DNA from: Fibrobacterota bacterium
GTDB taxonomy: Bacteria > Fibrobacterota > Fibrobacteria > UBA11236
Reading direction: 5' to 3'
DNA length: 64,000 nt
Assembly (NCBI GenBank): GCA_019509785.1
Contig: JAEKLQ010000025.1
Coordinates: 186,001-250,000, forward strand
Shown here: piece by piece, positions 1 to 64,000 of the stretch
Layout of the letters: every line of letters begins with the position of its first letter
How positions within the stretch are numbered: the stretch's first letter is position 1
Made by a program: the position numbers and the translations under genes
The notes under the pieces: model-generated
Told to the model about the DNA's origin: nothing
The model's database searches: none
Seen by the model: only the letters and a program-made list of their open reading frames with translations

Positions 1-71
1 CGTGGGCGCGGCGCGGACTTCGCCGCCGGAGCGCGGAGGGCGGGGCAACGGGGAATACAAAGGAGGGTGCC

Positions 72-2306
72 ATGCATCGAAGCAAGCCTAACGTGCGGAC
101 GATGTGGACGGGAGCCTGCGCTGCCTTGGCGGCGGCCTGCCTGTCTTCGTGCCTGGAGCCGGCGGACCAGATCCTGGAGCGGTACGGGGAAGGCCGCATC
201 GTGTTCGTCAAGGATCCCTCGGTAGGGAGCAACGCGAACCGGGACATCGCCATGGCGGCCAACCCGGACGAGTTCCATCCCGGCACCGATCTCATGCTGC
301 TGTCCCCCATCTCGCCGACGGGCAAGCTCACCAACCTCACCGCGCAATGGACGCGGGCGGCGGAGAATCCCGCCGACTGGGGCGCCGCGCAGGATCCGGA
401 AGCCTCCTTCGACGGCCAGCGCATCCTGTTTTCCATGCGGGTTGCGCGCACCTCCACCAACCGCAACGAACATTGGGGCCTTTACGAAATCAACGCGGAC
501 GGGACCAACCTGGTGCGGCTCACCCTGCCCGATACCGGGGACGATTTCGATCCCGCCTACATCGACAGCACCCACATCGTCTTCGCTTCCACGCGCAAGC
601 AGATCGTGGACGAATACGAACGGCGCGTGTCGCCCCAGCTCTTTACCGGCGTGAAAGGGGCGGACGGCCGCCTGGATAGCGTCAGGCAAATCACCTTCAA
701 CCAAAGCCATGATCAGAATCCGTTCGTGCAATCGAGCGGGAAGATCATCTTCACCCGCTGGGACCACTTGGGCGATCCCAATAAGATGCCGCTCTTTTCC
801 GTCAATCCCGACGGCTCCGGCCAATTCGTGCTCTACGGCGCCGATGAGACCTTCGGCCCCGGTAACACAAGCGGCAGCCGCACCTTCATGGAAGCGCGGG
901 AGCTGCGGGACGGCGGCTTGGTGGCTTCGCTCATGGAGCGGACCTCGGAATTCGAAGGCGGGGCCATTTGCATCATCGATCTGTCCAAGTTCACCTCGCC
1001 GCCCCAGGTCATCACCGGACCCGGCACCCCGTACAACGACAACCAGAAGTCTTCCATCTTCAAGACGCCCTATCCGATCATGGACGGCGGGACGGAACGG
1101 ATCCTGGTGGCGCAATCGGCGCACGAAACGGGCGGCAAGGACGACATCGTCAACTACGATCTGTTCATCATGGATAAGGACGGCTCGAACCTCAAGCTCG
1201 TCTATGCCGATCCCAACTCCAACGACTATGATCCCGTGGTCCTGGCCCCGCGCAGCCTTGCATGGAACCCGTACCATATGGATAACAACGTGGCCCAGAG
1301 CCTCAAGGCGAAGGCGGGCACCGGCTTCTTCTTCGACGCCAACGTCTACAGCCGCCAAGACGACGGGCAGCTTAAAGGGACCGATCTCGACGGCAAGGTG
1401 AAATACCTGCGCGTGCTGGCGGCCATCCCCACTCCCGCGCATTGCGGCGATTGCGGCCAGAGCATGGGCCATACTTCCTTCGAACGCCAACGCGTGCTCG
1501 GCTATGCCGACGTGCAATCCGACGGATCCTTTGCCATCGAGGTGCCTTCCAGCACGCCCATGCACGTCCAGACCCTGGACGAAGACGGCCTGATGCTCGT
1601 CAACCAATTGCAATGGATCGACGTCATGCCGGGCGAGCGGCGCATGTGCACCGGCTGCCATGGCGTACGCGAAAAGGATCAGGACATCAAGCATTTCACC
1701 ATCGCGAACGACACCGTGTACTTCCATCGCTCCGAAACCGACTCCGTGGGCTTCCTGGCCAACTTCTTCAGCGCCCAGAAGGTCACCGCGCATCCCGCGG
1801 CCCGCACCGATACCGTCGACTTCCAGCCGGCCAAGGGTGATACGGGCGCGTCCAAGAACATGACCGTGCAAGGCATCTTCGATTCCAAATGCGTCTCGTG
1901 CCACGGCGCGGCCAACGCCGGGACCCAAGGCGGCGGCCTGGTGCTGGAATTCGATCCCGCCGATACCGCGCGGACCAATCACGGCAGCACCAACGTCTAT
2001 GAGACGCTCACCACCGGCGCGCATTACCAGACCGCCGCCGCTTCCGGCGACCGCAACGCGAAGATGGATTACGCGACGGACAACGGGGCGCGCCAAAGCC
2101 CGCTGGCCTGGGTCCTCTTCAACCGGCAGCTGACGAACAAGACCCAGAACCTGTTCCGCACGCCCAGTTACGACCATACCGTCCTGTGGGAAAAGGACGC
2201 CGCCGGCCATATCGACATTTTCTCCAAGGGCAATACCGATTTGCGCACCCTGGTGGAATGGATGGATATGGGCGTACAATTCATGAATACCGTGGGCCAC
2301 CGGTAG
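72..2306 (+). CDS. HzsA-like PD40/c-type haem lipoprotein
   Basis: A 744-residue exported lipoprotein. The N-terminal signal ends in a lipobox (LSSC, Cys27), so it should be lipid-anchored. The first two thirds hold TolB/PD40-like propeller repeats (for example the ENPADW, HWGLYEINADGTNL and DLFIMDKDGSNL segments). The C-terminal third resembles the hydrazine synthase alpha subunit family, with a CxxC pair at 458/461 and two CxxCH haem-binding motifs at 526-530 and 607-611. Such proteins are widespread and do not imply anammox; an electron-transfer or metal-linked redox role is inferred. An AAGGAGG ribosome site precedes the ATG. A thioredoxin, DUF4266 and DUF3570 gene follow directly, so this is probably the first gene of one operon. 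Confidence 0.75.
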   Translation: MHRSKPNVRTMWTGACAALAAACLSSCLEPADQILERYGEGRIVFVKDPSVGSNANRDIAMAANPDEFHPGTDLMLLSPISPTGKLTNLTAQWTRAAENPADWGAAQDPEASFDGQRILFSMRVARTSTNRNEHWGLYEINADGTNLVRLTLPDTGDDFDPAYIDSTHIVFASTRKQIVDEYERRVSPQLFTGVKGADGRLDSVRQITFNQSHDQNPFVQSSGKIIFTRWDHLGDPNKMPLFSVNPDGSGQFVLYGADETFGPGNTSGSRTFMEARELRDGGLVASLMERTSEFEGGAICIIDLSKFTSPPQVITGPGTPYNDNQKSSIFKTPYPIMDGGTERILVAQSAHETGGKDDIVNYDLFIMDKDGSNLKLVYADPNSNDYDPVVLAPRSLAWNPYHMDNNVAQSLKAKAGTGFFFDANVYSRQDDGQLKGTDLDGKVKYLRVLAAIPTPAHCGDCGQSMGHTSFERQRVLGYADVQSDGSFAIEVPSSTPMHVQTLDEDGLMLVNQLQWIDVMPGERRMCTGCHGVREKDQDIKHFTIANDTVYFHRSETDSVGFLANFFSAQKVTAHPAARTDTVDFQPAKGDTGASKNMTVQGIFDSKCVSCHGAANAGTQGGGLVLEFDPADTARTNHGSTNVYETLTTGAHYQTAAASGDRNAKMDYATDNGARQSPLAWVLFNRQLTNKTQNLFRTPSYDHTVLWEKDAAGHIDIFSKGNTDLRTLVEWMDMGVQFMNTVGHR

Positions 2307-2323
2307 GCCCTTCCAGGAGAAGC

Positions 2324-2833
2324 ATGTCCGTCCTTCGCGTTTCCGTTTACAATTTCCTCTTCGCGGCTGCGACCCTGAGCGCCGCGTTCGCCGGGCCCAA
2401 GCCCGGCGCGCCCGCCCCCGGGTTCGAGCTTCCGCACCTCCTCGACGCGGGCGAGGCCGGCCTCAAGGATTATTCCGGCAGCGTGGTGGTGCTCGACTTC
2501 TGGGCCTCATGGTGCGCGCCCTGCGCCAAGACCCTGCCCCGCCTTTCCCGGATGGGCGCCGGCCACCCCGGGCTGGCGGTTTTGGCCCTATCCATCGACG
2601 AGGACAAGGGCAAGGCCCTGGACTTCCTGGGCCGCAAGGAAAAAGCCAACCCCAGCCTTACCTACCTGCACGATCGCAACCGCGCGGTCGCCGAGGCCTA
2701 CGATCTGGACGGCATGCCGTCCCTGGTCATCGTCGATCGCAAGGGCCTGATCCGCTACCGCCACGATGGCTATACGGAATCCGATTTCAAGGTGATCGAG
2801 GCCGAGATCGCCGCCGTGATGGGAGGAACATGA
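2324..2833 (+). CDS. TlpA-like secreted thioredoxin-fold protein
   Basis: A 169-residue thioredoxin-fold protein with an N-terminal signal peptide (cleavage plausible after AAFA) and the active site WCAPC (Cys64/Cys67). It matches the TlpA/ResA/AhpC-TSA type that reduces disulfides in the periplasm, often of c-type cytochromes or metal proteins. The ATG at 2324 was chosen because AGGAG lies just upstream and the signal peptide begins there; a longer in-frame reading runs back into the previous gene. Its stop overlaps the next start (ATGA), so the two are translationally coupled. Likely partners are the haem lipoprotein upstream and the DUF4266/DUF3570 pair downstream. Confidence 0.85.
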   Translation: MSVLRVSVYNFLFAAATLSAAFAGPKPGAPAPGFELPHLLDAGEAGLKDYSGSVVVLDFWASWCAPCAKTLPRLSRMGAGHPGLAVLALSIDEDKGKALDFLGRKEKANPSLTYLHDRNRAVAEAYDLDGMPSLVIVDRKGLIRYRHDGYTESDFKVIEAEIAAVMGGT

Positions 2834-3111
2834 AAGCCGCTCCCCATGCCGCCGCTGCGGCGGCCGCCGCCTCTTCCGCGGCCACCGTTTTTTTGTCGGC
2901 CGCCGCCTGGACGACCGCCGCCCTGCTTACCCTCGCCTTGGGCGGATGCGCCAACGTGAAGCCGTACGAGCGCGAGAAGTTGGCCGATCCGATCATGAAT
3001 CTGCAGGATGTCCTGAGCAAGCAAAGCATAGAGCAGAAATTGTTCTCCACCCGCGAGGCCGGAGTCGGGGGAGGCAGCGGAGTCGGGGGCGGATGCGGTT
3101 GCGCGAAGTAG
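2830..3111 (+). CDS. DUF4266 small lipoprotein
   Basis: A 93-residue lipoprotein. The Ala-rich signal region ends in a lipobox (ALGGC, Cys40) followed by ANVKPYEREKLADPIM, the signature start of DUF4266. The C-terminus is Gly/Cys-rich and ends GGGCGCAK, also typical of the family. The function is unknown; it is regularly encoded between a thioredoxin-like protein and a DUF3570 outer-membrane protein, as here. It overlaps the thioredoxin gene by 4 nt and the DUF3570 gene by 19 nt in another frame, which points to tight translational coupling. Confidence 0.8.
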   Translation: MKAAPHAAAAAAAASSAATVFLSAAAWTTAALLTLALGGCANVKPYEREKLADPIMNLQDVLSKQSIEQKLFSTREAGVGGGSGVGGGCGCAK

Positions 3112-4211
3112 GCGCCGCGGCGGCGCTTTGCATCGGCCTGTCGGCGGCGATCGCCCGCGCCGATCGGATCGAGTACGATGCTTACCCTTTTTCGGACACC
3201 AAGCACAACAAGGTGGCGACCACGGCTTTCTCGCTGGTGAAGACCGTGGTCGAAAAAACCCGGATCATGCTGGATATCGAGCTGGACCAGACCACCATCC
3301 CGCCCTTGGAGACCGATGGGACTACGGGGGCCTCGCGGCCGGCCCGGCAGAGCAAATCATCCTTCCTCAAGAATCGCGGACAGCTCATCGCCGGTTTGCA
3401 ACGCGACCTCTTCGGGAATACCGAGATCTCGGCCAACTACTACTTCAGCCAGGAAGTCGATTACCGTTCCCAAGCCGTGATCGGGGGACTGAGCCAGAGC
3501 TTTGCGGAAAAGAATTTCACGGTCGAACTGACGGGCCAATACCAGTTGGATTCCGTGGGGGAAATCCTCGGCACCGGTTCCCTGCTGAACCGCCTCAAGG
3601 AGGTCAGTAAAGGATCGCTGCGGATCACCCAGTTGCTCTCCCCGGTTTCCTTCGTCCGCATGGGCGTCGATGGCCAGCGGGACGAAGGGTTCCTGAGCGA
3701 TCCCTACCGGAAATCCGTACAGGGAAAAGACACCGTGCCGGAAAGGGTTCCCGACATGCGCTACCGAGGCGCGGGTTGGATCGAATACGATCGCTACCTC
3801 ACCACCCTGGCCGCTTCGTGGTCGGCCGAGTACCGCTATGCCTTCGACGATTGGAACCTGGCCTCCCACATGCTTTGGCTCAAGTTCAACAAGTACGTCA
3901 CCCCCGACTGGATCCTGACTACGCAATACCGGTACTACATCCAATCCGGGATCGATTTCGGGGACTATGCGGCCGGGAATCCCGGGCTCTATTTCGCACC
4001 CGATGATCCCAAGCTGAAGGACGGGGAATACCACTTCCTGGGCCTGGGCGTCACCTGCTACCTGCGGGCCTTCTGCCGCAACCATCCCAGCTGGGATTTC
4101 CTGCGCCATACCTCGGCGGCGCTCAAATACTCGCGCTACTTCAACGACGCCGCCGCCGAAAACGCGTTCGCCGGCAACCTCCTGGAAAGCAGCCTGGCCT
4201 TCGAATTCTAG
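3093..4211 (+). CDS. DUF3570 outer-membrane protein
   Basis: A 372-residue exported protein with a signal peptide (cleavage plausible after IARA) and alternating beta-strand patterns through to the terminal Phe (SLAFEF), as in outer-membrane barrels. The early DRIEYDAYPF and TDGTTGASRPAR segments fit the DUF3570 family, which pairs with DUF4266. The ATG at 3093 lies inside the 3' end of the DUF4266 gene; I chose it because it begins a clean signal peptide, whereas the longer in-frame reading is the shadow of DUF4266. Function is unknown; the set may handle a metal- or haem-linked redox process at the envelope. Confidence 0.78.
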   Translation: MRLREVGAAAALCIGLSAAIARADRIEYDAYPFSDTKHNKVATTAFSLVKTVVEKTRIMLDIELDQTTIPPLETDGTTGASRPARQSKSSFLKNRGQLIAGLQRDLFGNTEISANYYFSQEVDYRSQAVIGGLSQSFAEKNFTVELTGQYQLDSVGEILGTGSLLNRLKEVSKGSLRITQLLSPVSFVRMGVDGQRDEGFLSDPYRKSVQGKDTVPERVPDMRYRGAGWIEYDRYLTTLAASWSAEYRYAFDDWNLASHMLWLKFNKYVTPDWILTTQYRYYIQSGIDFGDYAAGNPGLYFAPDDPKLKDGEYHFLGLGVTCYLRAFCRNHPSWDFLRHTSAALKYSRYFNDAAAENAFAGNLLESSLAFEF

Positions 4212-4233
4212 GGGATCCGTAACCTTCGGGTCG

Positions 4234-4255
4234 CCCGTAACTTTCCCGTTACGGG
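4234..4255. terminator. stem-loop between convergent genes
   Basis: An 8-bp perfect stem (CCCGTAAC/GTTACGGG) with a 6-nt loop lies between the end of the DUF3570 gene and the end of the convergent DinB gene. There is no long T-run, so it may be a weak bidirectional terminator. Confidence 0.5.
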
Positions 4256-4262
4256 TCTCGCG

Positions 4263-4742
4263 TCACTTCCGCAGGGCCGCCTTGCGCAGGCGCTTCAAGT
4301 GGCCGATATGTTCGCCTTCATGGGCGATCAGGAACGGCAAGGTTTCCCCGGCGGTCGACATGGTCACGTTCATCAGCTTGTACGGCTTCGCCAAGGGCCG
4401 GTCCAATCGATCGGCCACCGCCGCCGGCAAGGCCGCCAAATGCCGACGGGCCTGCGCCAACAGGGTATCCCAATCCGGCGCCAGGGAATCGTAATCCCGG
4501 TCGGGACGGGTCCCCAAGCCGAAATAATCCCGGTAGCCGGGAAATGGCGTCGGTACCCCGCACCAGGTGTACAGGGTCTCCCCCTGGGTGTAGAGGAGAT
4601 GGCCTAATTGCCAATGGAGATGATTGGAAAAGCCGACCGGAAGGGTCAGGGCGACGTCTTCGGATAATCCCTCCAGGAATTTGAGGGCGAAGCGCCTTAA
4701 ATCGCTGAAATCCTTCAATAAAACGGCATATTCCAAGCCCAT
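4263..4742 (-). CDS. DinB-family protein
   Basis: A 159-residue four-helix-bundle protein of the DinB/YfiT type. Metal-binding histidines are visible in HWQLGH and in HEGEHIGH near the C-terminus, spaced as in the family. DinB-like proteins bind divalent metal and include thiol-dependent transferases, but the substrate cannot be told here. GAGAGGAA precedes the ATG. It is convergent with the DUF3570 gene and is the last gene of a short minus-strand run. Confidence 0.75.
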   Translation of the reverse strand: MGLEYAVLLKDFSDLRRFALKFLEGLSEDVALTLPVGFSNHLHWQLGHLLYTQGETLYTWCGVPTPFPGYRDYFGLGTRPDRDYDSLAPDWDTLLAQARRHLAALPAAVADRLDRPLAKPYKLMNVTMSTAGETLPFLIAHEGEHIGHLKRLRKAALRK

Positions 4743-4850
4743 CTTGTTCCTCTCGCCTCTTTCAACATCTATCCACCAAGGTGAGGGCGAAACTCGGCGC
4801 CAGCCTGTGGATAAATTGTGGAAATGCCGCTTTCCCGCGGGAAACCGCGG

Positions 4851-5252
4851 TTATTCTTCCCCATCCGTCCAATTTTGGGTGCGTCCCTGTTTCTTCCGCG
4901 ACTGATGGCTTTTGGCCTTACGGGAAGCCCGCTTCGCCCCCTTGGGCACGCGCGTGGTCTTACGGGGCTTGGGCCGCGCATTCAAGGCCGCCACCTTCTC
5001 GCGTAGCTTCCGCAGGCAGATCAGCTTGTTCTGGAACTGGCTGCGCTCTTCCTGGCAGGTCACCACGATCCCGCTCGGCAGATGGCGCAGGCGCACCGCG
5101 CTTTCGGTCTTGTTGACGTGCTGCCCGCCCTTGCCGCTCGATCGAAAGGTCTCGACTTCGCATTCGTCCAGGAGGTCCTCATCAGTCTCGGGCAGGATGA
5201 TGCGCGGAGGCGGAGGAGGAGGCGCGGGAGGGGGCTGTGGCAGCGGGTCCAT
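4851..5252 (-). CDS. stand-alone class I release-factor-domain protein (GGQ)
   Basis: A 133-residue protein consisting essentially of the peptidyl-tRNA hydrolase domain of class I release factors. The GGQ motif lies in [17 protein letters not shown], followed by the [11 protein letters not shown] and ERSQFQNK segments and a basic tail rich in Lys/Arg. There is no codon-recognition domain, so it resembles stand-alone RF-like or ArfB-type ribosome-rescue proteins. The N-terminus is a proline run ([10 protein letters not shown]), unusual for the family. No good ribosome site precedes the ATG, so the true start may differ. Confidence 0.8.
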
Positions 5253-5435
5253 GGAGGTACAAGATAATTCCGCGCGGATACTTCCGCCCGCGCCGGGGCG
5301 GTCCCAAAAAGCGACCGGACCCCGTGATCTAGCGGATCGGAGGGATTAAATTAAGGCGCCGCGGCGGGCCCCGCGGAGCATAACGGCCTAACACCTAGGA
5401 CCGCATCTAGGTATTTTGACATCTCCGGTGGTACA

Positions 5436-8333
5436 ATGGGACATATAGAACCGAACACCTCGAGCCTGGGCTTCGTGGAAGCCCTCTACGCCGATTACTT
5501 GCGCGATCCCGCCTCGGTTCCCGAGGATTGGCGCGCCTACTTCCAAGGACTCCCCGCCGAAACTTCCGGGGCCGCTTTCCGCGCCCGGCCCCAGCTCGGG
5601 CCCAGCCTCAACGCCCCCGGGCTTTTCGCGACCGGGGCCGCCGCGGCGCAGCTCAACGGGAAGAACGGCAGCAACGGCCATGGGCCGATCCCCGGTACGG
5701 AGGGCAATCCCGCCAGCATCGCCGCCCTTCAGGATCGGGCCGACCAGATGGTGCGCGCCTATCGCGTGCGCGGCCATCTCTTCGCCCGCATCGATCCGCT
5801 CGGCCTGCCGCCCAAAGGCAATGTGTCGGATCTGGAGCCCGGTTATTTCGGTCTGGCCGAAAGCGATTTGGACCGTACGGTATCCGGCATCACCATCCAG
5901 GGCCCGAACAGCCTCACGCTGCGTCAGGTACTGGAGCGCATGCACAATACCTATTGCCGCTCGGTGGGCGTGCAATACATGCACATCGACAGCCCGGAGG
6001 TGCGCGCCTGGCTGGCCGCGCGCATGGAAGGCACCGAGAACCGCATCAACCTCACCCGCGAGCAGCAGCTCGGCATCCTCACCCGCCTCACCGACGCCGT
6101 CCTCTTCGAAGAGTTCATCCAGAAGAAGTACCTGGGGGCCAAGAGCTTTTCCCTGGAGGGCTCGGAGAGCCTGATTCCCCTTTTGGATCTCGCCATCGAA
6201 AAGGCCGGCGAACAGGGCATCAGCGAAATCGTGCTCGGCATGGCCCACCGCGGCCGCCTCAACGTCCTCTCCAACATCATGGGCAAGAACCCGCGCGACA
6301 TCTTCGCCGAATTCGAGGACGCCGATCCGCTCTTCCAGCTCGGGCGCGGGGACGTGAAGTATCATCTGGGTTACTCTTCGGATTGGGCCACCGCCCACGG
6401 GCACAAGATCCACCTTTCGCTTTGCTTCAATCCCAGCCATCTGGAGTTCGTGAATCCGGTGGCCCTGGGACGGCTGCGCGCCAAGCAGGATCGCGCCGGC
6501 GACGAGGCCCGGGAGAAGGGCCTGGCGCTCCTCATCCACGGCGATGCCGCCTTCGCGGGCGAGGGCATCATCCAGGAAATCCTGAACATGAGCGAGCTGA
6601 AGGGATATCGCGTAGGCGGCACCCTCCACATCATCCTCAACAACCAGATCGGCTTCACCACGTCCCCCCACGAAGGCCGTTCCACCACCTACGCCACCGA
6701 CGTGGCCAAGATGCTGCAGATACCCATCTTCCACGTCAACGGGGAGGATCCCGAGGCGGTGGCCGCCGTAGTGAACCTGGCCCTGGACTTCCGCCTGAAA
6801 TTCCGGCGCGACGTGGTCATCGACATGTACGGCTACCGGCGCCGCGGGCATAACGAGGGCGACGAACCGGCCTTCACGCAACCCCTGTTGTACCACACCA
6901 TCGAGCGCCGCAAGAGCGTGCGCGAAGGCTACCTGGACCATCTGCTGAAGCTGGGCGGCGTGACCCGCGAAGAGGCCGATCGCATTGCCGCGAAGCGCAC
7001 GGAACAGTTGGAAGAGGAATTGACGGTGGCCCGCCGCAAGGAATACACGCGCACCGGCGAAGGACCCAGCCGCGTTTGGAAGGGCTATCTGGGCGGCCCG
7101 GAAAGCGGGCAGAAGGATGCGGACACCGCGGTGCCCGCGGAGCGCCTGACCGCGCTGATGGATAAGCTGACCCAATTGCCGCGGGGCTTCCATGCTCATC
7201 CCAAGGTGGAGAAGATCCTGGAACTGCGCCGGGCGGCCGGGCGCGGCGAACGTCCCTTGGATTGGGCCAGCGCCGAGGCGCTCGCCCTCGCCAGCCTCGC
7301 GACCGAGGGCTATCGGGTGCGCTTGTCCGGGCAGGACGTCCAGCGCGGCACCTTCAGCCAGCGCCATGCGGTCTTGCACGATATCCTGGACGGCGGCGCG
7401 TACATGCCCCTGGGCCGCCTGGCCGGGGATCAAGGCCCCGTCGAAATCTACAACAGCCCCCTGACCGAGAACGGGGTTTTGGGCTTCGAGTACGGCTACA
7501 GCCTGGACATGCCCAAGGCCCTGACGTTATGGGAGGCGCAGTTCGGCGACTTCGTGAACGTGGCCCAACCCATCATCGATCAATTCATCGCCAGCGCCGA
7601 AGAGAAATGGCGCCGGCTGTCGGGCCTGGTCATGCTGCTGCCCCACGGCTTCGAAGGCATGGGGCCGGAGCATTCCAGCGCCCGCCTGGAGCGCTTCCTG
7701 GCCATGGCCGCCGAGGACAACATCCAGGTGATGAACCTGACCACTCCGGCCCAATATTTCCACGCCCTGCGCCGCCAGATGCTGCGCCCTTGGCGCAAGC
7801 CCCTGATCATCATGACCCCCAAGAGCCTGTTGCGGCTGCCCGCGGCGGTTTCCCCCTTGGAAGACCTTTTCAAGGGCGGTTTCCAACGCGTCATCGGGGA
7901 CACGACGGTACGGGCTGACAAAACCAAGAGCGTGCTCATCTGCACCGGCAAGATCTATTACGAGCTCGCCGAGGAGCGCGCCAAGGCCAAGCGCGAGGAC
8001 GTGGCCATCCTGCGGCTGGAGCAACTCTATCCGTTGTCTACGCAAACCCTGGCCTCGGCCCTGTCCCCCTTTGCCGAAGGCACGCCGGTGACCTGGGTCC
8101 AGGAAGAGCCGGAGAACATGGGGGCTTGGCGTTACCTGCGCGTGCGCTTCGGCGAACGCTTGCTGGGCCGCCATCCTTTCTGCGGCGTCCACCGCCCCGC
8201 TTCGTCGACGCCGGCGACGGGATCGGCGAGCAGCCACAAGCTGGAACAGAAGCAGCTGATCGCGAAGGCGTTCGGGGAGGCGACGGGGGACGTGCAGGCG
8301 AAGGCGTTGAAGAATACGCAGGTGGAAGGCTAG
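5436..8333 (+). CDS. sucA: 2-oxoglutarate dehydrogenase E1 component
   Basis: A 965-residue thiamine-diphosphate enzyme that decarboxylates 2-oxoglutarate and passes the succinyl group to the lipoyl arm of E2 in the TCA cycle. The N-terminal E1 helix (SLGFVEALYADYL) is present, then a short Asn/Gly-rich linker (about residues 70-85), then conserved blocks such as GMAHRGRLNVLSN, GDAAFAGEGIIQE, RRRGHNEGDEPAFTQP and HGFEGMGPEHSSARLERFL. Length is close to the usual 930-990. The E2 and E3 genes follow at 12651 and 16212 on the same strand but with unrelated genes between. The Gly/Asn linker is not found in all family members. Confidence 0.97.
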   Translation: MGHIEPNTSSLGFVEALYADYLRDPASVPEDWRAYFQGLPAETSGAAFRARPQLGPSLNAPGLFATGAAAAQLNGKNGSNGHGPIPGTEGNPASIAALQDRADQMVRAYRVRGHLFARIDPLGLPPKGNVSDLEPGYFGLAESDLDRTVSGITIQGPNSLTLRQVLERMHNTYCRSVGVQYMHIDSPEVRAWLAARMEGTENRINLTREQQLGILTRLTDAVLFEEFIQKKYLGAKSFSLEGSESLIPLLDLAIEKAGEQGISEIVLGMAHRGRLNVLSNIMGKNPRDIFAEFEDADPLFQLGRGDVKYHLGYSSDWATAHGHKIHLSLCFNPSHLEFVNPVALGRLRAKQDRAGDEAREKGLALLIHGDAAFAGEGIIQEILNMSELKGYRVGGTLHIILNNQIGFTTSPHEGRSTTYATDVAKMLQIPIFHVNGEDPEAVAAVVNLALDFRLKFRRDVVIDMYGYRRRGHNEGDEPAFTQPLLYHTIERRKSVREGYLDHLLKLGGVTREEADRIAAKRTEQLEEELTVARRKEYTRTGEGPSRVWKGYLGGPESGQKDADTAVPAERLTALMDKLTQLPRGFHAHPKVEKILELRRAAGRGERPLDWASAEALALASLATEGYRVRLSGQDVQRGTFSQRHAVLHDILDGGAYMPLGRLAGDQGPVEIYNSPLTENGVLGFEYGYSLDMPKALTLWEAQFGDFVNVAQPIIDQFIASAEEKWRRLSGLVMLLPHGFEGMGPEHSSARLERFLAMAAEDNIQVMNLTTPAQYFHALRRQMLRPWRKPLIIMTPKSLLRLPAAVSPLEDLFKGGFQRVIGDTTVRADKTKSVLICTGKIYYELAEERAKAKREDVAILRLEQLYPLSTQTLASALSPFAEGTPVTWVQEEPENMGAWRYLRVRFGERLLGRHPFCGVHRPASSTPATGSASSHKLEQKQLIAKAFGEATGDVQAKALKNTQVEG

Positions 8334-8399
8334 GCCGTCATCCCCGGACTAGGGTAACCTGCGTACTACCCCTCCGCCCGATATCGGATCACCGAGCGG

Positions 8400-8984
8400 T
8401 CAGATGAAGTAAACCGAGAGGTGGATGTAAAACAAAGATCCGTCCGAATAGCCTCTCGGATGGGTGGTCGATTTCGTAGCCGTTCCCGCAGTGGATGTTT
8501 TGCTTTCATTATCCGAATCGCCGAAATTATAGCGGAAGACGTTGGTACCGACCCCCAATTTGTATTTCTCGGCGAAAACCTTGGTTAGCAGAAAGTTCAA
8601 TTTAAAAGCGTGGGTTACCGGTTTGCTCTCGCTGAAGAGCGTGGAGCCCGCGGGCGAAGCGAAATAGGAGGTCGTCTTAGAATCACCGATGGAAAATTGG
8701 TAGGCGGGGGCGATTTCGACGTTCAATAGATTGGCGTTGAGGATCAACATCGGGGAAATTTCCACCGAAGCCGACATGAAATCGCTTTCGGAGGTTTTCA
8801 TCGAATCGTTCTTGGTTTCGCTATGGGAATTCGAATAACTGTATCCGTTCTTGATGCCGAAAATCCCGGCCGAATAGATGATTCCGTAATTAGTCATAGT
8901 CGAGGGTCCTTCGGCATAAATACCGAAGCCTTGGGCCAAAACGGAAACGGCGCTCAGGGCCAAAAAGATCGCGATCTTCCTCAC
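8400..8984 (-). CDS. predicted secreted outer-membrane protein, unrecognised
   Basis: A 194-residue protein with a signal peptide (cleavage plausible after VLAQ) and alternating amphipathic strands ending in YIHLSVYFI, as in small beta-barrels. I do not recognise the family. I chose the GTG at 8984, four bases after GGAGGACTT, because the signal peptide begins exactly there; the reading frame stays open much further upstream, but that part is the antisense of the next gene. Lower GC and more Ser/Thr/Asn codons than the neighbours are visible. Confidence 0.6.
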   Translation of the reverse strand: MRKIAIFLALSAVSVLAQGFGIYAEGPSTMTNYGIIYSAGIFGIKNGYSYSNSHSETKNDSMKTSESDFMSASVEISPMLILNANLLNVEIAPAYQFSIGDSKTTSYFASPAGSTLFSESKPVTHAFKLNFLLTKVFAEKYKLGVGTNVFRYNFGDSDNESKTSTAGTATKSTTHPRGYSDGSLFYIHLSVYFI

Positions 8985-9059
8985 AAGTCCTCCAATTTTT
9001 AATCTAGCGCGGCCCGGAAAAGGTATATCGAATCCTTTTTTCCGCCAATCCGCGGTGAA

Positions 9060-9120
9060 ACTCCGAATTGAAATGGAGATTCGCCTAAGTTCGCCTAAGT
9101 TTTCCGCTAGCCAGGAATAA
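9060..9120. other. short intergenic region with 10-bp tandem repeat
   Basis: Between two divergent envelope genes, TTCGCCTAAG is repeated twice in tandem (about 9082-9101). It may be part of the promoter region, but no clear -10/-35 pair is visible. Confidence 0.3.
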
Positions 9121-9126
9121 TCCGCC

Positions 9127-10596
9127 ATGCGCAGCAACATTCGATTCTCCGACCTTTTGGAAATGGGTTGCTTTGCGATCGCGGTCGCGGTCGCGGTTAC
9201 CGGTTGCGCCGTCGGTTCCGTACGGGAAGCGCGGGTCGGCGGATTAGGAAGATATCCGGAAGCGCGCGCCATAGTCGTCCAGCGCGATTCTGCCCGGCCC
9301 TCCTTACTGGATTCGGCGGCGATCGAAGGTGCCGAAAAAGCATTGGGAAGGGATAGCGCCGTTGAGTCGGGAAAAAACGCCCCTCCGCATCTGACCTTAC
9401 GGCTTGCAGTCACCGCGGCCGAAGCCGTCCAGAAGCCCTCTGCGCCGATGGGAGAAGCCCTCTCCTCGGCCCGCTCCTTCCTGGGCATGGCGGGCAGAGG
9501 CTCCGGCGGAGCAAGTTCAGGCCGGCTGGAATTGGAAGGGCGCCTGCAAGCGCCCGATGGCAGGGAGGTCGGGTACGTGCGTTGGGAACGCGAAGGCGCT
9601 CCGGAAGCAATGGCGGTTACGGGAGGAGAAACCATCGCCCGCAAGATGGCCGATCTGGCCGAGGAACACAAATCCGAATACGCGGCGCGACGGGCCTCGG
9701 ATGAACGCTTCATATTGACGCCCTCGTCGCAAACCCTCGCGCCCGGGGAGTTCGTCGTCAGCGATGACGAAGTCTTGATGGCGCGATTGGCCGTGGGGCT
9801 TTCCAGGCGATTGCAATTGGACTTCTGGACGGGGGGATTTCCGGTGCCCGCCGCGGCCGGCGGAACGATCGGGGACGGGCATGCCATCATCAGCGGCGGC
9901 GCGGCGGGGCTCGTCGTGCTGGGATTCTTCGATTTCGGATTGAAGTTCCGCCTTCTCAATGAAACCGCGCGTATCCCCGGGTTCTCTATCGCCTACGATA
10001 TGCTGGACGTTTTCGGATTGGGCGCCGGAGGCGTCGGGGCCGTTATGGTCGGCGGAGGCGCGGGCGGAGGAGGGATCGGGGTGGTGGCGGGCTCCAATGC
10101 CCAGTTCAACTTGGTGACGCTGACCGCCGGCAAGCATTTCGGACCGGTGCAGGTGAGCGGCGGAACATACTTGCTGGACAACCACCATTTCTTGCCCCAG
10201 TCGGCGGGATTCCAAAGCGGCTGCGCGGCCGCGGTAGCCTCCTCATCCGGCGCGGACGGCGGAGCTATCGATTGCGGCTCGGGAAGCGTCCGGCTTCCCC
10301 GCTTGCCCCTACAGGTATTACCCTACCTTTCCGGGGAATGGGTATTCGGTCCGCACGTATCCCTCATTACCGAAGGCCTATTGAAGGATGACTTGGCAAG
10401 CTCGCTGTTCACCACCGGAGCGCGGTGCCTGTTGGGATGGGAGCATTCCCTTGGGCCTTTAGCCCTCGATCGGATCCGGCTTCGCTTGGACCTGGCGGCC
10501 TTGTGGCGCTATCGGGAAGCCCAGGGGGGCGCCCATCCCAAAGGAGCGGCTTTGCTTCCGCTCCCTTGGATGGGCCTCGCTCTCTACGTTTTTTGA
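9127..10596 (+). CDS. lipoprotein of unknown function
   Basis: A 489-residue exported protein with a lipobox-like VTGC near residue 27. The first 190 residues are mixed, with a hydrophilic region containing GRLELEGRLQAPDGREVGYVRWE, which resembles conserved lipoprotein domains that compute a ratio or scaling term. The middle (about residues 230-330) is very Gly-rich with hydrophobic stretches, and the C-terminus has alternating strands ending in GLALYVF, so a barrel-like or membrane-associated C-terminal half is possible. I do not recognise the family. It is divergent from the small outer-membrane gene at 8400 and convergent with the OmpA-like gene. Confidence 0.55.
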   Translation: MRSNIRFSDLLEMGCFAIAVAVAVTGCAVGSVREARVGGLGRYPEARAIVVQRDSARPSLLDSAAIEGAEKALGRDSAVESGKNAPPHLTLRLAVTAAEAVQKPSAPMGEALSSARSFLGMAGRGSGGASSGRLELEGRLQAPDGREVGYVRWEREGAPEAMAVTGGETIARKMADLAEEHKSEYAARRASDERFILTPSSQTLAPGEFVVSDDEVLMARLAVGLSRRLQLDFWTGGFPVPAAAGGTIGDGHAIISGGAAGLVVLGFFDFGLKFRLLNETARIPGFSIAYDMLDVFGLGAGGVGAVMVGGGAGGGGIGVVAGSNAQFNLVTLTAGKHFGPVQVSGGTYLLDNHHFLPQSAGFQSGCAAAVASSSGADGGAIDCGSGSVRLPRLPLQVLPYLSGEWVFGPHVSLITEGLLKDDLASSLFTTGARCLLGWEHSLGPLALDRIRLRLDLAALWRYREAQGGAHPKGAALLPLPWMGLALYVF

Positions 10597-10623
10597 TCGA
10601 ACGCAGCGCGCATCGGATTCGAC

Positions 10624-12447
10624 CTACCAATTGGGAGGCACGGAGTCCGACCGGGTCGAATCGACATGGACCGGATTGTTACCCGTTCCCGCCGGGATTC
10701 CTCCCATGGGGGCCGTCGCCGTGCCTGGAGCGCGGGTTGCCGAATCCGTGGGAGCCGGGGATGCCGCCGCGGATCCCGACGGCTGGGCGGAAGGAGCGCT
10801 ACTCACCACGGGTTCATTGTACTCGCGCAAGGCGTCCTTGTTCAGCACTTGCAGCTCGGTGCGGCGATTGAGCTTGCGGCCCTCGGCCGTGCGGTTATCC
10901 GCTTTCGGCATCGACTCCCCGTAGCCGCGCGCGGTCAAGCGCGCATCCAGCGAAGGCTCCTTGCCCACCATATAGTTGCGTACCGCCATGGCCCGCGCCT
11001 GGGAAAGGTTCATGTTATAAGCGTCGCTGCCCACGTTATCGGTGTGGCCCGCCACTTCGATGCGCAGCTTCGGGTATTTGATCAGCATCTTGGAAAGCAT
11101 ATCCAGGTAGGGTTTGGAATTGATGGAGATGTCGGATTTGGCGGTCTCGAAGTAGACCCCGCCCATCACCAGGTTGCCGGTGGAGAGCAACTGATTCTCC
11201 AAATCGCTGCGCCTGGCGCGTTCCTGGGCCAGTCTGCGCTGGGCATCGGCCAGGGCCAGGGAATCCTGCCGGGCTTTCGCGGCCAAGGACATGGAGTCCT
11301 GGCGCGCCTTTTCGCTCAACTGATCGTTTTGCACCGTGATGTTGTTGATTTGGGTATGGGCGTTGGCGGCCGCGATGGAATCCTCATGCGCTTTCTGCGC
11401 TGCGGCCACCGCCTCGGCCTGCAAGCGCTGGCGCTCCTGGGTGGCGCGGATGGCTTCCCATTTCTCCTGCCGGCGCCTTTCCGCCCAGGTATCGAAACTA
11501 AACGCGATACCGCCGAACAAACGGTAAGGTTCCAAGGAGCGCAAGGCGACCGCGGTAGCGGGACCGGTGCGCTCGCGCGAAAGCGAGACGTCGCCGCCCA
11601 AGGTCAGGTTCATGTTGTACATGCTGCGGAACTGGATGGAAGGCGTAAGCCAAAGCGGATCGGTACGGAAATTGACGTCGCTCAAGGCCGTACGCGAATG
11701 CAACTCCAAGCCCAGCGCCGCCATGGGCACGTTCATCTGCAAGCCGGTGCTCAAGAGCAGCAATGGATCGACCCCCGATTGCATCGAGGTGGCCACGCCC
11801 TCGTTGAAGTGCATCTTCAAGGACGTGGCTTCGCTACCCGAAACCAGGGTTTGCATCAGCATGCCACGGAAGTCCAGGCCCGTCCGGGTCTCGAAGTAGT
11901 TGTAACCCTGGGCGTAGTTGCTATCGATGGGGTTATTGGAAAGGCCGTTGATCACCGCCAATTGCGCGCCCATGCGGATGGGCGCCGTGGGCGTGAAGGG
12001 AAGGGTCCCTTGGATTCCGCCTTGAAGCGTCCCCAGGCCGGAACCTTGCGGCCCATGGTAATTCTGGGTGCCCCAGGCGGTCAGGCTCCCGAAGATGTCC
12101 CATTGCCGGCTGATGCCGTAGGCGATCGATCCGATGCCGGTGAATATATCGGCGTTGGCGTTGGGCGCTCCCGCGTAGGATCGTTGTTGGCGATACCAGG
12201 GCCCGTTCAAACCCAGCACCAAACGGCCTTCGCCCAAGGCTTCCGCCGAAGACGTCTGCGGCAAGCCGCGGGTGGCCTGCATGGTGTTGGTGGGTTGGAT
12301 CATCTCCACCGTCGTGGTGTCTTCGATATGCTCGATGACGGGCGGATCGATTTGAGCGTTCAGGGCGGATTGCGCTGACGCCGGAACGGACGCCAGCGCG
12401 GCCCACGCCGCGAATATCGGGATCGAAGTCAGGTTGAGCGCCGACAT
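10624..12447 (-). CDS. OmpA-family outer-membrane protein with coiled coil
   Basis: A 607-residue protein. A signal peptide (cleavage plausible after ASA) is followed by an N-terminal beta-barrel-like region of roughly 320 residues, a charged coiled coil (about residues 330-425, rich in Glu, Gln, Ala, Arg) and a C-terminal OmpA peptidoglycan-binding domain with VAGHTDNVGSDAYNMNLSQ and AVRNYMV. The tail is Ser/Pro/Ala-rich. It should tether the outer membrane to peptidoglycan. GAGGAGG five bases before the ATG at 12447 supports this start over an ATG seven codons upstream. Confidence 0.85.
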   Translation of the reverse strand: MSALNLTSIPIFAAWAALASVPASAQSALNAQIDPPVIEHIEDTTTVEMIQPTNTMQATRGLPQTSSAEALGEGRLVLGLNGPWYRQQRSYAGAPNANADIFTGIGSIAYGISRQWDIFGSLTAWGTQNYHGPQGSGLGTLQGGIQGTLPFTPTAPIRMGAQLAVINGLSNNPIDSNYAQGYNYFETRTGLDFRGMLMQTLVSGSEATSLKMHFNEGVATSMQSGVDPLLLLSTGLQMNVPMAALGLELHSRTALSDVNFRTDPLWLTPSIQFRSMYNMNLTLGGDVSLSRERTGPATAVALRSLEPYRLFGGIAFSFDTWAERRRQEKWEAIRATQERQRLQAEAVAAAQKAHEDSIAAANAHTQINNITVQNDQLSEKARQDSMSLAAKARQDSLALADAQRRLAQERARRSDLENQLLSTGNLVMGGVYFETAKSDISINSKPYLDMLSKMLIKYPKLRIEVAGHTDNVGSDAYNMNLSQARAMAVRNYMVGKEPSLDARLTARGYGESMPKADNRTAEGRKLNRRTELQVLNKDALREYNEPVVSSAPSAQPSGSAAASPAPTDSATRAPGTATAPMGGIPAGTGNNPVHVDSTRSDSVPPNW

Positions 12448-12650
12448 AATAGCCTCCTCGCGCCCCATCGACCCTGAAAATTGGTCGCCTAAGGATGGCG
12501 CACCGTTAAACAGAAAAACGACTATTCGGATGACAGGCGCAAATCGCGTAAGCCGGCATGAACGCGATCAAACAGCTCCCCGGAACCGCTCCCCGGGGCC
12601 AAACCGCCCCGAAAATCTTATTTTTGCGGGGATCACGGACAGGAGCATTC

Positions 12651-13973
12651 ATGGCAATCGAACTCGTCGTGCCCAAAGTGGGCGAATCCATCACCGAGGT
12701 CCAGATCGTGAAATGGCTCAAGGCCGAGGGCGATGCCGTGGATCGGGATGCCAACCTCGCCGTGATCGAAACCGATAAGGCCACGGTGGAACTGCCGTCC
12801 CCGGTGGCCGGGGTGCTCGGGAAAATCCTCAAAGGCGATGGCGCCACCGCCAAGGTCGGGGAGGTGATCGGCTATATGGAGGAAGGGGCCGGTAAGGCTT
12901 CGACCCCCGCCTCGAAAGGCGAAACCCGACCGGAGGCCAAGTCCGGATCGGCCCTGTCCTTCGGACCTGAGACCGGCAAGGTCGCCATCATCAAGAAGGA
13001 AGAGCGGGCCCCCGCTCCGTCTTCCGCGCCGGCCGCCAACCCCGCCCCGCAGGCCTCGGTCAATCGCCCCATCGAACCGGCCGCCCGCGCGGGCGAACCG
13101 ATCGTCATGCCCGCGGCCGCCCGGGCCTTGGCCGAAAGCGGCCTCAAAGCCCAGGACGTCCCCGCCAGCGGTCCCGGCGGACGTTTACTGAAGGAAGACG
13201 TGATGCGCCAAGCGGAAGCGCTCGCCGCCCCTCGCCCCGCCCCTTCGGCGCAAGCCGCGTCCCCCGCGGGGAACCGGGACGAAGAAGCCGTGCCCATGAG
13301 CATGCTGCGCCGGCGGGTGGCCGAGCGTTTGGTGCAAGCCCAGCAGACGGCGGCCCTGCTTACCACTTTCAACGAAGTCGACATGACCGAGATGCTTGAG
13401 CTACGCAAGCGCCACCAGGACGCTTTCACCAAGAAATATGGTACCAAGCTGGGCATCATGTCCTTCTTCGTGAAGGCTTCCATCGAGGCCCTTAAGCTGG
13501 TTCCCCAGATCAACGCGGAGATCCGCGGGAACGAGATCATCTACAAGCGCTACTACGACGTTGGCGTGGCCGTAGGCGGCGGCAAGGGCCTTGTCGTACC
13601 CATCCTCCGCAACGCCGAACGCATGTCCTTCGCCGAAGTGGAACTGGCCATCGCCGATTTCGGCAAGCGCGCCCAGGCCAACGCCCTCAAGCTCGAGGAG
13701 CTGCAGGGCGGGACCTTTACCATCAGCAACGGCGGCGTGTACGGATCCCTGCTGTCCACGCCCATCGTGAACCCGCCCCAGAGCGGGGTGTTGGGCATGC
13801 ATGCGACCCAGGATCGGCCGGTGGCCCGCAACGGCCAAGTGGTCATCCGGCCCATGATGTACGTGGCCCTGACCTACGATCACCGCATCGTGGACGGGAA
13901 GGAAGCGGTGACCTTCCTGAAGCGGATCAAGGATACCTTGGAGGATCCGGCCCGCATCCTGCTCGAAATCTGA
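12651..13973 (+). CDS. sucB: 2-oxoglutarate dehydrogenase E2, dihydrolipoyl succinyltransferase
   Basis: A 440-residue E2 acyltransferase. An N-terminal lipoyl domain (residues 1-78) holds the lipoylated lysine in [10 protein letters not shown] peripheral-subunit-binding domain sits near 150-190 ([25 protein letters not shown]), joined by Ala/Pro-rich linkers. The catalytic domain ends with the active-site [11 protein letters not shown]. It transfers succinyl from E1 to CoA. The start at 12651 has AGGAG upstream and begins with the canonical [13 protein letters not shown]; an upstream in-frame ATG would add a non-homologous extension. Confidence 0.96.
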
Positions 13974-13991
13974 CGGGGGGCGGGAAACCGC

Positions 13992-15515
13992 CTACTTCTC
14001 GTAGAAGACGTGCACGCCTTCCCACTTCTCGATCTTCTCCCAACTCCCGGTACGATCGTTAATCCACGCATCGCAATGGGCGATGTAGTAGGGGACGATG
14101 TTGTCCATCAGGCTGTCGGGGATCAGGCGATGGGGCGGGACTTTCTCGAGCATGGCGCGGAATAGGCGCGACGCGTCCTGGAACCCTTTTTGGAAATAGA
14201 TGCTCAGGGCCTTCTCGAACAGGTCCCGGGTTTCGTCCTTGAACCGGCGCACCTCGGGCGGCTGATGCCCGTAGATCTCGTAAAGTTTGACATGCCGCGT
14301 CGAGCCCTTCACTTGCACCAGATCGATCCAACGATAATGATCGGAGCCCGGCGGCAAGTCACGGATGACGTCCTCGGTGACAAGTACCTCGAGGTTGTAC
14401 ATCTTGGTTTTGGCTTCCAGGCGCGCGGCGATATTGACCGGCTCGCCGATGACGGTGCGATCGAGCTTCTCGAAAGAGCCGAAATTGGCCTGCATGACCT
14501 CGCCCTTGGCGATGCCGATCCCGTTGCGGATCAGGGGCGCGCCGGCCTGGAACTTCCCCTCGTTGAACCTTTGCAACTCGAGCCGCATCCCGGTGGCCGC
14601 CCGCACGGCGGAGGCGCCGTCCGGGAACACGCCCATCACGCAGTCCCCCATGATTTTGTCCACCTCGCCCCCGTTCTTGACGATGGGATGGGTCATCATG
14701 GTGAAGTACTGGTTCAGGAAACCCTGCCTTTCGTACGGAGTCAGGACTTCGGTGAGGCGGGTGAAATCGCGGATGTCGCAGAACATGATCGCGAGGTCGC
14801 AGATGACGGGCGGGGCCTTGGAGGGATCCTTTCCGGCATGGATCTCGTCGACCAGGGAGGGACGGACGTAGACGCGGATGAGTTCTTCGCGCTGCTTCAA
14901 ATCCTCGTAGGCCTTCTGGGTTTCCGCGGCGCGGACGAGATCGCTTTCGGCCTTGGCGAGGGCGAGGCGGGCGGTCATGATCTTCTCGTGCGAGATCTCC
15001 ATGCCCGTCTTGATGCCCGTGGTGACGAGGCCGAGGAAATACGCCACCAGCTGGCCCTGTAGGCTTTGCTTCACGAGATGCGGCGAACCCGCGTTCCCAA
15101 GGTAAAATCCGGCCGTAGCCGCCATGGCCGCGACGGGATAGCCCCATCCGAAAACGTAAGGCTTGGATAACAGGCCGTGCAGGAGCCCCGCGAAAACGAT
15201 GGAAGAAAACCAATAGACGTTACAGCCGTTCATCAGGAACATGTAAGTGAAAAAGGCAGGCAAGGTCAGCGCGGCGCAGAGTTCGAAATAAACCTTATGG
15301 ACGGCCGTAAAGGGCTTGTCCTTGGGAAGCAGGATAAAAGAAGCATAAATGACGCCTGCCATCAGGCGCGAGGGACCGTATTCCCAATAATGGAACGCGT
15401 ACCGGAGCACGAAGAAAAACAGGGCATGGCCGAGCACGCCCATTCCTGCCAGCGAGGGTATGGATTTCTGGATGAACTGGTAGTCGCCGTTCAGGAAACG
15501 CTTAATTCTCGGCAT
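13992..15515 (-). CDS. membrane-bound class III adenylate/guanylate cyclase
   Basis: A 507-residue protein. The first 190 residues hold about five or six hydrophobic segments, then a short helical linker, then a class III nucleotide cyclase domain (about residues 235-425). The two metal-binding aspartates lie in IMFCDIRDFTRL and VDKIMGDCVMGVF; the VIGEPVNIAARLE block is also present. It should make cAMP or cGMP at the inner face of the membrane. The last 80 residues form a helical tail. Substrate choice cannot be assigned safely. It is convergent with sucB and divergent from the VOC gene. Confidence 0.88.
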   Translation of the reverse strand: MPRIKRFLNGDYQFIQKSIPSLAGMGVLGHALFFFVLRYAFHYWEYGPSRLMAGVIYASFILLPKDKPFTAVHKVYFELCAALTLPAFFTYMFLMNGCNVYWFSSIVFAGLLHGLLSKPYVFGWGYPVAAMAATAGFYLGNAGSPHLVKQSLQGQLVAYFLGLVTTGIKTGMEISHEKIMTARLALAKAESDLVRAAETQKAYEDLKQREELIRVYVRPSLVDEIHAGKDPSKAPPVICDLAIMFCDIRDFTRLTEVLTPYERQGFLNQYFTMMTHPIVKNGGEVDKIMGDCVMGVFPDGASAVRAATGMRLELQRFNEGKFQAGAPLIRNGIGIAKGEVMQANFGSFEKLDRTVIGEPVNIAARLEAKTKMYNLEVLVTEDVIRDLPPGSDHYRWIDLVQVKGSTRHVKLYEIYGHQPPEVRRFKDETRDLFEKALSIYFQKGFQDASRLFRAMLEKVPPHRLIPDSLMDNIVPYYIAHCDAWINDRTGSWEKIEKWEGVHVFYEK

Positions 15516-15559
15516 AGCACACCATGGAAACTCTGGAAATGGTACGGGATGGCATTAGG

Positions 15560-15608
15560 CTTAAGGGTGAAAAAGTTCATCGCGGAGCAGGGTTGAAACA
15601 CCCTTAAG
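15560..15608. promoter_or_regulatory. 10-bp perfect inverted repeat in divergent promoter region
   Basis: CTTAAGGGTG and its exact complement CACCCTTAAG flank a 29-nt spacer between the divergent cyclase and VOC genes. This is compatible with an operator or a stem-loop; function is inferred from position only. Confidence 0.4.
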
Positions 15609-15664
15609 GTAGCGGGTCTGGCCGGCGCAAGTTAAATTCCGTGAACATCCAACCAGGAGGTCCC

Positions 15665-16141
15665 ATGGCCGGCAAGGTGAAACCCGTTCCCGATGGCTAC
15701 CATACCATTACCCCTTACTTGAGCGTACGGGGAGCCGAAAAAGCCATTGAATTCTATCGGAAGGCTTTCGGCGCAGAGGAGATTTTCCGTATTCCCATGC
15801 CCGAAGGTAAAGTCGGGCATGCCGAGCTGCAGATCGGATCGTCGCGCTTCATGCTCGCGGACGAGTTCCCGGACATGCCGGATAACGTTATCGCGAGTCC
15901 CGCCTCCCTGGAAGGGTCGAGCATGGGCCTGAATCTTTACGTGCCGGACGTGGATGCCGCGTTCGCGCAGGCCCTCGCCGCCGGCGCCACGGAGCGCCGC
16001 CCGGTGAAAGACCAATTCTACGGGGATCGGAGCGGTACCTTGCAGGATCCCTATGGCCACATCTGGACCGTTTCGACGCGCATAGAAGAACTCACCCGCG
16101 AAGAGATGATGGAGCGCATGGCTTCCTTGCCTCAAGCCTAA
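15665..16141 (+). CDS. VOC-family (PhnB/glyoxalase-like) protein
   Basis: A 158-residue vicinal-oxygen-chelate protein of the PhnB-like subgroup. The fold signature is TPYLSVRGAEKAIEFYRKAFGAEE near the N-terminus and RSGTLQDPYGHIWTVSTR near the C-terminus; a candidate metal Glu lies in GHAELQIG. It could be a glyoxalase, dioxygenase or resistance-type protein; the substrate is unknown. AGGAGG before the ATG at 15665 favours this start over an ATG eight codons upstream. Confidence 0.82.
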   Translation: MAGKVKPVPDGYHTITPYLSVRGAEKAIEFYRKAFGAEEIFRIPMPEGKVGHAELQIGSSRFMLADEFPDMPDNVIASPASLEGSSMGLNLYVPDVDAAFAQALAAGATERRPVKDQFYGDRSGTLQDPYGHIWTVSTRIEELTREEMMERMASLPQA

Positions 16142-16211
16142 GGGACGAACGGGGCGGCGCCGGATAATCCCATCCCCCGCAGGGTCCCACCCTTGCCCCG
16201 CCCGCCCGAAA

Positions 16212-17639
16212 ATGAAATATCTTTCGGTCATGGAAGATACCGCTTTCGACGTCATCATCATCGGCGCGGGCCCCGGCGGATACGTGGCCGCCATCCGGGC
16301 GTCGCAACTGGGCTTCAAGACCGCCTGCGTGGAGAAGGAAGACCTGCTCGGAGGCACCTGCCTACGCATCGGTTGCATCCCCTCCAAGGCCTTGCTGGAA
16401 GCCAGCGAGAAGTTCCGCGAGGCCAAGGATTCCCTGGGCCGCTTCGGCGTGAAGGTGGGCCCGGTCTCCCTCGATCTGCCGGCCATGCTCCAGCATAAGG
16501 ACAACGTGGTCAAGGCCAACACCAAAGGCATCGAAGGGCTGTTCAAGAAGGGCAAGATTACCCGCGTGCTCGGGCACGGCAGGCTCTCCGGGCCGGGAAC
16601 GGTTTCCGTGGATGCGGGCGCGGGGAAAAGCGCGATGACGCTGACGGCGAAACATATCATCCTCGCCACCGGCAGCAAGGTGGCCATGCTTCCGGACGTG
16701 AAGCCGGACGGTAAGGCTATCGGCACCTCCACCGAAGCCCTGGCCTACGACAAGGTTCCCAAGCATCTGGTCGTGATCGGCGCCGGAGCCATCGGGCTGG
16801 AGCTCGGCTCGGTTTGGGCGCGCTTGGGGGCCAAAGTCACCGTGCTGGAATACCTGAACCGCATCCTTCCGGGCATGGACATGGAAACGGCGACGCAAGC
16901 GCAGTTGGCCCTGGCCAAGCAGGGACTCGATTTCAAATTGGGTACGCGCGTGAAGTCCGCCAAGACCATGGTGGACGCGGAGGGCGAGGGCGCGGTGGTG
17001 GAATGCGAAGGCCTCGATCCCATCCGGTGCGACAAGGTGCTGGTGGCCGTGGGCCGCGTGCCCAACACCGAGAACCTGGGGCTGGAGACCGTAGGCATCC
17101 AGGTGGACGGCCGCGGCCGCATCCCCGTCGACGAGAAGTTCGCCACCTCCGCCCCGGGCATCTACGCCATCGGGGACGTGATCCCGGGCGTCATGCTGGC
17201 CCACAAGGCCGAAGAGGAAGGCATCGCCTGCGCCGAGAACCTGGCCGGCAAGCATGGGCACGTGAACTACAACGCCATCCCCAACGTGGTCTATACCCAT
17301 CCCGAAGTGGCTTCGGTGGGCAAGACCGAGGAAGAACTCAAGGCGGAGGGACATGCCTATAAGAAGGGCTCCTTCCCGTTCCTGGCCAACGGGCGCGCCC
17401 GCGCTTTGGCGCAGACCGAAGGCAAGGTGAAGGTTTTGGCGGACGCGACGACCGACCGCATCCTGGGCGTCCACATCGTGGGGGCGCGGGCGGGAGACCT
17501 CATCGCCGAGGCGGTGGTGGCGATGGAATTCGGCGCGAGCAGCGAGGACCTGGCGCGTAGCTCCCATGCGCATCCCACCCTGGCGGAGGCCTTGAAGGAG
17601 GCGGCGCTCGGGGTGGACGGGCGGTCGATCCACATTTAA
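16212..17639 (+). CDS. lpdA: dihydrolipoamide dehydrogenase (E3)
   Basis: A 475-residue FAD flavoprotein that reoxidises the dihydrolipoyl group of E2 with NAD+. The FAD-binding GAGPGGYVAA, the redox disulfide GGTCLRIGCIP (Cys50/Cys55), the NAD-binding GAGAIGLELGSVWARLG and the C-terminal HAHPTLAEA (catalytic His-Glu) are all seen. Length matches the family. A start at the later Met (MEDTAFDV) is possible. It is the third subunit of the 2-oxoglutarate dehydrogenase complex in this region and may also serve pyruvate dehydrogenase or the glycine system. Confidence 0.97.
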   Translation: MKYLSVMEDTAFDVIIIGAGPGGYVAAIRASQLGFKTACVEKEDLLGGTCLRIGCIPSKALLEASEKFREAKDSLGRFGVKVGPVSLDLPAMLQHKDNVVKANTKGIEGLFKKGKITRVLGHGRLSGPGTVSVDAGAGKSAMTLTAKHIILATGSKVAMLPDVKPDGKAIGTSTEALAYDKVPKHLVVIGAGAIGLELGSVWARLGAKVTVLEYLNRILPGMDMETATQAQLALAKQGLDFKLGTRVKSAKTMVDAEGEGAVVECEGLDPIRCDKVLVAVGRVPNTENLGLETVGIQVDGRGRIPVDEKFATSAPGIYAIGDVIPGVMLAHKAEEEGIACAENLAGKHGHVNYNAIPNVVYTHPEVASVGKTEEELKAEGHAYKKGSFPFLANGRARALAQTEGKVKVLADATTDRILGVHIVGARAGDLIAEAVVAMEFGASSEDLARSSHAHPTLAEALKEAALGVDGRSIHI

Positions 17640-17673
17640 GGCCCCCGGGCCTACCGCTACTTTACCACCACCC

Positions 17674-18960
17674 ATGCGACATCGCGGCGAATCCGACCCG
17701 TCTCCCCCGCCGCTGCGGCGTTTACCACCAGGAATATGGGTGCTCGGATTCGGCTCCCTTTTCATGGACACCTCCTCGGAGCTCGTCCATAGCCTGCTGC
17801 CGCTGTACATGTCCGCCACCCTCGGCGCCAGCATGGCCCAGATCGGCCTGGTGGAAGGCATCGCCGAGGCGACCGCCCAGATCACCAAGATCTTTTCCGG
17901 CGCCCTCAGCGATTTCCTCCGTCGCCGCAAGTTCCTGGTCGTGCTCGGCTATGGGCTGGGGGCCTTCTCCAAACCCGTCTTCCCCTTGGCCAACTCCATG
18001 GCATGGGTCATGGCCGCCCGTTTCACGGACCGGGTCGGCAAGGGAATCCGCGGCGCGCCCCGGGACGCCTTGGTGGCCGATCTGGTGCCGCCCGAACAAC
18101 GCGGGGCGGCCTATGGGCTGCGCCAGGCCTTGGATTCCATCGGCGCCTTCCTCGGTCCCTTGTTGGCCGTGGCCTGCATGGCCTGGTTCTCCGGGGACCT
18201 GAAGGCCACCCTGTGGATCGCCTTCATCCCCGCGCTGATCGCGGTCTCCCTGTTGGCCGTAGGAATCAAGGAGCCGGACCGGGCGGTGCCGGATTCGGAC
18301 CGGTCGGCCCGGGGAGTGGGCCGGGCGCGGTCGGCTTCGAGGGACGGAACCGGGTCAGCCTTGTCGGCCGGCTTCGCCGCCTTCCGGCACCTGGGCCTCC
18401 GCTTTTGGATGGTCGCGCTCCTCGGCGCGGTCTTCTCCCTGGCCCGCTTCAGCGAAGCCTTCCTGGTGCTGCGGGCCCAAAGCGTCGGCCTAGCCATGGG
18501 CCGCGTCCCCATCGTCATGATCCTGATGAACGTCGTGTATGCCGCCGCCGCTTACCCGGCCGGCGCGGCTTCGGATAAGATGAGCAAGAGAAGCTTGCTG
18601 ATCCTCGGTCTGATCGTTTTGATCGCCGCCGACCTGATCCTCGCGAAAGCGGCCTCCCCCCTGCAGGTTTTCCTGGGAGCGTTGCTATGGGGCTTGCATA
18701 TGGCCTTGACCCAAGGGCTTTTCTCGAAACTGGTCGCCGACGCCTGTCCCGCGGAATTGCGGGGATCCGCCTTCGGCGCGTTCAACCTGATCGGCGGGCT
18801 GGCCTTGTTGGCGGCCAGCGTATTGGCAGGGGCCTTATGGGAGCATTTCGGGGCCGAGGCGACTTTTCTGGCGGGAGGCGCATTTGCCGCGGTAGCGGCC
18901 CTAGGCTTGCTTGCCTATAGGCCGAAGGGCTCCGGCACGGGGGTTTCGCCAAAGTCATAA
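17674..18960 (+). CDS. MFS transporter
   Basis: A 428-residue major facilitator with about twelve hydrophobic segments split by a hydrophilic loop near residues 205-235. Loop motifs typical of the family are seen, such as DRVGKGIRGAPRDALVAD after the fourth to fifth helix. The substrate is not evident. It follows lpdA by 34 nt and could be cotranscribed, but no functional link is obvious. Confidence 0.85.
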   Translation: MRHRGESDPSPPPLRRLPPGIWVLGFGSLFMDTSSELVHSLLPLYMSATLGASMAQIGLVEGIAEATAQITKIFSGALSDFLRRRKFLVVLGYGLGAFSKPVFPLANSMAWVMAARFTDRVGKGIRGAPRDALVADLVPPEQRGAAYGLRQALDSIGAFLGPLLAVACMAWFSGDLKATLWIAFIPALIAVSLLAVGIKEPDRAVPDSDRSARGVGRARSASRDGTGSALSAGFAAFRHLGLRFWMVALLGAVFSLARFSEAFLVLRAQSVGLAMGRVPIVMILMNVVYAAAAYPAGAASDKMSKRSLLILGLIVLIAADLILAKAASPLQVFLGALLWGLHMALTQGLFSKLVADACPAELRGSAFGAFNLIGGLALLAASVLAGALWEHFGAEATFLAGGAFAAVAALGLLAYRPKGSGTGVSPKS

Positions 18961-18979
18961 GGCCCTCGACATGAGGGCC
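18961..18979. terminator. stem-loop after MFS gene
   Basis: A 7-bp stem GGCCCTC/GAGGGCC with a 5-nt loop starts right after the MFS stop codon. It is the first of two hairpins between convergent genes. Confidence 0.5.
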
Positions 18980-18997
18980 GCGTGGGATGAAGCGCCG

Positions 18998-19022
18998 GGA
19001 GGCCGGTAAGCGACCGGCCTCC
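18998..19022. terminator. 10-bp stem-loop terminator between convergent genes
   Basis: GGAGGCCGGT pairs perfectly with ACCGGCCTCC around a 5-nt loop, between the MFS gene and the convergent lipoprotein gene. There is no T-run, but strength and position suggest a bidirectional terminator. Confidence 0.6.
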
Positions 19023-19038
19023 TAAGCATGCTGGGATT

Positions 19039-21000
19039 TCAGTCGCACATGTTCGCCAAAACCAGGGCTTGAACGATCGCATGCATCTGCGCGTCCGACG
19101 GGGCCTGCATCCCGGTCCCGAAGGCCGCCTTCACTTCCGCATCGACCTGGGCCGCGAACTCGACCTGGGCCTTCGCGGCGGCATCCGCATCGGCGGCGGC
19201 GGCCAGCTTGGCCAGCAAGGCGGCGCGGGCGCCTCCCTCGGCCCGGATGGACGAATCGGCCTTCTCTACGTTCGAAGCCTGTAACGCCACTGCCGACTTG
19301 AGGCAAGCGGTCATGGCAGCGTGGTAATTCGTGTAGGCCGAAGCGATGGCTTGCGTATTCAGCGCGGCTGCGATGGAAACCTGCAGCGCCGCGCCGGCCT
19401 GGGCCAAGGCGCTCAGAGCCGCATCCGAGGCGCCGGCGGCCTTGGCCGAACCTTCGGCGGCGGCCCGCAGGGAAACGCAAGCGGCCGCGTGCGCCGTCTT
19501 CACCAGGCGGAATTCGGTTCCCAAGGAAAGCCCGACGGTGAAACGCTCCAAGGCCTGGGCATAGACTTCCAGGGAGCGGGCCTTGGCCGCGGCGGAATCC
19601 TGCGCCTCGGCCCCCACCGTAACCAGCAAGCTACCCTTGGCGTTGGCGGCGGCGTCCATCCCCGCAAGGACATGGGCGATGGCGGAATCGTTCCCGGATA
19701 CTTCGGCGGCCACGCCGCTGTCCACTTCGGCCTTCACCTCTTCCTGGGTCACCACCGAAGCCTTGCCTTCATCGGCCGCCATCCGGATGATGCGCGATTC
19801 GACCGTAGCCTCGACCCCGGCTTGCCCCTGCGAACCGGTCGTGTCCGAGCCGGCATGCGATACCGGAGCCAATCCCGGGATCTCGATTTGCATAGCCGAG
19901 CAGGACGAGCGGAAAGCGAGGAAGGCCGAATCGATGGAGGTTTCCGACCCCGCGGACTTGAGCGAGGCTACCAGGGCCGCGCCGGCGGCCGCCGCGCCGT
20001 TCACTTGGACCGCGTTCCCGCCCTTCGCCTGCAGGCCCGCATCCACCGCGATTTCGATCTCGGAGGCATGCTCCAGGGCGATCTTCCGCAGCCAGAGCGC
20101 TTTCGCGTCGGCATCCACCGAGGCTTGCGCGCCCGTCTTGACCATGGCCTGGTAGCAGGATTCGCGGGCCACGGTCGCCGCTTCCAGGGTCAGGCCCGCG
20201 TCGATCCAAGCCTGATGCTCTGCCTGCTTAAAGCCGGCCTCCAGATTGGCGCGGGCTGCGGCGGAGAGATCGGCCGAAGCGTTCAGATCCGATTCCAGCT
20301 TGGCCTCCGCTTCCAGGCGCGCCTCTTCGGCATTATCGATTTGCGCTTGGCTGGCCTTGGCGGCCCCCGTCATCAAGGCCTCGCCGCGGACCTTGGCTTC
20401 GGTCCGGATCTGGGCCGCTAGGAAGGCCTCGAAATCCGCCTTGGCTTCGGGTTTGGCTTCGGCTTGTGCGGCCACGTCGGCATCGATCAAGACGGCGACG
20501 TCCACGAAGGAAGCGGTACCGCCGGCTTGGCCGGCGCGGGCCTGGGTCAGCACATCGGCTTCCAGGGACGATTCCATGTCGAGCGGGCGGCAGGCGACGG
20601 TCTTGCCATTTTCCGCTTTGGCGCTCACCACGGCCTTCCATTCCTGGCCCGCTTGCTTGGCCCGCACGATGAGTTCCCGGGATCCGTCGGCGACGGCCCG
20701 GACGGAGAAATGGCCCTGGGCATCCGTCTTCACCTCGGCGGTGGAAACGGTCCGCAGGGATCCGTCGGCGTTCACGCGGGCCACGGTGACGACGGCGCCC
20801 TCTACGCCCGTCGAGCCTGCGCCGGAAGCGGAGAGCTTATGCATGGCGCCGTCGCCTTGCACGCGGCCGTTCACGAGCACGGTGCCTTCGGAGGATCCAT
20901 CGTCGATGGGATTCTCATCGCGGAGGCATCCCGAGAAAAACAGGCTGCCGGCGGCGGCGGCGGCGGCGAGGAGTTTGGGGGTGAGGGTCTTGGTCTTCAT
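19039..21000 (-). CDS. large Ala-rich lipoprotein
   Basis: A 653-residue lipoprotein with lipobox FSGC (about residue 25) after an Ala-rich signal. Residues 40-150 resemble a carboxypeptidase-regulatory/Ig-like beta-sandwich (TVLVNGRVQGDGAM, GVEGAVVTVARVNADGSL, DAQGHFSVRAVADGS). The remaining 500 residues are strongly Ala-rich and helical with many Ala-Glu-Ala-Lys runs and few aromatic residues, suggesting a long helical stalk. I do not recognise the family. An AGGAGA ribosome site lies before the ATG. It is co-oriented with the next two genes but separated by 295 nt. Confidence 0.6.
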   Translation of the reverse strand: MKTKTLTPKLLAAAAAAGSLFFSGCLRDENPIDDGSSEGTVLVNGRVQGDGAMHKLSASGAGSTGVEGAVVTVARVNADGSLRTVSTAEVKTDAQGHFSVRAVADGSRELIVRAKQAGQEWKAVVSAKAENGKTVACRPLDMESSLEADVLTQARAGQAGGTASFVDVAVLIDADVAAQAEAKPEAKADFEAFLAAQIRTEAKVRGEALMTGAAKASQAQIDNAEEARLEAEAKLESDLNASADLSAAARANLEAGFKQAEHQAWIDAGLTLEAATVARESCYQAMVKTGAQASVDADAKALWLRKIALEHASEIEIAVDAGLQAKGGNAVQVNGAAAAGAALVASLKSAGSETSIDSAFLAFRSSCSAMQIEIPGLAPVSHAGSDTTGSQGQAGVEATVESRIIRMAADEGKASVVTQEEVKAEVDSGVAAEVSGNDSAIAHVLAGMDAAANAKGSLLVTVGAEAQDSAAAKARSLEVYAQALERFTVGLSLGTEFRLVKTAHAAACVSLRAAAEGSAKAAGASDAALSALAQAGAALQVSIAAALNTQAIASAYTNYHAAMTACLKSAVALQASNVEKADSSIRAEGGARAALLAKLAAAADADAAAKAQVEFAAQVDAEVKAAFGTGMQAPSDAQMHAIVQALVLANMCD

Positions 21001-21295
21001 GGCATTCTCCTGGTGCGGGTTCCGGGTCGGGACGGGCTCTCCGTCTTGCGCCCTCGTTCATGCTTAAGGATAACGGGATTACGGCCCGAAGAGAACAAGA
21101 CGAATTGGAACTTATTACACTATGCTCGCTTTTATTTGCTTTTTCTCGCCAATAATGGCCTTATTCTAGACACGATGAGAGAGTAATCGACCTTATTCTT
21201 ATTACGGTTTATGCCAGATTGGAACGAATCCAGAGCCGAAAATCGTATTACGCCGAAGCGGAGTATTACTCGGAGAGGATTAAGGTAAGGGACGA
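21001..21295. other. AT-rich intergenic region upstream of the Ala-rich lipoprotein
   Basis: No gene is seen. The segment 21100-21260 is far richer in A/T than its surroundings and carries several TATTAC/GTAATA words. The 13-mer TTATTACGGTTTA (21199-21211) recurs at 23634-23646 upstream of the TIGR02147 gene, both times upstream of minus-strand starts. Confidence 0.4.
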
Positions 21296-22753
21296 TTACC
21301 GGGCCGTGGCGGGACGGCCCTGGCGATCGAAGGAGATGGCAAGAACGCTTCCGGAGACATCCTTCACCGATCCGTGCATTCCCGCCGCATCGGCCGCGCC
21401 CGAGAAGACGGTTACCGCGCCATCCCGATAGAGAAGGCTGGCCTCCACCTCGCCTGCGGCGGGCCAGCGCCCATCGGCCACGGGCGCATCCGGCCGCAAG
21501 GAGAAGGAGAAGGCCTCATAGGCTTGATCGCGGTAATGCTCGGTCGTTTGCAAACGTACCAGGCTATCCGCGGCGAAATCCCCCGGCTTCGCCCCCAGGC
21601 GTACGGTGAAGGTCCGCGTGGCGAGGGAAGCGCTATTCGCCTGGGGAAACGTGCGGGTTACCATCCAGGCGGCCTCGTCCCCGGCGCGGAAGGCGGAGTC
21701 GGGCCCGGGGCCCCGGCCCTCCAGCACCAGGATGGAACCGTCCGCGCGGAGCTCGCTGCGGCGATAGCGGACCGCGTAATTGCGGGTGGAGTCCCGCGAA
21801 TAGACAACCAGCCTTTCCGCGATCGCGACCGAAGCCCCCGTATCGCCGGGGTTACGGTCGGTCTCGATCACGTCGACCAGGTTGGTGTCCTTGGAGAAAT
21901 CGATCACCGCCGAATCCCCGTCCGCGTCTAACAGGCGTACCGTCCGCAGGGTGTCGGTCCCCGAGGTCACTACCATCAGGCTGGCCAACAAGCGATTGTC
22001 CCCTCGCCGGTTGAAATCCAGATCCGGGCCGGCCGCGATGCGTTGGCTGAGGCGCGCGACTTTGCCGTCCGCCGCCTTGGCGGCAAGATCGAGATCGGCC
22101 AGGTTGGCGGCCCCCGGCTGCGGCGTCAGGAAGCCGTCGCCATCGGCATCGCGGAACGTGTATGTTTTCCAAAGACCCGTGTCGGCATAGCTAACCCTCC
22201 CCGAAACGAACAATACACCCGCGGGCGATCCGGGATGGGCCGCATCGACGGGGACGAATCTCGTGGTGTCCATTGTCCGGACGTTATCCTTCACTTGGCC
22301 GTGCACCGCTTCCACCGCGCCCTGGGCGGAGTCCACGATATGGATGGTCACGGTATCGAACGGGTTTCCGAAAGGCAAGGAGTCGATGGGAAAGGAACCA
22401 CCATAATAATTGGTTTCTCTGGATGCGGAGCGCTTGGCCATGGGCGCATTCTCCGCGGAGCCCGCGCTACGCTTGGGTTGCGGCAGGCCCGCGCCGGCCG
22501 TATCCGGCGTCGAATCGGGAACGGATGCGGTGTCGTACATGCCGGGCGCGGTGCGCGGCGCGGACTTGAATCCGTTCCAATCCGCCGAATCGTCGCGGGC
22601 GGCGGCCGCGTGCTTGCCGAGGGGTTCCACGTCGTTGGGGATATCGTCGCCGCCGGCCACGCGGGTATTCTTCTCGGCGAAGCAGCCGCACAAGAATAGG
22701 AACGCGAACAGGGCCGATAAGGCGCGCAGTGGTGAGGGGGAGATTGGTTTCAT
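21296..22753 (-). CDS. lipoprotein of unknown function
   Basis: A 485-residue protein with a signal peptide and lipobox (LCGC, about residue 24), then a low-complexity Asp/Ser/Pro-rich linker. The remainder looks like several beta-rich repeats (YTFRDADGDGFLTPQPG, VRLLDADGDSAVIDFSKDTNLV); the Asp-Gly-Asp motifs resemble calcium-binding DxDxDG loops. I do not recognise the family. Its start overlaps the stop of the TIGR02147 gene by 4 nt (ATGA), so the two form a coupled pair. Confidence 0.6.
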   Translation of the reverse strand: MKPISPSPLRALSALFAFLFLCGCFAEKNTRVAGGDDIPNDVEPLGKHAAAARDDSADWNGFKSAPRTAPGMYDTASVPDSTPDTAGAGLPQPKRSAGSAENAPMAKRSASRETNYYGGSFPIDSLPFGNPFDTVTIHIVDSAQGAVEAVHGQVKDNVRTMDTTRFVPVDAAHPGSPAGVLFVSGRVSYADTGLWKTYTFRDADGDGFLTPQPGAANLADLDLAAKAADGKVARLSQRIAAGPDLDFNRRGDNRLLASLMVVTSGTDTLRTVRLLDADGDSAVIDFSKDTNLVDVIETDRNPGDTGASVAIAERLVVYSRDSTRNYAVRYRRSELRADGSILVLEGRGPGPDSAFRAGDEAAWMVTRTFPQANSASLATRTFTVRLGAKPGDFAADSLVRLQTTEHYRDQAYEAFSFSLRPDAPVADGRWPAAGEVEASLLYRDGAVTVFSGAADAAGMHGSVKDVSGSVLAISFDRQGRPATAR

Positions 22754-23568
22754 GGCTTAATCCTCGACTTGGGCACGTAGGCCAGGCTCAGTTGCATGAT
22801 CCGCTGGGGGGCGCGGTCCGCCTCCACCTTGCGGAACACGTCCGCGCGGAATTTCTCCACCATCTCGTTGATCTCACGGGCCAGCGCATCGCTGATGTTG
22901 AGGATCATGGTGGAAACGTGGCGCCTTTCCTTGGGCAGGCGATGCAGGGCCTCCTTGGCCTGGGCCAGCCATTCGCCGTTCAGCTGCCGGCCCAATCCCG
23001 GCATCAGCCCCCCGGGCTCCACCACCGATGAGGTGGTCTGATAGCGGCCGTCGGGGCCTTGCTCCACCAAGCCCCATTCGCAAAGATCGCGCACCAGTTT
23101 CTTCACCAAGGCGACCGGCACGGGCGGATCCAGGAAGGCGGCTAGGGCATCGTAGTCCCCGCGGAAGTCGAGCACCTCGATGGCGCCGCGCACCAGCAGA
23201 TAGCGGAAATCCTGGTAATACTTGCTGAGTGCGGGATTGAGCCGGGTAAAGCGGCTGCGGTTGCGGCGCGTCGTGATCTGCTTATAGAAGAGATCCTTCT
23301 TCTCCGGCGTCTTGGCCTGCCCGAAGGCGGCCAGCAGCTTTAGGAATTCGATTTCATGGGGCTTGAGTTGGAACGCCTTTCCCATTCTCTCGGCGGCGTT
23401 GCCGCTTAAGGGTTTGAATCCCTTGATGACGTCGTTCAGGTAGCCGGGATTGGCGAAGCCGGCTTCGCGGGCGAATTTCCGGTAGGAATACTTCGGATCA
23501 TCCACCCGCCTCTGGTGGTAGCGGTCCTTTAGGAAGAGCCGGAAATCATCGTATTGGTAGATATCCAT
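22750..23568 (-). CDS. TIGR02147-family regulator-like protein
   Basis: A 272-residue protein matching the TIGR02147 family known mainly from Fibrobacter and relatives. Family marks are the N-terminal MDIYQYDDFRLFLKDRY, YSYRKFAREAGFANPGYL (helix-turn-helix-like) and the GFKPLSGNAAERMGKAFQL block. A DNA-binding regulatory role is inferred from the helix-turn-helix-like segment. It lies directly upstream of, and overlaps, a lipoprotein gene, a common arrangement that suggests regulation of or by an envelope protein. No strong ribosome site is visible before the ATG. Confidence 0.8.
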   Translation of the reverse strand: MDIYQYDDFRLFLKDRYHQRRVDDPKYSYRKFAREAGFANPGYLNDVIKGFKPLSGNAAERMGKAFQLKPHEIEFLKLLAAFGQAKTPEKKDLFYKQITTRRNRSRFTRLNPALSKYYQDFRYLLVRGAIEVLDFRGDYDALAAFLDPPVPVALVKKLVRDLCEWGLVEQGPDGRYQTTSSVVEPGGLMPGLGRQLNGEWLAQAKEALHRLPKERRHVSTMILNISDALAREINEMVEKFRADVFRKVEADRAPQRIMQLSLAYVPKSRIKP

Positions 23569-23633
23569 AAAGCCGCCCGTCCCTGTGAATATACCTCCGG
23601 AAGGAATCTTTCAACTAAATGCGGGTAGAGTAT

Positions 23634-23646
23634 TTATTACGGTTTA
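23634..23646 (-). promoter_or_regulatory. shared 13-mer upstream of the TIGR02147 gene
   Basis: On the minus strand this reads TAAACCGTAATAA, 66 nt upstream of the TIGR02147 start. The identical word occurs at 21199-21211, about 200 nt upstream of the Ala-rich lipoprotein start, in the same orientation. It may be a shared operator or promoter element. Confidence 0.4.
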
Positions 23647-23809
23647 AAGGTCAATAATCAGAAATTATGGCATAAAATAAGAATGAATGGAATTGTTATT
23701 TTCGCAAACCGCAACCAATTGTATTACACCAGGATACCTTCTTCGTACCATTTAGGAAGACTGCCATCGGGGTCGACAAGGGAGGAAATTGAGGATAGGT
23801 TCTATTCCC

Positions 23810-24655
23810 ATGTCCCTCGTTTACCGCCTCGTCATCACCGACATCGACGGAACCCTGCTCGCCGACGACGGCAGCCTGCCCCCGGACAACCGCGCGGCCT
23901 TGGCCCATTGCCGCGCCCGCGGCGTGCGCACCTGCCTGGCCACGGGTCGCCGTTGGACCACCTGCCGCCGCCTGCTCGAACGCCTCGATCTGTCCGGGCT
24001 CATCGATTACTGCATCCTGAACAACGGGATGATGGTGAAGGAGGTGGCCGGCGATCGCACCCTGTTCCGGCGCGACTTCCCATTGGATCTGCTGCTGCGG
24101 ACCGCGGAACGGCTCAACGCCGCCGGGCTCGACCCCATCGTCCTGGGGCACAATCACGACGGGGCCACCACGGACGTATTCCATCGCCGGGACTGCCTCC
24201 TCAACGGGGACTTCGTCGCCAAGAACGCCGGCCATGAGCGCCACGTCGACGAGTGGCGGGAGTTGCAAGGCGAACACCTGGTGGAGCTGGTCCTGATCGG
24301 AACGCGCGCCGAACTGGAAGCCGCCGCCGGCCATCTCGCAGGCCTCGACGTGGAAACGGCCATCTTGCGGAACACTTACTATCTCGAATACATGTTGGAG
24401 ATCACGCCAAAGGGCGTTTCGAAATTGCTGGGCGCCGATGAATTGTTGGGCCATCTGGGGCTTTCCCGCCATCAGGCCCTGGCCGTCGGCGATTCGCACA
24501 ATGATTTGGCCTTGCTCGCAGGCATCCCCTTGTCCATCGCGGTGGCCAATGCCGATCCGCACGTGCTTGCCATCGCCCACGAGGTTACGGCCAGCAATGC
24601 GGAAGCCGGCTTCGCCCAGGCCATCCGGAGGCATATCCCGGATTTCCGCCTTTGA
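23810..24655 (+). CDS. Cof-type HAD phosphatase
   Basis: A 281-residue HAD-superfamily hydrolase of the Cof (IIB cap) type. The nucleophile motif is ITDIDGTLLADDG near the N-terminus; the distal Asp motif is VGDSHNDLALLAGI, and ATGRRW follows motif I. It likely removes phosphate from sugar phosphates or flavin precursors. I chose ATG 23810, which begins just before motif I; an in-frame TTG at 23789 preceded by GGAGG would add seven residues and cannot be excluded. It is convergent with the MFS gene of the sigma-54 operon. Confidence 0.88.
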   Translation: MSLVYRLVITDIDGTLLADDGSLPPDNRAALAHCRARGVRTCLATGRRWTTCRRLLERLDLSGLIDYCILNNGMMVKEVAGDRTLFRRDFPLDLLLRTAERLNAAGLDPIVLGHNHDGATTDVFHRRDCLLNGDFVAKNAGHERHVDEWRELQGEHLVELVLIGTRAELEAAAGHLAGLDVETAILRNTYYLEYMLEITPKGVSKLLGADELLGHLGLSRHQALAVGDSHNDLALLAGIPLSIAVANADPHVLAIAHEVTASNAEAGFAQAIRRHIPDFRL

Positions 24656-24671
24656 AGGGAAACCGGCGGGA

Positions 24672-25865
24672 TTAGGCTGCGGCCGACGGCGTAAGCGTGG
24701 CCAGGGAACGGGCCCATACCGCTTGCCACGAACAAAGCATGAAGAGCACGATGCCGAATCCGGCCAGCGCTGGCATCAGTCCGAAGCGATCGGATAGGAA
24801 TCCCAAACCCACGCTCGGCAATCCGAAGCCCAGATAGGCGAGGACGAAATACCCGGACACCGACCGGGCGCGATGGGCGCCGCCGCGGAGCGAAAGCTCG
24901 GCGAGACCGCCCAAATAGGTGAATCCGTAGCAGGCCGCGCCCGCCAACGCGGCGCCCGCAAGCACGAAAGCCATGCCGCCCGTCCAGGCCCCGTAGAGCA
25001 GGGATCCGTATCCGACCGGCAGGAGCGCCGCCCCTAAGAGGAGCGCCTTGCGGGGATGCATCCGACGCGCCCAGGGTTGCACGGCCGCACCCGTTCCGTT
25101 CACCAGGAACAAGGCATGCCCGGCCCAGGCGGACAAACCATGCCGGGCCAACTGCGCCGGCATCAGGGAGATGACCACGCCGGTCACCGCCCAAGCCAAG
25201 GTGATGGTCAGGCCGATGGGAACGCTCCCCTTCGGGAAATGGGGAAGCCGGAGCCAGCCGGCGCCTTGGATCCCCGGAGGCCGCGCGGAAGGCCGATCGG
25301 GCCGCATCGCCGACAGCATGGCGATGCAGAGGGCTGCCGCGGCGACGTGGATGGGGTAACTTGCGGGTTTCGGGGTGGCTCCGAAGAGCAGTAAGGTTCC
25401 CGTGAAGAGAGCGCCGCCCCCGAACCCCAGGGAGGTGGCAATGGCCACGTAGACGGCGGAGCGGCGAACGGCATCCGGTCCCGGCAAAGCTTCCGCCAGG
25501 TATGCCGTCCCGGCGCCCATGCTCAATCCCACCCCCAGGCCCTGCAGGACGCGCGCCACGAAAAGCAAATGCATGCCGGGCCGCCAGAGCATGAGGCCTG
25601 TCGCGCATAACGCGGCCGAAAGCCCCGCGAGGAGGACCGGTTTACGGCCCAGACGGTCGGAAATGCCGCCGAGGAAGAGCAGGCTGGGAAGGAGCCCGGC
25701 GATATAGGTCGCGAACATGAGCGTGGTCATGCCGTTGCCGAAGCCCGCGCGCGCCGCATAGGCAGGGTACAAGGGCATCTCGAGGTTCACCGCGCCCGTC
25801 ACCAGGAAAAGCGCGCATCCTGCCGCGGCCGAGTCGAATGCGCGATAGGGCGGGCCAGGCCGCAT
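24672..25865 (-). CDS. MFS transporter of the TIM-barrel/Tm-1 operon
   Basis: A 397-residue major facilitator with about twelve hydrophobic segments. The family loop GGISDRLGRKPVLLAG follows the second helix. It is the fourth and last gene of the sigma-54-headed operon: its ATG lies directly after the stop of the TIM-barrel gene with no gap. Position suggests it moves the substrate or product of the Tm-1-like/TIM-barrel pathway across the inner membrane; the compound is unknown. Confidence 0.85.
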   Translation of the reverse strand: MRPGPPYRAFDSAAAGCALFLVTGAVNLEMPLYPAYAARAGFGNGMTTLMFATYIAGLLPSLLFLGGISDRLGRKPVLLAGLSAALCATGLMLWRPGMHLLFVARVLQGLGVGLSMGAGTAYLAEALPGPDAVRRSAVYVAIATSLGFGGGALFTGTLLLFGATPKPASYPIHVAAAALCIAMLSAMRPDRPSARPPGIQGAGWLRLPHFPKGSVPIGLTITLAWAVTGVVISLMPAQLARHGLSAWAGHALFLVNGTGAAVQPWARRMHPRKALLLGAALLPVGYGSLLYGAWTGGMAFVLAGAALAGAACYGFTYLGGLAELSLRGGAHRARSVSGYFVLAYLGFGLPSVGLGFLSDRFGLMPALAGFGIVLFMLCSWQAVWARSLATLTPSAAA

Positions 25866-26657
25866 TCAGCTGGCCGCCATCTGCCGCAAGGCCTTGATCC
25901 GTTCCGGACCGCCGGCCGCGAACACGCCATCGCAACCCTCCGAAGCCAGGGCCATAAAGGCCGCTTCGTCGGCGGGCGCGGAAAGATGATCCCCATGCAG
26001 CAAAAGCAGGGGGCCGCTTCCGTCCTTGCCGCGCGTCGCCTCGGGATAGGCGGCCCACGTCGCGCGCGCCGCGGATAAAGGCTTGGGAGTATAGTCGGAA
26101 GCGAGCCCCAGGTGCACGATCAGCGCGTCGCAGCCGGCCCCGGCGCAAGCGGCGGCGTCCTCCGGGGCGCAGGCGAACCCCACGGTGAAGAAGCCGGCCG
26201 CATGGGCCGCGCGCAGAAAGGCGATTTCCGACGCCACGCCCAATCCGGCCGACTCCAATTCGGCGCGGAAGAAACCGTCCACCAGCCCTAAGGTCGGGAA
26301 GTTGGCGATCCCTTCCAGCCCGGCCGCCCGCCAGTCCGCGAAGGCGGGGCCAGGCAGCAGAAAAGGATCGGAACCGCAGGCGCCCATGGCCACCGGGCAG
26401 GGCGCGCACAACTCCGGAAGGCGCGGGAGGCCCAGGGCGGCAGCCTCGTTGGCATTGCCCAAAGGCGCCAGAGCGGCCAACATCCCCGTATCCCCGCCGG
26501 TTTCGGGGACGAAGCCGGGATGATAAAGGATCAGGTCGGGGGACAAGGCCAGGCACGCCGAAGCCTCGGCGGCCGAGGCGCAAGCGGCGGCGAGTAGGAG
26601 TCCGCCCCCGCGCCGTTTATCCCGCCAATATCCCACGCGGGGCGATATACGTACCAT
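25866..26657 (-). CDS. TIM-barrel protein, phosphoenolpyruvate-hydrolase-like family
   Basis: A 263-residue TIM-barrel protein of the PEP_hydrolase/TIM-barrel signal transduction family (PF09370 type). Family-like segments are LILYHPGFVPETGGDTG, ALAPLGNANEAA and GVASEIAFLRAAHAAGF, with ALIVHLGL near the end of the barrel. The same segments can be aligned with the N-terminal third of the enhancer-binding protein at 27894, so the regulator's sensor is a diverged copy. The tomato Tm-1 protein joins this domain to the UPF0261 domain encoded just upstream here. Reaction unknown. Ribosome site TGAGGT; 10 nt after the previous stop. Confidence 0.8.
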   Translation of the reverse strand: MVRISPRVGYWRDKRRGGGLLLAAACASAAEASACLALSPDLILYHPGFVPETGGDTGMLAALAPLGNANEAAALGLPRLPELCAPCPVAMGACGSDPFLLPGPAFADWRAAGLEGIANFPTLGLVDGFFRAELESAGLGVASEIAFLRAAHAAGFFTVGFACAPEDAAACAGAGCDALIVHLGLASDYTPKPLSAARATWAAYPEATRGKDGSGPLLLLHGDHLSAPADEAAFMALASEGCDGVFAAGGPERIKALRQMAAS

Positions 26658-26667
26658 ACGTGTTACC

Positions 26668-27897
26668 TCAGGGGAATCCGCCCGGCCCCAGCACCTCTTC
26701 CAGCGAGGCCAGGGCGGCGCGGGCGAAACCCGGATCGTTGATGTGGAAGGGGACCCGCCGCACGCTGCGGAGGGCCGTCGGCCGGATTTCCTTTTCCAAG
26801 GTCCGGAACAAGGCCTCGTCGGCTTCGGGGTCCCGGAACGGCTGCCCGGGGGCGTCCAGGGCCGAGATGCCGCCTTCCGGCAAAAGGATCACGCAAGGGC
26901 CCGACCCCAGGTTCAGGCGCGCCGCCATATGTCTCGCGAAAGCCACGTTCTCTTCGGCGTTGGTGCGCATGAGCGTAACCAAAGGCGTATGCGCATATAG
27001 CTTGCGATGCCGGAAGCGGGCGGGAACGCTGGCGCGCGGGCCGAAATTGGCCATGTCCAAGGCGCCCACGCTCACCACCGCGGGAACGTCATGCGCAGCG
27101 ATGGCATCGAAGCGGCCGGGAGCGGCGGGGAAGATCCCGCCCAAGAGTTCATCGGCGACTTCGGTGGTGGTGAGATCCATCAAGGCCCGGAAGGCGCCCT
27201 GCGCCGCCAATTCCTCGAGGGCGGCCCCGCCGGTGCCCACCGCATGGAAGGCCACGCCCTCCCAACCTTTGGCTTCCAAGGCGGTCCGGATCTGATCGAC
27301 GCAAGCCGTGGTGACGCCGAACATGGTTAGCCCCACCGCGGGAGCCACCGGAACGGCCACCGCGGCCCCGCGGGCGAGTCCGGCGGCGGCGAAGGCGGCG
27401 TTCCGCAAGGCCGGCCGGGTGAGGAAATTCAGGCCCGCGATGTCCGCCACCGGGAAGAGCATGCACAGATCGGATGTGTCCACGTAGGCGCGGATATCGC
27501 CGCTGGCCAAGGTCGAGACCATCACCTTGGGAACGCCGCGCGGCAAGGCGCGCAGGGCCGGGGCGATGAGAGCGGTGCCTTCGCTGCCGCCCAGGCCTAC
27601 CGCGCCCTGCAACCTTCCTGCGGACCACTCCGCGGCCAGGTAGTGCGAAAGCGCCTCGCCCATGGCGCGCATGACCGGTTCGCGATCGCGCTCGGAGAAG
27701 ACCGGCACGCACCCCTCGGGATGATGCCGGGCCACCTGCTCCCGGCTCACGTCGGGGACGATGCGGGGCGGGCCCTTCAGGCTTACGTCCACCAGTACGG
27801 CTTCGGCGCCCGCTTCCTCGAGCGCCCGTCCCAGGTAAGCCAATTCCAGACCCTTGCTGTCGAGGGTGGCGATGGCATAAACGCGCGGCGCGTTCAC
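26668..27897 (-). CDS. Tm-1-like ATP-binding (UPF0261) protein
   Basis: A 409-residue protein of the Tm-1-like/UPF0261 family. The N-terminus VYAIATLDSKGLELAYL and segments such as GLGGSEGTALIAPALRALP and GVPKVMVSTLASGD are typical. In tomato the homologous domain of Tm-1 binds ATP and blocks tobamovirus replication; the bacterial role is unknown. The start is GTG at 27897 with GGAGG upstream, overlapping the regulator's stop by 4 nt (GTGA). It is the second gene of the operon, followed by the TIM-barrel gene; the two correspond to the two halves of plant Tm-1. Confidence 0.85.
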   Translation of the reverse strand: MNAPRVYAIATLDSKGLELAYLGRALEEAGAEAVLVDVSLKGPPRIVPDVSREQVARHHPEGCVPVFSERDREPVMRAMGEALSHYLAAEWSAGRLQGAVGLGGSEGTALIAPALRALPRGVPKVMVSTLASGDIRAYVDTSDLCMLFPVADIAGLNFLTRPALRNAAFAAAGLARGAAVAVPVAPAVGLTMFGVTTACVDQIRTALEAKGWEGVAFHAVGTGGAALEELAAQGAFRALMDLTTTEVADELLGGIFPAAPGRFDAIAAHDVPAVVSVGALDMANFGPRASVPARFRHRKLYAHTPLVTLMRTNAEENVAFARHMAARLNLGSGPCVILLPEGGISALDAPGQPFRDPEADEALFRTLEKEIRPTALRSVRRVPFHINDPGFARAALASLEEVLGPGGFP

Positions 27898-29705
27898 CCC
27901 GCCTCCAGCCAGGCGTAGAAGGTCTTACGCGTCACCCCCAAGGCCGCGGCGGCCCGGCTCTTGTTGCCGGCATGGGCGGTCAGGGCGCGGCGCGCGGCTT
28001 CGCGCCGGTCCTTGGGCCCTTCTCCCTGGGGAGCGGCCCCGAAAAGGGCGGCAGGCGCCATCGGCGCCGGTCCGGCAATGGGAAAAGATCCCTTATTACC
28101 GGCGGGTTCCGCTTCGAAATCCTTACCCTCCAGAAGAATGCCGTCTTCCAGCAAGGCGGCTTGGGTGAGGACGTGGTGGAGTTCGCGCACGTTCCCGGGC
28201 CAGGCGTGCCTGCGGAGGCGGGCCAGGAAGCGTGGGGTAACTCCGGAGATACGTCGGCCGAGCAGGGTTTGCAGCCGCGCGAGCGCGTCCTCGATCAGGA
28301 GAGGCAAATCCTCCAGGCGATCGCGCAGGGGGGGCACCCGCACCGTCACGTTATTGAGGCGATGGTACAGATCGGCCCGGAAGCGCCCCTGTTCCACCAA
28401 CCGACCCAGGGGCTGGTTGGACGCGGCCACCACGCGCACGTCCACGGGAATCGGCCGCTCGCCGCCCACGCGCGCGATTTCGCGCTGTTGCAGGGCGCGC
28501 AGCAAGGCCACTTGTCCGTGAGGCGAAAGGTCGGCGACCTCGTCTAGGAAAAGCGTCCCATGCTGCGCCAGTTCGAACTTGCCCAGGCGACGGCGATCGG
28601 CGCCGGTGAAGGATCCTTTTTCATGACCGAACAGCTCGCTCTCCAGGAGCTTGTCAGGTATGGCGCCGCAATTGACGGTGACGAAGGGATGGGTGGCGCG
28701 CCGATTATGCTGATGCAACTGGATAGCCACCAGCTCCTTGCCCGCGCCCGATTCCCCCTCGATATAGGCGCTGACGTCGAAAGGGGCCACCCGTTGGATG
28801 ATTTGGAACAGCTTCTGCATGGCGGGGCTGCGCCCCAGGATGGGACCCAGGCCCGGGAGCGAGCGCTTGCCCTCGGGGAAACCGGCGGAAGCCCCCCGCG
28901 ACTGGCTGATGACGCCCTTGAAGCGCCGCACCGTGGCATCGAGGATTCCCCCTACCGGGAGCCGCTCGAAAACCGATCCGCCGGCGAAACCGTCGAGCGG
29001 GCAGTACCGCAGCAATTCTTCGAGGTCATCGGGCTCGGTGACCGCGCCGCCGAAAACCAGGCAGCGGGGACGGCGCCCTCCCTTGCGGGCCGCGTCGAGC
29101 ATGGCGTTTAGGGCGGCCTGGTTCAGTTGCAGCATGTCCCGCGTGGCATGCACGTCCTCGAACTGCCGGGTAAGCCCTAAATGCAGGATCAAGGTGCTGA
29201 TGCCGGCCTCGGCGAATACACGCGCTTCTTCCGGATTGAAGACGAAGCCGAAGGCGGCGAAGCCTTCGGATTGGGCCGCCCGCAAGAGCGCTATCTCGGC
29301 GGCCACTCCCCGGCCGGCTTTTTCCCAGGCGGCGCGGAGGCACCCATCCAGAAAACCCGCGGCCGGCCAATTGCAAATGCCATACACGCCCAAAGCGCGA
29401 TAGGCCTCCCACAAGGCGGCCGGCGGATACTCCGCATCGCCGGGAGCGGCGGCGGCCACCACCGGGATATGGTTGGCCGCGGCGGGAAGGATGTGCTCCC
29501 GCAGGAGTTTCAAAGTCTGGGAATTGGAATTCCCGAAGGGCAGAAATGAAGGCAAAGATCCATGGCCTAGATTGCGATACACCCCCGCGTTCAAGGCCAG
29601 GAGGAAATCCGCCCCGGCTTCGATCGCGCTGCGCGCGACCTGCCCGGAACCGGCCGCCACCGCCAGAATAGGCTTCCCGGAGCCCTGTGTATATTCCGTA
29701 TCCAT
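27894..29705 (-). CDS. sigma-54 enhancer-binding protein with TIM-barrel sensor domain
   Basis: A 603-residue regulator in three parts. Residues 8-265 form a PEP_hydrolase-type TIM barrel (GKPILAVAAGSGQVARSAIEAG, HGSLPSFLPFGNSN, GVAAEIALLRAAQ). Residues 285-525 form a sigma-54-interacting AAA+ domain: Walker A GESGAGKE (317-324), Walker B LFLDEVADL (385-393), and the sigma-54 loop reads GSFTGA (364-369) rather than GAFTGA. A Fis-type helix-turn-helix closes the protein (NKSRAAAALGVTRKTFYAWL). It should activate sigma-54 promoters in response to a small molecule bound by the barrel. It heads a four-gene operon with its own sigma-54 promoter at 30022. No clear ribosome site precedes its ATG. 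Confidence 0.92.
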   Translation of the reverse strand: MDTEYTQGSGKPILAVAAGSGQVARSAIEAGADFLLALNAGVYRNLGHGSLPSFLPFGNSNSQTLKLLREHILPAAANHIPVVAAAAPGDAEYPPAALWEAYRALGVYGICNWPAAGFLDGCLRAAWEKAGRGVAAEIALLRAAQSEGFAAFGFVFNPEEARVFAEAGISTLILHLGLTRQFEDVHATRDMLQLNQAALNAMLDAARKGGRRPRCLVFGGAVTEPDDLEELLRYCPLDGFAGGSVFERLPVGGILDATVRRFKGVISQSRGASAGFPEGKRSLPGLGPILGRSPAMQKLFQIIQRVAPFDVSAYIEGESGAGKELVAIQLHQHNRRATHPFVTVNCGAIPDKLLESELFGHEKGSFTGADRRRLGKFELAQHGTLFLDEVADLSPHGQVALLRALQQREIARVGGERPIPVDVRVVAASNQPLGRLVEQGRFRADLYHRLNNVTVRVPPLRDRLEDLPLLIEDALARLQTLLGRRISGVTPRFLARLRRHAWPGNVRELHHVLTQAALLEDGILLEGKDFEAEPAGNKGSFPIAGPAPMAPAALFGAAPQGEGPKDRREAARRALTAHAGNKSRAAAALGVTRKTFYAWLEAG

Positions 29706-29806
29706 GTTTGGATACTAGAATAAAACCGACCTGTCTTTTTCGCATGGCAAACTTCGAATGGCGGAGGCATGGGGAAAGGGAAGAAACGGGAGAAGCGGGA
29801 GCCGCG

Positions 29807-29871
29807 AATCGACACGGGCCGGTTCGTCAAGGGTGGGGCTTAAGCGAACCAGTTTATGGCCCGTGCCGATT
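29807..29871 (-). promoter_or_regulatory. structured leader element, copy 1 (promoter-distal)
   Basis: On the minus strand an outer stem ATCGGCACGGGCC/GGCCCGTGTCGAT (13 bp, one G-U pair) encloses an inner 6-bp stem GGTTCG/CGAACC and an apical 3-bp stem AAG/CTT closing the loop CCCCACC. The G-U pair would be an A-C mismatch on the plus strand, so the RNA is probably read from the minus strand, in the leader of the enhancer-binding-protein gene. It is a diverged tandem copy of the element at 29905-29968; differences between the copies keep pairing. Confidence 0.65.
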
Positions 29872-29904
29872 TTCTCGGTCGCGGCGGATCTAGTTGGATC
29901 AAGG

Positions 29905-29968
29905 ATCGGCACGGGCTCAGTTCGTCGAGGGTGGGGCTCAAGCGAACTTGTTACTAACCCGTGCCGAT
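29905..29968 (-). promoter_or_regulatory. structured leader element, copy 2 (promoter-proximal)
   Basis: On the minus strand an outer perfect 11-bp stem ATCGGCACGGG/CCCGTGCCGAT encloses an inner stem AGTTCG/CGAACT and an apical stem GAG/CTC closing the identical loop CCCCACC. Relative to copy 1, two base pairs changed on both sides (G-C to A-U, A-U to G-C). It begins about 42 nt after the predicted sigma-54 transcription start. No U-run follows, so it is not a simple terminator. It does not match any riboswitch class I recognise. Confidence 0.65.
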
Positions 29969-30021
29969 TTACCCTTGCATCTAGGGTCGGCCCTTTAGAC
30001 CGACGTTCGCGAAAAAATTAT

Positions 30022-30037
30022 TGCAAGGGACGTGCCA
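30022..30037 (-). promoter_or_regulatory. sigma-54 promoter of the enhancer-binding-protein operon
   Basis: TGGCACGTCCCTTGCA on the minus strand matches the sigma-54 consensus (TGGCAC, 5 nt, TTGCA) at every fixed position, with GG and GC separated by exactly 10 nt. Transcription would start near 30010, giving a leader of about 305 nt before the ATG at 29705. The operon encodes a sigma-54 activator, so autoregulation is likely. Confidence 0.85.
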
Positions 30038-30119
30038 TGACCGCGGGGAACAAGAAGACCGGAATTCATCCTGAAAGGGGCCTTCCAGGCCGCACGAAAT
30101 TTCTTTTGTTTACCGCGGC

Positions 30120-30140
30120 ACTGTTTACTCTATAAACAGT
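30120..30140. promoter_or_regulatory. inverted repeat, candidate enhancer site
   Basis: ACTGTTTA and TAAACAGT form a perfect 8-bp inverted repeat with a 5-bp spacer, centred about 120 bp upstream of the predicted sigma-54 start site, where enhancer-binding proteins usually bind. A further TGTTTAC half site lies at 30107-30113. It could alternatively be a terminator for the kinase gene, but it is AT-rich and lacks a T-run. Confidence 0.5.
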
Positions 30141-30146
30141 TTCGCA

Positions 30147-32207
30147 TCAGCGGTTCCCTTCCGCGGAAGGATCACGACGGACGGAATCGGGAACGCGGCC
30201 ATTGCCTTTGATCGCGGGTCCGGGCGCGTGGTTCCCGCCCAACAACTCGCGCACTTTTTCGAGCAAGGAAGCCGGCGGGAACGGCTTGTTCATGAAGGCG
30301 GTCTCCCCGTCCAGAACGCCATGATGCAAAATAGCGTCATCGGTGTAACCCGATATGAAGAGCACGCGCATGGAGGTCCGCTTGCGGCACAATCGCTCGG
30401 CCAGTTCGCGGCCGCCCATCCCCGGCATCACCACGTCGGTGATCAGCAGATGGATTTCCCCCGCATAACCCTCGGAGGCCGCCAGCGCCTCGTGGCCGTT
30501 GCCGGCTTCGATGACCGTGTACCCTTGCGCTCCCAGCAATTGCCTGAGGAAAACCCGCACCGAGGCTTCATCCTCGGCCACGAGCAAGGTTTCCTTGCAC
30601 TTCTCCCGCGATGGATGCAGGGCATGCGGGCCGTCCGGTTCTTCCTTCGCATCCCCCGTCGCCACGGGGAACAGGACATCAAAGGTCGAGCCGCGCCCCG
30701 GCGAGGATTGCACCCCGATATGGGCGCCCGTCTGCTGCACGATGCCGTAGACGGTGGAAAGGCCCATGCCCGTTCCCTTGCCCACCGCTTTGGTCGTAAA
30801 GAAGGGTTCGAAGATGCGCGCTTTCACCTCATCGGACATGCCCACGCCCGAGTCGCGTACGCTCAGGACCACGTAGTGCCCCGCGGGGACGTTGCCCAGG
30901 TTGGGATCGCGGCGGCCGTCGCGGCGCTCATGCCGGGTCGAGATTTCCAGGCGCCCGCCCATGGGCATGGCGTCGCGCGCGTTCAGGGCCAGGTTCAGGA
31001 TCACCTGCTCCACCTGGCTGGGATCGGCCTTGATGCTGGGGAGCTGCGGCTCCAGGCGGCAGACATGCTCGATGTCTTCCTGCAGCAGGCGCTTCAGCAT
31101 GCCCGACATGCCCTCCACGATGCGGTTCACGTCCACCAGGCGGAAGGCCATGATCTGCTGGCGGCTGTAAGCCAGCAACTGGTTGGTGAGCGCCGCCGCG
31201 CGCTGGCCCGAGCGGAGGATTTCGGACAGCCCCAGATGCAAGGCGTTCCTATCGTGCAGTTGGCCCATCAGGAGTTCGCTATAGCCGTTGATGGCCGTGA
31301 GCATGTTGTTGAAATCGTGGGCGATGCCCCCGGCCAGCTTGCCGATGGCCTCCATCTTCTGGGCCTGCACCAGGGTTTCCTTGCCCAGGCGCAAGTCCTC
31401 TTCCACCTGCTTGCGATCGCTGATGTCCATGGCCGCGCCGATGAGCCGCACGGGTCGGCTTTCGCGATCCCGGAAAACCTTGGCGCGGGTGTACATCCAG
31501 CGGATGCCGCCCTCGGGCCGCAGCACCCGGAATTCCATTTCGCAATCGTTGCCGGTCTCCACCGCCCAGGCCACCGTATCCCGGAAGGCCCGGCTGTCTT
31601 CGGGATGGATGCGGGCCATGAAGGATTCCAGGCGCGAACCCAAGGTCCCGTCCAAAAGCCCCAGGAATTCGTGCAGACGCGGCGAAGCCAGGAACCGATC
31701 GGAGCGGATTCCCCATTCCCAGGCCCCGATCTTGCCCGAGTCCAACGCCAAGCGCAAGCGTTCTTCATTCTCGCCGAGGGTGAACAAGGTGCCGCGCAAC
31801 TGGTACTGCCTCTGGCGCGCGCGCTGGGCCATCTTCAGGATGGAGAGCAAGGTCATCTGGCGGAAGGGCCGCTCCAGGAAGGTGACGTTGCCCGAGGGCG
31901 CGAAGGCGTTCAAGGTGTTGAGGCGGGCTTCGTTGAGCTCGCCGCTGCCGGTCAGGATCACGATGGGGATATCGGACCAGGGGGGTTGGCGCGCGATGGT
32001 TTCCTGGAGGCGGGGAAGCTCGGTTACGCTCAGGCCTTCTTCGGCCAGGAGCAGCACGCCCACGCCTTCCGCCATTTCCCCGAGCACCTCTTCCAAGGTG
32101 CGGCACGCTTGCGCCGGGAATCCGGCGCCGCGGAGCACGGAGCAGGCGATTTCGGAATCGCGTCCGATCGGAGCCAGCACCAGAATGCGATCATCCCGCA
32201 CGGCCAT
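30147..32207 (-). CDS. hybrid sensor histidine kinase with PAS and two receiver-like domains
   Basis: A 686-residue signalling protein. Residues 5-125 form a receiver-like domain lacking a normal acidic pocket. A PAS/PAC unit spans about 150-268 (LDSGKIGAWEWGIRSD, GAAMDISDRKQVEE). The HisKA dimerisation helix holds the phospho-accepting His297 (GGIAHDFNNML), and a HATPase_c domain follows (NLALNARDAMPMGG, GKGTGMGLSTVYGI). The C-terminal receiver (about 555-672) keeps its aspartate in LLITDVVMPGMGG. It is probably cytoplasmic. Its ATG lies 1 nt after the stop of the KaiC-like gene, so both are one operon; an output regulator is not adjacent. Confidence 0.9.
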   Translation of the reverse strand: MAVRDDRILVLAPIGRDSEIACSVLRGAGFPAQACRTLEEVLGEMAEGVGVLLLAEEGLSVTELPRLQETIARQPPWSDIPIVILTGSGELNEARLNTLNAFAPSGNVTFLERPFRQMTLLSILKMAQRARQRQYQLRGTLFTLGENEERLRLALDSGKIGAWEWGIRSDRFLASPRLHEFLGLLDGTLGSRLESFMARIHPEDSRAFRDTVAWAVETGNDCEMEFRVLRPEGGIRWMYTRAKVFRDRESRPVRLIGAAMDISDRKQVEEDLRLGKETLVQAQKMEAIGKLAGGIAHDFNNMLTAINGYSELLMGQLHDRNALHLGLSEILRSGQRAAALTNQLLAYSRQQIMAFRLVDVNRIVEGMSGMLKRLLQEDIEHVCRLEPQLPSIKADPSQVEQVILNLALNARDAMPMGGRLEISTRHERRDGRRDPNLGNVPAGHYVVLSVRDSGVGMSDEVKARIFEPFFTTKAVGKGTGMGLSTVYGIVQQTGAHIGVQSSPGRGSTFDVLFPVATGDAKEEPDGPHALHPSREKCKETLLVAEDEASVRVFLRQLLGAQGYTVIEAGNGHEALAASEGYAGEIHLLITDVVMPGMGGRELAERLCRKRTSMRVLFISGYTDDAILHHGVLDGETAFMNKPFPPASLLEKVRELLGGNHAPGPAIKGNGRVPDSVRRDPSAEGNR

Positions 32208-32208
32208 T

Positions 32209-33711
32209 TTAGCGTGAGCCCCCCACGGCCGCCGAAAGAATGGATTCGGCGCCGCCGATGTAGTCGGGCACGCCTTTCAGCACGCCCCGGAATTCCTTGA
32301 GCGGCTCCCCCACCACCAGGCGCCCATCGCGGACGGCCAGTTCGCGGATGGCGTTCTCATGGAAGCCGCTGCGCTTCTTGATGACGGAGATGGCCTTCTT
32401 CAGGAGACCGCCGAACTCGAAATACCGGAGCAGGACGACGGTATCGGCAAGGTAGGTGAGATCGGCCGGGGTGCTCATATCCCCCAGGATGCCGTGCTGG
32501 GCCATGACCAGGATGGAGGCCACTCCGCGCTGGCTCAGGTAGGCCAAAAGCTCGTGCAGTTGCAAGAGCAGGAATTTTTCCTCGGGCATGGCGTTCATGT
32601 AGCCGTTCAGGCTGTCCACGATAACCATCCGGAATCCCTCTTTATCCGACATATCGCAAATGGAATGGGCCATTTCCCCGGGCGAGATTTCCGCCGCGTC
32701 CACGTGCCGCAGGACGATGTTCCCGGAGCGGATATGCTCCTGCATGCGCAATCCCAGATCCTCGGCGCGCTGCACGTAGGTATGCAGGTTCTCGTCGAAA
32801 AGCAGGATGATTACGCGCTCCCCGCGCTCGGCGGCGCTTACGGCGTAATGGGAGGCGATGCTGGACTTGCCCGCGCCCGCCGGCCCGATGAGGAGGGAAC
32901 CCGTGCCCCGTTGGATGCCGCCGCCCAGCAAATCGTCCAACTCGGGAATCCCGCTGGGGATGGGGCTGATGGATGTCGGCGCGGCGGGCCTGATAGATAC
33001 CTTGAGACGCGGGAAAACCGCCAGGCCGCCGGTCACGATGGAGTAATCATGGCTGCCGCTTTCGTATTTCATCCCGCGCATTTTGACGATGGAAAGCTGC
33101 CGCCGCTCGGCGCCGAATTCGGATACCATGCGCTTCATGGCGATCACCCCATGGGCGATGCTTTGCACCAATTGCTCCGGCTCTCCCGGGCCCCGATCCT
33201 CCAGGAAGATCACGGTGGCGCCTTTGCGGGCGAAGTAATGCTTGAAGGCCAGCATCTGGCGGCGGTAATGCAAGGCATCATGGGCCAAGAGGCGGAACTC
33301 CGAAAGCGAATCGATTACGATCCGATCCGGAGCCGATCGATCGATGCGCTCTTGCACTTGGCGCACGGTTTGCATCAATTCCACCTCGGAGGGATGGAAC
33401 AGGGTATTGGGGGACTCCACCATGCTTTCCTGATCGGCCGCGGTCAATTCCAAAAGCTCGATCCCGTCCAGGTTCCAGCCGTGGGAGTCGGCCACCGCCT
33501 CCAGTTCGTTCTTGGTTTCCGAAAGCGTGATATACAGCCCCTTCTCCCCCGCCAACGCCCCTTCCAGCAGAAACTGCAAAGCCAAGGTGGTTTTCCCGAC
33601 GCCGGGATCCCCCTGCACCATATAGAGGCGATGCCGGGGAAATCCCCCGTGGAGGACATTATCCAGGCCGGTGATTCCGGTTTTGCAGAGTTCGGTCTCT
33701 AGAACGGGCAT
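32209..33711 (-). CDS. KaiC-like dual RecA-fold ATPase
   Basis: A 500-residue KaiC-family protein with two RecA-like domains. The first Walker A is GDPGVGKTT (residues 34-42) and the second is GPAGAGKSS. Double-domain architecture and length match KaiC. With no kaiA or kaiB nearby and a histidine kinase in the same operon, it is more likely one of the KaiC homologues used in signalling than a clock protein. I chose the ATG at 33711 because GGAG lies five bases upstream and the family N-terminus (TGITGLDNVLHGGFP) follows; the frame is open 36 codons further. Confidence 0.87.
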   Translation of the reverse strand: MPVLETELCKTGITGLDNVLHGGFPRHRLYMVQGDPGVGKTTLALQFLLEGALAGEKGLYITLSETKNELEAVADSHGWNLDGIELLELTAADQESMVESPNTLFHPSEVELMQTVRQVQERIDRSAPDRIVIDSLSEFRLLAHDALHYRRQMLAFKHYFARKGATVIFLEDRGPGEPEQLVQSIAHGVIAMKRMVSEFGAERRQLSIVKMRGMKYESGSHDYSIVTGGLAVFPRLKVSIRPAAPTSISPIPSGIPELDDLLGGGIQRGTGSLLIGPAGAGKSSIASHYAVSAAERGERVIILLFDENLHTYVQRAEDLGLRMQEHIRSGNIVLRHVDAAEISPGEMAHSICDMSDKEGFRMVIVDSLNGYMNAMPEEKFLLLQLHELLAYLSQRGVASILVMAQHGILGDMSTPADLTYLADTVVLLRYFEFGGLLKKAISVIKKRSGFHENAIRELAVRDGRLVVGEPLKEFRGVLKGVPDYIGGAESILSAAVGGSR

Positions 33712-33821
33712 GCGGACTCCATCCAATCCCCGGGCGCCAAATCCGGTTGGAAAGGCCATTCGCCTTCCCATTAGTGTGTTTTCCGAAAATAAATTTCTGC
33801 CGAAAAGGGAAAAGAACAATC

Positions 33822-33850
33822 TAACGGGGGAAACCGCTGAAACCCCGTTA
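33822..33850 (-). terminator. stem-loop downstream of PqiA-like gene
   Basis: TAACGGGG and CCCCGTTA form a perfect 8-bp stem around a 13-nt loop, between the PqiA-like stop and the KaiC-like start. On the minus strand it is followed by a T-rich stretch, consistent with termination of the PqiA-like transcript. Confidence 0.5.
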
Positions 33851-33882
33851 AATAGGGGATTTATCCGGACTTTCGAGGCCGG

Positions 33883-34404
33883 TTAGCCGGGCCGGATCCG
33901 GCCAATATCCTCGGCCGGCTCCAGGCGCAATACCTGGGCCGACGCCACCGACAAAAGGCAGGCGGCCAGGAAGTACCAGAAGCCGGATTCCAACTGCGCC
34001 GAGACGCCCGCCGCCGATCCCGCCGCCAGATAAGCCAGGAAGATCCCCATCACGAAAACGTCCGCCATGGACCATTTGCCGATGAGGCTGACGAAGCGGT
34101 GCGCGAGGCGCCGCCCGGGAGCGCGGCGGAAAGCCAGGACATAGAGCAGGGCCAAGGCTTTCGCGCAAGGCACGATCACGCTGAACAAAAGGATCAGACC
34201 CGCCACCAGCAGGTTACCCGTATCGTAAAGGTTACGGACGGTCCCGAGGATGCTGCGGGTCTGGTGGTAGATGGCCACCTTGCCCAGGAACGGCAGGGCC
34301 GGCGAGATATCCAAGGTGAGGGCGGGCCGCGACAATCCCGGCGCCAGGCAGGCGAAGGAAGCCAGGATGAGAAGCAAGGCCAGGGCGTTCCGGAGGTTCG
34401 GCAT
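33883..34404 (-). CDS. PqiA-like inner-membrane protein
   Basis: A 173-residue membrane protein with about four hydrophobic segments. The GKWSMADVFVMGIFLAYL segment is the hallmark of the paraquat-inducible protein A family. Enterobacterial PqiA has two such modules and works with MCE proteins in envelope lipid traffic; this is a single-module version, with no pqiB or MCE gene adjacent. An 18-bp perfect palindrome sits five bases before the start codon. Confidence 0.85.
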   Translation of the reverse strand: MPNLRNALALLLILASFACLAPGLSRPALTLDISPALPFLGKVAIYHQTRSILGTVRNLYDTGNLLVAGLILLFSVIVPCAKALALLYVLAFRRAPGRRLAHRFVSLIGKWSMADVFVMGIFLAYLAAGSAAGVSAQLESGFWYFLAACLLSVASAQVLRLEPAEDIGRIRPG

Positions 34405-34408
34405 CGCC

Positions 34409-34426
34409 CCAAATTAATTAATTTGG
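34409..34426. promoter_or_regulatory. 18-bp perfect palindrome between divergent genes
   Basis: CCAAATTAATTAATTTGG is a perfect palindrome lying five bases upstream of the PqiA-like start and 33 bp upstream of the DUF1003 start. Its symmetry and position suggest an operator controlling one or both divergent genes. Confidence 0.5.
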
Positions 34427-34458
34427 CCGCAGCGCCCGGCGGGCGCCGAGAGGGATCC

Positions 34459-35166
34459 ATGCAAACATCCAAGGACTTGGTCACCTGCTCCGTGTGCGGA
34501 CGCCAGCTGCCTCGGCGCACCTGCACGCCCGCCTCGGCTTTGAGGCCGAGTTTGGCGGAGCGCGTCCGCCAGGACCATCCCGGCTTGGCTTCGGAGAGCT
34601 ACGTCTGCTTCCAGGATCTCTCCCGCATGCGCGCCGCCTGGGTGAACGAAATGCTGATGACCCAGAAGGGCGAGCTTTCGCGGATGGAAGACCAGGTCAT
34701 GCAAAGCATCCGCCAGGAGGAGATCCTGGCGCGGAAGCTGATGCGGGAGGAGGAACAGAAAAAAGGGACGTTCGGGCAGCGCGCGGCGGATCGCCTGGCG
34801 CGCTTCGGCGGCAGTTGGGGCTTCCTCATCATGTTCGCTTGCATCCTGGCGACCTGGATAACCCTGAACGCGGTGCGAGGCGGGCGGGCCTTCGATCCCT
34901 ACCCCTTCATCCTCCTCAACCTGATCCTATCCTGCCTGGCCGCGGTGCAGGCCCCCATCATCATGATGAGCCAGAACCGCCTGGAGAAGCGGGATCGCAA
35001 ACGGTCCGAAAGCGATTACCAGGTGAACCTGAAGGCCGAACTGGAAATCCGCAGCCTGCACGAGAAGATCGATCATCTACTTGATCACCAGTGGCACTAC
35101 CTGATGGAGATCCAGCAGATCCAATTGGAGCTGATGGAGGAAATCGCCAACCGGGGGAAAGGGTGA
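34459..35166 (+). CDS. DUF1003 membrane protein
   Basis: A 235-residue protein. The N-terminus has a CxxC (CSVCGRQLP), the middle has two hydrophobic segments (FLIMFACILATWITLNA; YPFILLNLILSCLAAVQAPIIMMSQNR) typical of DUF1003, and the C-terminus is a charged helix. The function is unknown. Start chosen at 34459, after AGAGGG; a longer reading frame upstream overlaps the divergent PqiA-like gene and is not credible. Confidence 0.82.
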   Translation: MQTSKDLVTCSVCGRQLPRRTCTPASALRPSLAERVRQDHPGLASESYVCFQDLSRMRAAWVNEMLMTQKGELSRMEDQVMQSIRQEEILARKLMREEEQKKGTFGQRAADRLARFGGSWGFLIMFACILATWITLNAVRGGRAFDPYPFILLNLILSCLAAVQAPIIMMSQNRLEKRDRKRSESDYQVNLKAELEIRSLHEKIDHLLDHQWHYLMEIQQIQLELMEEIANRGKG

Positions 35167-35184
35167 GGAAAGATTGGTTTGGTC

Positions 35185-35278
35185 GGGGGTAAGTAAGGGT
35201 AAAGGGTACAGGGTAAAGGGTGTAGAATTGGACCCGTTCTTCCTTTACCCTTTACCCTTTACCCTTTACCCCTTCTTC
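35185..35278. repeat. heptamer repeats in inverted arrangement (GGGTAAA / TTTACCC)
   Basis: Left arm 35185-35221 holds imperfect GGGTAAA repeats; right arm 35242-35278 holds four tandem TTTACCC repeats. The arms can pair into a stem of roughly 26 bp around a 20-nt loop between the ends of the convergent DUF1003 and OsmC genes, so a bidirectional terminator is likely. Each arm also has at least four GGG tracts on one strand and could form a G-quadruplex. Confidence 0.7.
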
Positions 35279-35699
35279 AGGCCAACCGCGCGTCGAGGTT
35301 GATCGTCACGGCGGCCAGGGCCGTCGCGATGGGGCATCCCTTCTTCGTCCCTTCGGCGATCTGCAGGAACTTGGCCTGATCGATGCCAGGCACCTCGGCC
35401 TGGGTCTTCAGATCGATCTTGGTGATGCGGAAACCCGCCTCCACCTTCTCGATCCAAACGTCCGCTTCGCTTTGCACGCGCTTAGGCGAGAAGCCGGCGC
35501 GGCCCAGATCCGCCGATAGGGCCATGGAGAAGCAACCCGCCAAGGCCCCGCCGATCAATTCTTCGGGATTGCTGCCGTTGCCGTTCTCGAAACGGGAAGC
35601 GAAGGAAAAGGGCTGCTCGAACCGCCCTCCGATGGACATCTGTCCGCTTCCGCTCTTCAGGTCTCCGAGCCAGGTGGCTTTGGCTTTACGTGCCGGCAT
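35277..35699 (-). CDS. OsmC-family peroxiredoxin
   Basis: A 140-residue OsmC/Ohr-family protein that reduces organic hydroperoxides with a cysteine pair. The peroxidatic cysteine lies in GGALAGCFSMALSADL and the second in KKGCPIATALA, at family-like spacing; the SNPEELIGGALAGC context is typical of OsmC rather than Ohr. AAGGAG precedes the ATG. The stop codon lies within the right arm of the heptamer repeat. Confidence 0.88.
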   Translation of the reverse strand: MPARKAKATWLGDLKSGSGQMSIGGRFEQPFSFASRFENGNGSNPEELIGGALAGCFSMALSADLGRAGFSPKRVQSEADVWIEKVEAGFRITKIDLKTQAEVPGIDQAKFLQIAEGTKKGCPIATALAAVTINLDARLA

Positions 35700-35745
35700 G
35701 GGCTACTCCTTGGGGAAAGGTTGGATTCGTGCGAAACTAGCTTTC

Positions 35746-36546
35746 TCAGGGCAGGGACGAAAGCCGATAACTCAGCCCCAGGGACAGTCCGTATTCCCGG
35801 TCTATCCCCAATCCGGCCGGTTTGACCTCTTGACCGCCGATTTGCCCGGCGAAGGAAAAGGCCCACGGCCCCGAAGCGCGGTCCAGGCGTATCATCCCCA
35901 GGGTCGTCGCCCCGCTCCAGTTATAATCGCCCAAGCCCGCCCAGGCCCGGTAATCCCCCAGCTTCATCCCGATTCCGGCATTGCGGCCTCCGCCCCCCGA
36001 CAGGTAGGGATTGGAACCCGCGGCCTCGGCGGTGAGATAGATGGAACGGGTGACCCCCAGGCGCAGGCCCAGGACGGGGGCGATGGCCTTCTTCTCGGCG
36101 TCCTCGACCCCCAAGTTGAAAAGCGCATAGGAAAGCCCGAGGTTAACGCCCACGCGTTCCCAATCGAATCCCACATAGGCTCCGCCCTCGAAGGCCCGCG
36201 GGGAGCGGGTATCCCCCAAGGTGTTATCAGTCTTGGCGCTGTCCATCACCACGGTAAGATCCTGGACGATGAAATCGGCGTGGGTGCCGAGGGTGGTCAG
36301 GCCGGGCATCAAGCGCCGTAGGACGGAAGCGTCAGGATCCCGCGCGCCCGTTTCCATCGTATGCCGCAAAGCGACTTGGCCTTCCCAGTATTCCGAATCG
36401 AAATCGCGATGGCACCCGGAAAGATGGTAAGTGCCGCGACCGGCGGAGGCGCGCACGTAAGTACCGGAGGTATCGGGGATGTCGAAGCCCACCACGAAGG
36501 GAAGGGCGATCGTCAGCGGCAAGAGATAGGCGCGGCGTAACCGCAT
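35746..36546 (-). CDS. predicted outer-membrane protein, unrecognised
   Basis: A 266-residue exported protein with a signal peptide (about 20 residues), then alternating beta-strand patterns (AYVGFDWERVGVNLGLSYALF, AFSFAGQIGGQE, YGLSLGLSYRLSSLP), consistent with a small barrel. I do not recognise the family. A Gly-rich GGGGRN turn is visible near the middle. It is flanked by OsmC and carbonic anhydrase genes on the same strand but is probably independent of them. Confidence 0.6.
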   Translation of the reverse strand: MRLRRAYLLPLTIALPFVVGFDIPDTSGTYVRASAGRGTYHLSGCHRDFDSEYWEGQVALRHTMETGARDPDASVLRRLMPGLTTLGTHADFIVQDLTVVMDSAKTDNTLGDTRSPRAFEGGAYVGFDWERVGVNLGLSYALFNLGVEDAEKKAIAPVLGLRLGVTRSIYLTAEAAGSNPYLSGGGGRNAGIGMKLGDYRAWAGLGDYNWSGATTLGMIRLDRASGPWAFSFAGQIGGQEVKPAGLGIDREYGLSLGLSYRLSSLP

Positions 36547-36565
36547 GGAACCTCCGGACGGGAGT

Positions 36566-37192
36566 TTAACGGATTCCCAATTGGCGCATTTCGAGGATGG
36601 AGGAGACGGAAACGTCCATGTCGCGCAACAGCCCGTTGTTGATCCCGTAGATCCAGCCGTGAACGGTCAGCTCCTGGCCGGCGCTCCACGCTTCCTGGAC
36701 GATAGTGGTATTGCACACGTTGTAGACCTGGCTCACCACGTTGATCTCGCACAAGCGGTCGATGCGCTTGACCGGGTCCTGGATGGCTTCCAATTCCTTC
36801 TCGTAGTGGTAGTAAGTGTCCCGCACGTTGCGCAGCCAATTGTCGATCATCCCGTGGGGCCGGTCTTCCAAGGCCGCCGCCACGCCGCCGCAGCCGTAGT
36901 GGCCGCAGACGATGATATGCGCCACCTTGAGCACCGAGACGGCGTATTGCATCACGGAAAGGCAGTTCATATCGGTATGCACGACCAGGTTGGATACGTT
37001 CCGGTGGACGAAGAGTTCGCCGGGCAGGAGCCCGACGATTTCGTTGGCGGGCACGCGGCTGTCCGAACAGCCGATCCACAGGTACTTGGGCGATTGCTGC
37101 TTGGAAAGTTTCTCGAAGAAGTGGGCGTCCCGGGTCAAAATCTCTTTGGCCCATTGCCGGTTGTTGTCGAAGAGGCTCTGCAAAATGTCCAT
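36566..37192 (-). CDS. beta-class carbonic anhydrase
   Basis: A 208-residue beta-carbonic anhydrase, interconverting CO2 and bicarbonate. Zinc ligands and the Asp-Arg pair are visible: Cys42, Asp44 and Arg46 in GCSDSRVPAN, and His98 and Cys101 in CGHYGCGG. Length matches the Can/CynT group. I chose the ATG at 37192, which begins the family N-terminus; the frame is open further upstream. A perfect minus-strand TATAAT lies 32-37 nt upstream of the start. Bicarbonate is also the cosubstrate of cyanase, encoded 3.7 kb away. Confidence 0.93.
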   Translation of the reverse strand: MDILQSLFDNNRQWAKEILTRDAHFFEKLSKQQSPKYLWIGCSDSRVPANEIVGLLPGELFVHRNVSNLVVHTDMNCLSVMQYAVSVLKVAHIIVCGHYGCGGVAAALEDRPHGMIDNWLRNVRDTYYHYEKELEAIQDPVKRIDRLCEINVVSQVYNVCNTTIVQEAWSAGQELTVHGWIYGINNGLLRDMDVSVSSILEMRQLGIR

Positions 37193-37223
37193 ACGATTAA
37201 CGGTAATAAAATCCCGCCTGGAA

Positions 37224-37229
37224 ATTATA
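37224..37229 (-). promoter_or_regulatory. -10 element of the carbonic anhydrase promoter
   Basis: TATAAT on the minus strand, 31-36 nt upstream of the start codon, with no convincing -35 box 17 nt further upstream. A vegetative promoter is likely but unproven. Confidence 0.4.
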
Positions 37230-37245
37230 TCCGTCCCCTTCCAGC

Positions 37246-39348
37246 CTACTCCACGCCCAGGACCGCGACCAGGAAGGCCCAACGATCCGCGGTTTCCTCG
37301 ATCACCTTGGACATGGGCTTCCCGCCCCCGTGCCCCGCCTTGGTCTCGATGCGGATCAAGGCCGGGCCCGCCGCCGGGACCCCGGCCACGGCGGCCTGCA
37401 GGGCGGCGGCGAACTTGAAGCTATGCGAAGGGACCACGCGATCATCGTGATCGCCGGTCGTCAGGAGCACGGCGGGATAGGCCGTACCCGGCTTGAGGTT
37501 GTGCAAAGGCGAATACGCCATCAGGATCGGGAACGCGCCCGCATCGTCCGGGCTTCCGTAATCGGAGGCCCAGGCCCAGCCGATGGTGAACTTATGGTAG
37601 CGCAGCATGTCGAGCACGCCCACCGCCGGCAATACCGCGCCGAACAGGTCGGGCCGCTGGACCATGCAGGCCGCCACCAGCAGGCCCCCGTTACTGCCGC
37701 CGCCGATGGCCAGGCGCTTGGGCGAAGTGTAACCCTCGCGGATGAGCCATTCCGCCGCCCCGATGAAATCGTCGAAGCCGTTCTGCTTCCGTTCCAGGAT
37801 CCCGGCCGCATGCCATTCTTCCCCGTACTCCCCGCCGCCCCGGACGCAGGCTACGGCCAGCACGCCGCCCATCTCCAGCCATGGCAGGCTCCCGGCCGAG
37901 AAGGAGGGCGTGAGGCTGATGTTGAAGCCGCCGTAACCGTACAGGTATACCGGCAGGTTCCCGTCCTTCGCCAGGCCCTTCTTATGCACCAGGAAAATCG
38001 GTATCCGGGTGCCGTCCTTGGAAGGATAGAAGGCTTGCGAGGTTTCGAAGGCGGAAGCATCGAAGTCGAGCGTCGGCGCGCGGAACACCGAGCTGACATG
38101 GGTGCGGAAATCGAGGCGGTAGATGGTGGTCGGGAAGGTGAAACCCGTGAACGCGAAAAAGGTTTCCATATGGCCGCGTTCCCCGGTGAATCCGCTCACC
38201 GTGCCCAGCCCGGGCAGGGCGATCTCGCCCAAGGGCTCGCCCGCGAAAGAGAAGGTGCGCGCCACCGCGTGGGCGTCGCGGAGATAAGAGGCCACCAGCC
38301 GCTCGCCCACCGCATGCGCGCCTTCCAGGGTTTCGGGGGATTGGGGGACTATCTCCACCCAGGCGCCCGTATCGCCGTCCAAATCGACGGCCACCACGCG
38401 GCCGCGCGGCGCATCGAGATCGGTCAGGAACCATAAGCGCCGCCCGATATCGGCGGCCAAGGAATATTTCGCCCGGAAGTCGGGGATCAGCTCGCGCACG
38501 GGGGAGGCCGGATCGGTGAGGTCCTTCCAAAATACCAGGTTCTTGGGATCGGTGCCTTTCCAGACGGAAAGGATCAAGGTGCGGCCGTCTTCGCTCACTT
38601 CAGGGGAAAATCCCCAGTCGGGCTGGTCGGGACGGTGATAGATGAGATCGTCCTTCTCCTGGGGATCGCCCAAGCGATGGAAGTACAACTTTTGGAAGCG
38701 GTTGATGTCCTCCAGGCTCTCGTCGGAGCGGGCGCGCCCATCGGAGCGGGCGCTTCTGTCGAATCGGGCGCTTCTGTCGAAGCGGCCGTAAAAAAAACCG
38801 GATCCATCCTTGGCCCAGGCCACCGATGAGAACTTGATCCGTTCCAAAACGTCGGGCAGATCGATCCCGTCTTCCACGCCGCGTACGCGCCAGGTCTCCC
38901 AATCCGAACCCGAGGCCGAGGTCCCGTAGGCAAGCAGTTCCCCATCATCCGAAAGCCCCATGGTGGCCAGCGCGACGGTGCCATCGGCGGAAAAAGCGTT
39001 GGGATCGATTAGTACGCGCGGTTCCGCGTCCAAGCCGCGCTGGACATAGAGGACGCTTTGGTTCTGGAGCCCGTCGTTCTTGAAGAAGAAATAGCGGTTC
39101 CCCTTGCGCCAGGGGGTCCCGTAGCGTTCGTAATTCCATAACGCGGTGAGCCGTTGTTGGATGCGGTCGCGGGCGGGAATGGCGCGGAGGAATCCGAAGG
39201 TGAGCCGGTTCTGGGCTTCCACCCAGGCGCCGGTTTCGGGGGAATCGAGATCTTCCAACCAACGATAGGGATCGGCGATTTCGACTCCATGGAGCACGTC
39301 GCGCTGATCGGATTTACGGGTAGTGGGATAGGCAAGGGATTCCGGCAT
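37246..39348 (-). CDS. prolyl oligopeptidase (S9A family)
   Basis: A 700-residue serine peptidase. An N-terminal beta-propeller is followed by an alpha/beta-hydrolase domain with the nucleophile in GGGSNGGLLV, the Asp in TTGDHDDRVVP and the His in KAGHGGGKP. It cleaves short proline-containing peptides in the cytoplasm; there is no signal peptide. A run of repeated RFDRSA-like hexamers in the propeller (encoded at 38723-38787) is not usual for the family. I chose the ATG at 39348, which begins MPESLAYP; an upstream in-frame ATG would add 11 residues. Confidence 0.92.
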   Translation of the reverse strand: MPESLAYPTTRKSDQRDVLHGVEIADPYRWLEDLDSPETGAWVEAQNRLTFGFLRAIPARDRIQQRLTALWNYERYGTPWRKGNRYFFFKNDGLQNQSVLYVQRGLDAEPRVLIDPNAFSADGTVALATMGLSDDGELLAYGTSASGSDWETWRVRGVEDGIDLPDVLERIKFSSVAWAKDGSGFFYGRFDRSARFDRSARSDGRARSDESLEDINRFQKLYFHRLGDPQEKDDLIYHRPDQPDWGFSPEVSEDGRTLILSVWKGTDPKNLVFWKDLTDPASPVRELIPDFRAKYSLAADIGRRLWFLTDLDAPRGRVVAVDLDGDTGAWVEIVPQSPETLEGAHAVGERLVASYLRDAHAVARTFSFAGEPLGEIALPGLGTVSGFTGERGHMETFFAFTGFTFPTTIYRLDFRTHVSSVFRAPTLDFDASAFETSQAFYPSKDGTRIPIFLVHKKGLAKDGNLPVYLYGYGGFNISLTPSFSAGSLPWLEMGGVLAVACVRGGGEYGEEWHAAGILERKQNGFDDFIGAAEWLIREGYTSPKRLAIGGGSNGGLLVAACMVQRPDLFGAVLPAVGVLDMLRYHKFTIGWAWASDYGSPDDAGAFPILMAYSPLHNLKPGTAYPAVLLTTGDHDDRVVPSHSFKFAAALQAAVAGVPAAGPALIRIETKAGHGGGKPMSKVIEETADRWAFLVAVLGVE
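38723..38787 (-). repeat. 18-bp tandem repeat inside the prolyl oligopeptidase gene
   Basis: About 3.6 copies of an 18-bp unit (consensus TCGGAGCGGGCGCTTCTG on the plus strand) encode hexamers of the RFDRSA/RSDGRA type. It expands a propeller loop in frame. Confidence 0.7.
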
Positions 39349-39423
39349 CCGGAAAATATAACCCGATAAAGGGTCGCGCATTTACCCGATGCGAATAGGC
39401 ATTCCCGATCGTAAACTCCGGAT

Positions 39424-39906
39424 ATGCCCCTAAGCGTCTATCTGCTTGCCCTCATCCTGGGTTCCCGCGAGGAGTACCAGGCTTACGAGGAGTGCCGAAG
39501 CGCGCGGCAAGCCACTACGGTCTGGAGCATCGGCGCGCCGGGAGCCAAGCTTCGCGCCCGGGAGAGCCTCGAATCCCCTACCGTGGAACTTCTGCAAACG
39601 GGCGAAGACATCATCTTGATCGATCGCTTCGACGGGTCCGGGACCTACCAAGTTCGGACCGCCCGAGGTCTCCATGGGTATGTCCGGATAGACGACGTCA
39701 TCAAGGTGGTCTACCCGCCGCGGGATACGGCTTCCGAGGGATGCCCCTTGCCCAGCGTTCTCCGTTTGGTCCATCCTCTTCTCCATTACATCGCGGGTCC
39801 CATTAAGATCGATCCGGGTCCGACTCCGGAAGAACTGAAGACCCTGGAATTGGAGGAGGCGCCGCCCTCGAAAGCCCGGGACTCCGGAACCGGCCGCAAA
39901 CGATAA
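39424..39906 (+). CDS. small SH3-like-domain protein, unrecognised
   Basis: A 160-residue protein. After a hydrophobic N-terminal stretch (PLSVYLLALIL), which is too short for a confident signal, the middle resembles a bacterial SH3-like domain (GAKLRARESLESPTVELLQTGEDI, then YQVRTARGLHGYVRIDDVIKV). The C-terminal third is Pro-rich and hydrophilic. A cell-wall or structural role is inferred only from the domain type. It is divergent from the prolyl oligopeptidase gene. Confidence 0.5.
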   Translation: MPLSVYLLALILGSREEYQAYEECRSARQATTVWSIGAPGAKLRARESLESPTVELLQTGEDIILIDRFDGSGTYQVRTARGLHGYVRIDDVIKVVYPPRDTASEGCPLPSVLRLVHPLLHYIAGPIKIDPGPTPEELKTLELEEAPPSKARDSGTGRKR

Positions 39907-39933
39907 ATCTCCGAGTTGCTAATTTCCCGTCCG

Positions 39934-40341
39934 ATGAATCGCAAAAACGGAATGTTCTACCTGGGCCTGTTCCTGTTGATCGGATTCGTCTTCACGGGCA
40001 TGTATCTCCGATACCACGTCAAGCCGGCCTTGGGAGATGACATCGCCCATCGCATGATGGCCCGCGCCAATCATCTCTATTTGCTTTTCATATCCCTCTT
40101 GATCATGACCGCGTCCCAAATCGACGTTACCAGCCGCGCCGCCTGGATTCGCCGTACCACGGCCACAGGCAAGCTTCTGCTTTGCGCCTCAGGACTGCTG
40201 CTGGCGCTCGCCGTATTCACGGATCATTCGGGCGGGACCCGGGATCGCGTCACGACGTTCTATGGATGCATTGCCGCCTTAGCCGGAGGGTTGGCCCTGG
40301 CGGCCGGCGTATTCGGGCGCCGCGATTCCGGAGCCATTTAA
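39934..40341 (+). CDS. small membrane protein with about four helices, unrecognised
   Basis: A 135-residue hydrophobic protein with four likely transmembrane segments (GMFYLGLFLLIGFVFTGMYL; LYLLFISLLIMTAS; KLLLCASGLLLALAVF; FYGCIAALAGGLALAAGVF). A charged loop with His residues lies between the first two. I do not recognise the family. The ATG at 39934 was preferred over an upstream TTG because it begins just before the first hydrophobic segment. Confidence 0.5.
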   Translation: MNRKNGMFYLGLFLLIGFVFTGMYLRYHVKPALGDDIAHRMMARANHLYLLFISLLIMTASQIDVTSRAAWIRRTTATGKLLLCASGLLLALAVFTDHSGGTRDRVTTFYGCIAALAGGLALAAGVFGRRDSGAI

Positions 40342-40349
40342 TCGGAGGA

Positions 40350-40425
40350 CCCGGGCCGAGGGCGCCCGGGCGAGAAGTGGTCAGGGACCACTTCTAGGGC
40401 GGATCGGGGTCCGGTCCGATCCGCC
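40350..40425. terminator. three consecutive hairpins between convergent genes
   Basis: Three perfect stems follow one another: CCCGGGC/GCCCGGG (40350-40370), AGAAGTGGTC/GACCACTTCT with a 3-nt loop (40373-40395), and GGCGGATCGG/CCGATCCGCC with an 8-nt loop (40398-40425). They sit between the membrane-protein gene and the convergent cyanase gene; a strong bidirectional terminator is the simplest reading. Confidence 0.65.
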
Positions 40426-40459
40426 TAAATGGTTTTCCGATCTCCGTTGGCGGTTCTTA

Positions 40460-40903
40460 TCAGTAGCTCTTGTACGGCAGGAATTTCCCGCTCATGACGA
40501 TGCGTACGCGATCGCCCTTGGGATCGGGCTCCCGCGCGATGTCCATGCTGAAATCGATCGCGCTCATGATGCCGTCCCCGAACTCTTCGTGGATCAGCGC
40601 CTTCAAGGTCGTCCCATAGACGCTTACCAACTCGTAAAAGCGGTAGATGAGCGGATCGGTGGGGACCGCGGTGGGGAGCGATCCCTTGTATGGCACCGTT
40701 TGCAGCGCGGCCACGGCCTCCGGGGGGAGTTCGAAAAGCCTTCCCAAGGCCTCGGCCTGCTCAAGCGAGAAGGTCATCTGCCCCAGTAGGCCCGCGGTCG
40801 TCCACTCCTTGCTCTTGCCTACGGCCTGCGCCGCCTGGGCCCAGGCGATCCTCTTTCGCGCCTTGGCGGCCAGAACGAGCGCGGTGGCTTCGTGACGATC
40901 CAT
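40460..40903 (-). CDS. cynS: cyanase (cyanate hydratase)
   Basis: A 147-residue cyanase that converts cyanate and bicarbonate to ammonia and CO2. The conserved PTDPLIYRFYELVSVYGTTL and GDGIMSAIDFSM blocks hold the catalytic Arg88, Glu91 and Ser114, equivalent to Arg96, Glu99 and Ser122 of E. coli with an offset of eight. The N-terminal helix-turn-helix-like POU domain is present. The start at 40903 has GGGGAGG upstream. It ends the minus-strand run of porin-like and ABC-transporter genes, so imported cyanate is a possible substrate for that transporter. Confidence 0.95.
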   Translation of the reverse strand: MDRHEATALVLAAKARKRIAWAQAAQAVGKSKEWTTAGLLGQMTFSLEQAEALGRLFELPPEAVAALQTVPYKGSLPTAVPTDPLIYRFYELVSVYGTTLKALIHEEFGDGIMSAIDFSMDIAREPDPKGDRVRIVMSGKFLPYKSY

Positions 40904-40924
40904 GGTAACCTCCCCGTTAACGGT

Positions 40925-40942
40925 CGGCGGCTTAGGCCGCCG
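40925..40942 (-). promoter_or_regulatory. intercistronic hairpin between porin and cyanase genes
   Basis: CGGCGGC pairs with GCCGCCG around a 4-nt loop in the 43-nt gap before cyanase. It may stabilise the upstream message or lower read-through. Confidence 0.4.
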
Positions 40943-40946
40943 CCTT

Positions 40947-42293
40947 TCAGAAGTTGAAGGTGGGCATGAAATACAGGAACACGCCGTTTTCGCTCGGGCC
41001 GCCCTTCGCGAGGGTCGCCTTCGGAACGCCGGGGAAGGCCTGGGAGGCCGCCCCGAGCAGGTAGGCATCATCGCCGGGGATGAAGACTCCGGCGCCGAAT
41101 ACGATGTTGGACTTGGGATACCACGCGACGTGCGCTTCCAGATCGATTTCCGATCCGTAGGGATTGTCGATAGCGGACGGCGCGGCTTGGGGCGCGAAGA
41201 AATGGTAGGCGGGTTTCAAGGTCAAGCGCGAATTGCCGGTGGGCCCGGGCAGGAAGCCGAACTCGCCGTCGACGCGGTAATCCACCACGCCATAGCGGGG
41301 ATTCGCCCCGAAGTAATCCATCCAGCCGTAAAGGTTGTGGGCGAAATAGTAATTGGCCCGGTAGGTGTGGTATTGGTCATCCGTCGGATCGTCGTCGCCG
41401 CTCATGACGTCCACTCCCAGGCTCGCCTTCTGGCTGCCCATGACGATCCCCAGGCGGGTTCCCAACTGGAACGCGGCGCTGGTCTTGTCGAGATTCCTGT
41501 TGGTCTTCAGCTCTCCGGCTTGCCAGATGAACTCCTCTTCGAATGCGACGATGCCGAATTTGCCGGCGACGCGCTCGCCGTAGTATTCCAAATCGTAATT
41601 GGCCGTCGTGTCCCCGTTGTGTATGGTCGTAAGGCGATTCTGATCGTAGAAGCTATAAGCTTCCGCGACCAGGTCCGGGGTGATCTGGTGGCTGTAGTAT
41701 AGGCCCCCGAGCGCATCATGATCCTTGGTGACGGTGGCATTGGTGTCGCGCACCAGGAAAGCCATGCCGGTCAGGTTGCCGGGATCGAGGTTCAAGTTGA
41801 AGGACCAACCGTCGAACTGGCGGGAAGTAGGGCTCCATTCCAAGGTGCTCAGGAAGCGGCCGGAGCCGAGGGACATCTTCTGGCGGCCCAGGGCCGTCTT
41901 GAAAGGGCCTTGCTCCACGGCCACATAGCCTTGGGTCAGATCAACGCCGGCGCGGTTTCCCACCGTGGCCGAAGAAGGATTGTTGGCCGCATTGGGCTCC
42001 GATCCATAGTAGCGCACGTCCTGGACCTCGACCTTGATTTCGACCGACGGCGAGGGCACCGCCACGAAACCCAGGCGCGTACGCAACTGGCTGTTGAGGA
42101 GCGACTTCTTCGTCGAGGTATCGGCCATCGCTTTCACATCGTATTCGGTGCGGGTGCGGACTTGGCCGTAGAAGGGAGGCTGGGGCGTAGCATAGGGCGA
42201 TTCCGGCGGCGCCGCCGCCAGGACCGGCAGCGCGCTCAGGGCGAGCAGCGCGGTCAGGGAAAACAGGGTGATTGGGGGGTTCGGGGCTCTCAT
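40947..42293 (-). CDS. alginate-export/porin-like outer-membrane protein
   Basis: A 448-residue exported protein with a signal peptide (cleavage plausible after VLAA) and alternating beta-strands ending in a terminal Phe (FLYFMPTFNF), as in outer-membrane barrels. Segments such as SLLNSQLRTRLGF, VEIKVEVQDVRYYG and QGYVAVEQGPFKTALGRQKM resemble the alginate-export/porin-like group found with nitrogen and cyanate genes. It likely admits small anions for the ABC transporter encoded upstream. Confidence 0.78.
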   Translation of the reverse strand: MRAPNPPITLFSLTALLALSALPVLAAAPPESPYATPQPPFYGQVRTRTEYDVKAMADTSTKKSLLNSQLRTRLGFVAVPSPSVEIKVEVQDVRYYGSEPNAANNPSSATVGNRAGVDLTQGYVAVEQGPFKTALGRQKMSLGSGRFLSTLEWSPTSRQFDGWSFNLNLDPGNLTGMAFLVRDTNATVTKDHDALGGLYYSHQITPDLVAEAYSFYDQNRLTTIHNGDTTANYDLEYYGERVAGKFGIVAFEEEFIWQAGELKTNRNLDKTSAAFQLGTRLGIVMGSQKASLGVDVMSGDDDPTDDQYHTYRANYYFAHNLYGWMDYFGANPRYGVVDYRVDGEFGFLPGPTGNSRLTLKPAYHFFAPQAAPSAIDNPYGSEIDLEAHVAWYPKSNIVFGAGVFIPGDDAYLLGAASQAFPGVPKATLAKGGPSENGVFLYFMPTFNF

Positions 42294-42571
42294 ACTTCTC
42301 CTTAGAGTTTCAGGTTCAGACAGTCTTCTCCCTAGGCGGACCTGGAGGTACGCGAGCGGGCATGATGGTTTCCAAGGGCCGCCGGGAATTGTCCCGCCGG
42401 CCCGGTCGGGCCGATCTTCGGATTCGCGTGGCCGGACGGACCGGCCAGGTTTAAAGGCTCGTCACGCGCCCATGCTCGGACCACGTCCGCGGGACCGGTT
42501 CCCGCGCAGCCGACCCACCGGCTCTACGCCGCCGTCGCATGGCCGGATCCGGCGGAACCGGCCGATGGGTC
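42294..42571. other. GC-rich spacer with inverted repeats between ABC ATPase and porin genes
   Basis: No gene is seen. The spacer contains several GGCCGG-type palindromes and a long-range inverted repeat CCGGTTCC (42495-42502) with GGAACCGG (42554-42561). A partial terminator or RNA-processing region is likely. Confidence 0.4.
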
Positions 42572-43396
42572 TTAAGCTGCGGCAGCATGGCCGGTTCCGA
42601 TCAAGTACTGCAACAGTTCCTTCCGGATCGCCAGGTAATGGGAATCTTCCAAGAGCGCTTCGCGCGTGCGCGGGCGCGGGATGGGTACGTCCACCACCTT
42701 CGCGATGGTGGCCGCTGGCCCGTTGGACATCAGTACGATGCGATCCGAGAGGAACACCGCTTCGTCCACGTCATGCGTGATCATGATGACGGTTTTCCGG
42801 TTCTTCTCCCAGATGGCGGTCAATTCGTCTTGCATGCTGCCGCGGGTGAGGGCGTCCAGCGCGCCGAAAGGCTCGTCCAAGAGCAGCACCTTGGGATCGG
42901 CCGCGAAGGCGCGCGCGATGCCCACGCGCTGCTTCATCCCGCCCGATAGCTGCGGGGGTTTCTTATGGATGTGCGCGCCCAGATGCACCATCTCGACGTA
43001 GCGCTTGGCCTCGGCCAGGCGGAAGTCCTTGGGCTTATCGGGATAGACCGAATCCACGGCCACCAGGACGTTCTCCAGCACGCTTAGCCAAGGCAGGAGA
43101 GAATGGCTTTGGAAGACCACGGCCCGGTCCAGCCCGGGCGCGGTCACCTCTTTGCCGTTCACGGCCACGGTTCCGGTGGTGGGCAGGTAAAGCCCCGCCA
43201 CCAGGTTCAGCAAGGTCGACTTGCCGCAACCCGAATGCCCGATGATGCTCACGAACTCGCCCTTGCCGATGCGCAGGTCCACGCCGGCCAAGGCATGATA
43301 GCGCTTCTTGCCCGAGCCGAACAATTTGTGCACGCCGGAGATGTCCACGAATTTCGCCTCGTTCTCGGCGATTTTATCCGCCACGGGATCGCTCAT
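42572..43396 (-). CDS. ABC transporter ATPase, nitrate/cyanate type (NrtD/CynD-like)
   Basis: A 274-residue ATP-binding subunit. Walker A is IGHSGCGKST, the signature is LSGGMKQRVGIARAF, and Walker B is VLLLDEPFGALDALTRG, as in the nitrate/sulfonate/taurine group. The long N-terminal leader (MSDPVADKIAENEAKF) is slightly extended. AGGAGA precedes the ATG; it begins 1 nt after the permease stop. It energises the transporter formed with the next two genes; nitrate, nitrite or cyanate are all plausible because NrtABCD and CynABD are closely related and cyanase lies downstream. Confidence 0.92.
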   Translation of the reverse strand: MSDPVADKIAENEAKFVDISGVHKLFGSGKKRYHALAGVDLRIGKGEFVSIIGHSGCGKSTLLNLVAGLYLPTTGTVAVNGKEVTAPGLDRAVVFQSHSLLPWLSVLENVLVAVDSVYPDKPKDFRLAEAKRYVEMVHLGAHIHKKPPQLSGGMKQRVGIARAFAADPKVLLLDEPFGALDALTRGSMQDELTAIWEKNRKTVIMITHDVDEAVFLSDRIVLMSNGPAATIAKVVDVPIPRPRTREALLEDSHYLAIRKELLQYLIGTGHAAAA

Positions 43397-43397
43397 T

Positions 43398-44363
43398 TCA
43401 GTCTCCTATGCTTCCGAAGAGGAGGGCGATACGGGCCATGATGCGATCGAGCACCAAGCCCACCATCCCCACGTAGAATACCGACACGATAATGTCGCTC
43501 ATGCGCGACGAGTTCCAGGAATCCCAGATGAAGAAGCCGATGCCGACGCCGCCCGTGAGCATCTCGGCCGCCACGATAGCCAGCCAGGCCATGCCGATGG
43601 CGATGCGCAGGCCGGTGAAGATGTACGGCGCGGCCGACGGCAACATGACCTTGAAGAAGTAGCGCGAGCCCTTCAGCTGGTAGACGCGGGCCACGTTCTC
43701 GTAATCGGCGGGAATGCGCATGATGCCCACCGAGGTATTGATGATGATGGGCCAGATGGCGGTGATGAAGATGACGAACACCGCCGACGGGTTCGCCTGG
43801 TTGAAGGTGGCCAGGGAAATGGGCAGCCAGGCCAGCGGCGGGATGGTACGCAGCACCTGGAAGATGGGATCGAAGGCCTTGAAAGCCATCGCAGATTTGC
43901 CGATCACGATTCCCAGGAAGACCCCCACCACGGCGGCCAGGCTGTAGCCCAGCCCCACGCGCTCCAGGGAAGAAAGCAGATGCCAACCGAGGCCCTTATC
44001 GTTGGGCCCGTTGTCGAACCAGGGATGGGCGATCAGCTTCCACGATTCCGTCACGGTTTTGATAGGCCCCGGCAGGGTCACGCCTGTGCGCGAGGAATAG
44101 ATCTCCCAGAACAGGCCGATGAAGAAGATCGCGATCACCGGCATGATGAAGGTGCGCGCGCGCTCGCGGATGCGTTCCGCGCGTTCGCCGTCCTCGCCGG
44201 GGGGCGGAAGCTTGGCCGCCGGACGTGTCGTCTGCGCGGCCATCCTGCTCTCCATTTTCCCCAGCCCCGGCCCCATGGGCTTGGGCCGTTCCGTCCCCGA
44301 CTTTTGCCCGTTCGTCAGGGATTTCTCCTGCGACGGGAACTTGGGTTGCGTATCCATGATCAT
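43398..44363 (-). CDS. ABC transporter permease, nitrate/cyanate type (NrtB/CynB-like)
   Basis: A 321-residue permease with a hydrophilic N-terminus of about 70 residues and about six hydrophobic segments. The EAA-like loop PLAWLPISLATFNQANPSAVF and the GMAWLAIVAAEMLTGGVGIGFF segment are typical of NrtB/SsuC. Start chosen at 44363, where ATGA overlaps the stop of the solute-binding gene; a second ATG two codons later is possible. It is the membrane channel of the operon. Confidence 0.9.
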   Translation of the reverse strand: MIMDTQPKFPSQEKSLTNGQKSGTERPKPMGPGLGKMESRMAAQTTRPAAKLPPPGEDGERAERIRERARTFIMPVIAIFFIGLFWEIYSSRTGVTLPGPIKTVTESWKLIAHPWFDNGPNDKGLGWHLLSSLERVGLGYSLAAVVGVFLGIVIGKSAMAFKAFDPIFQVLRTIPPLAWLPISLATFNQANPSAVFVIFITAIWPIIINTSVGIMRIPADYENVARVYQLKGSRYFFKVMLPSAAPYIFTGLRIAIGMAWLAIVAAEMLTGGVGIGFFIWDSWNSSRMSDIIVSVFYVGMVGLVLDRIMARIALLFGSIGD

Positions 44364-45724
44364 TTCTTCGCGCCCTTCTTGCCGTCGATGTTCTTGATCT
44401 TCAGCTTGGCCAGGTAGCCTTCCGGATCGTTGGGGTCGAAAGTCACGCCGTCGAAGAAGGTCTCCACACCGCGCGAATCGCTCTCGGGGATCATCGCTTC
44501 CTGCCCGATCGCTTTGGCGCATTCCTTCCACAGGTCGGCGCGGTTCACTTCGCCGATCACCTTGTCGTAGTCCACGCCGTTGGGGAGGAAGCCCCAGCGC
44601 CGGGTCTCGGCCAGGAACCACTTATCATGGCTCTTGTAGGGGAAGGAGGCATGGTCGCGCCAGAACTTCATGAACTCGCCTTCCTTGGGCTTGCGCTTGC
44701 CGTCGCCGTATTCGGTGTGGCCCTGGATCCTGGGAAGCAGATCCTCGACGTTGCAATTGATCCAGTTCTTCTGGGAGAGGATGGTAGCCAATTCCTTGGC
44801 GTTCTCGGGCTTATCGCACCACATCTGGGCTTCCATCACGGCCTTCAGCAGCGCTTTGGTGGCGATAGGATGCGCGTCCACCCAATCCTTGCGCATGGCG
44901 AAGGACTTCTCCGGATGGTCCTTCCAGATTTCCTGGGTTTGGATGGCCGTATAGCCGATGCGCTGGTTGATAAGCTGCTGGCCCCATGGCTCGCCCACGC
45001 AGAAGGCGTCCATGTTGCCTACGCGCATATTGGCCACCATTTGCGGGGGAGGGATCACGATGGTGGCGACGTCCACGTCCGGGTCGATCCCGCCGGCCGC
45101 CAACCAATACCGGATCCAATAATTATGCGTCCCGGTGGGGAAGGTCATGGCGAAAGTAAGGGGCTTTCCGCCCTTCTTCTTCGCCTGCGCGATCCAGGGT
45201 TTGAACGGCGATGCATCCTTGCCGATGCCGTCTTCCGCGTACTTGGAGGCGACGGAGATGGACTGGTTGTTATAGTTCAGGCGCGCCAGGATGTACATGG
45301 GACAGGGTTTATTGCCCTTGGTCACCAGCCCTAAGGTCAAGGCGTAAGGCATGGGCGTCAGGATATGGGCGCCGTCGATGCCTCCGTTGCCGGAACCGAG
45401 CTCGAGGTTGTCGCGCGTGGCGCCCCAGGAAGCCTGCTTAAGCACTTCCACGTCGGGCATGCCGTACTTGGCGAACAAGCCCTTTTCCTTGGCGATGGCC
45501 AGCGGGGCGAAATCGTTGAGCGCGATATATCCGAGCTTGGCCTTGGTGGTCTCGGGCTTATCCTGCGCCGCCGCGCGGCCCGTCGCGGCCAATGCCAGCG
45601 CGATCCCCGCCAGGACGCCCAGGGCCTTGCGCATGCGGGCCGGGAATCCGATCGCATTTCGTGATCCTTGTAACGGTTTATCGGATCCGGTTCGGGGTGT
45701 AAGGGGGGACGGGAATGCCTTCAT
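44360..45724 (-). CDS. NrtA/CmpA-type nitrate-binding protein
   Basis: A 454-residue solute-binding protein. A long n-region and hydrophobic core (KALGVLAGIALALAATGRAAA) form the export signal. Family blocks are KLGYIALNDFAPLAIAKEKGLF, GNGGIDGAHILTPMPYALTLGL and GNMDAFCVGEPWGQQLI, as in NrtA; the length (about 450) also fits NrtA or CmpA. It binds nitrate, nitrite or a related oxyanion such as cyanate or bicarbonate. AAGGAG precedes the ATG. It starts an operon with permease, ATPase, porin and cyanase genes, read from a sigma-54-like promoter 500 nt upstream. Confidence 0.9.
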   Translation of the reverse strand: MKAFPSPLTPRTGSDKPLQGSRNAIGFPARMRKALGVLAGIALALAATGRAAAQDKPETTKAKLGYIALNDFAPLAIAKEKGLFAKYGMPDVEVLKQASWGATRDNLELGSGNGGIDGAHILTPMPYALTLGLVTKGNKPCPMYILARLNYNNQSISVASKYAEDGIGKDASPFKPWIAQAKKKGGKPLTFAMTFPTGTHNYWIRYWLAAGGIDPDVDVATIVIPPPQMVANMRVGNMDAFCVGEPWGQQLINQRIGYTAIQTQEIWKDHPEKSFAMRKDWVDAHPIATKALLKAVMEAQMWCDKPENAKELATILSQKNWINCNVEDLLPRIQGHTEYGDGKRKPKEGEFMKFWRDHASFPYKSHDKWFLAETRRWGFLPNGVDYDKVIGEVNRADLWKECAKAIGQEAMIPESDSRGVETFFDGVTFDPNDPEGYLAKLKIKNIDGKKGAKK

Positions 45725-46364
45725 GATCGGACTCCTTGATTTGATCGAACCGGCCGGCGTGCGGGCGCCGGCCAGGGAAAAGGTGCGGACCCCCGGCAGG
45801 AGGCATGGGGAACATGGTCCTGCCGGGGAAAGGGACCGGGGATGGGTCCCACCCGGGGCTGGGAAGGTCCATCCGAGGTTACGCGGAAGGACGGCGCCGG
45901 GATCCCGCTGGGGAGCGGAGTCGGGTTCCGCGCCGGCGGCGGAGGCCGCCTGGCGCGAACCGAAGTATCCTAAAGCTTTCCGATCCAGCGAACCCATTGG
46001 GCATACTCCTTCGGCCGAAATCGACCGGGGTGGGTATGTCCAAAAGCCCGGACGGACCGGAGTAAGCGGGATCCGCGGAAGCGGATCCTAGTGCGCTTGC
46101 GCGCCCTCGCCTATCGTTTGCGCCGCGGCGCCGGGATGATCCCGGCCCCCAAGGGTTCCGTTTAAAACCTGCGACGCGAACGTTCAGTTGGCGTATTGTT
46201 ACGGACGTCATTCATGAAAAGCAAAGCGTGGGCCAAGCTTGCCGTCGCGACAATCCAGCGCAATCGGCCGCTAATCGCGCCCGCACGGACCTCTAAAGTC
46301 ACGAATGGCAAGTTCTGTCACGAACCCGCCAACAATTGGCGGCAATGGGAAAAGGATTTCGGTA
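45725..46364 (-). other. 640-nt non-coding region: promoter and long leader of the nitrate/cyanate transporter operon
   Basis: No credible gene. On the minus strand it holds a sigma-54-like promoter (46220-46235) and then a leader of about 485 nt with several hairpins: GGATCCGC/GCGGATCC (46069-46088), a 12-bp GC stem with one bulge (about 45930-45957), CCCGGCAGGA/TCCTGCCGGG (about 45792-45827) and GGCCGGCG/CGCCGGCC closing CCCGCA (about 45752-45773). A leader this long and structured suggests attenuation. Confidence 0.6.
46220..46235 (-). promoter_or_regulatory. sigma-54-like promoter of the nitrate/cyanate transporter operon
   Basis: TGGCCCACGCTTTGCT on the minus strand keeps GG and GC ten bases apart and matches TGGC, TTGC and flanking A/T of the -24/-12 consensus; only the A of TGGCAC differs. 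Start site predicted near 46209. Confidence 0.65.
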
Positions 46365-47423
46365 TCAGGCTTCGCGCGGATCGGCGGCGACCGCGGAGGA
46401 TGCGGCCTTACGGGGTAGCCCGGAGGTTACGGATCGGTAAAATGATTCCAGGCACACGTCGGAAAGATCCAGGGAACGGGCCACCGTAGCGTCGGCGTTA
46501 CCCCAGCGGATCATCTGCCCCAAATACCAACGCGCGTGCTCGCGGGCCGGGAACACGGGGGCATCGCCGTGGCGGAAATCGGCCCAAGTATCGGGGCCGC
46601 TGCTATCGGGGTTTTCCGCGAAGCTGCGCAGGGCCCCTTCGATCACGTTCTTGGGGGTATTGACGTAATGCTTGGAGGCCAGGATCTCGACCGCGCGCGG
46701 GCGATTGACGGGATCTTCCAGCCACTCGGATGCCTGGTATAGCGCCCGTATCAGGCGCGCATGTTCCAAGGAATGGGAGCGGTGCCATCCCAGGCGGACG
46801 CCCAATACCTTGTCGCCCAAGCCGGGCAGCAGCGTCCGGCTCTCGGCCGTCAATCGTCCCAGCTTGGAAGCCGCCGCGCGGCGGCTCCAGGGCTCGGCCA
46901 CGCAGAAGCCGTCGATCTCGCCCTTGCGCAACCGGCCCACCATCTCTTGCGGCGCCACGAAGCTTAAGGAAATGCGTTTCCCCACCTCCATGCCGGCCCG
47001 GCCGAGCCAAGTGCGCAGGATATATTCCTGGGGGCTTTCCGGGAAGACCACGCCCAAGCGCAGAACGCGTTCGGGATCGGCATCCAACCAGGCGCGCAAG
47101 GAGACGGGATCATGCGCGCCCTGGTTCCAGAGCGCGTTGGATAGGATGATGCCGTTGCCTTTATAGCCCAGGGTGAGCGCGTAAACGATCGGCGGCTCGT
47201 CGGGCAAAGCATCCAGCGCGGCTTGCAAGGCGGCCGTGTGGAGCAGATGGGAGGCATCCAGCTCCCCGGCGACGAGCTTATCGAATGCCTGTCCCCAGGA
47301 CTGCGCCTTGCGCAGTTCCACTTCCACCTGCTGCCGGGCGAAGAAGCCTTCCTCCTGGGCCACGGCGAGCAAGGCGCAATCGACCAGGGGAATGAAGCCG
47401 ATGCGGATGATCTCGCCGGGCAA
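46365..47423 (-). CDS. NasS-like cytoplasmic nitrate/nitrite-binding protein
   Basis: A 352-residue protein related to NrtA (IRIGFIPLVDCALLAVAQEEGFF, DGFCVAEPWSRRAA) but without any export signal and about 100 residues shorter than the NrtA-type protein at 44360. This is the profile of NasS, the cytoplasmic nitrate sensor that restrains the antiterminator NasT. No nasT is present in this window. The start is TTG at 47423 with GGAG upstream; I see no better ATG. It follows the NarK-type transporter by 20 nt, so both are probably one operon. Confidence 0.78.
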   Translation of the reverse strand: MPGEIIRIGFIPLVDCALLAVAQEEGFFARQQVEVELRKAQSWGQAFDKLVAGELDASHLLHTAALQAALDALPDEPPIVYALTLGYKGNGIILSNALWNQGAHDPVSLRAWLDADPERVLRLGVVFPESPQEYILRTWLGRAGMEVGKRISLSFVAPQEMVGRLRKGEIDGFCVAEPWSRRAAASKLGRLTAESRTLLPGLGDKVLGVRLGWHRSHSLEHARLIRALYQASEWLEDPVNRPRAVEILASKHYVNTPKNVIEGALRSFAENPDSSGPDTWADFRHGDAPVFPAREHARWYLGQMIRWGNADATVARSLDLSDVCLESFYRSVTSGLPRKAASSAVAADPREA

Positions 47424-47443
47424 ACCGAACTCCGTTCATTTTC

Positions 47444-48658
47444 TTACACGCGCGCGCGGGCTACTTCCGGGGAGCCCCAGGTGGCGCGCCAACGGAACTT
47501 CACCTTGAAAAGGATACCGAAGGCGCAAGCGCCCAGCAAGGCATATAGCAAGAAGCCCAACCGATAATCGCCGGTGAGTTGCTTGGACATGCCCAGCGAG
47601 GAAGCCAGGTAGAAGCCGCCGATGCCGCCGGCCATGCCCACCAAGCCGGTCAGCGTGCCGATTTCCTTCTGGAACCGCTGGGGCAGAAGTTGGAAGACCG
47701 CGCCATTGCCCATGCCCATGGCCATCATCCCAACGACGAAGAGGGAGAGGGTAATGGCCAGTGAGGTCGGAAGCACGGCCACGCCGAGCATGGCGAACAC
47801 GACGACCACGTAGAGGTATTGGAGGGCGCGCGCGCCTCCGAAGCGATCCGCCACGCTTCCGCCGATGGGCCGGAACATGGATCCGCAAAAGACTATGCCC
47901 GCGGTGAGGTAGCCGGCTACCTGCGGCGGCAACCCGAACTGGCTATTGAAATAGATGACGAGGCTGGAAGCCAGGCCCACGAAGCCGCCGAAGGTGACCA
48001 GGTAGAAAAGCATGAACCACCAGGCGTCGCGCTGCTTGAGGACCTGGAAGTAGCGCGTGAGAGGCTGGGCCGCGGGACGACCCGGGGCGTCCTTGGCCAG
48101 CCAGGCGTAGATGACCATGGTGATCGAAAGGGGGATAAGGACCAAGCCCAATACCCCGTTCCATCCGAAGTGATTGGCTAGGGCGGGGGCGAATAGGGCC
48201 GAGAAGACCGTACCGGAATTGCCCGCGCCCGCGATCCCCAAGGCCAGGCCCTGGGCTTCGGCGGGATACCAGCGCGATGCCAGGGGCAACGCGACCGCGA
48301 AGGAGGCTCCGGCCACACCGAGGCAGACGCCCAGGGCATAGACCGCGTGCAGGCTGTGAAGGCCCACCATCCAGGAAATGGCCAAGGCCGCCAATACGGT
48401 GCCCTGTCCGATTAGCCCGGCGCGCTTGGCGCCGATGCTATCTACCAGAAGCCCCATGAAGACGCGCATGACCGCGCCCGAGAGCACGGGGACGGCGACC
48501 ATCATGCCCTTCTGCGCGGGCGAAAGGCCCAGGTCTTTGGCGATGTGCACGCCCAAGGGGCCGAGCAGCACCCAGACCATGAAGCTCATGTCGAAATAGA
48601 GGAAAGCGGAAAACAGGGTGGGCACGTGGCCGGCCTTCGCGAAGTCTTTCAATCTCAT
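47444..48658 (-). CDS. NarK/NasA-type MFS nitrate-nitrite transporter
   Basis: A 404-residue major facilitator with about twelve hydrophobic segments. Nitrate-transporter motifs are visible: GLGVAGASFAVALPLASRW-like (GVAGASFAVALPLASRWYP), GIAGAGNSGTVFSALFAP (nitrate signature 1-like) and GMGNGAVFQLLPQRFQ (signature 2-like), with a candidate substrate-binding Arg in VMRVFMGLLVD. It takes up nitrate or exports nitrite. Start chosen at 48658 after AGGAG; a sigma-54-like element ends about 27 nt upstream. Confidence 0.92.
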   Translation of the reverse strand: MRLKDFAKAGHVPTLFSAFLYFDMSFMVWVLLGPLGVHIAKDLGLSPAQKGMMVAVPVLSGAVMRVFMGLLVDSIGAKRAGLIGQGTVLAALAISWMVGLHSLHAVYALGVCLGVAGASFAVALPLASRWYPAEAQGLALGIAGAGNSGTVFSALFAPALANHFGWNGVLGLVLIPLSITMVIYAWLAKDAPGRPAAQPLTRYFQVLKQRDAWWFMLFYLVTFGGFVGLASSLVIYFNSQFGLPPQVAGYLTAGIVFCGSMFRPIGGSVADRFGGARALQYLYVVVVFAMLGVAVLPTSLAITLSLFVVGMMAMGMGNGAVFQLLPQRFQKEIGTLTGLVGMAGGIGGFYLASSLGMSKQLTGDYRLGFLLYALLGACAFGILFKVKFRWRATWGSPEVARARV

Positions 48659-48684
48659 CTTGGGTCTCCTGCCTGACAATTCCA

Positions 48685-48700
48685 AGCAAAGGATGCGCCA
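48685..48700 (-). promoter_or_regulatory. sigma-54-like promoter of the NarK/NasS operon
   Basis: TGGCGCATCCTTTGCT on the minus strand has GG and GC ten bases apart and differs from the -24/-12 consensus only at the A of TGGCAC. Start site predicted near 48675, leaving a leader of about 17 nt that just holds the ribosome site. Confidence 0.7.
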
Positions 48701-48995
48701 TCCCGAACCTCGAGCCTGAAATGTCAAGCCGGATCACCCCTTAAACGGGTCGTTCCCGGGAGCAGGTCCCCATTATATACAGGAGAAGGGGGATGAAACG
48801 AAACACGCAGGTTACCCCTCGTCGCTTGAAGCGAGCCAGGCCCGCCTCCCAAAGGACGCCAACTCCCAAGCTTTCCCCCGTTTTGTAAATCTGGAAATCG
48901 TGACATTTGCTTCCAATTGTAAACAGACCTTTCCTTGACACCCCCCCGCATGCCCTTCCTTTCCTGATTTCGGAGTGAACGGGGAGAAATTTTTA

Positions 48996-49011
48996 TGGTA
49001 TGCCCTTTGCG
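48996..49011 (+). promoter_or_regulatory. sigma-54-like promoter of the nitrate/nitrite reductase operon
   Basis: TGGTATGCCCTTTGCG has GG and GC ten bases apart, with TTGC intact and TGGTAT in place of TGGCAC. Start site predicted near 49022, about 77 nt before the nitrite reductase start. Weaker match than the two minus-strand elements. Confidence 0.55.
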
Positions 49012-49098
49012 TTCTTAGCTCGGTAACACGCCAATTGTCACCGGTCCGTCCGAGCCTTTGGCCATCGCAATATCCCCTGGTATCAGGAGGAGAGGGCT

Positions 49099-51018
49099 AT
49101 GGCACAGGATCTAAACGCCGGTAACGGACCCGGAACGCTGTCGACGCTTCCCGCAGGCGGCTTCCCCCAGTCCTTCACGCCCACCCAAAAGGAATACCTC
49201 GACGGGTTCCTTCGCGCGCTTTCCGGCCCCGCAGCCGGAAACCCTGTCGCAGCCCGGACCGCCGCCGGCGCTAAGCCCTCCGCCTCCGCGTCCGCCTCCA
49301 CATCTTCCGAAATCGACTTGCCCCCGGGCAAGCGGGCGCAGTTGGCCTGGCAGGCCGCCGGCAAGCGCCTGTCCAAGGAAGAGCAGATCAAATTCGATTC
49401 CGATCCCCTCGATTGCTGGCCGCGCATCGCCGAGCTTTCCGCCCAGGACAAATTGCCCGAGGGCGAGGACGTCTTCCGTTTCAAGACCCATGGCCTATGG
49501 AACGTCTCCCCCGCGCAGACGTCGATGATGAGCCGCCTCCGCATCGCCGGCGGAGTTCTCAAGTCGCACCAAGCGCTTGCCATCGCCGCCGCCGCGGAAG
49601 CCTATGGCGGGGGCTTCGTGGACATCACTACGCGCGCCAATCTCCAGATCCGGGAAATCCCCGGTCGCCACATGCTCGCGCTCTTGACCGATATGCACGA
49701 GGCCGGCATCGTTCCGCGCGGTTCCGGAGCGGACAATATCCGCAACGTCACCGGCAACCCCACCTGCGGCATCGACCCCCACGAGTTCTACGACGTGCTG
49801 CCCCTCTGCCGTGAGTTGCATCATGCCATCTTGCACGACCGTTCCATGTACGGCCTGCCGCGCAAGTTCAACATCGCCTTCGACGGGGGCAATAGCATCG
49901 CCTCCCTGGAAGACACCAACGACATCGGCTTCCAAGCGGTGAAGGTGGACGCGGGCAAGGCCGTGGAAGCCGGGGTCTATTTCCGCATGGCCCTCGGGGG
50001 CATCACCGGCCATGGCGATTTGGCCCGCGATACCGGAGTCCTGCTCAAGGCGGAGGAATGCGTGCCGGTGGCGCGCGCCATCGTCCGCGTCTACCTGGAA
50101 AACGGCGATCGCGGCAACCGCAAGAAGGCCCGCCTCAAGTACGTCCTCGACTCGTGGGGCTTCGAAAAGTTCCTGGCCGAGGTCCAGAGCAAGCTTCCCT
50201 TCGCGCTGCGGAAATTGCCCGCGGCCGAATGCCGCTTCGCCCCTCCCGTCGACAAGGGCGCCCATCTCGGCATCCACTCCCAGAAGCAAGCGGGCCTTTG
50301 CTACATCGGCGTGGACGTACCGGTGGGCCGGTTGACTTGCGCCCAACTCCGCGGCCTGGCCGATTTGGCGACCCGCATGGGTTCCGGGGCGCTTCGGCTT
50401 ACCGTTTGGCAGAACCTGCTCCTTCCGGACATCCAGGAAGCGCGCCTGGAAGAAGCCCTTAAGGCCCTCGGGGCCTTGGGCCTTACCCATGAGCCCGACC
50501 CGATCGCGGCCGGTCTGGTCGCCTGCACCGGCAGCGAAGGTTGCAAATTCGGGCTGGCCCCGACCAAGGCCACCGCCCAGGACATCTCCGCCTACCTGAA
50601 GGGACGCGTCACCTTGGACGCGCCGGTCAACATCCATCTCACGGGCTGCACCCATTCTTGCGCCCAGCATTTCATCGGGGACATCGGCCTCTTGGGCACC
50701 GGCGTGGAGACCGACGCCTACAAGGGCCCGGGCTTCCACTTCTATATCGGAGGCGGCTACGGCCGCGAAGGCCGCATCGCGGTGGCGGCGCGCCGCTCCG
50801 TGCCCCGCCCCGAGGTTCCCGCCGAAGTGGCCCGCATCTTGGAACTCTACCTCGGGAAGCGCCTTCCCGGGGAAACCTTCACCGCCTTCACGGCGCGCCA
50901 TTCCGGAGCCGAATTGGAAGCATTATTCGCCGCCCCCGCGGACACCTCCGCCGGAGCCTTAACCGGGGAGGCCGTCCCCTCTGATAAAGGCCTTTCCCTG
51001 GCCGGGGAAGGGGCATAG
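49099..51018 (+). CDS. NirA-type sirohaem nitrite reductase
   Basis: A 639-residue sirohaem/4Fe-4S reductase, reducing nitrite to ammonium (or sulfite to sulfide). The four cluster cysteines are in CTGSEGC (476/482) and CTHSC (517/521), the usual Cx5C and Cx3C pattern. Family blocks GNPTCGIDPHEFYDV and LPRKFNIAFDGG are present. The first 90 residues are an extra Ala/Ser-rich extension that starts with SFTPTQKEYLDGFLRAL, a motif also found at the start of the flavoprotein that follows. AGGAGG precedes the ATG. First gene of a five-gene nitrate operon; nitrite is the likely substrate given the partners. Confidence 0.92.
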   Translation: MAQDLNAGNGPGTLSTLPAGGFPQSFTPTQKEYLDGFLRALSGPAAGNPVAARTAAGAKPSASASASTSSEIDLPPGKRAQLAWQAAGKRLSKEEQIKFDSDPLDCWPRIAELSAQDKLPEGEDVFRFKTHGLWNVSPAQTSMMSRLRIAGGVLKSHQALAIAAAAEAYGGGFVDITTRANLQIREIPGRHMLALLTDMHEAGIVPRGSGADNIRNVTGNPTCGIDPHEFYDVLPLCRELHHAILHDRSMYGLPRKFNIAFDGGNSIASLEDTNDIGFQAVKVDAGKAVEAGVYFRMALGGITGHGDLARDTGVLLKAEECVPVARAIVRVYLENGDRGNRKKARLKYVLDSWGFEKFLAEVQSKLPFALRKLPAAECRFAPPVDKGAHLGIHSQKQAGLCYIGVDVPVGRLTCAQLRGLADLATRMGSGALRLTVWQNLLLPDIQEARLEEALKALGALGLTHEPDPIAAGLVACTGSEGCKFGLAPTKATAQDISAYLKGRVTLDAPVNIHLTGCTHSCAQHFIGDIGLLGTGVETDAYKGPGFHFYIGGGYGREGRIAVAARRSVPRPEVPAEVARILELYLGKRLPGETFTAFTARHSGAELEALFAAPADTSAGALTGEAVPSDKGLSLAGEGA

Positions 51019-51020
51019 CC

Positions 51021-52976
51021 ATGACCGTACCTTATTTGCCCGAATCCGCCCCCTTCAGCCTCGATCAGCGCATGTGGCTGAACGGTTTCCTGGCCGGCCT
51101 GGCCAACGGCCTCATTCCCGCCGCGCCCCCCTCCGTAGCACCGGCGTTACCCGTGCTGGTTTTGTACGGGTCCCAGTCCGGGACCGCCGAGGGGTTGGCG
51201 CATGCCCTCGCCGATAAGTTGAAGGCCGCCGCTTTCGCCAACGGTTCGCCGGCCGAGCCCCGCGTGGCCTGCATGAATACCTATAAGGACATCGCCTGGG
51301 CTTCCGAGAAGACCATACTGTTGCTCACCAGCACCTGGGGCGACGGCGACATGCCGGATAACGGCGTGGCCTTTTGGGAATGGCTGAAAAGCCCCGAGGC
51401 CCCCGCCCTCGCCCACGTGAACTATGCCGTCTTCGGCCTGGGGGATAAGACCTACACGCGTTTCTGCCAGGCGGGCAAGAACCTGGATTCCCGTTTCTCC
51501 GAGCTGGGCGCCAAGCGCATGTTGCCCTTGTGCGAATGCGATACCGATTACGAGGCCAAGGCCGAGGAGTGGATGGCCCATGCCCGCGGGGCGCTGGAGC
51601 CCATCGCCGCCGCCTTGGGAGGTTCTTCTGGCGAAGGCGCGGCTCCCGCCATGTCCCATCCCGCGACCACGGGTCCCGCCGTCATCGGCGCCAACGGCCA
51701 TGGCTCCGCGACGGCCAACGGAAGCGCCAACGGCGCCGCGGGGAACGGCGCGACCGCGAATGGTTCGTCCATGAACTCCATTTCCGTGAACGGAACGAAC
51801 GGCGCCCACGGCACCAATGGGACCGCCGCCAAAGCCGCTTCCGCCTATTCCCGCAAAAACCCCTTCCCCGCCGCCTTGCTGGAAAACCATCCTTTGAACG
51901 CCAAAGGCTCCGCCAAGGATACCCGCCATATCGCCTTGTCGCTTTTGGGCAGCGGCCTGGAATACCGCGCCGGCGACGCCTTGGGCGTGCAGCCGCGCAA
52001 TTGCTACGAGCTGGTGGACCGCGTCATCCTTTCACTCAATTGCCTGGGCAACGAAAAGATCGCCTTGGAGGGAGGCGAAGAGTTCGCCTTGCGCGCCGCC
52101 CTCCTCAACCGGCTCGATCTGCGCCGCGGATCCGAAAAGCTCCTGCGGCGGTTGTTGGAGATTTGCCGCAACGGCGGCGAGCAACGCCGCCTGCGCGATC
52201 TCACTTCCGGCGACGGCGAGAAGTTGAAGGCTTACCTGGCCGAACGCGATCTGCTGGACGTGCTGGAGGATTTCCCGCATACCCGCATCGATGCCCAGGA
52301 TCTGGCGGTGACCTTGCCCAAGCTCGCGCCGCGCCTCTATTCCATCGCGAGCTCGCCCAAGGAGAACCCCGGCGAAGTGCACCTGACCATCGGCGTCGTC
52401 CGCTACCTGAACGACGGCCGCCTACGGCGGGGCGTGACCTCCACCTTCCTGGCCGAACGCGTTCCCCTGGGCCTCACGGTCCCCGTATTCGTGCAGCCCT
52501 CCGCCCATTTCAGCCTACCTGCCGACGGAAAAACACCCATCATCATGGTGGGCCCCGGCACCGGCGTGGCGCCTTTCCGTGCCTTCCTGCAAGAGCGGCG
52601 CGCCAACGGCGACGCCGGCAGGAATTGGCTCTTTTTCGGCGATCAGCGCCGGCGTTTCGATTACCTGTACAGCGAGGAGTTCGCCGGCATGCAGGCCGCG
52701 GGACATCTCTCGCGCCTGGACCTGGCCTTCTCGCGCGATCAGGAAGAGAAGGTCTACGTGCAGGATCGCATGTTGGAGAAGTCGAAGGAGCTCTTCGCCT
52801 GGCTCGAAGAAGGCGCGCATTTCTACGTCTGCGGCGATGCCAAGCGCATGGCCAAGGACGTGGAGGCGGCCTTGCTGCACGTGATCTCCAAGGAAAGCGG
52901 GAAAGGCCCGGAGGAAGCCAAAGCCTACCTGGAGAAGTTGAAGGAAGGGAAGCGCTACCAGCGCGACGTATACTGA
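51021..52976 (+). CDS. CysJ-like diflavin reductase
   Basis: A 651-residue flavoprotein in the CysJ/cytochrome P450 reductase style. Residues 45-195 are a flavodoxin domain (VLYGSQSGTAEGLA, LLTSTWGDGDMPD, FGLGDKTY), then a flexible Asn/Gly/Thr-rich linker of about 65 residues, then the FAD/NADPH domain (PRLYSIASSP, RRGVTSTFLA, IMVGPGTGVAPFRAFL, YVCGDAKRMAKDV). It passes electrons from NADPH through FAD and FMN. Two nt after the nitrite reductase gene, it probably feeds electrons to it, as CysJ does to CysI. The N-terminus repeats the FSLDQRMWLNGFLAGL motif. Confidence 0.92.
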   Translation: MTVPYLPESAPFSLDQRMWLNGFLAGLANGLIPAAPPSVAPALPVLVLYGSQSGTAEGLAHALADKLKAAAFANGSPAEPRVACMNTYKDIAWASEKTILLLTSTWGDGDMPDNGVAFWEWLKSPEAPALAHVNYAVFGLGDKTYTRFCQAGKNLDSRFSELGAKRMLPLCECDTDYEAKAEEWMAHARGALEPIAAALGGSSGEGAAPAMSHPATTGPAVIGANGHGSATANGSANGAAGNGATANGSSMNSISVNGTNGAHGTNGTAAKAASAYSRKNPFPAALLENHPLNAKGSAKDTRHIALSLLGSGLEYRAGDALGVQPRNCYELVDRVILSLNCLGNEKIALEGGEEFALRAALLNRLDLRRGSEKLLRRLLEICRNGGEQRRLRDLTSGDGEKLKAYLAERDLLDVLEDFPHTRIDAQDLAVTLPKLAPRLYSIASSPKENPGEVHLTIGVVRYLNDGRLRRGVTSTFLAERVPLGLTVPVFVQPSAHFSLPADGKTPIIMVGPGTGVAPFRAFLQERRANGDAGRNWLFFGDQRRRFDYLYSEEFAGMQAAGHLSRLDLAFSRDQEEKVYVQDRMLEKSKELFAWLEEGAHFYVCGDAKRMAKDVEAALLHVISKESGKGPEEAKAYLEKLKEGKRYQRDVY

Positions 52977-54697
52977 TGGCCCCCTCGCTTTCCAAATTCA
53001 TGGGGGATGGCGAAGAACTCATCGGCGCCTACCTGCAAGAACAACAGAACCTGACGGCGGTGGAGCGCTTTTCCAACCTCCACGACGCGAGGCATGCGAG
53101 CGGCGCGCCCAGCCTGGAAAGCCATTATCGCGATCTGCTTCCCCTGGAAAAGCCCAAGCCCGGCCAGCAATACGCCTTCGAGGTCGATCTGGATCGCTGC
53201 ACGGGCTGCAAGGCCTGCGTCACCGCCTGCCACAGCCTCAACGGCTTGGACAGCGGGGAGACCTGGCGTTCGGTGGGCCTCATCCACAATCCGATCGGCA
53301 AGCGCTTGCAGCAGACGGTCACCACCGCCTGCCAGCATTGCCTGGAACCCGGGTGCGCGCATGGCTGCCCCGTCAAGGCCTACGAAAAGGATCCGGTCAC
53401 CGGCATCGTTAAGCACCTGGACGATCAATGCATCGGCTGCGAGTACTGCATCCTGAAATGCCCTTACGACGTGCCGCAATACAACCACGAGCGGGGCATC
53501 GTGCGCAAGTGCGATATGTGCGTGGGCCGCCTGGAAGTCGGCGAGGCCCCCGCCTGCGTGCAGGCTTGCCCCACCAAGGCCATCCGCATCACCCTGGTCG
53601 ATCAAGCCGAAGTCCGCAGCCATTACGCCGAGTACGCGGCCCTGCCCGGCGCGCCCGATCCGCGCCATACCTTGCCGACCACGCGCTATAAGACCGTCCG
53701 TAAATTCCCCGAGAGCATGGAAGCGGCCGACGCGTACAAGCTGCGCAAGGAAAAGCCCCATTATCCGCTCACCTCCATGTTGACCTTGTCCCAGCTGGCC
53801 GTCGGCCTTTTCATCCTGCTGGAGGCGGGCACCCTCGCGGGCATCCTTCCCACGCACGCTGGTTTCCAGGCCGCCGGCCATCTCACGGCCGCGCTCATCC
53901 TCTTCGCGTCCATCGTCCTCAGCGTCGCCCACCTGGGCCGGCCCCTCTACGCCTTCCGCGCCTTCCTGGGGCTGCGCCGTTCCTGGCTCAGCCGCGAGAT
54001 CCTCGCCTTCACCTTGCTAGGGGGATGGGTCTCCGTCGTCACCGCGGGCGTCTTGGCCACCGCGTTCGGTCCCGCGCTCACCCTGCATTTCCCCGCCCTA
54101 GGCCCGTCCCTCGGGAAAGCCGCCGCCTGGACCGGCAGTCCCGCCTCGCGCATCGCCCTTTGCCTGCTCGGCCTGGCCGCCTTGCATTGTTCCGCCATGA
54201 TCTACCGCGACACGCCCCGCGCCTTCTGGGCCACGCGCCATACATCGGCCAAGTTCCTGCTCACGGCCCTGGCCGGCGGCCTGGCCAGCCTGCTTACCTT
54301 GGGGATGGTCGCTACCCTATGGGTCCCCGCCTTCGCGGACGGATTGGCGGCTTGGGGCCGTTGGGTTTGCATCGCCCTTCCCTTCGCCGTGTTCGCCAAG
54401 CTCGCCGTGGAAGCCCGCATCCACCGCCATGGCGACGATCAAGAGCCCACGCCCCTCAAGAAGACCGCCTTGCTGTTACGCGGTCCCTTGCGCGTAGCGC
54501 ATGCCTGGCGCTTCAACGCCGGCCTCTTGGGCGGATTCATCCTCCCCATGTTCTGGCTGTACCGCGACCGCGCCGCATTCGGCGCCGGCGATCTTATTCT
54601 CGCCCTTTCCATCCTGGCCGCCGTCCTGGCGGGGGAATGGCTGGAGCGATACCTGTTCTTCACCGCCTGCGTGCCGCCGCGCATGCCGGGCGCCTGA
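52976..54697 (+). CDS. DmsB-DmsC fusion: 4Fe-4S ferredoxin plus membrane anchor
   Basis: A 573-residue fusion. The N-terminal 260 residues hold four Cys clusters of the DmsB/NrfC type ([47 protein letters not shown]). The C-terminal 300 residues have about eight hydrophobic segments resembling DmsC/NrfD quinol-oxidising anchors ([20 protein letters not shown]). It would carry electrons from quinol to a molybdoenzyme. The start overlaps the diflavin reductase stop (TGATG). The catalytic partner is almost certainly the NasA-like protein encoded next. Confidence 0.9.
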
Positions 54698-54713
54698 GCG
54701 CGGAAAGCGAACC

Positions 54714-56999
54714 ATGGCCGTAAAAGATCGTCTGGCCGGGCTCTTCAAGGACCGCAACGGCCGCCTCACCCACGAGATGGTGCTTTCGCCCGGCCGCTTC
54801 GGCCTGGGCAAGACGCCCCATCGCCTGCGCCCCGACGCGACCACCAGCATGGTGTGCGGCTTCTGTTCCACGGGCTGCAGCCTTAAGATCCACATGAAGG
54901 ACGGCAAGGCCGTCAACCTCACCCCCGATCCCGATTATCCCGTGAACCTGGGGATGGCCTGCCCCAAGGGTTGGGAAGCCCTGACCCCGCTGGCCTCGCC
55001 CGATCGCGCCACCACGCCCCTGCTCCGGAACGCCTTCGGAGCCTTGCAGCCGGTGGACTGGGACACGGCCCTCAAGACCTTCGTGGCCCGCTTCCGGGGC
55101 GTGCTGGAACGGCACGGGCGCGAGGCCGGGGCCTTCCTGAGCACCGGCCAGATCCCCACCGAGGAGATGTTCACGCTCGGGCTTTTGGCCAAGTTCGGCA
55201 TGGGGCTCTTGCATGGCGACGCCAATACGCGCCAATGCATGGCCACCTCCCACGTCGCTTACAAGCAATCCTTCGGGTTCGACGCGCCGCCCTTCGCGTA
55301 TAAGGATTTCGAGGAATCGGACGTGCTCGTCTTCATCGGGGCCAATCCTTGCATCGCCCATCCCATCATGTGGGAACGGGTGATGATGAACAAACGTAAA
55401 CCGGAAATACTGGTGGTTGATCCGCGGCAAACGGAGACCGCCTTGGCGGCTACGCGCCATTATCCCATCCTCCCCAAGTCGGATTTGGCCCTGCTCTACG
55501 GCCTCGCCCACGTCCTCTTCGCGGAAGGCTGGATCGATCGCGAATACATGGAAGCGAATACCGTCGGTTGGGAAGGCTTCCGCGAACACGTACGGACCTT
55601 CGATCCGGAATCGGCGGGAGCCATGACCGGCCTCGGGGCCGCGCGCATCCGGGAGTTCGCCGCCCTGCTAAAGCCCGGCAAGCGGGTTTCCTACTGGTGG
55701 ACCATGGGCGTGAACCAGGGGCATGAGTCGGTACGCACCGCCCAGGCCATCATCAACCTGGCCCTCATGACGGGCAACATCGGCAAGCCGGGCACTGGCG
55801 CCAATTCCATCACCGGCCAGGTCAACGCCATGGGCTCGCGCCTCTTCAGCAACACCACCGGCCTGCCCGGCGGCCGCGATTACGCCAATCCCGCCCACCG
55901 CGAGGAAGTGGCTTCCCTGCTCGGCATCGACGCCGCCATCATCCAGGATAAGCCGGGCCAGGCTTATGATCAGATCATCGACGGCGTGGAGGCCGGGCGC
56001 ATCAAGGCCCTGTGGGTGATCGCCACCAATCCCGCGCATTCCTGGATCAACCAGGAGTCCTTCCGCCGCGCGGCCGCGAAGCTCGAGTTCCTGGTCGTGC
56101 AGGACATGTACCCCAACACGGAAACAGCCCAATTGGCCCATCTCGTTCTCCCTTCCGCGGGATGGGGAGAGAAGGAAGGCGTGGTCATCAATTCCGAGCG
56201 CCGCCTGGGGCTCTTCAAAAAGGTTTCCCCCGCCCCCGGCCAGGCCTTGGCCGACTTCTACATCTTCAAGCTGGTCGCTAAGTATTGGGGCTGCGACGCC
56301 CTCCTGTCCCGCCTGAACTCCCCGGAAGACGCTTTCCGGCTGATGGGGGAATTCTCGCGCGGCCGTCCTTGCGACATCTCCGGCATTCCCGGCTACGCCG
56401 CCATCGACGCCGAGGGCGGCATCCAATGGCCGCGCCGGCCCGGTCCAGTAGGCGCGGATGCCGGCGCATCGGATGCGGGCGCATCTGGGCCAAATGCTGG
56501 CGCATCAGATGCGGGCGTATCCGGTCCGGACGCGGGCCGCGAACGCCGTCTCTTCGCCGACGGGCGCTTCTTCCATTCCGATGGCAAGGCCCGTTTCCTG
56601 TTCGCGCCTCCCCAGCCCCTACCCGAGCCCCCCGACGCGGACTATCCTTTCGCCTTGCTCACCGGGCGCGGATCCTCGGCGCAATGGCATACCAACTCGC
56701 GCACCGGAAAGTCGGCCGTGCTCCGCAAGCTTTATCCCTCCGAGCCGCAGATCGAAATCCATCCCGACGATGCGGCGCGCCTCAAGATCGTTTCGGGGGA
56801 TTGGGTCGCGGTCATATCGCGGCGCGGACAGGCCCGCGCCCGGGCGCTGCCCGCTTCCACCGTGCAGCCGGGCCAAGTGTTCATGACCATGCACGACGCG
56901 GCCGTGAATAAACTTACCTTTCCGGCATTCGATCCCCATTCGCGCCAGCCTTCCTATAAGCACTGCGCGGTGCGGATCGCCCGGGAGCCGGCCGCCTAA
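54714..56999 (+). CDS. nasA: assimilatory nitrate reductase catalytic subunit (NasA/NarB type)
   Basis: A 761-residue molybdopterin oxidoreductase. The N-terminal 4Fe-4S motif is Cys48, Cys51, Cys55 and Cys83 ([19 protein letters not shown]). Segments such as [17 protein letters not shown] and [17 protein letters not shown] fit cytoplasmic nitrate reductases, and there is no twin-arginine signal. Between residues 580 and 612 an in-frame tandem repeat of about 30 residues rich in Gly, Ala, Ser and Asp expands a loop. It reduces nitrate to nitrite. The operon lacks the NAD(P)H-type NasB subunit and instead supplies a quinol-type partner upstream. Confidence 0.93.
56457..56537 (+). repeat. 36-bp tandem repeat inside the nitrate reductase gene
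   Basis: About 2.2 copies of a 36-bp unit encoding AGASDAGxSGPN/D. It is a GC-rich minisatellite that lengthens a loop without breaking the frame. Confidence 0.7.
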
Positions 57000-57070
57000 G
57001 CCCATCGGAAGACGGGCCCAGGCGTTTTCCGCCGCCCCGTCGCCGACCCTTTCGCTCCCAGGGAGATCCG

Positions 57071-57544
57071 ATGGACACCCAATTCTTCGGTTTCGAATCC
57101 GACTTCGTGGACTCCATGCGCTGCATCCCCATGGCCGCCCGCCTCCGGCTCGATCGCACCGGGGTAAAGCTTAAACTCAACGAATGGTCCAAGCTCGCCC
57201 CCGAGCTGCGCATGGCCCTGGCCCAATCGCCCTGCGGTTCGCCCGCGGAACGGGAACAGTGGAAGAACTTTCTGCTAGGCTTGGTGGAACAGACCTCCGG
57301 CTCCGCGCCTTCGCTTCTGCCCGAACCCGTCGAAGAAGCCTGGGAAGATCGGGGAACGGTGCCGGCCCAAGTATCTGCGCAAGCCCGGTCCCTGGGGCTC
57401 GCGCTGGATTCCGCTGCCTGGGCGGCGCTCACGCCCTTGCAACGTTTCGCTCTGGTGAAGCTCAGCCGGCCCGGCCATGAGAACCGCAATTTCCGCCCGG
57501 CCATGCAAGAGTTCGGCCTGATCCAAGAGGGCGCCGGAGACTAG
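57071..57544 (+). CDS. nitrate-reductase-associated protein
   Basis: A 157-residue protein of the TIGR02664 type, first noted next to cyanobacterial and other assimilatory nitrate reductases. The start FFGFESDFVDSMRCIPM and the GVKLKLNEWSKLAPELR block are typical. The exact role is unknown; a maturation or regulatory role is inferred from its constant neighbour. GGGAGA precedes the ATG. The stop codon shares the palindrome CTAG with the stop of the convergent HAD gene. Confidence 0.85.
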   Translation: MDTQFFGFESDFVDSMRCIPMAARLRLDRTGVKLKLNEWSKLAPELRMALAQSPCGSPAEREQWKNFLLGLVEQTSGSAPSLLPEPVEEAWEDRGTVPAQVSAQARSLGLALDSAAWAALTPLQRFALVKLSRPGHENRNFRPAMQEFGLIQEGAGD

Positions 57545-58197
57545 CCGGCGAGGATATCCGGCGAGAACGATTCCAAGGAATCGAAGATCCTATCGGCGAT
57601 GGCATATTCGGGACGGCCGCGGTTATGCGTTTCCGGAACCGCCACGCAGAACATGCCGGCGGCCTTGGCCGCGCGCACGCCGGCCACCGAGTCTTCGAAT
57701 GCGATGCAGCCGCCAGGATCGGCCCCGAGGCGCGCCGCCGCCGATAGAAACACCGCCGGATGCGGCTTGCCGTGGATCTCGAGCACGGCGGAAACCACGG
57801 CATGGAAGCGACCCGCCAAGGCTAAAGTCTCCAGAGCGGCCGCGATCACCTCGGGAGGCGAAGAGGAAGCGACCGCCAGCCTGCAACCCGCATCGACGCA
57901 GAGATCCAAAGCGCGCACGGCTCCCGGCTTCACCGCTCCCGTCTTACCGAATTCACGGATCATGTAGGCATTCATGCTCGCGTTCAGCCGGGACGCGTTA
58001 AGGGTGGCCCGGGGAAAAAAGCCTTGCCATACCCCCATGGCCTCCTGCAACCGCATTCCCGTAGTCGAATGCTGCATCTCCAAGGTCAACTCCAGGCCCA
58101 ATTCGGCGAATGCGGCCATCTGGGCTTTTTCCCAAAGACGCTCGCTTTCGATGAGCAACCCATCGAGATCGAAGACCGCCCCCGCAAACCGGCCCAT
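57541..58197 (-). CDS. HAD phosphatase (beta-phosphoglucomutase/YniC-like)
   Basis: A 218-residue HAD hydrolase of the beta-phosphoglucomutase/2-deoxyglucose-6-phosphatase type. Motif I is VFDLDGLLIESERLWEK, motif II ASSSPPEV, motif III KPHPAVFLSAA and motif IV FEDSVAGVRAAKAAGM. Length fits. The nucleophile motif reads DLDGLL, as in related sugar-phosphate phosphatases. I chose ATG 58197 because GGAGG lies upstream; a longer reading would add 26 odd residues. Confidence 0.88.
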   Translation of the reverse strand: MGRFAGAVFDLDGLLIESERLWEKAQMAAFAELGLELTLEMQHSTTGMRLQEAMGVWQGFFPRATLNASRLNASMNAYMIREFGKTGAVKPGAVRALDLCVDAGCRLAVASSSPPEVIAAALETLALAGRFHAVVSAVLEIHGKPHPAVFLSAAARLGADPGGCIAFEDSVAGVRAAKAAGMFCVAVPETHNRGRPEYAIADRIFDSLESFSPDILAG

Positions 58198-58412
58198 GTC
58201 CGCCCTCCTCCCCTGCAAACATAAGAAACTGCTTATCCTGGCTGGATGAGCCTTTTTGTATACCATCCTATACACTCTTTCCCCGGGAACTGGATATCAG
58301 GGGTATCCATCCTCACTCCCGTCCCGGCACTTTGACGGAACGATTTTTGGACCCGACCTCTTTTTTCCCAAAAAGGACGAATTACATTTCTTTGCCATCA
58401 ATTTCCGAATAG

Positions 58413-58428
58413 TGGCATGGATGTTGCC
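58413..58428 (+). promoter_or_regulatory. sigma-54-like element or TGGCA palindrome upstream of Gfo/Idh/MocA gene
   Basis: TGGCATGGATGTTGCC matches the -24/-12 layout (GG and GC ten bases apart; TTGC intact). It also sits in the palindrome TGGCA-7 nt-TGCCA, so an operator reading is possible. The start codon is 35 nt downstream. Confidence 0.45.
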
Positions 58429-58462
58429 ATTAGCGGGTCCAATCATCGAGTAAGAGGGAATC

Positions 58463-59587
58463 ATGCCGGGAAAGATCAGGATCGGGATCGTTGGGCTGGG
58501 CTTCGGGGCGGAATTCATCCCCATCTACCAACGGCATCCGCAAGCGGTTATGCACTCCATTTGCCAGCGCAATCCGGAAAGCCTTAAGAAGGTCGGGGAC
58601 GCTTTCAAGGTCGAGAAGCGCTTCACCTCCTACGAGGCCATGCTGAAGGATCCCGAACTGGACGCCGTGCACATCAATTCGCCCATTCCCGATCATGCGC
58701 ATATGACCCTGGCCGCGCTCAAGGCCGGTAAGCACGTCATGTGCACCGTGCCCATGGCCACCAGCGTCGAGGACTGCAAGAAGATCGTCGACATGGTGAA
58801 GGCCACCGGCCTCACCTATATGATGGCCGAGACCGTCGTCTACGCCCGCGAGTTCCTCTTCGTGAAGGAGCTGTACGAGAAGGGCGAACTCGGCAAGGTT
58901 CAATACCTGCAGGCCAGCCATCAGCAGGACATGGACGGTTGGCCCGGATACTGGCCCGGCCTGCCCCCCATGTACTATGCCACCCATTGCGTGGGTCCCT
59001 GCCTGGGCCTGATGAAGTCGGACGCGGAAGTCGTTTCATGCTTCGGCTCCGGCACCATCCGCAAGGAAATGATCCCGATCTACAACTCCCCGTTCGCCGT
59101 CGAAACCGCGCATGTCAAATTCCGCAATTCGGACATCACCGCGCGCGTGATCCGCTCCCTGTTCGACACCGCCCGCCAGTACCGCGAGAGCTTCGACGTA
59201 TACGGCGACAAGAAGTCCTTCGAATGGCCTCTGGTCGAAGGCGAGCCGCCGGTCATCCACACCGCCAAGAAGCCCGAGCACGAGATTCCCGCCAAGGTCA
59301 CCGTTCCCGATTACGCCCGTCTCCTCCCGAAGGAAATCCAATCCTTCACCACCAAGGGCGTGTACGGCGATGAAGAGACCCATCTTTCCTTCGTGCAAGG
59401 CGCCGGCCACGGCGGATCGCATCCGCACCTGGTCAATGAGTTCGTGAGCGCCCTGTCGCAGAAGCGGCAGCCTTTCCCGAACCACATCCAGGCCGCCAAC
59501 TGGACCTGCACCGGCATCCTCGCGCATGACTCGGCCATGCGCGGCGGCGAACCCTTGCGCCTCCCGGAATGGACCTTCACGTGGTAA
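58463..59587 (+). CDS. Gfo/Idh/MocA-family oxidoreductase
   Basis: A 374-residue NAD(P)-dependent sugar-type dehydrogenase. The dinucleotide-binding GIVGLGFGAEFIPIY starts the Rossmann domain, and the AGKHVMCTVPMATSVEDCKKIVD block stands in for the family's GKHVxxEKP region; here the usual catalytic Glu-Lys-Pro reads TVP, so the lysine is missing. The substrate is unknown. AAGAGGG precedes the ATG. It could be first in an operon with the two outer-membrane genes that follow after 74 nt, or stand alone. Confidence 0.85.
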   Translation: MPGKIRIGIVGLGFGAEFIPIYQRHPQAVMHSICQRNPESLKKVGDAFKVEKRFTSYEAMLKDPELDAVHINSPIPDHAHMTLAALKAGKHVMCTVPMATSVEDCKKIVDMVKATGLTYMMAETVVYAREFLFVKELYEKGELGKVQYLQASHQQDMDGWPGYWPGLPPMYYATHCVGPCLGLMKSDAEVVSCFGSGTIRKEMIPIYNSPFAVETAHVKFRNSDITARVIRSLFDTARQYRESFDVYGDKKSFEWPLVEGEPPVIHTAKKPEHEIPAKVTVPDYARLLPKEIQSFTTKGVYGDEETHLSFVQGAGHGGSHPHLVNEFVSALSQKRQPFPNHIQAANWTCTGILAHDSAMRGGEPLRLPEWTFTW

Positions 59588-59661
59588 CGGCCGCACGGTC
59601 CCTCCTCGCATCATCCAATTCGGTCTATTCCAATCCCCTTTTCAATCTCGAAAGGTCAAGA

Positions 59662-61047
59662 ATGAAGAAATCATTCCTTCGGCTCACAATGGCCTCCGTC
59701 CTTGCGGGGTTATCCATTTCCACTCCCGGCTTCGCCGACCTCGTGCGGAATCCCACCGCCGTGGGCGCCAGTTTCGACATCGGCCAAATCGTGCAGGGAA
59801 CCATCTACGACGGCTCCAACGTCTCCAGCAAGTTCAACGGGGATAAGCAGCAGATCACCCGCACGGGCGTCTATCTCACCGAGTCGGGAACGTATAACGA
59901 CCGACTGAGCATCTACCTGACGGTAGGCGGCTTGTTCTGGTACGCATTGCCCGAAGGCACCTCGTTCCAGTCGCATCGCATCTATTTCGGCCCCGGCGTG
60001 GGCCAGGCCCAAGGCACTTACAACTTCGGCAGCGATCCGAAAAACCCTGCGGCCGCCCTGCAATTCGGCCTCTTCAATTACAAATACTCCGAGGCCTTCG
60101 ATCTGGGCGAATACCTGTACCGCAGCGGCACCTACCCCGGCCTGCTGGTTTCCGGCGGCTGGTCCTACATCAATGCCGCTTCCTACATGGCCCAGGGCGC
60201 GCGATTGAACGTGCCCCTCTGGGAAGGCAAGATCAGCAACGACTTCACCTTGTTCATGGAACGCGACCTGGAACCCACGAACGATCTTTCGCCCGGCTAC
60301 CTGCTGAAAGTGAAGCCCATTCCCGCGCTTGAAATCGGCGCGGGCGTGGTGTGGTCGCATGCTATTTCCCTGAACGGCGCGCGTCTCGATCCGAAAAAAT
60401 CGGCGAATGAATACAGCATCGCGACGGGACGTCCCTCAATCAATAACGGTTCCTCTTCGCCTGCCGACAGTTGCCCCTGCGGGTACTGGACCTTCAAGGG
60501 CTTCAAGACCATGGGCAGGATCTCGCTCGACATCGGCCAACTCATCAATTCCGACCTCATCCATCCCGGGGACTTCAAACTGTATTCCGAAATCTCCCTG
60601 CTGGGCGTCGAGGACCAGCCTTTCTTTTACACCAAGAAATCGGAACGCATGCCCATGATGGCCGGCATCGATATCCCCACCTTCGGCATCCTCGACCAGT
60701 TGGGTTTCGAAATCGAATACCACAAGTCGCCGTATCCGAACACCAACGGTAGCGTGCTGCAAAGCCAGCTTCCCATTCCCATTAATGACGGCCAGAATGC
60801 CTTCGATTACGACTTGAGCTCGAAATCAGCCGCCGCTCAGGACTCCCTCTCGAAGGCGATGAAGAAGGACGACGTCAAGTGGGCGATTTACGCCCGCCGC
60901 ACCATCACGAAAAGCGTTTCGATCACCGCGCAAGCCGCCAACGATTACCTGCGGCATTTCAACTTCACCGCGTCGCCTTCCGCGATCCCGGCCACCTCCC
61001 TCCCCAGCGACTGGTATTATGTGCTCCGTCTTGAGTTCGGAATTTAA
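59662..61047 (+). CDS. outer-membrane protein, first of two tandem paralogues
   Basis: A 461-residue exported protein with signal peptide (cleavage plausible after GFA) and beta-strand pattern ending in YYVLRLEFGI. Segments shared with the next gene include GGLFWY, GPGVGQAQG, SGTYPG, QPFFYTKKSERMPMMAG versus QPYYYDKKSERMPIMAG, and the ending DWYYVLRLEFG versus DWYYVVRLDFG. It is probably a porin-like barrel; I do not recognise the family. The ATG at 59662 was chosen because the signal peptide starts there. Confidence 0.7.
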   Translation: MKKSFLRLTMASVLAGLSISTPGFADLVRNPTAVGASFDIGQIVQGTIYDGSNVSSKFNGDKQQITRTGVYLTESGTYNDRLSIYLTVGGLFWYALPEGTSFQSHRIYFGPGVGQAQGTYNFGSDPKNPAAALQFGLFNYKYSEAFDLGEYLYRSGTYPGLLVSGGWSYINAASYMAQGARLNVPLWEGKISNDFTLFMERDLEPTNDLSPGYLLKVKPIPALEIGAGVVWSHAISLNGARLDPKKSANEYSIATGRPSINNGSSSPADSCPCGYWTFKGFKTMGRISLDIGQLINSDLIHPGDFKLYSEISLLGVEDQPFFYTKKSERMPMMAGIDIPTFGILDQLGFEIEYHKSPYPNTNGSVLQSQLPIPINDGQNAFDYDLSSKSAAAQDSLSKAMKKDDVKWAIYARRTITKSVSITAQAANDYLRHFNFTASPSAIPATSLPSDWYYVLRLEFGI

Positions 61048-61058
61048 GGAGCACCCGA

Positions 61059-62468
61059 ATGAAAAAGAACACCCTTAAGAACAAAGCCGGCACGGTTTGC
61101 GCCTTGCTCTCGCTTCTGGCGGGAACGACGTATTCCGATGTGGAATTCCATCCCAAGATCGTCGGGGCTGCCGTCGATTTCGGCGAGATCAAGAACGGGA
61201 AGGTGGGAGGCGAGGATTGGTCCGACCAGACCCTTACCCGCACCAGCGTTTACGTCACCACTTCCGCCACCGTCGACAAGAAGCTCGGCCTGTTCATGAC
61301 CATCGGCGGCTTGTTCTGGTACCCGATCCATCCCGGCGAAACCACGCCCGAGCGCTTGGTCCGTTTCGGGCCCGGCGTCGGCCAAGCGCAGGGGATATAT
61401 TCGTTCGGCGATCCCGAACATCCTTCCGCCACGCTGCAGTTCGGCCTCTTTCCGGAGAAATACAACCCGGATGCGACCAACTTGGGCGAGTACCTGTTCC
61501 GGAGCGGGACCTACCCGGGGTTCCTTATCACCGGCGGTTGGTCGTACCTCAACTCGGCGAACTACCTCGCCCAGGGCGCGCATTTCACCTTGCCCACCTT
61601 CGGCGGAAAAGTGACCCATGAAGTGACCGTTTTCATGGAACGCGACTACGAGCCGACCAGCGACTTTTCGCCCGCATATTTGATCACCGCGAAGCCTTCC
61701 GGTTTCCTCGAACTCGGGGCCGGCCTGGAATGGGCGCACGCCCTGTCGCTGAATCCCGATCGGCTCTCCCCCGACAAGACGCATGACGATTCGGTCAACA
61801 ACGGTTACAGCAAGGTCACCAAAATGCCTTTGCGGGGCGCTTCCGATCCCGCGACGTTGGCCGCCTTGACCACTCCGGGGCAGATCGGGTTTTACACCTT
61901 CCGCGGATTCAAGGCCATGGGCCGGGTCTCCTTGAACTTCGGGGATCTGATGGGCCTCGATCCCCAAGCCTCCGGCGACTTCAAGCTCTATTCGGAAATC
62001 GCCTTGCTGGGTATCGAGGATCAGCCGTATTACTACGACAAGAAGAGCGAACGCATGCCCATCATGGCAGGCCTCTCCGTTCCCACCTTCGGGATCCTCG
62101 ACAAGCTGAACTTCGAAGTCGAATACCACAAGTCCCGTTTCCACAATACCGTGGGCGCGCCGTTCTATTACTCCTTGCCCATCCCGCTCGACGACGATGG
62201 AACCACGGATAACCCCTACCGATACGACCTCAATTCCTATCCCGCCGCCGAACAGGATTCGATAGCCAAAGAACAAGAAAAGGATGATTGGCATTGGTCG
62301 GTGTACGCGAGCCGGAAGGTCGTCCAGGGAATTTCCTTGACGGGTCAAATCGCCAGCGATCACCAACGGCATCCCACCGGTCCCGAAGTGAAACCTTCGG
62401 TAGAACCCCCCACCTTGCGCCCCAAGGATTGGTACTACGTGGTGCGGTTGGATTTCGGGCTTTTTTAG
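61059..62468 (+). CDS. outer-membrane protein, second of two tandem paralogues
   Basis: A 469-residue exported protein, clearly a paralogue of the preceding gene over its whole length, with signal peptide (cleavage plausible after TYS) and a terminal barrel-like strand ending in DFGLF. AAGGAG lies before the ATG; the gap to the preceding gene is only 11 nt, so the two are cotranscribed. Local tandem duplication with strong divergence is inferred. Function unknown; substrate-specific porins are one option. Confidence 0.7.
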   Translation: MKKNTLKNKAGTVCALLSLLAGTTYSDVEFHPKIVGAAVDFGEIKNGKVGGEDWSDQTLTRTSVYVTTSATVDKKLGLFMTIGGLFWYPIHPGETTPERLVRFGPGVGQAQGIYSFGDPEHPSATLQFGLFPEKYNPDATNLGEYLFRSGTYPGFLITGGWSYLNSANYLAQGAHFTLPTFGGKVTHEVTVFMERDYEPTSDFSPAYLITAKPSGFLELGAGLEWAHALSLNPDRLSPDKTHDDSVNNGYSKVTKMPLRGASDPATLAALTTPGQIGFYTFRGFKAMGRVSLNFGDLMGLDPQASGDFKLYSEIALLGIEDQPYYYDKKSERMPIMAGLSVPTFGILDKLNFEVEYHKSRFHNTVGAPFYYSLPIPLDDDGTTDNPYRYDLNSYPAAEQDSIAKEQEKDDWHWSVYASRKVVQGISLTGQIASDHQRHPTGPEVKPSVEPPTLRPKDWYYVVRLDFGLF

Positions 62469-62797
62469 GATAGGGTCATATTGTCGTAGGGCGGTGCTTA
62501 AGGACTTTCCCGTGTCGTTGAGGGCGAACGGGAAACAGCCTGGGAGTGGAAGCGAGCGCCTTCGATGGCCTGTCTAGCGGGAAGCCGCTAACGGGTCGGT
62601 CGCACGCGATGCGACCTCCGACTGGGCCCAGCGCGAGGCCGGCCGGCCTCGGCAAGGGATGGCTCGAAGCGCGCGGAATCCCCTCTAAATCCTGGCGAGA
62701 TGGGTCAGGATTTACCAGTGCCGATTTCGACTTGGCAGTACTTTTTAAGCTCTGGGGGAGTATAACTCCGATGGATTATTCGATAGGGAGGGTTGGG
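62469..62797 (+). other. 329-nt non-coding region with several hairpins
   Basis: No gene is seen. Visible structures are GGTCGCA/TGCGACC (62598-62616), the 18-bp perfect palindrome CGAGGCCGGCCGGCCTCG (62634-62651) and TAAATCCTG/CAGGATTTA (62686-62714). The first may terminate the tandem outer-membrane genes, but the number of stems suggests a structured leader for the secreted protein that follows. Confidence 0.4.
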
Positions 62798-64000
62798 ATG
62801 ATGTCACGAATCAATGGTTGGTCCTGCAAGGCGGGCGGAATGGCTCTTGCCTTGGGACTGGCTCTCATGGGGGTTCAAGAAGCCAGGGCGCAAACGGCCG
62901 TGGTCGCTCGCGACCCGAACAACCCTTACCAGAAAAGCAAGTTCGGCCACGTTCACCGCGTATTCCTCTACTCCTTCGAGTTGGGCTCGCACAATCAGTC
63001 GTACCTGCAGGAATCGATGAAGCGGTACGCGCAGAAGTACGGGTTCCAGTTGGATATCGGAACCACCAACAGTTACATCACCGAAGCGACCCTGGGATTG
63101 AGCGGAGACACCACCAATCCGGTGAATGTCGCGGTGTTCAATGACGGCGACGGGGACGTTCTCTCCAATGCCACCTCCCTGGCCGCCATGAAGAAATTCG
63201 TGGAGGTCAAGGGACGCGGATTATTCCAAGTCCATGCAGCCGCAGCGTATATCCCCTGCCCGACCAGCGGCGCGGAAAACCTGACTGATGCGAACTGCAA
63301 GTGGTTGGCCCGCATTCTTGTGCGCCAGTACTTGAACCATAACCCCGATCCGAATTACGTCCGCATTTACGTGGACTCGGTTAAGGCCGGCGAAATCCCG
63401 CCACATGCTACCGCCGCGACCGGCGGTAATGTCGCGGCGACCACGGATCATGGCAAGCGTGTTCCCGAATACAAGAGCATCTTCGACTCGCTGCCCTCCA
63501 ACAATGGCGTCGTCGGCGGCGCCGAGCCCATGGTTTGGGACAGCTTGGGCGATGAGTGGTACAACTACCGCGGCTATGTGCGCAATCAAGGCGCGCAGAC
63601 GTTCGATGCCGTGCCATTCGGCCCGGTGACCGCGTTGTTCGCGCAAGACGAAAGCGCCCCTTATACCGCGGCAAGCCTTCACATGGGCGACCGCGTCCAG
63701 GCCTGGGCCAGACATGTCGGCACCGGCCTCACGGTCTACAACAACATGGGGCATGGCAACCTTTACGTGCGCACGCGTAAAGTGCACGGCGCCACCGTCA
63801 ACGACAGCATCGTCGAAAAGATCAACTGGCGCATCATCCGTTACCTGGCCCGCGACTTCGTGGGTTGCATGGATCCGAGCAAGGCCGCCTATAACCCGGA
63901 AGCTTCGGTGACCAAGATCAACGAGATGGACAACCCCGCCCCGTGTGACGTAGTGTCCGCCAAGATCATCAAGGACGGGGCTACGTACAATGGCGTTAAG
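62798..64000 (+). CDS. secreted ThuA-like protein (incomplete, runs off the window)
   Basis: At least 401 residues, open to the window end. A signal peptide (LALGLALMGVQEARA) precedes a region like the ThuA/trehalose-utilisation class I glutamine-amidotransferase-like fold (VHRVFLYSFELGSHNQSYLQ, FNDGDGDVLSNATSLAAMKKFVEVKGRGLFQVHAAAAY, TVYNNMGHGNLYVRTRKVHG). Start chosen at 62798 after GGGAGGG; a second ATG follows at once and an in-frame ATG at 62771 lacks a ribosome site. The distal part, about residues 380-400, has a Cys pair. Assignment to ThuA-like is moderate. Confidence 0.55.
   Translation, partial: MMSRINGWSCKAGGMALALGLALMGVQEARAQTAVVARDPNNPYQKSKFGHVHRVFLYSFELGSHNQSYLQESMKRYAQKYGFQLDIGTTNSYITEATLGLSGDTTNPVNVAVFNDGDGDVLSNATSLAAMKKFVEVKGRGLFQVHAAAAYIPCPTSGAENLTDANCKWLARILVRQYLNHNPDPNYVRIYVDSVKAGEIPPHATAATGGNVAATTDHGKRVPEYKSIFDSLPSNNGVVGGAEPMVWDSLGDEWYNYRGYVRNQGAQTFDAVPFGPVTALFAQDESAPYTAASLHMGDRVQAWARHVGTGLTVYNNMGHGNLYVRTRKVHGATVNDSIVEKINWRIIRYLARDFVGCMDPSKAAYNPEASVTKINEMDNPAPCDVVSAKIIKDGATYNGVK

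Follow-up and report, generated by a model that had tools for sequence, protein, structure and literature searches.

The regulator operon and its promoter

The window analysed here is a 64-kb stretch of a Fibrobacterota genome of 5.4 Mb (G000), which was compared with its congeners G001–G005. An operon of three genes lies on the minus strand of the window. The first gene (27894..29705, start codon at 29705) encodes a regulator of 603 aa with a PEP_hydrolase TIM barrel (PF09370), a sigma-54 activation domain (PF00158) and a Fis-type HTH. The second (26668..27897) encodes a UPF0261 (Tm-1-like) protein and the third (25866..26657) a stand-alone PF09370 TIM-barrel protein. In plants, Tm-1 combines UPF0261 and this TIM barrel in one protein, and in bacteria the two co-occur and co-evolve (PMC5028733). 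The family libraries searched give no functional assignment for the Tm-1-related UPF0261/TIM-barrel proteins of bacteria.

The operon of regulator, UPF0261 protein and second PF09370 TIM barrel is present in all four species that carry the hairpin element described below (G000, G001, G003 and G005), and full-length regulator orthologues (70–78% identity in local alignment) are found in these same four genomes. The orthologue is absent from congeners G002 and G004, where the best matches are other sigma-54 regulators, and a search of plasmids for the regulator at E<=1e-60 found none. PF09370 occurs in six genomes of the phylum, i.e. these four and the more distant G010 (a short piece) and G165 (a 279-aa open frame). 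Elsewhere in the window, a TIGR02147 protein (Fsuc_second, a Fibrobacter paralogue family; 22750-23568, minus) is 87.5% identical to G005, and its neighbours are 45–78% identical.

A sigma-54 promoter box, TGGCACGTCCCTTGCA, is located at 30022..30037 (minus) and has zero mismatches to TGGCACGN4TTGCW. In G005, G003 and G001 a sigma-54-like box occupies the corresponding position, with 1, 2 and 3 mismatches respectively (the last a weak box), and the distance from box start to element is 53–73 nt in all four genomes. A sequence-only reading of the window had placed the element about 42 nt after the predicted start site, which agrees with this box. Compact dyads lie 88–102 nt upstream of the box in G000 and G005. 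The one in G000 is CTGTTTA-N5-TAAACAG (CTGTTTATAGAGTAAACAG; 30120..30140, minus), about 100 nt upstream of the -24 box, and at about the same distance G005 has another dyad, TGTATAC-CT-GTATACA (TGTATACCTGTATACA); no upstream dyad was found in G001 and G003. Each dyad is a plausible enhancer-binding (activator) site, and the difference between G000 and G005 indicates that this putative site has diverged.

Two copies of a hairpin element in the leader

Sequence, folding and covariance model define two hairpins between promoter and start codon: the promoter-proximal copy A (29905..29968, minus, 64 nt) and the start-codon-proximal copy B (29808..29870, minus, 63 nt), which is 82% identical to copy A and separated from it by 34 nt. 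The sequence-only reading had described two copies of 64–65 nt, 33 nt apart, with a shared outer stem, a shared inner stem and an identical loop, and apart from these small differences in length its description is borne out. In both copies, a GC-rich outer stem of 12–13 bp (AUCGGCACGGG) is followed by a 5' asymmetric bulge of about 10 nt, facing 0 or 1–2 nt on the opposite strand. Above it come the inner stem GUUCG/CGAAC, one bulged C, and an apical stem (in copy A UUGAG/CUCGA, 5 bp) that is closed by the loop CCCCACC, identical in A and B.

As single strands, copies A and B fold at -33.9 and -37.2 kcal/mol, with z-scores of -5.5 and -6.0, and none of 200 shuffles was equally good. The plus strand of copy B folds worse (z -3.8). 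Two inner base pairs had been said to change on both sides between the copies, and both are confirmed: the pair below GUUCG (G-C/A-U) and a pair of the apical stem (A-U/G-C). A third candidate covarying pair (U-A in copy A, C-G in copy B) appears at the edge of the bulge, given suitable gap placement, and a second one-sided wobble (C-G/U-G) also separates the copies.

The distance from promoter to copy A in G000 is 71 nt, compared with 69 nt to the single copy in G005, and copy B lies 103 nt from the ATG, compared with 104 nt in G005. These matching spacings fit one tandem duplication of the G005 layout, and a single ancestral unit appears to have been duplicated in G000. The earlier description of the element as tandem thus holds for G000, but the tandem arrangement is not essential, with three relatives carrying a single copy.

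Distribution across genomes

A covariance model of the kind proposed earlier was built from copies A and B and run on the own genome, then on 101 genomes (the own genome and relatives). Only copies A and B were matched in the 5.4 Mb of G000, so the scattering over the whole genome that would have marked a repeat family did not occur, and one copy each was found in congeners G001, G003 and G005. A REP-like or genome-wide repeat is therefore rejected, with two copies in one leader in G000 and one in each of three relatives. A five-sequence model, searched over 168 genomes of the phylum, gave nothing further above chance (next best E 0.44), and weak matches in G002 and G121 (E 0.4–0.5) were treated as chance. 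The four element-bearing genomes, three of which (the congeners) are metagenome-assembled, are exactly the 4 of 168 with the orthologous operon. This association (4/4 vs 0/164) is striking, but it reflects one inherited operon and is not countable as independent events.

We also scanned 85,000 GTDB species genomes for the exact pattern GTTCG...CCCCACC...CGAAC, and eight stretches were found. Three of them, which have the outer stem, are the known Fibrobacteria contigs JANYDA010000059.1 (G003), JAHFCH010000004.1 (G005) and JADGQO010000104.1 (G001). The other five (planctomycete and actinobacteria) are GC-rich matches without the outer stem and were discarded, as was one viral-contig match without the conserved outer-stem sequence. 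The element search of plasmid and phage records returned no match, and a plasmid or phage mobile element is rejected, no similar sequence being present in these records.

The proposed comparison with Rfam was made as well and no family matched. Rfam 15 (4227 families) has no match in the 64-kb window at the gathering threshold, nothing meaningful over the element at E<=10, and none in the three relatives at E<=1. A literature search by motif for CCUCCUCCC-type sRNAs found nothing.

Evidence for a minus-strand RNA

In the alignment of five copies from four genomes, 109 of 110 base-pair cells are standard-paired, and five variable base pairs support minus-strand pairing. Both sides change in three of these pairs, i.e. 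A-U/C-G/G-U at the base, A-U/G-C in the outer stem and G-C/A-U in the apical stem. As a control, three both-sided changes were reached in 9 of 500 shuffles, and sliding the partner strand nearly abolished them. Within G000, copies A and B differ at one more inner pair, which is G-C in one and A-U in the other. The structure is thus conserved with covariation across species, as expected of a leader RNA.

Five pair columns contain minus-strand G-U and none contains A-C, and one U-G is conserved in all five copies. G-U columns without A-C fit the prediction for a minus-strand RNA, which the earlier reading had drawn from a single wobble, and the asymmetry of the five columns would arise by coin flip with a chance of about 1 in 32. 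This result bears on a reading at DNA level, in which the element is an inverted-repeat operator, e.g. a site for the enhancer-binding protein, that merely resembles an RNA hairpin. The long inverted arms would suit such an operator, and so would the short distance to a sigma-54 promoter whose gene encodes a DNA-binding regulator. However, the wobble asymmetry breaks the symmetry expected of DNA and makes this reading highly improbable; the element also lies downstream of the promoter, and the compact dyads upstream in G000 and G005 are separate from it.

The element is 76–86% identical between species. The leader spacer before it (40–55%) and the tail after it (44–55%) are at or near the level of shuffled sequences. 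Among species, the 28-nt apical hairpin varies only at one apical-stem pair and by one inserted loop U, a constancy of sequence suggesting that the sequence itself is recognised, not just a stem. The bulge is variable among species in both sequence and length. A plus-strand frame of 125 aa spans the region, but the length differences in the bulge and loop are not divisible by three and argue against coding sequence.

Covariation alone would not carry the case, with few sequences aligned and most pairs invariant, and it is the combined signs that support it. Taken together, the congeners, the co-occurrence with the operon, the covariation, the wobbles and the conservation strongly support the view that the leader of this operon contains a structured RNA read from the minus strand, and the element is almost certainly an RNA structure. 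The earlier claim of a cis-regulatory RNA in the operon leader stands in its first part, the structured minus-strand leader RNA, and is weakened in its second, the cis action, by the arrangement in G003.

The displaced element in G003

In three of the four genomes, the regulator is the next gene after the element and shares its strand. In G003 (L028:2780-5531), promoter and element are on the same strand too but 2.7 kb before the regulator, with two opposite-strand genes between, an M64-type peptidase (PF09471) and a GFO/IDH/MocA oxidoreductase. The element thus lies upstream of one gene family and on its strand in all four genomes, the 2.7-kb case included, as a leader RNA should. Homologues of the oxidoreductase in the other five genomes are only 53–58% identical, and that of G000 is about 29 kb away, and the two genes therefore appear to have been inserted into the leader. 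A sigma-54-like box with 2 mismatches, CGGCACGGCTCTCGCT, occurs at L028:5406 (minus), about 90 nt before the oxidoreductase start, and the inserted genes may therefore share the regulon. The displaced element could be a stranded relic, or work on a long antisense transcript, or be an RNA of its own. The 2.7-kb separation is the main reason why cis action of the element on the regulator mRNA, which is likely from its usual position, is held at moderate confidence.

Because of G003, the strongest rival explanation is a sigma-54-dependent small RNA, either with its own transcription unit or cut from the leader, whose C-rich loop would pair with G-rich (GGUGGGG-like) mRNA sites. The promoter-element pair persists in G003 with a compensated A-U to G-C change despite two antisense genes before the regulator, and the loop is unpaired, C-rich and invariant save for one inserted U. 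However, the element was never found without the operon among 168 genomes of the phylum, its place in the other three genomes is that of a leader, and no terminator follows it in G000 or G003. In addition, the operon has no conserved GGTGGGG partner, with one site inside the UPF0261 gene of G000 that was not seen in the relatives. On balance we regard a small RNA as unlikely.

The CcsR1-4 sRNAs of Rhodobacter also have hairpins with C-rich loops, which are related to one another. According to PMC7866481, these are several small RNAs from one transcript, cut from the co-transcript by RNase E, whereas the element is promoter-proximal in a leader and one copy is usual.

Possible function of the leader RNA

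The RNA structure, its strand, its conservation, its position behind the promoter and its association with the operon are all established by computation. The likeliest reading, which we favour with some reserve, is that a trans-acting factor binds the CCCCACC hairpin of a leader RNA. Sigma-54 RNA polymerase would transcribe the element from the minus strand in a promoter-proximal position, and the element would normally form the 5' leader of the operon that encodes the TIM-barrel enhancer-binding protein, the UPF0261 protein and the second TIM-barrel protein. A rigid 12-bp stem would present the short inner hairpin with its bulged C and CCCCACC loop, and a factor, most likely a protein, would probably recognise this near-unchanged hairpin directly. 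By acting on elongation, stability or translation, it could tune expression of the operon, which the regulator may itself activate.

Comparative genomics has given candidate cis-regulatory leader RNA motifs before, e.g. 104 candidate structured RNAs (PMC2864571). The element shares with these the conserved sequence and structure, the covariation and a leader position tied to one type of operon, and differs in being found in one genus and one operon only, with no Rfam match. We regard it as a structured leader RNA, a general kind that is already known, in this case new, lineage-specific and outside Rfam; the finding goes beyond a chance likeness of two copies.

Besides the case of G003 and the small sample of four genomes, two findings count against the leader model: no intrinsic terminator (GC hairpin and U-run) was found after the element in G000 or G003, in line with the earlier remark that no T-run follows, and the predicted folds of G005 and G003 contain no long competing pairing. 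The same findings bear on a metabolite-sensing riboswitch that would read the ligand of the TIM barrel, an idea put forward in the sequence-only reading. The leader position before a sensor-regulator operon, the asymmetric bulge with a conserved hairpin, and the tandem duplication in one species would suit such a switch; some riboswitches occur in tandem. However, the stem is very stable and has no long alternative partner in single-copy G005 and G003, the bulge varies in sequence and length, no Rfam riboswitch matches, and no expression platform (a terminator or masked ribosome site) was found. Without a platform, we consider a riboswitch improbable. The guanidine-II (mini-ykkC) riboswitch, for example, has two similar tandem hairpins in a leader, with an ACGR tetraloop. 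G000 resembles it in having two such hairpins, but the loop of the element is not ACGR, one copy suffices in three species and Rfam gives no match.

Another explanation is that the element, like put or the LoaP hairpin, is loaded on RNA polymerase near the promoter for processive antitermination or protection of the transcript. The promoter-proximal position is fixed in all four genomes whatever the distance to the next sense gene, and a long untranslated leader follows the element. However, the leader has no terminator to read through, and no LoaP-like NusG paralogue was found in the genus, where NusG matches number at most one per genome, a weak test given that NusG was undetected in 4 of 6 assemblies. 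As PMC12691694 describes it, the LoaP system of the dfn leader likewise has a small 5'-leader hairpin and a trans factor, the latter only presumed for our element; its loop is of UNCG type, whereas the element has a C-rich loop of 7–8 nt on a long bulged stem. These points leave antitermination distinctly doubtful.

The element adds to an uncultured genus of Fibrobacteria a structured RNA that is well supported, unknown to Rfam and tied to a single regulatory operon. Its reach is limited to one genus and one operon, and it offers a small and precise test object, a 28-nt hairpin with a predicted promoter, as well as a handle on possible post-initiation control of a sigma-54-driven gene for an enhancer-binding protein.

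A second dyad at the start codon

The ATG of the regulator is contained in a dyad, GTATCCA-N4-TGGATAC (GTATCCAAACATGGATAC; 29698..29715, minus). Each of the four operon-bearing genomes has the pattern GTATCCANNNATGGATA exactly once, and in every case it lies at this start codon. It is absent from the two congeners without the operon, and a control with the reversed pattern gave zero. In predicted folds, the dyad as RNA has -6 to -9 kcal/mol with the AUG partly paired, and no pairing with the element was seen. No Shine-Dalgarno sequence precedes it by eye, and covariation that would tell an RNA hairpin from a DNA operator is absent at this site. The dyad may serve as the output site through which translation of the same mRNA is controlled, or as an autoregulatory operator.

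Tentatively, the element could represent a new RNA class, in which a sigma-54-transcribed hairpin with the bulged C and CCCCACC loop is read by a partner and works with the start-codon hairpin. Such an RNA would give the TIM-barrel enhancer-binding protein a second, RNA-level layer of control, and a free-standing small RNA would be possible in G003. We hold this broader proposal to be a possibility on the weaker side. In G003, ATGGATAGCG, a 10-mer that matches the start of the regulator exactly, appears again about 70 nt past the element.

Follow-up and report, generated by a model that had tools for sequence, protein, structure and literature searches.

The nitrate-assimilation island in the window, by which we mean the whole 64,000-nucleotide stretch of Fibrobacterota DNA analysed here, is very likely transcribed from three conserved -24/-12 promoters of the sigma-54 type, which appear ordinary in kind, and we infer that a switch in the transcript leaders, acting on translation and independent of ANTAR proteins, supplies a second layer of control. 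We give this combined reading a probability of about one half. The leader element on which the second layer depends is real, conserved and outside Rfam, and, as judged from sequence comparison, its role is probably regulatory.

Genes of the island and the genomes compared

The gene assignments of an earlier note on this DNA hold; the operons are nrtA-nrtB-nrtD-porin-cynS, narK-nasS and a reductase operon headed by nirA (Table 1). The assembly holding the window (contig C25; 5.4 Mb) is 96% complete. Among 167 sampled genomes of the phylum, a NasS-like protein was found in nine and NirA in eight, all eight of the latter also carrying the leader element described below. Islands were compared across the seven genomes of the family with a NasS-like protein, five of them from the window's genus (its own included) and two from a second genus. 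Upstream of nrtA, a reading frame open from ATG 45997 continues into the gene, and its start region is conserved within the genus.

Table 1. Genes and putative control features of the nitrate island, in window coordinates
Feature	Positions	Strand	Sequence, basis or remark
nrtA, nrtB, nrtD, porin, cynS	40460..45727	-	Gene names confirmed
ORF in the nrtA frame, starting at ATG 45997	45728..45997	-	May encode a longer NrtA or a leader peptide
Start-region pairing in the nrtA leader (predicted)	45995..46041	-	GGACAUAC with GUAUGCCC, located where the upstream in-frame ORF starts (ATG 46004 or 45997); Shine-Dalgarno AAGGAG
Split nrtA leader element, 3' half	46040..46059	-	CGGTCCGTCCGGGCTTTTGG; 125 bases past the 5' half
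Split nrtA leader element, 5' half	46185..46192	-	GCCAACTG
Putative -24/-12 sigma-54 promoter, nrtA-nrtB-nrtD-porin-cynS operon	46220..46235	-	TGGCCCACGCTTTGCT; sequence; counterpart at nrtA in 7/7 family genomes
NasS-like nitrate sensor	46365..47423	-	Among solved structures, closest to regulatory domains of NrtC
narK, nitrate/nitrite transporter	47444..48661	-	
Putative -24/-12 sigma-54 promoter, narK-nasS	48685..48700	-	TGGCGCATCCTTTGCT; sequence and conservation; leader of ~12 nt, without leader element
Candidate site for an activator, in the divergent intergenic region	48883..48905		TTGTAA-N12-TGACA; conserved block and word enrichment; tentative
Putative -24/-12 sigma-54 promoter, nirA-nasA operon	48996..49011	+	TGGTATGCCCTTTGCG; sequence and conservation
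nirA leader element	49030..49062	+	P1 GCCAA (49030-49034)/UUGGC (49058-49062), hairpin CGG-UCCGU-CCG (49042-49052); alignments, model, predicted fold
Initiation region of nirA (predicted pairing)	49063..49101	+	Potential helix CAUnGC (49063-49068)/GC-U-AUG (49096-49101); consensus fold, five leaders
nirA, CysJ-like flavoprotein, FeS/DmsC protein, NasA, nitrate-reductase-associated protein	49099..57544	+	

Probable sigma-54 promoters at the operon heads

The three 16-mers that the earlier note read as -24/-12 elements occur as described: in each, ten bases separate GG from GC, and TTTGC is common to all. They were said to lie just upstream of the operons and to face them. All three face their operon, and adjacency applies to narK, whose ATG is 23 nt away, and to nirA, at 87 nt. 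It does not apply to nrtA, whose element stands 492 nt before ATG 45727 and ~220 nt before the in-frame upstream ATG 45997.

A -24/-12 match heads nirA, nrtA and narK in 7/7 family genomes, the exception being G159, whose contig shows no narK and carries the match before nasS instead. The pattern TGGYN7TTGC was detected in 22 of the 24 nitrate operon-head regions of the seven genomes, whereas 200 dinucleotide shuffles averaged 0.575 such regions and never exceeded 3; the two heads lacking it both precede nasS in the second genus. Before this count, the upstream regions of nrtA were cut from 1990 to 760 bases in G163 and from 1960 to 770 bases in G161. Two genomes of another family, G164 and G165, were left out of it: the dmsBC site of G164 fits, the nirA site of G165 deviates (TAGC), and the narK and nrtA sites are weak.

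Counts of the motif within one genome are barely above chance and close to their controls. In the window, TGGCN6TTTGCT with at most one mismatch was observed six times (4.17 expected), and TGGYN6TTTGC gave six sites, three of which are the nitrate-operon elements; in the whole genome, TGGCN6TTTGCW gave 30 sites versus 19 for a reversed control pattern. Such counts would suit chance matches in front of operons that use other promoters. Nevertheless, the -24/-12 reading is sound because 22 of 24 heads keep the motif where shuffles average 0.575; moreover, its distance to the leader element is near-constant, and neither of the two scanned regions (48660-49110 and 45720-46365) yielded a sigma-70-like promoter. 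We thus regard chance resemblance as scarcely credible.

The genome also encodes rpoN, the absence of which the earlier note had named as evidence that would tell against its reading. A similar site, TGGCATTTGAATTGCT, is located upstream of urtA, with genes for urea transport, urease and P-II nearby, a setting that accords with nitrogen control. With rpoN, the conservation of the elements, the lack of a sigma-70-like match in the scanned regions and the urtA site, sigma-54 control is well supported.

A conserved element in the leaders

Alignments of the intergenic regions revealed a block downstream of the promoters, conserved at least as well as they are, of the form (G)CCAAYYG-N4-CGGTCCGNCCG-NNCYTTTGG, which as RNA reads CCAA...CGG-UCCGN-CCG...UUUGG. 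It lies behind two of the three promoters in the window and was overlooked in the earlier reading. The element precedes nirA and nrtA in 7/7 family genomes, one narK copy of G156 and the narK genes of both second-genus genomes; in the window's genus, narK mostly has the promoter and no leader element. A related form occurs in G164 and G165.

With the predicted +1 set 12 nt after the GC of the -12 element, the 5' half of the leader element starts between +6 and +25 in all but two of the 19 copies; in those two it starts at +42 and +46. The halves are separated by 4-5 bases in 13 of the 19 copies and by 62-127 bases in six nrtA copies, the window's included. A regulator's DNA site placed just past the transcription start would account for the fairly fixed distance to the promoter and for the nearly invariant core. 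Yet both halves are kept in the six nrtA copies despite the long gap, the orientation to the gene is always the same, and the halves are complementary to each other and can pair with start regions. We consider a DNA site improbable and favour an RNA element over a single DNA operator, because the halves stay conserved across those gaps.

A covariance model was trained on nine of 11 copies, two second-genus nirA copies being omitted on account of a one-base misplacement by MAFFT. It gave 12 matches in seven of the 167 phylum genomes, all in nitrate islands, although nine of the 12 are training sequences; it recovered both omitted nirA copies and missed all but one of the six nrtA copies that are split. 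A fixed-pattern scan of 84,980 species returned 44 stretches, of which the nine from Fibrobacterota (eight records) all lie in a nitrate island, and added two further members of the phylum with the leader element, again in nitrate islands. The 35 stretches from other taxa showed no island genes by tblastn, save a generic ABC ATPase match in L106. Rfam gave no match for 45000-64000 at E values up to 5, nor for the nirA leader at E values up to 10.

Predicted pairing within the leader and with the start region

Fold predictions for several nirA leaders contain helices P1 and P2, as does the consensus fold. The folding energies of nirA leaders are no better than those of shuffles (z from 0 to -1.2), and pair counting spoke neither for nor against the helices, as the core is nearly invariant: one pair, G-C elsewhere, is C-G in G164 and G165. 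Sigma-54 nitrogen control alone, with a passive leader that affects mRNA stability or ribosome loading and has no switch, would agree with these ordinary energies, with the near-invariance of the core and with the promoter motif at 22 of 24 heads. A stabilising leader would, however, be expected at other genes too, whereas the element is limited to nitrate islands and occurs at several different operons there. We think a passive leader unlikely and prefer a leader that switches translation.

The switching leader is suggested by a downstream partner of its 3' strand at the start region, as modelled in consensus folds. In nirA the predicted pairing involves the start codon (Table 1), and the consensus fold, built from five leaders, places a CCUG/CAGG hairpin next to the Shine-Dalgarno sequence. 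For nrtA in the window's genus, the consensus fold pairs UUGG.CAUAC with GUAUG.CCAA at the upstream in-frame ATG. The same strand offers other start-region pairings, found by eye, in the nirA and nrtA leaders of the second genus. UUGG doubles as the 3' strand of P1, so that P1 and the start pairing compete in nrtA, and partly in nirA. Single start-codon duplexes were scored against shuffled start regions in 13 of 17 leaders (those left out were the narK leaders of G163 and G161 and two nrtA leaders); the resulting fractions, 0.013-0.42, are modest individually.

Proposed control of the island

In the scheme that we propose, sigma-54 RNA polymerase, helped by an enhancer-binding protein at sites further upstream, would switch on the island from its three -24/-12 promoters. 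Both the reductase operon and the operon for the nitrate ABC transporter would yield transcripts that start with P1 (CCAA/UUGG) enclosing the CGG-UCCGN-CCG hairpin, and the 3' strand of P1 together with the following bases may pair alternatively with the start codon region. A nitrogen signal, either nitrate/nitrite directly or conveyed by NasS or another protein, would stabilise P1 and so free the start codon. This translational layer would replace the NasS-NasT/ANTAR antitermination of other bacteria. Within the scheme, the sequences themselves show where the elements lie, that they are conserved, that the leader element is confined to nitrate islands, and that ANTAR proteins and, in the two leader regions, terminator-like sites are lacking; it is the transcription starts, the in-cell RNA structure, the direction of the switch, the signal and the identity of the activator that we infer.

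If this is the case, sigma-54 control of nitrate genes would extend to the phylum Fibrobacterota, for which an open-access literature search (subscription papers fell mostly outside its scope) gave no report on nitrate-assimilation control or on such a leader, and a compact RNA element might account for the action of a NasS-type sensor where NasT is lacking. It is attractive to speculate that the leader belongs to a new class of regulatory RNAs responding to nitrogen, as either a nitrate/nitrite riboswitch or the target of an ANTAR-free NasS-type sensor, and that it opens the start codons of reductase and transporter operons transcribed by sigma-54; we hold this stronger version to be doubtful. 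Direct binding of a nitrogen oxyanion would make the element a new riboswitch class, and binding of NasS a new RNA-protein switch.

Comparison with known systems

The island shares with sigma-54 nitrogen-assimilation promoters the -24/-12 spacing, the presence of rpoN and enhancer-binding proteins, and nitrogen genes downstream, but differs in that its genome has no NtrC at the NCBIfam cut-off. Some operons of the NasS-NasT type, in Pseudomonas and Azotobacter, also use sigma-54. With NasS-NasT leaders the island has in common a NasS-like sensor gene and a conserved leader structure before the reductase genes; unlike them, it lacks an ANTAR protein, loops of the A1/G4 type and a terminator-like site, and has the predicted start-codon pairing instead. 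PMC3795266 describes NasS-NasT leader control of nas operons in Paracoccus denitrificans, which depends on an ANTAR protein, and PMC3369936 describes nitrate leaders on which ANTAR proteins act, with hairpin loops defined by A1 and G4.

The island resembles NasS-NasT in logic, yet fails the defining tests of that system. A profile search detected ANTAR/NasT in none of the nine genomes with a NasS-like protein, the same model being positive in 25 of the 167 phylum genomes, and no terminator-like site was found in 48660-49110 or 45720-46365. NasT/ANTAR antitermination was rejected, as neither an ANTAR protein nor a terminator was found. A diverged NasT-type leader whose protein escaped detection would still be in keeping with the NasS-like protein and with a leader placed behind the promoter, as in NasS-NasT systems. 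Against it stand the profile search, which detects ANTAR domains elsewhere in the phylum, the UCCGN hairpin loop, which lacks the A1/G4 pattern, and the two leader regions free of terminator-like sites; such a leader is very improbable.

A molybdenum cofactor riboswitch (RF01055) would suit a molybdoenzyme operon, and a few letters of the leader presumably resemble it. This candidate was rejected, since none of the 167 genomes matched the RF01055 model while the E. coli control did, and the leader itself has no Rfam match.

Candidate activators and other nitrogen genes

The genome contains 20 strong and five weak Sigma54_activat matches (enhancer-binding proteins). The earlier note had expected an NtrC-type activator outside the window, an expectation that was not borne out: all 20 strong proteins of this 96% complete assembly fall short of the 558.6 bits that NCBIfam requires for NtrC, the best among the matches listed scoring 425.5. 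The protein from the window was scored singly and the other 19 at a limit of 1e-130, six of these also at 1e-100. For the one enhancer-binding protein encoded inside the window (27894-29705), whose sensor domain is PEP-hydrolase-like, no link to nitrogen was found.

L005, a NifA-like protein with GAF-AAA-HTH_8 architecture, scores 484.6, near the NifA cut-off (528.85), and its counterparts in all four second-genus genomes examined are 77-79% identical, whether the island is present or absent. L005, L009 and L010 occur alike in genomes with and without the island. No island-specific activator emerged when the enhancer-binding proteins encoded by G160-G163 were set against the complement of the window's genome, the window activator L015 being left out.

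Upstream of the promoters, words of the TGTCA type are frequent, and TTGTCA often lies 80-110 bases before the -24 element. TTGTCA is present in 10 of 19 upstream regions against 1.75 expected, a count to be read beside the shuffle maximum for any 6-mer, which averages 9.3, and the hand-chosen region lengths. No NifA-type TGT-N10-ACA site was seen when the upstream region was inspected by eye, and no inverted-repeat dyad with 4-base arms was common to at least five of the 19 regions. A further candidate signal, the -24-like sequence TGGCAYRGGGATTGAT, which is weaker in G158 and absent from the other P-II loci read (3 of the 16 loci gave no start), lies upstream of P-II genes in the window's genome and in G156.

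Additional genes and leader features

In the second genus carrying the island, narK and nrtA flank a gene for a protein in which a PP2C-type phosphatase appears to be fused to a Ser/Thr kinase; no such gene lies between the operons of the window's island. To our knowledge, two arrangements in the window are unusual, namely a DmsC-like 4Fe-4S membrane protein beside an assimilatory enzyme, and a sigma-54 activator joined to a PEP-hydrolase-like sensor domain.

Features and their coordinates
Feature	Location	Strand	Remark
Putative PP2C-type phosphatase/Ser/Thr kinase fusion	L079:9034-10899		between narK and nrtA; by eye
Putative PP2C-type phosphatase/Ser/Thr kinase fusion	L080:11216-12904		between narK and nrtA; by eye
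Assimilatory nitrate reductase and accompanying 4Fe-4S/DmsC-like membrane protein	window 52979-56999	+	
Sigma-54 activator, N-terminal PEP-hydrolase-like (PF09370) sensor domain	window 27894-29705	-	
Sigma-54-like site ahead of urtA	L180:3743-3758	-	
Open frame running into nrtA	window 45728-45997	-	well-formed start; conserved in genus

In the stretch with urtA (L180), the TGGCAYAGRGATTGAT motif is repeated (L180:9307-10551), preceding a porin-like gene and a P-II gene, the latter of which adjoins the urease cluster.

The frame ahead of nrtA has a relative in genome G156, where a leader ORF precedes narK (L076) and its stop overlaps the narK ATG. Either frame possibly encodes a small leader protein. 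G156 has two narK-nasS pairs (L076, G156:C60), one with a long leader and the conserved leader element, the other with a short sigma-54 promoter leader only.
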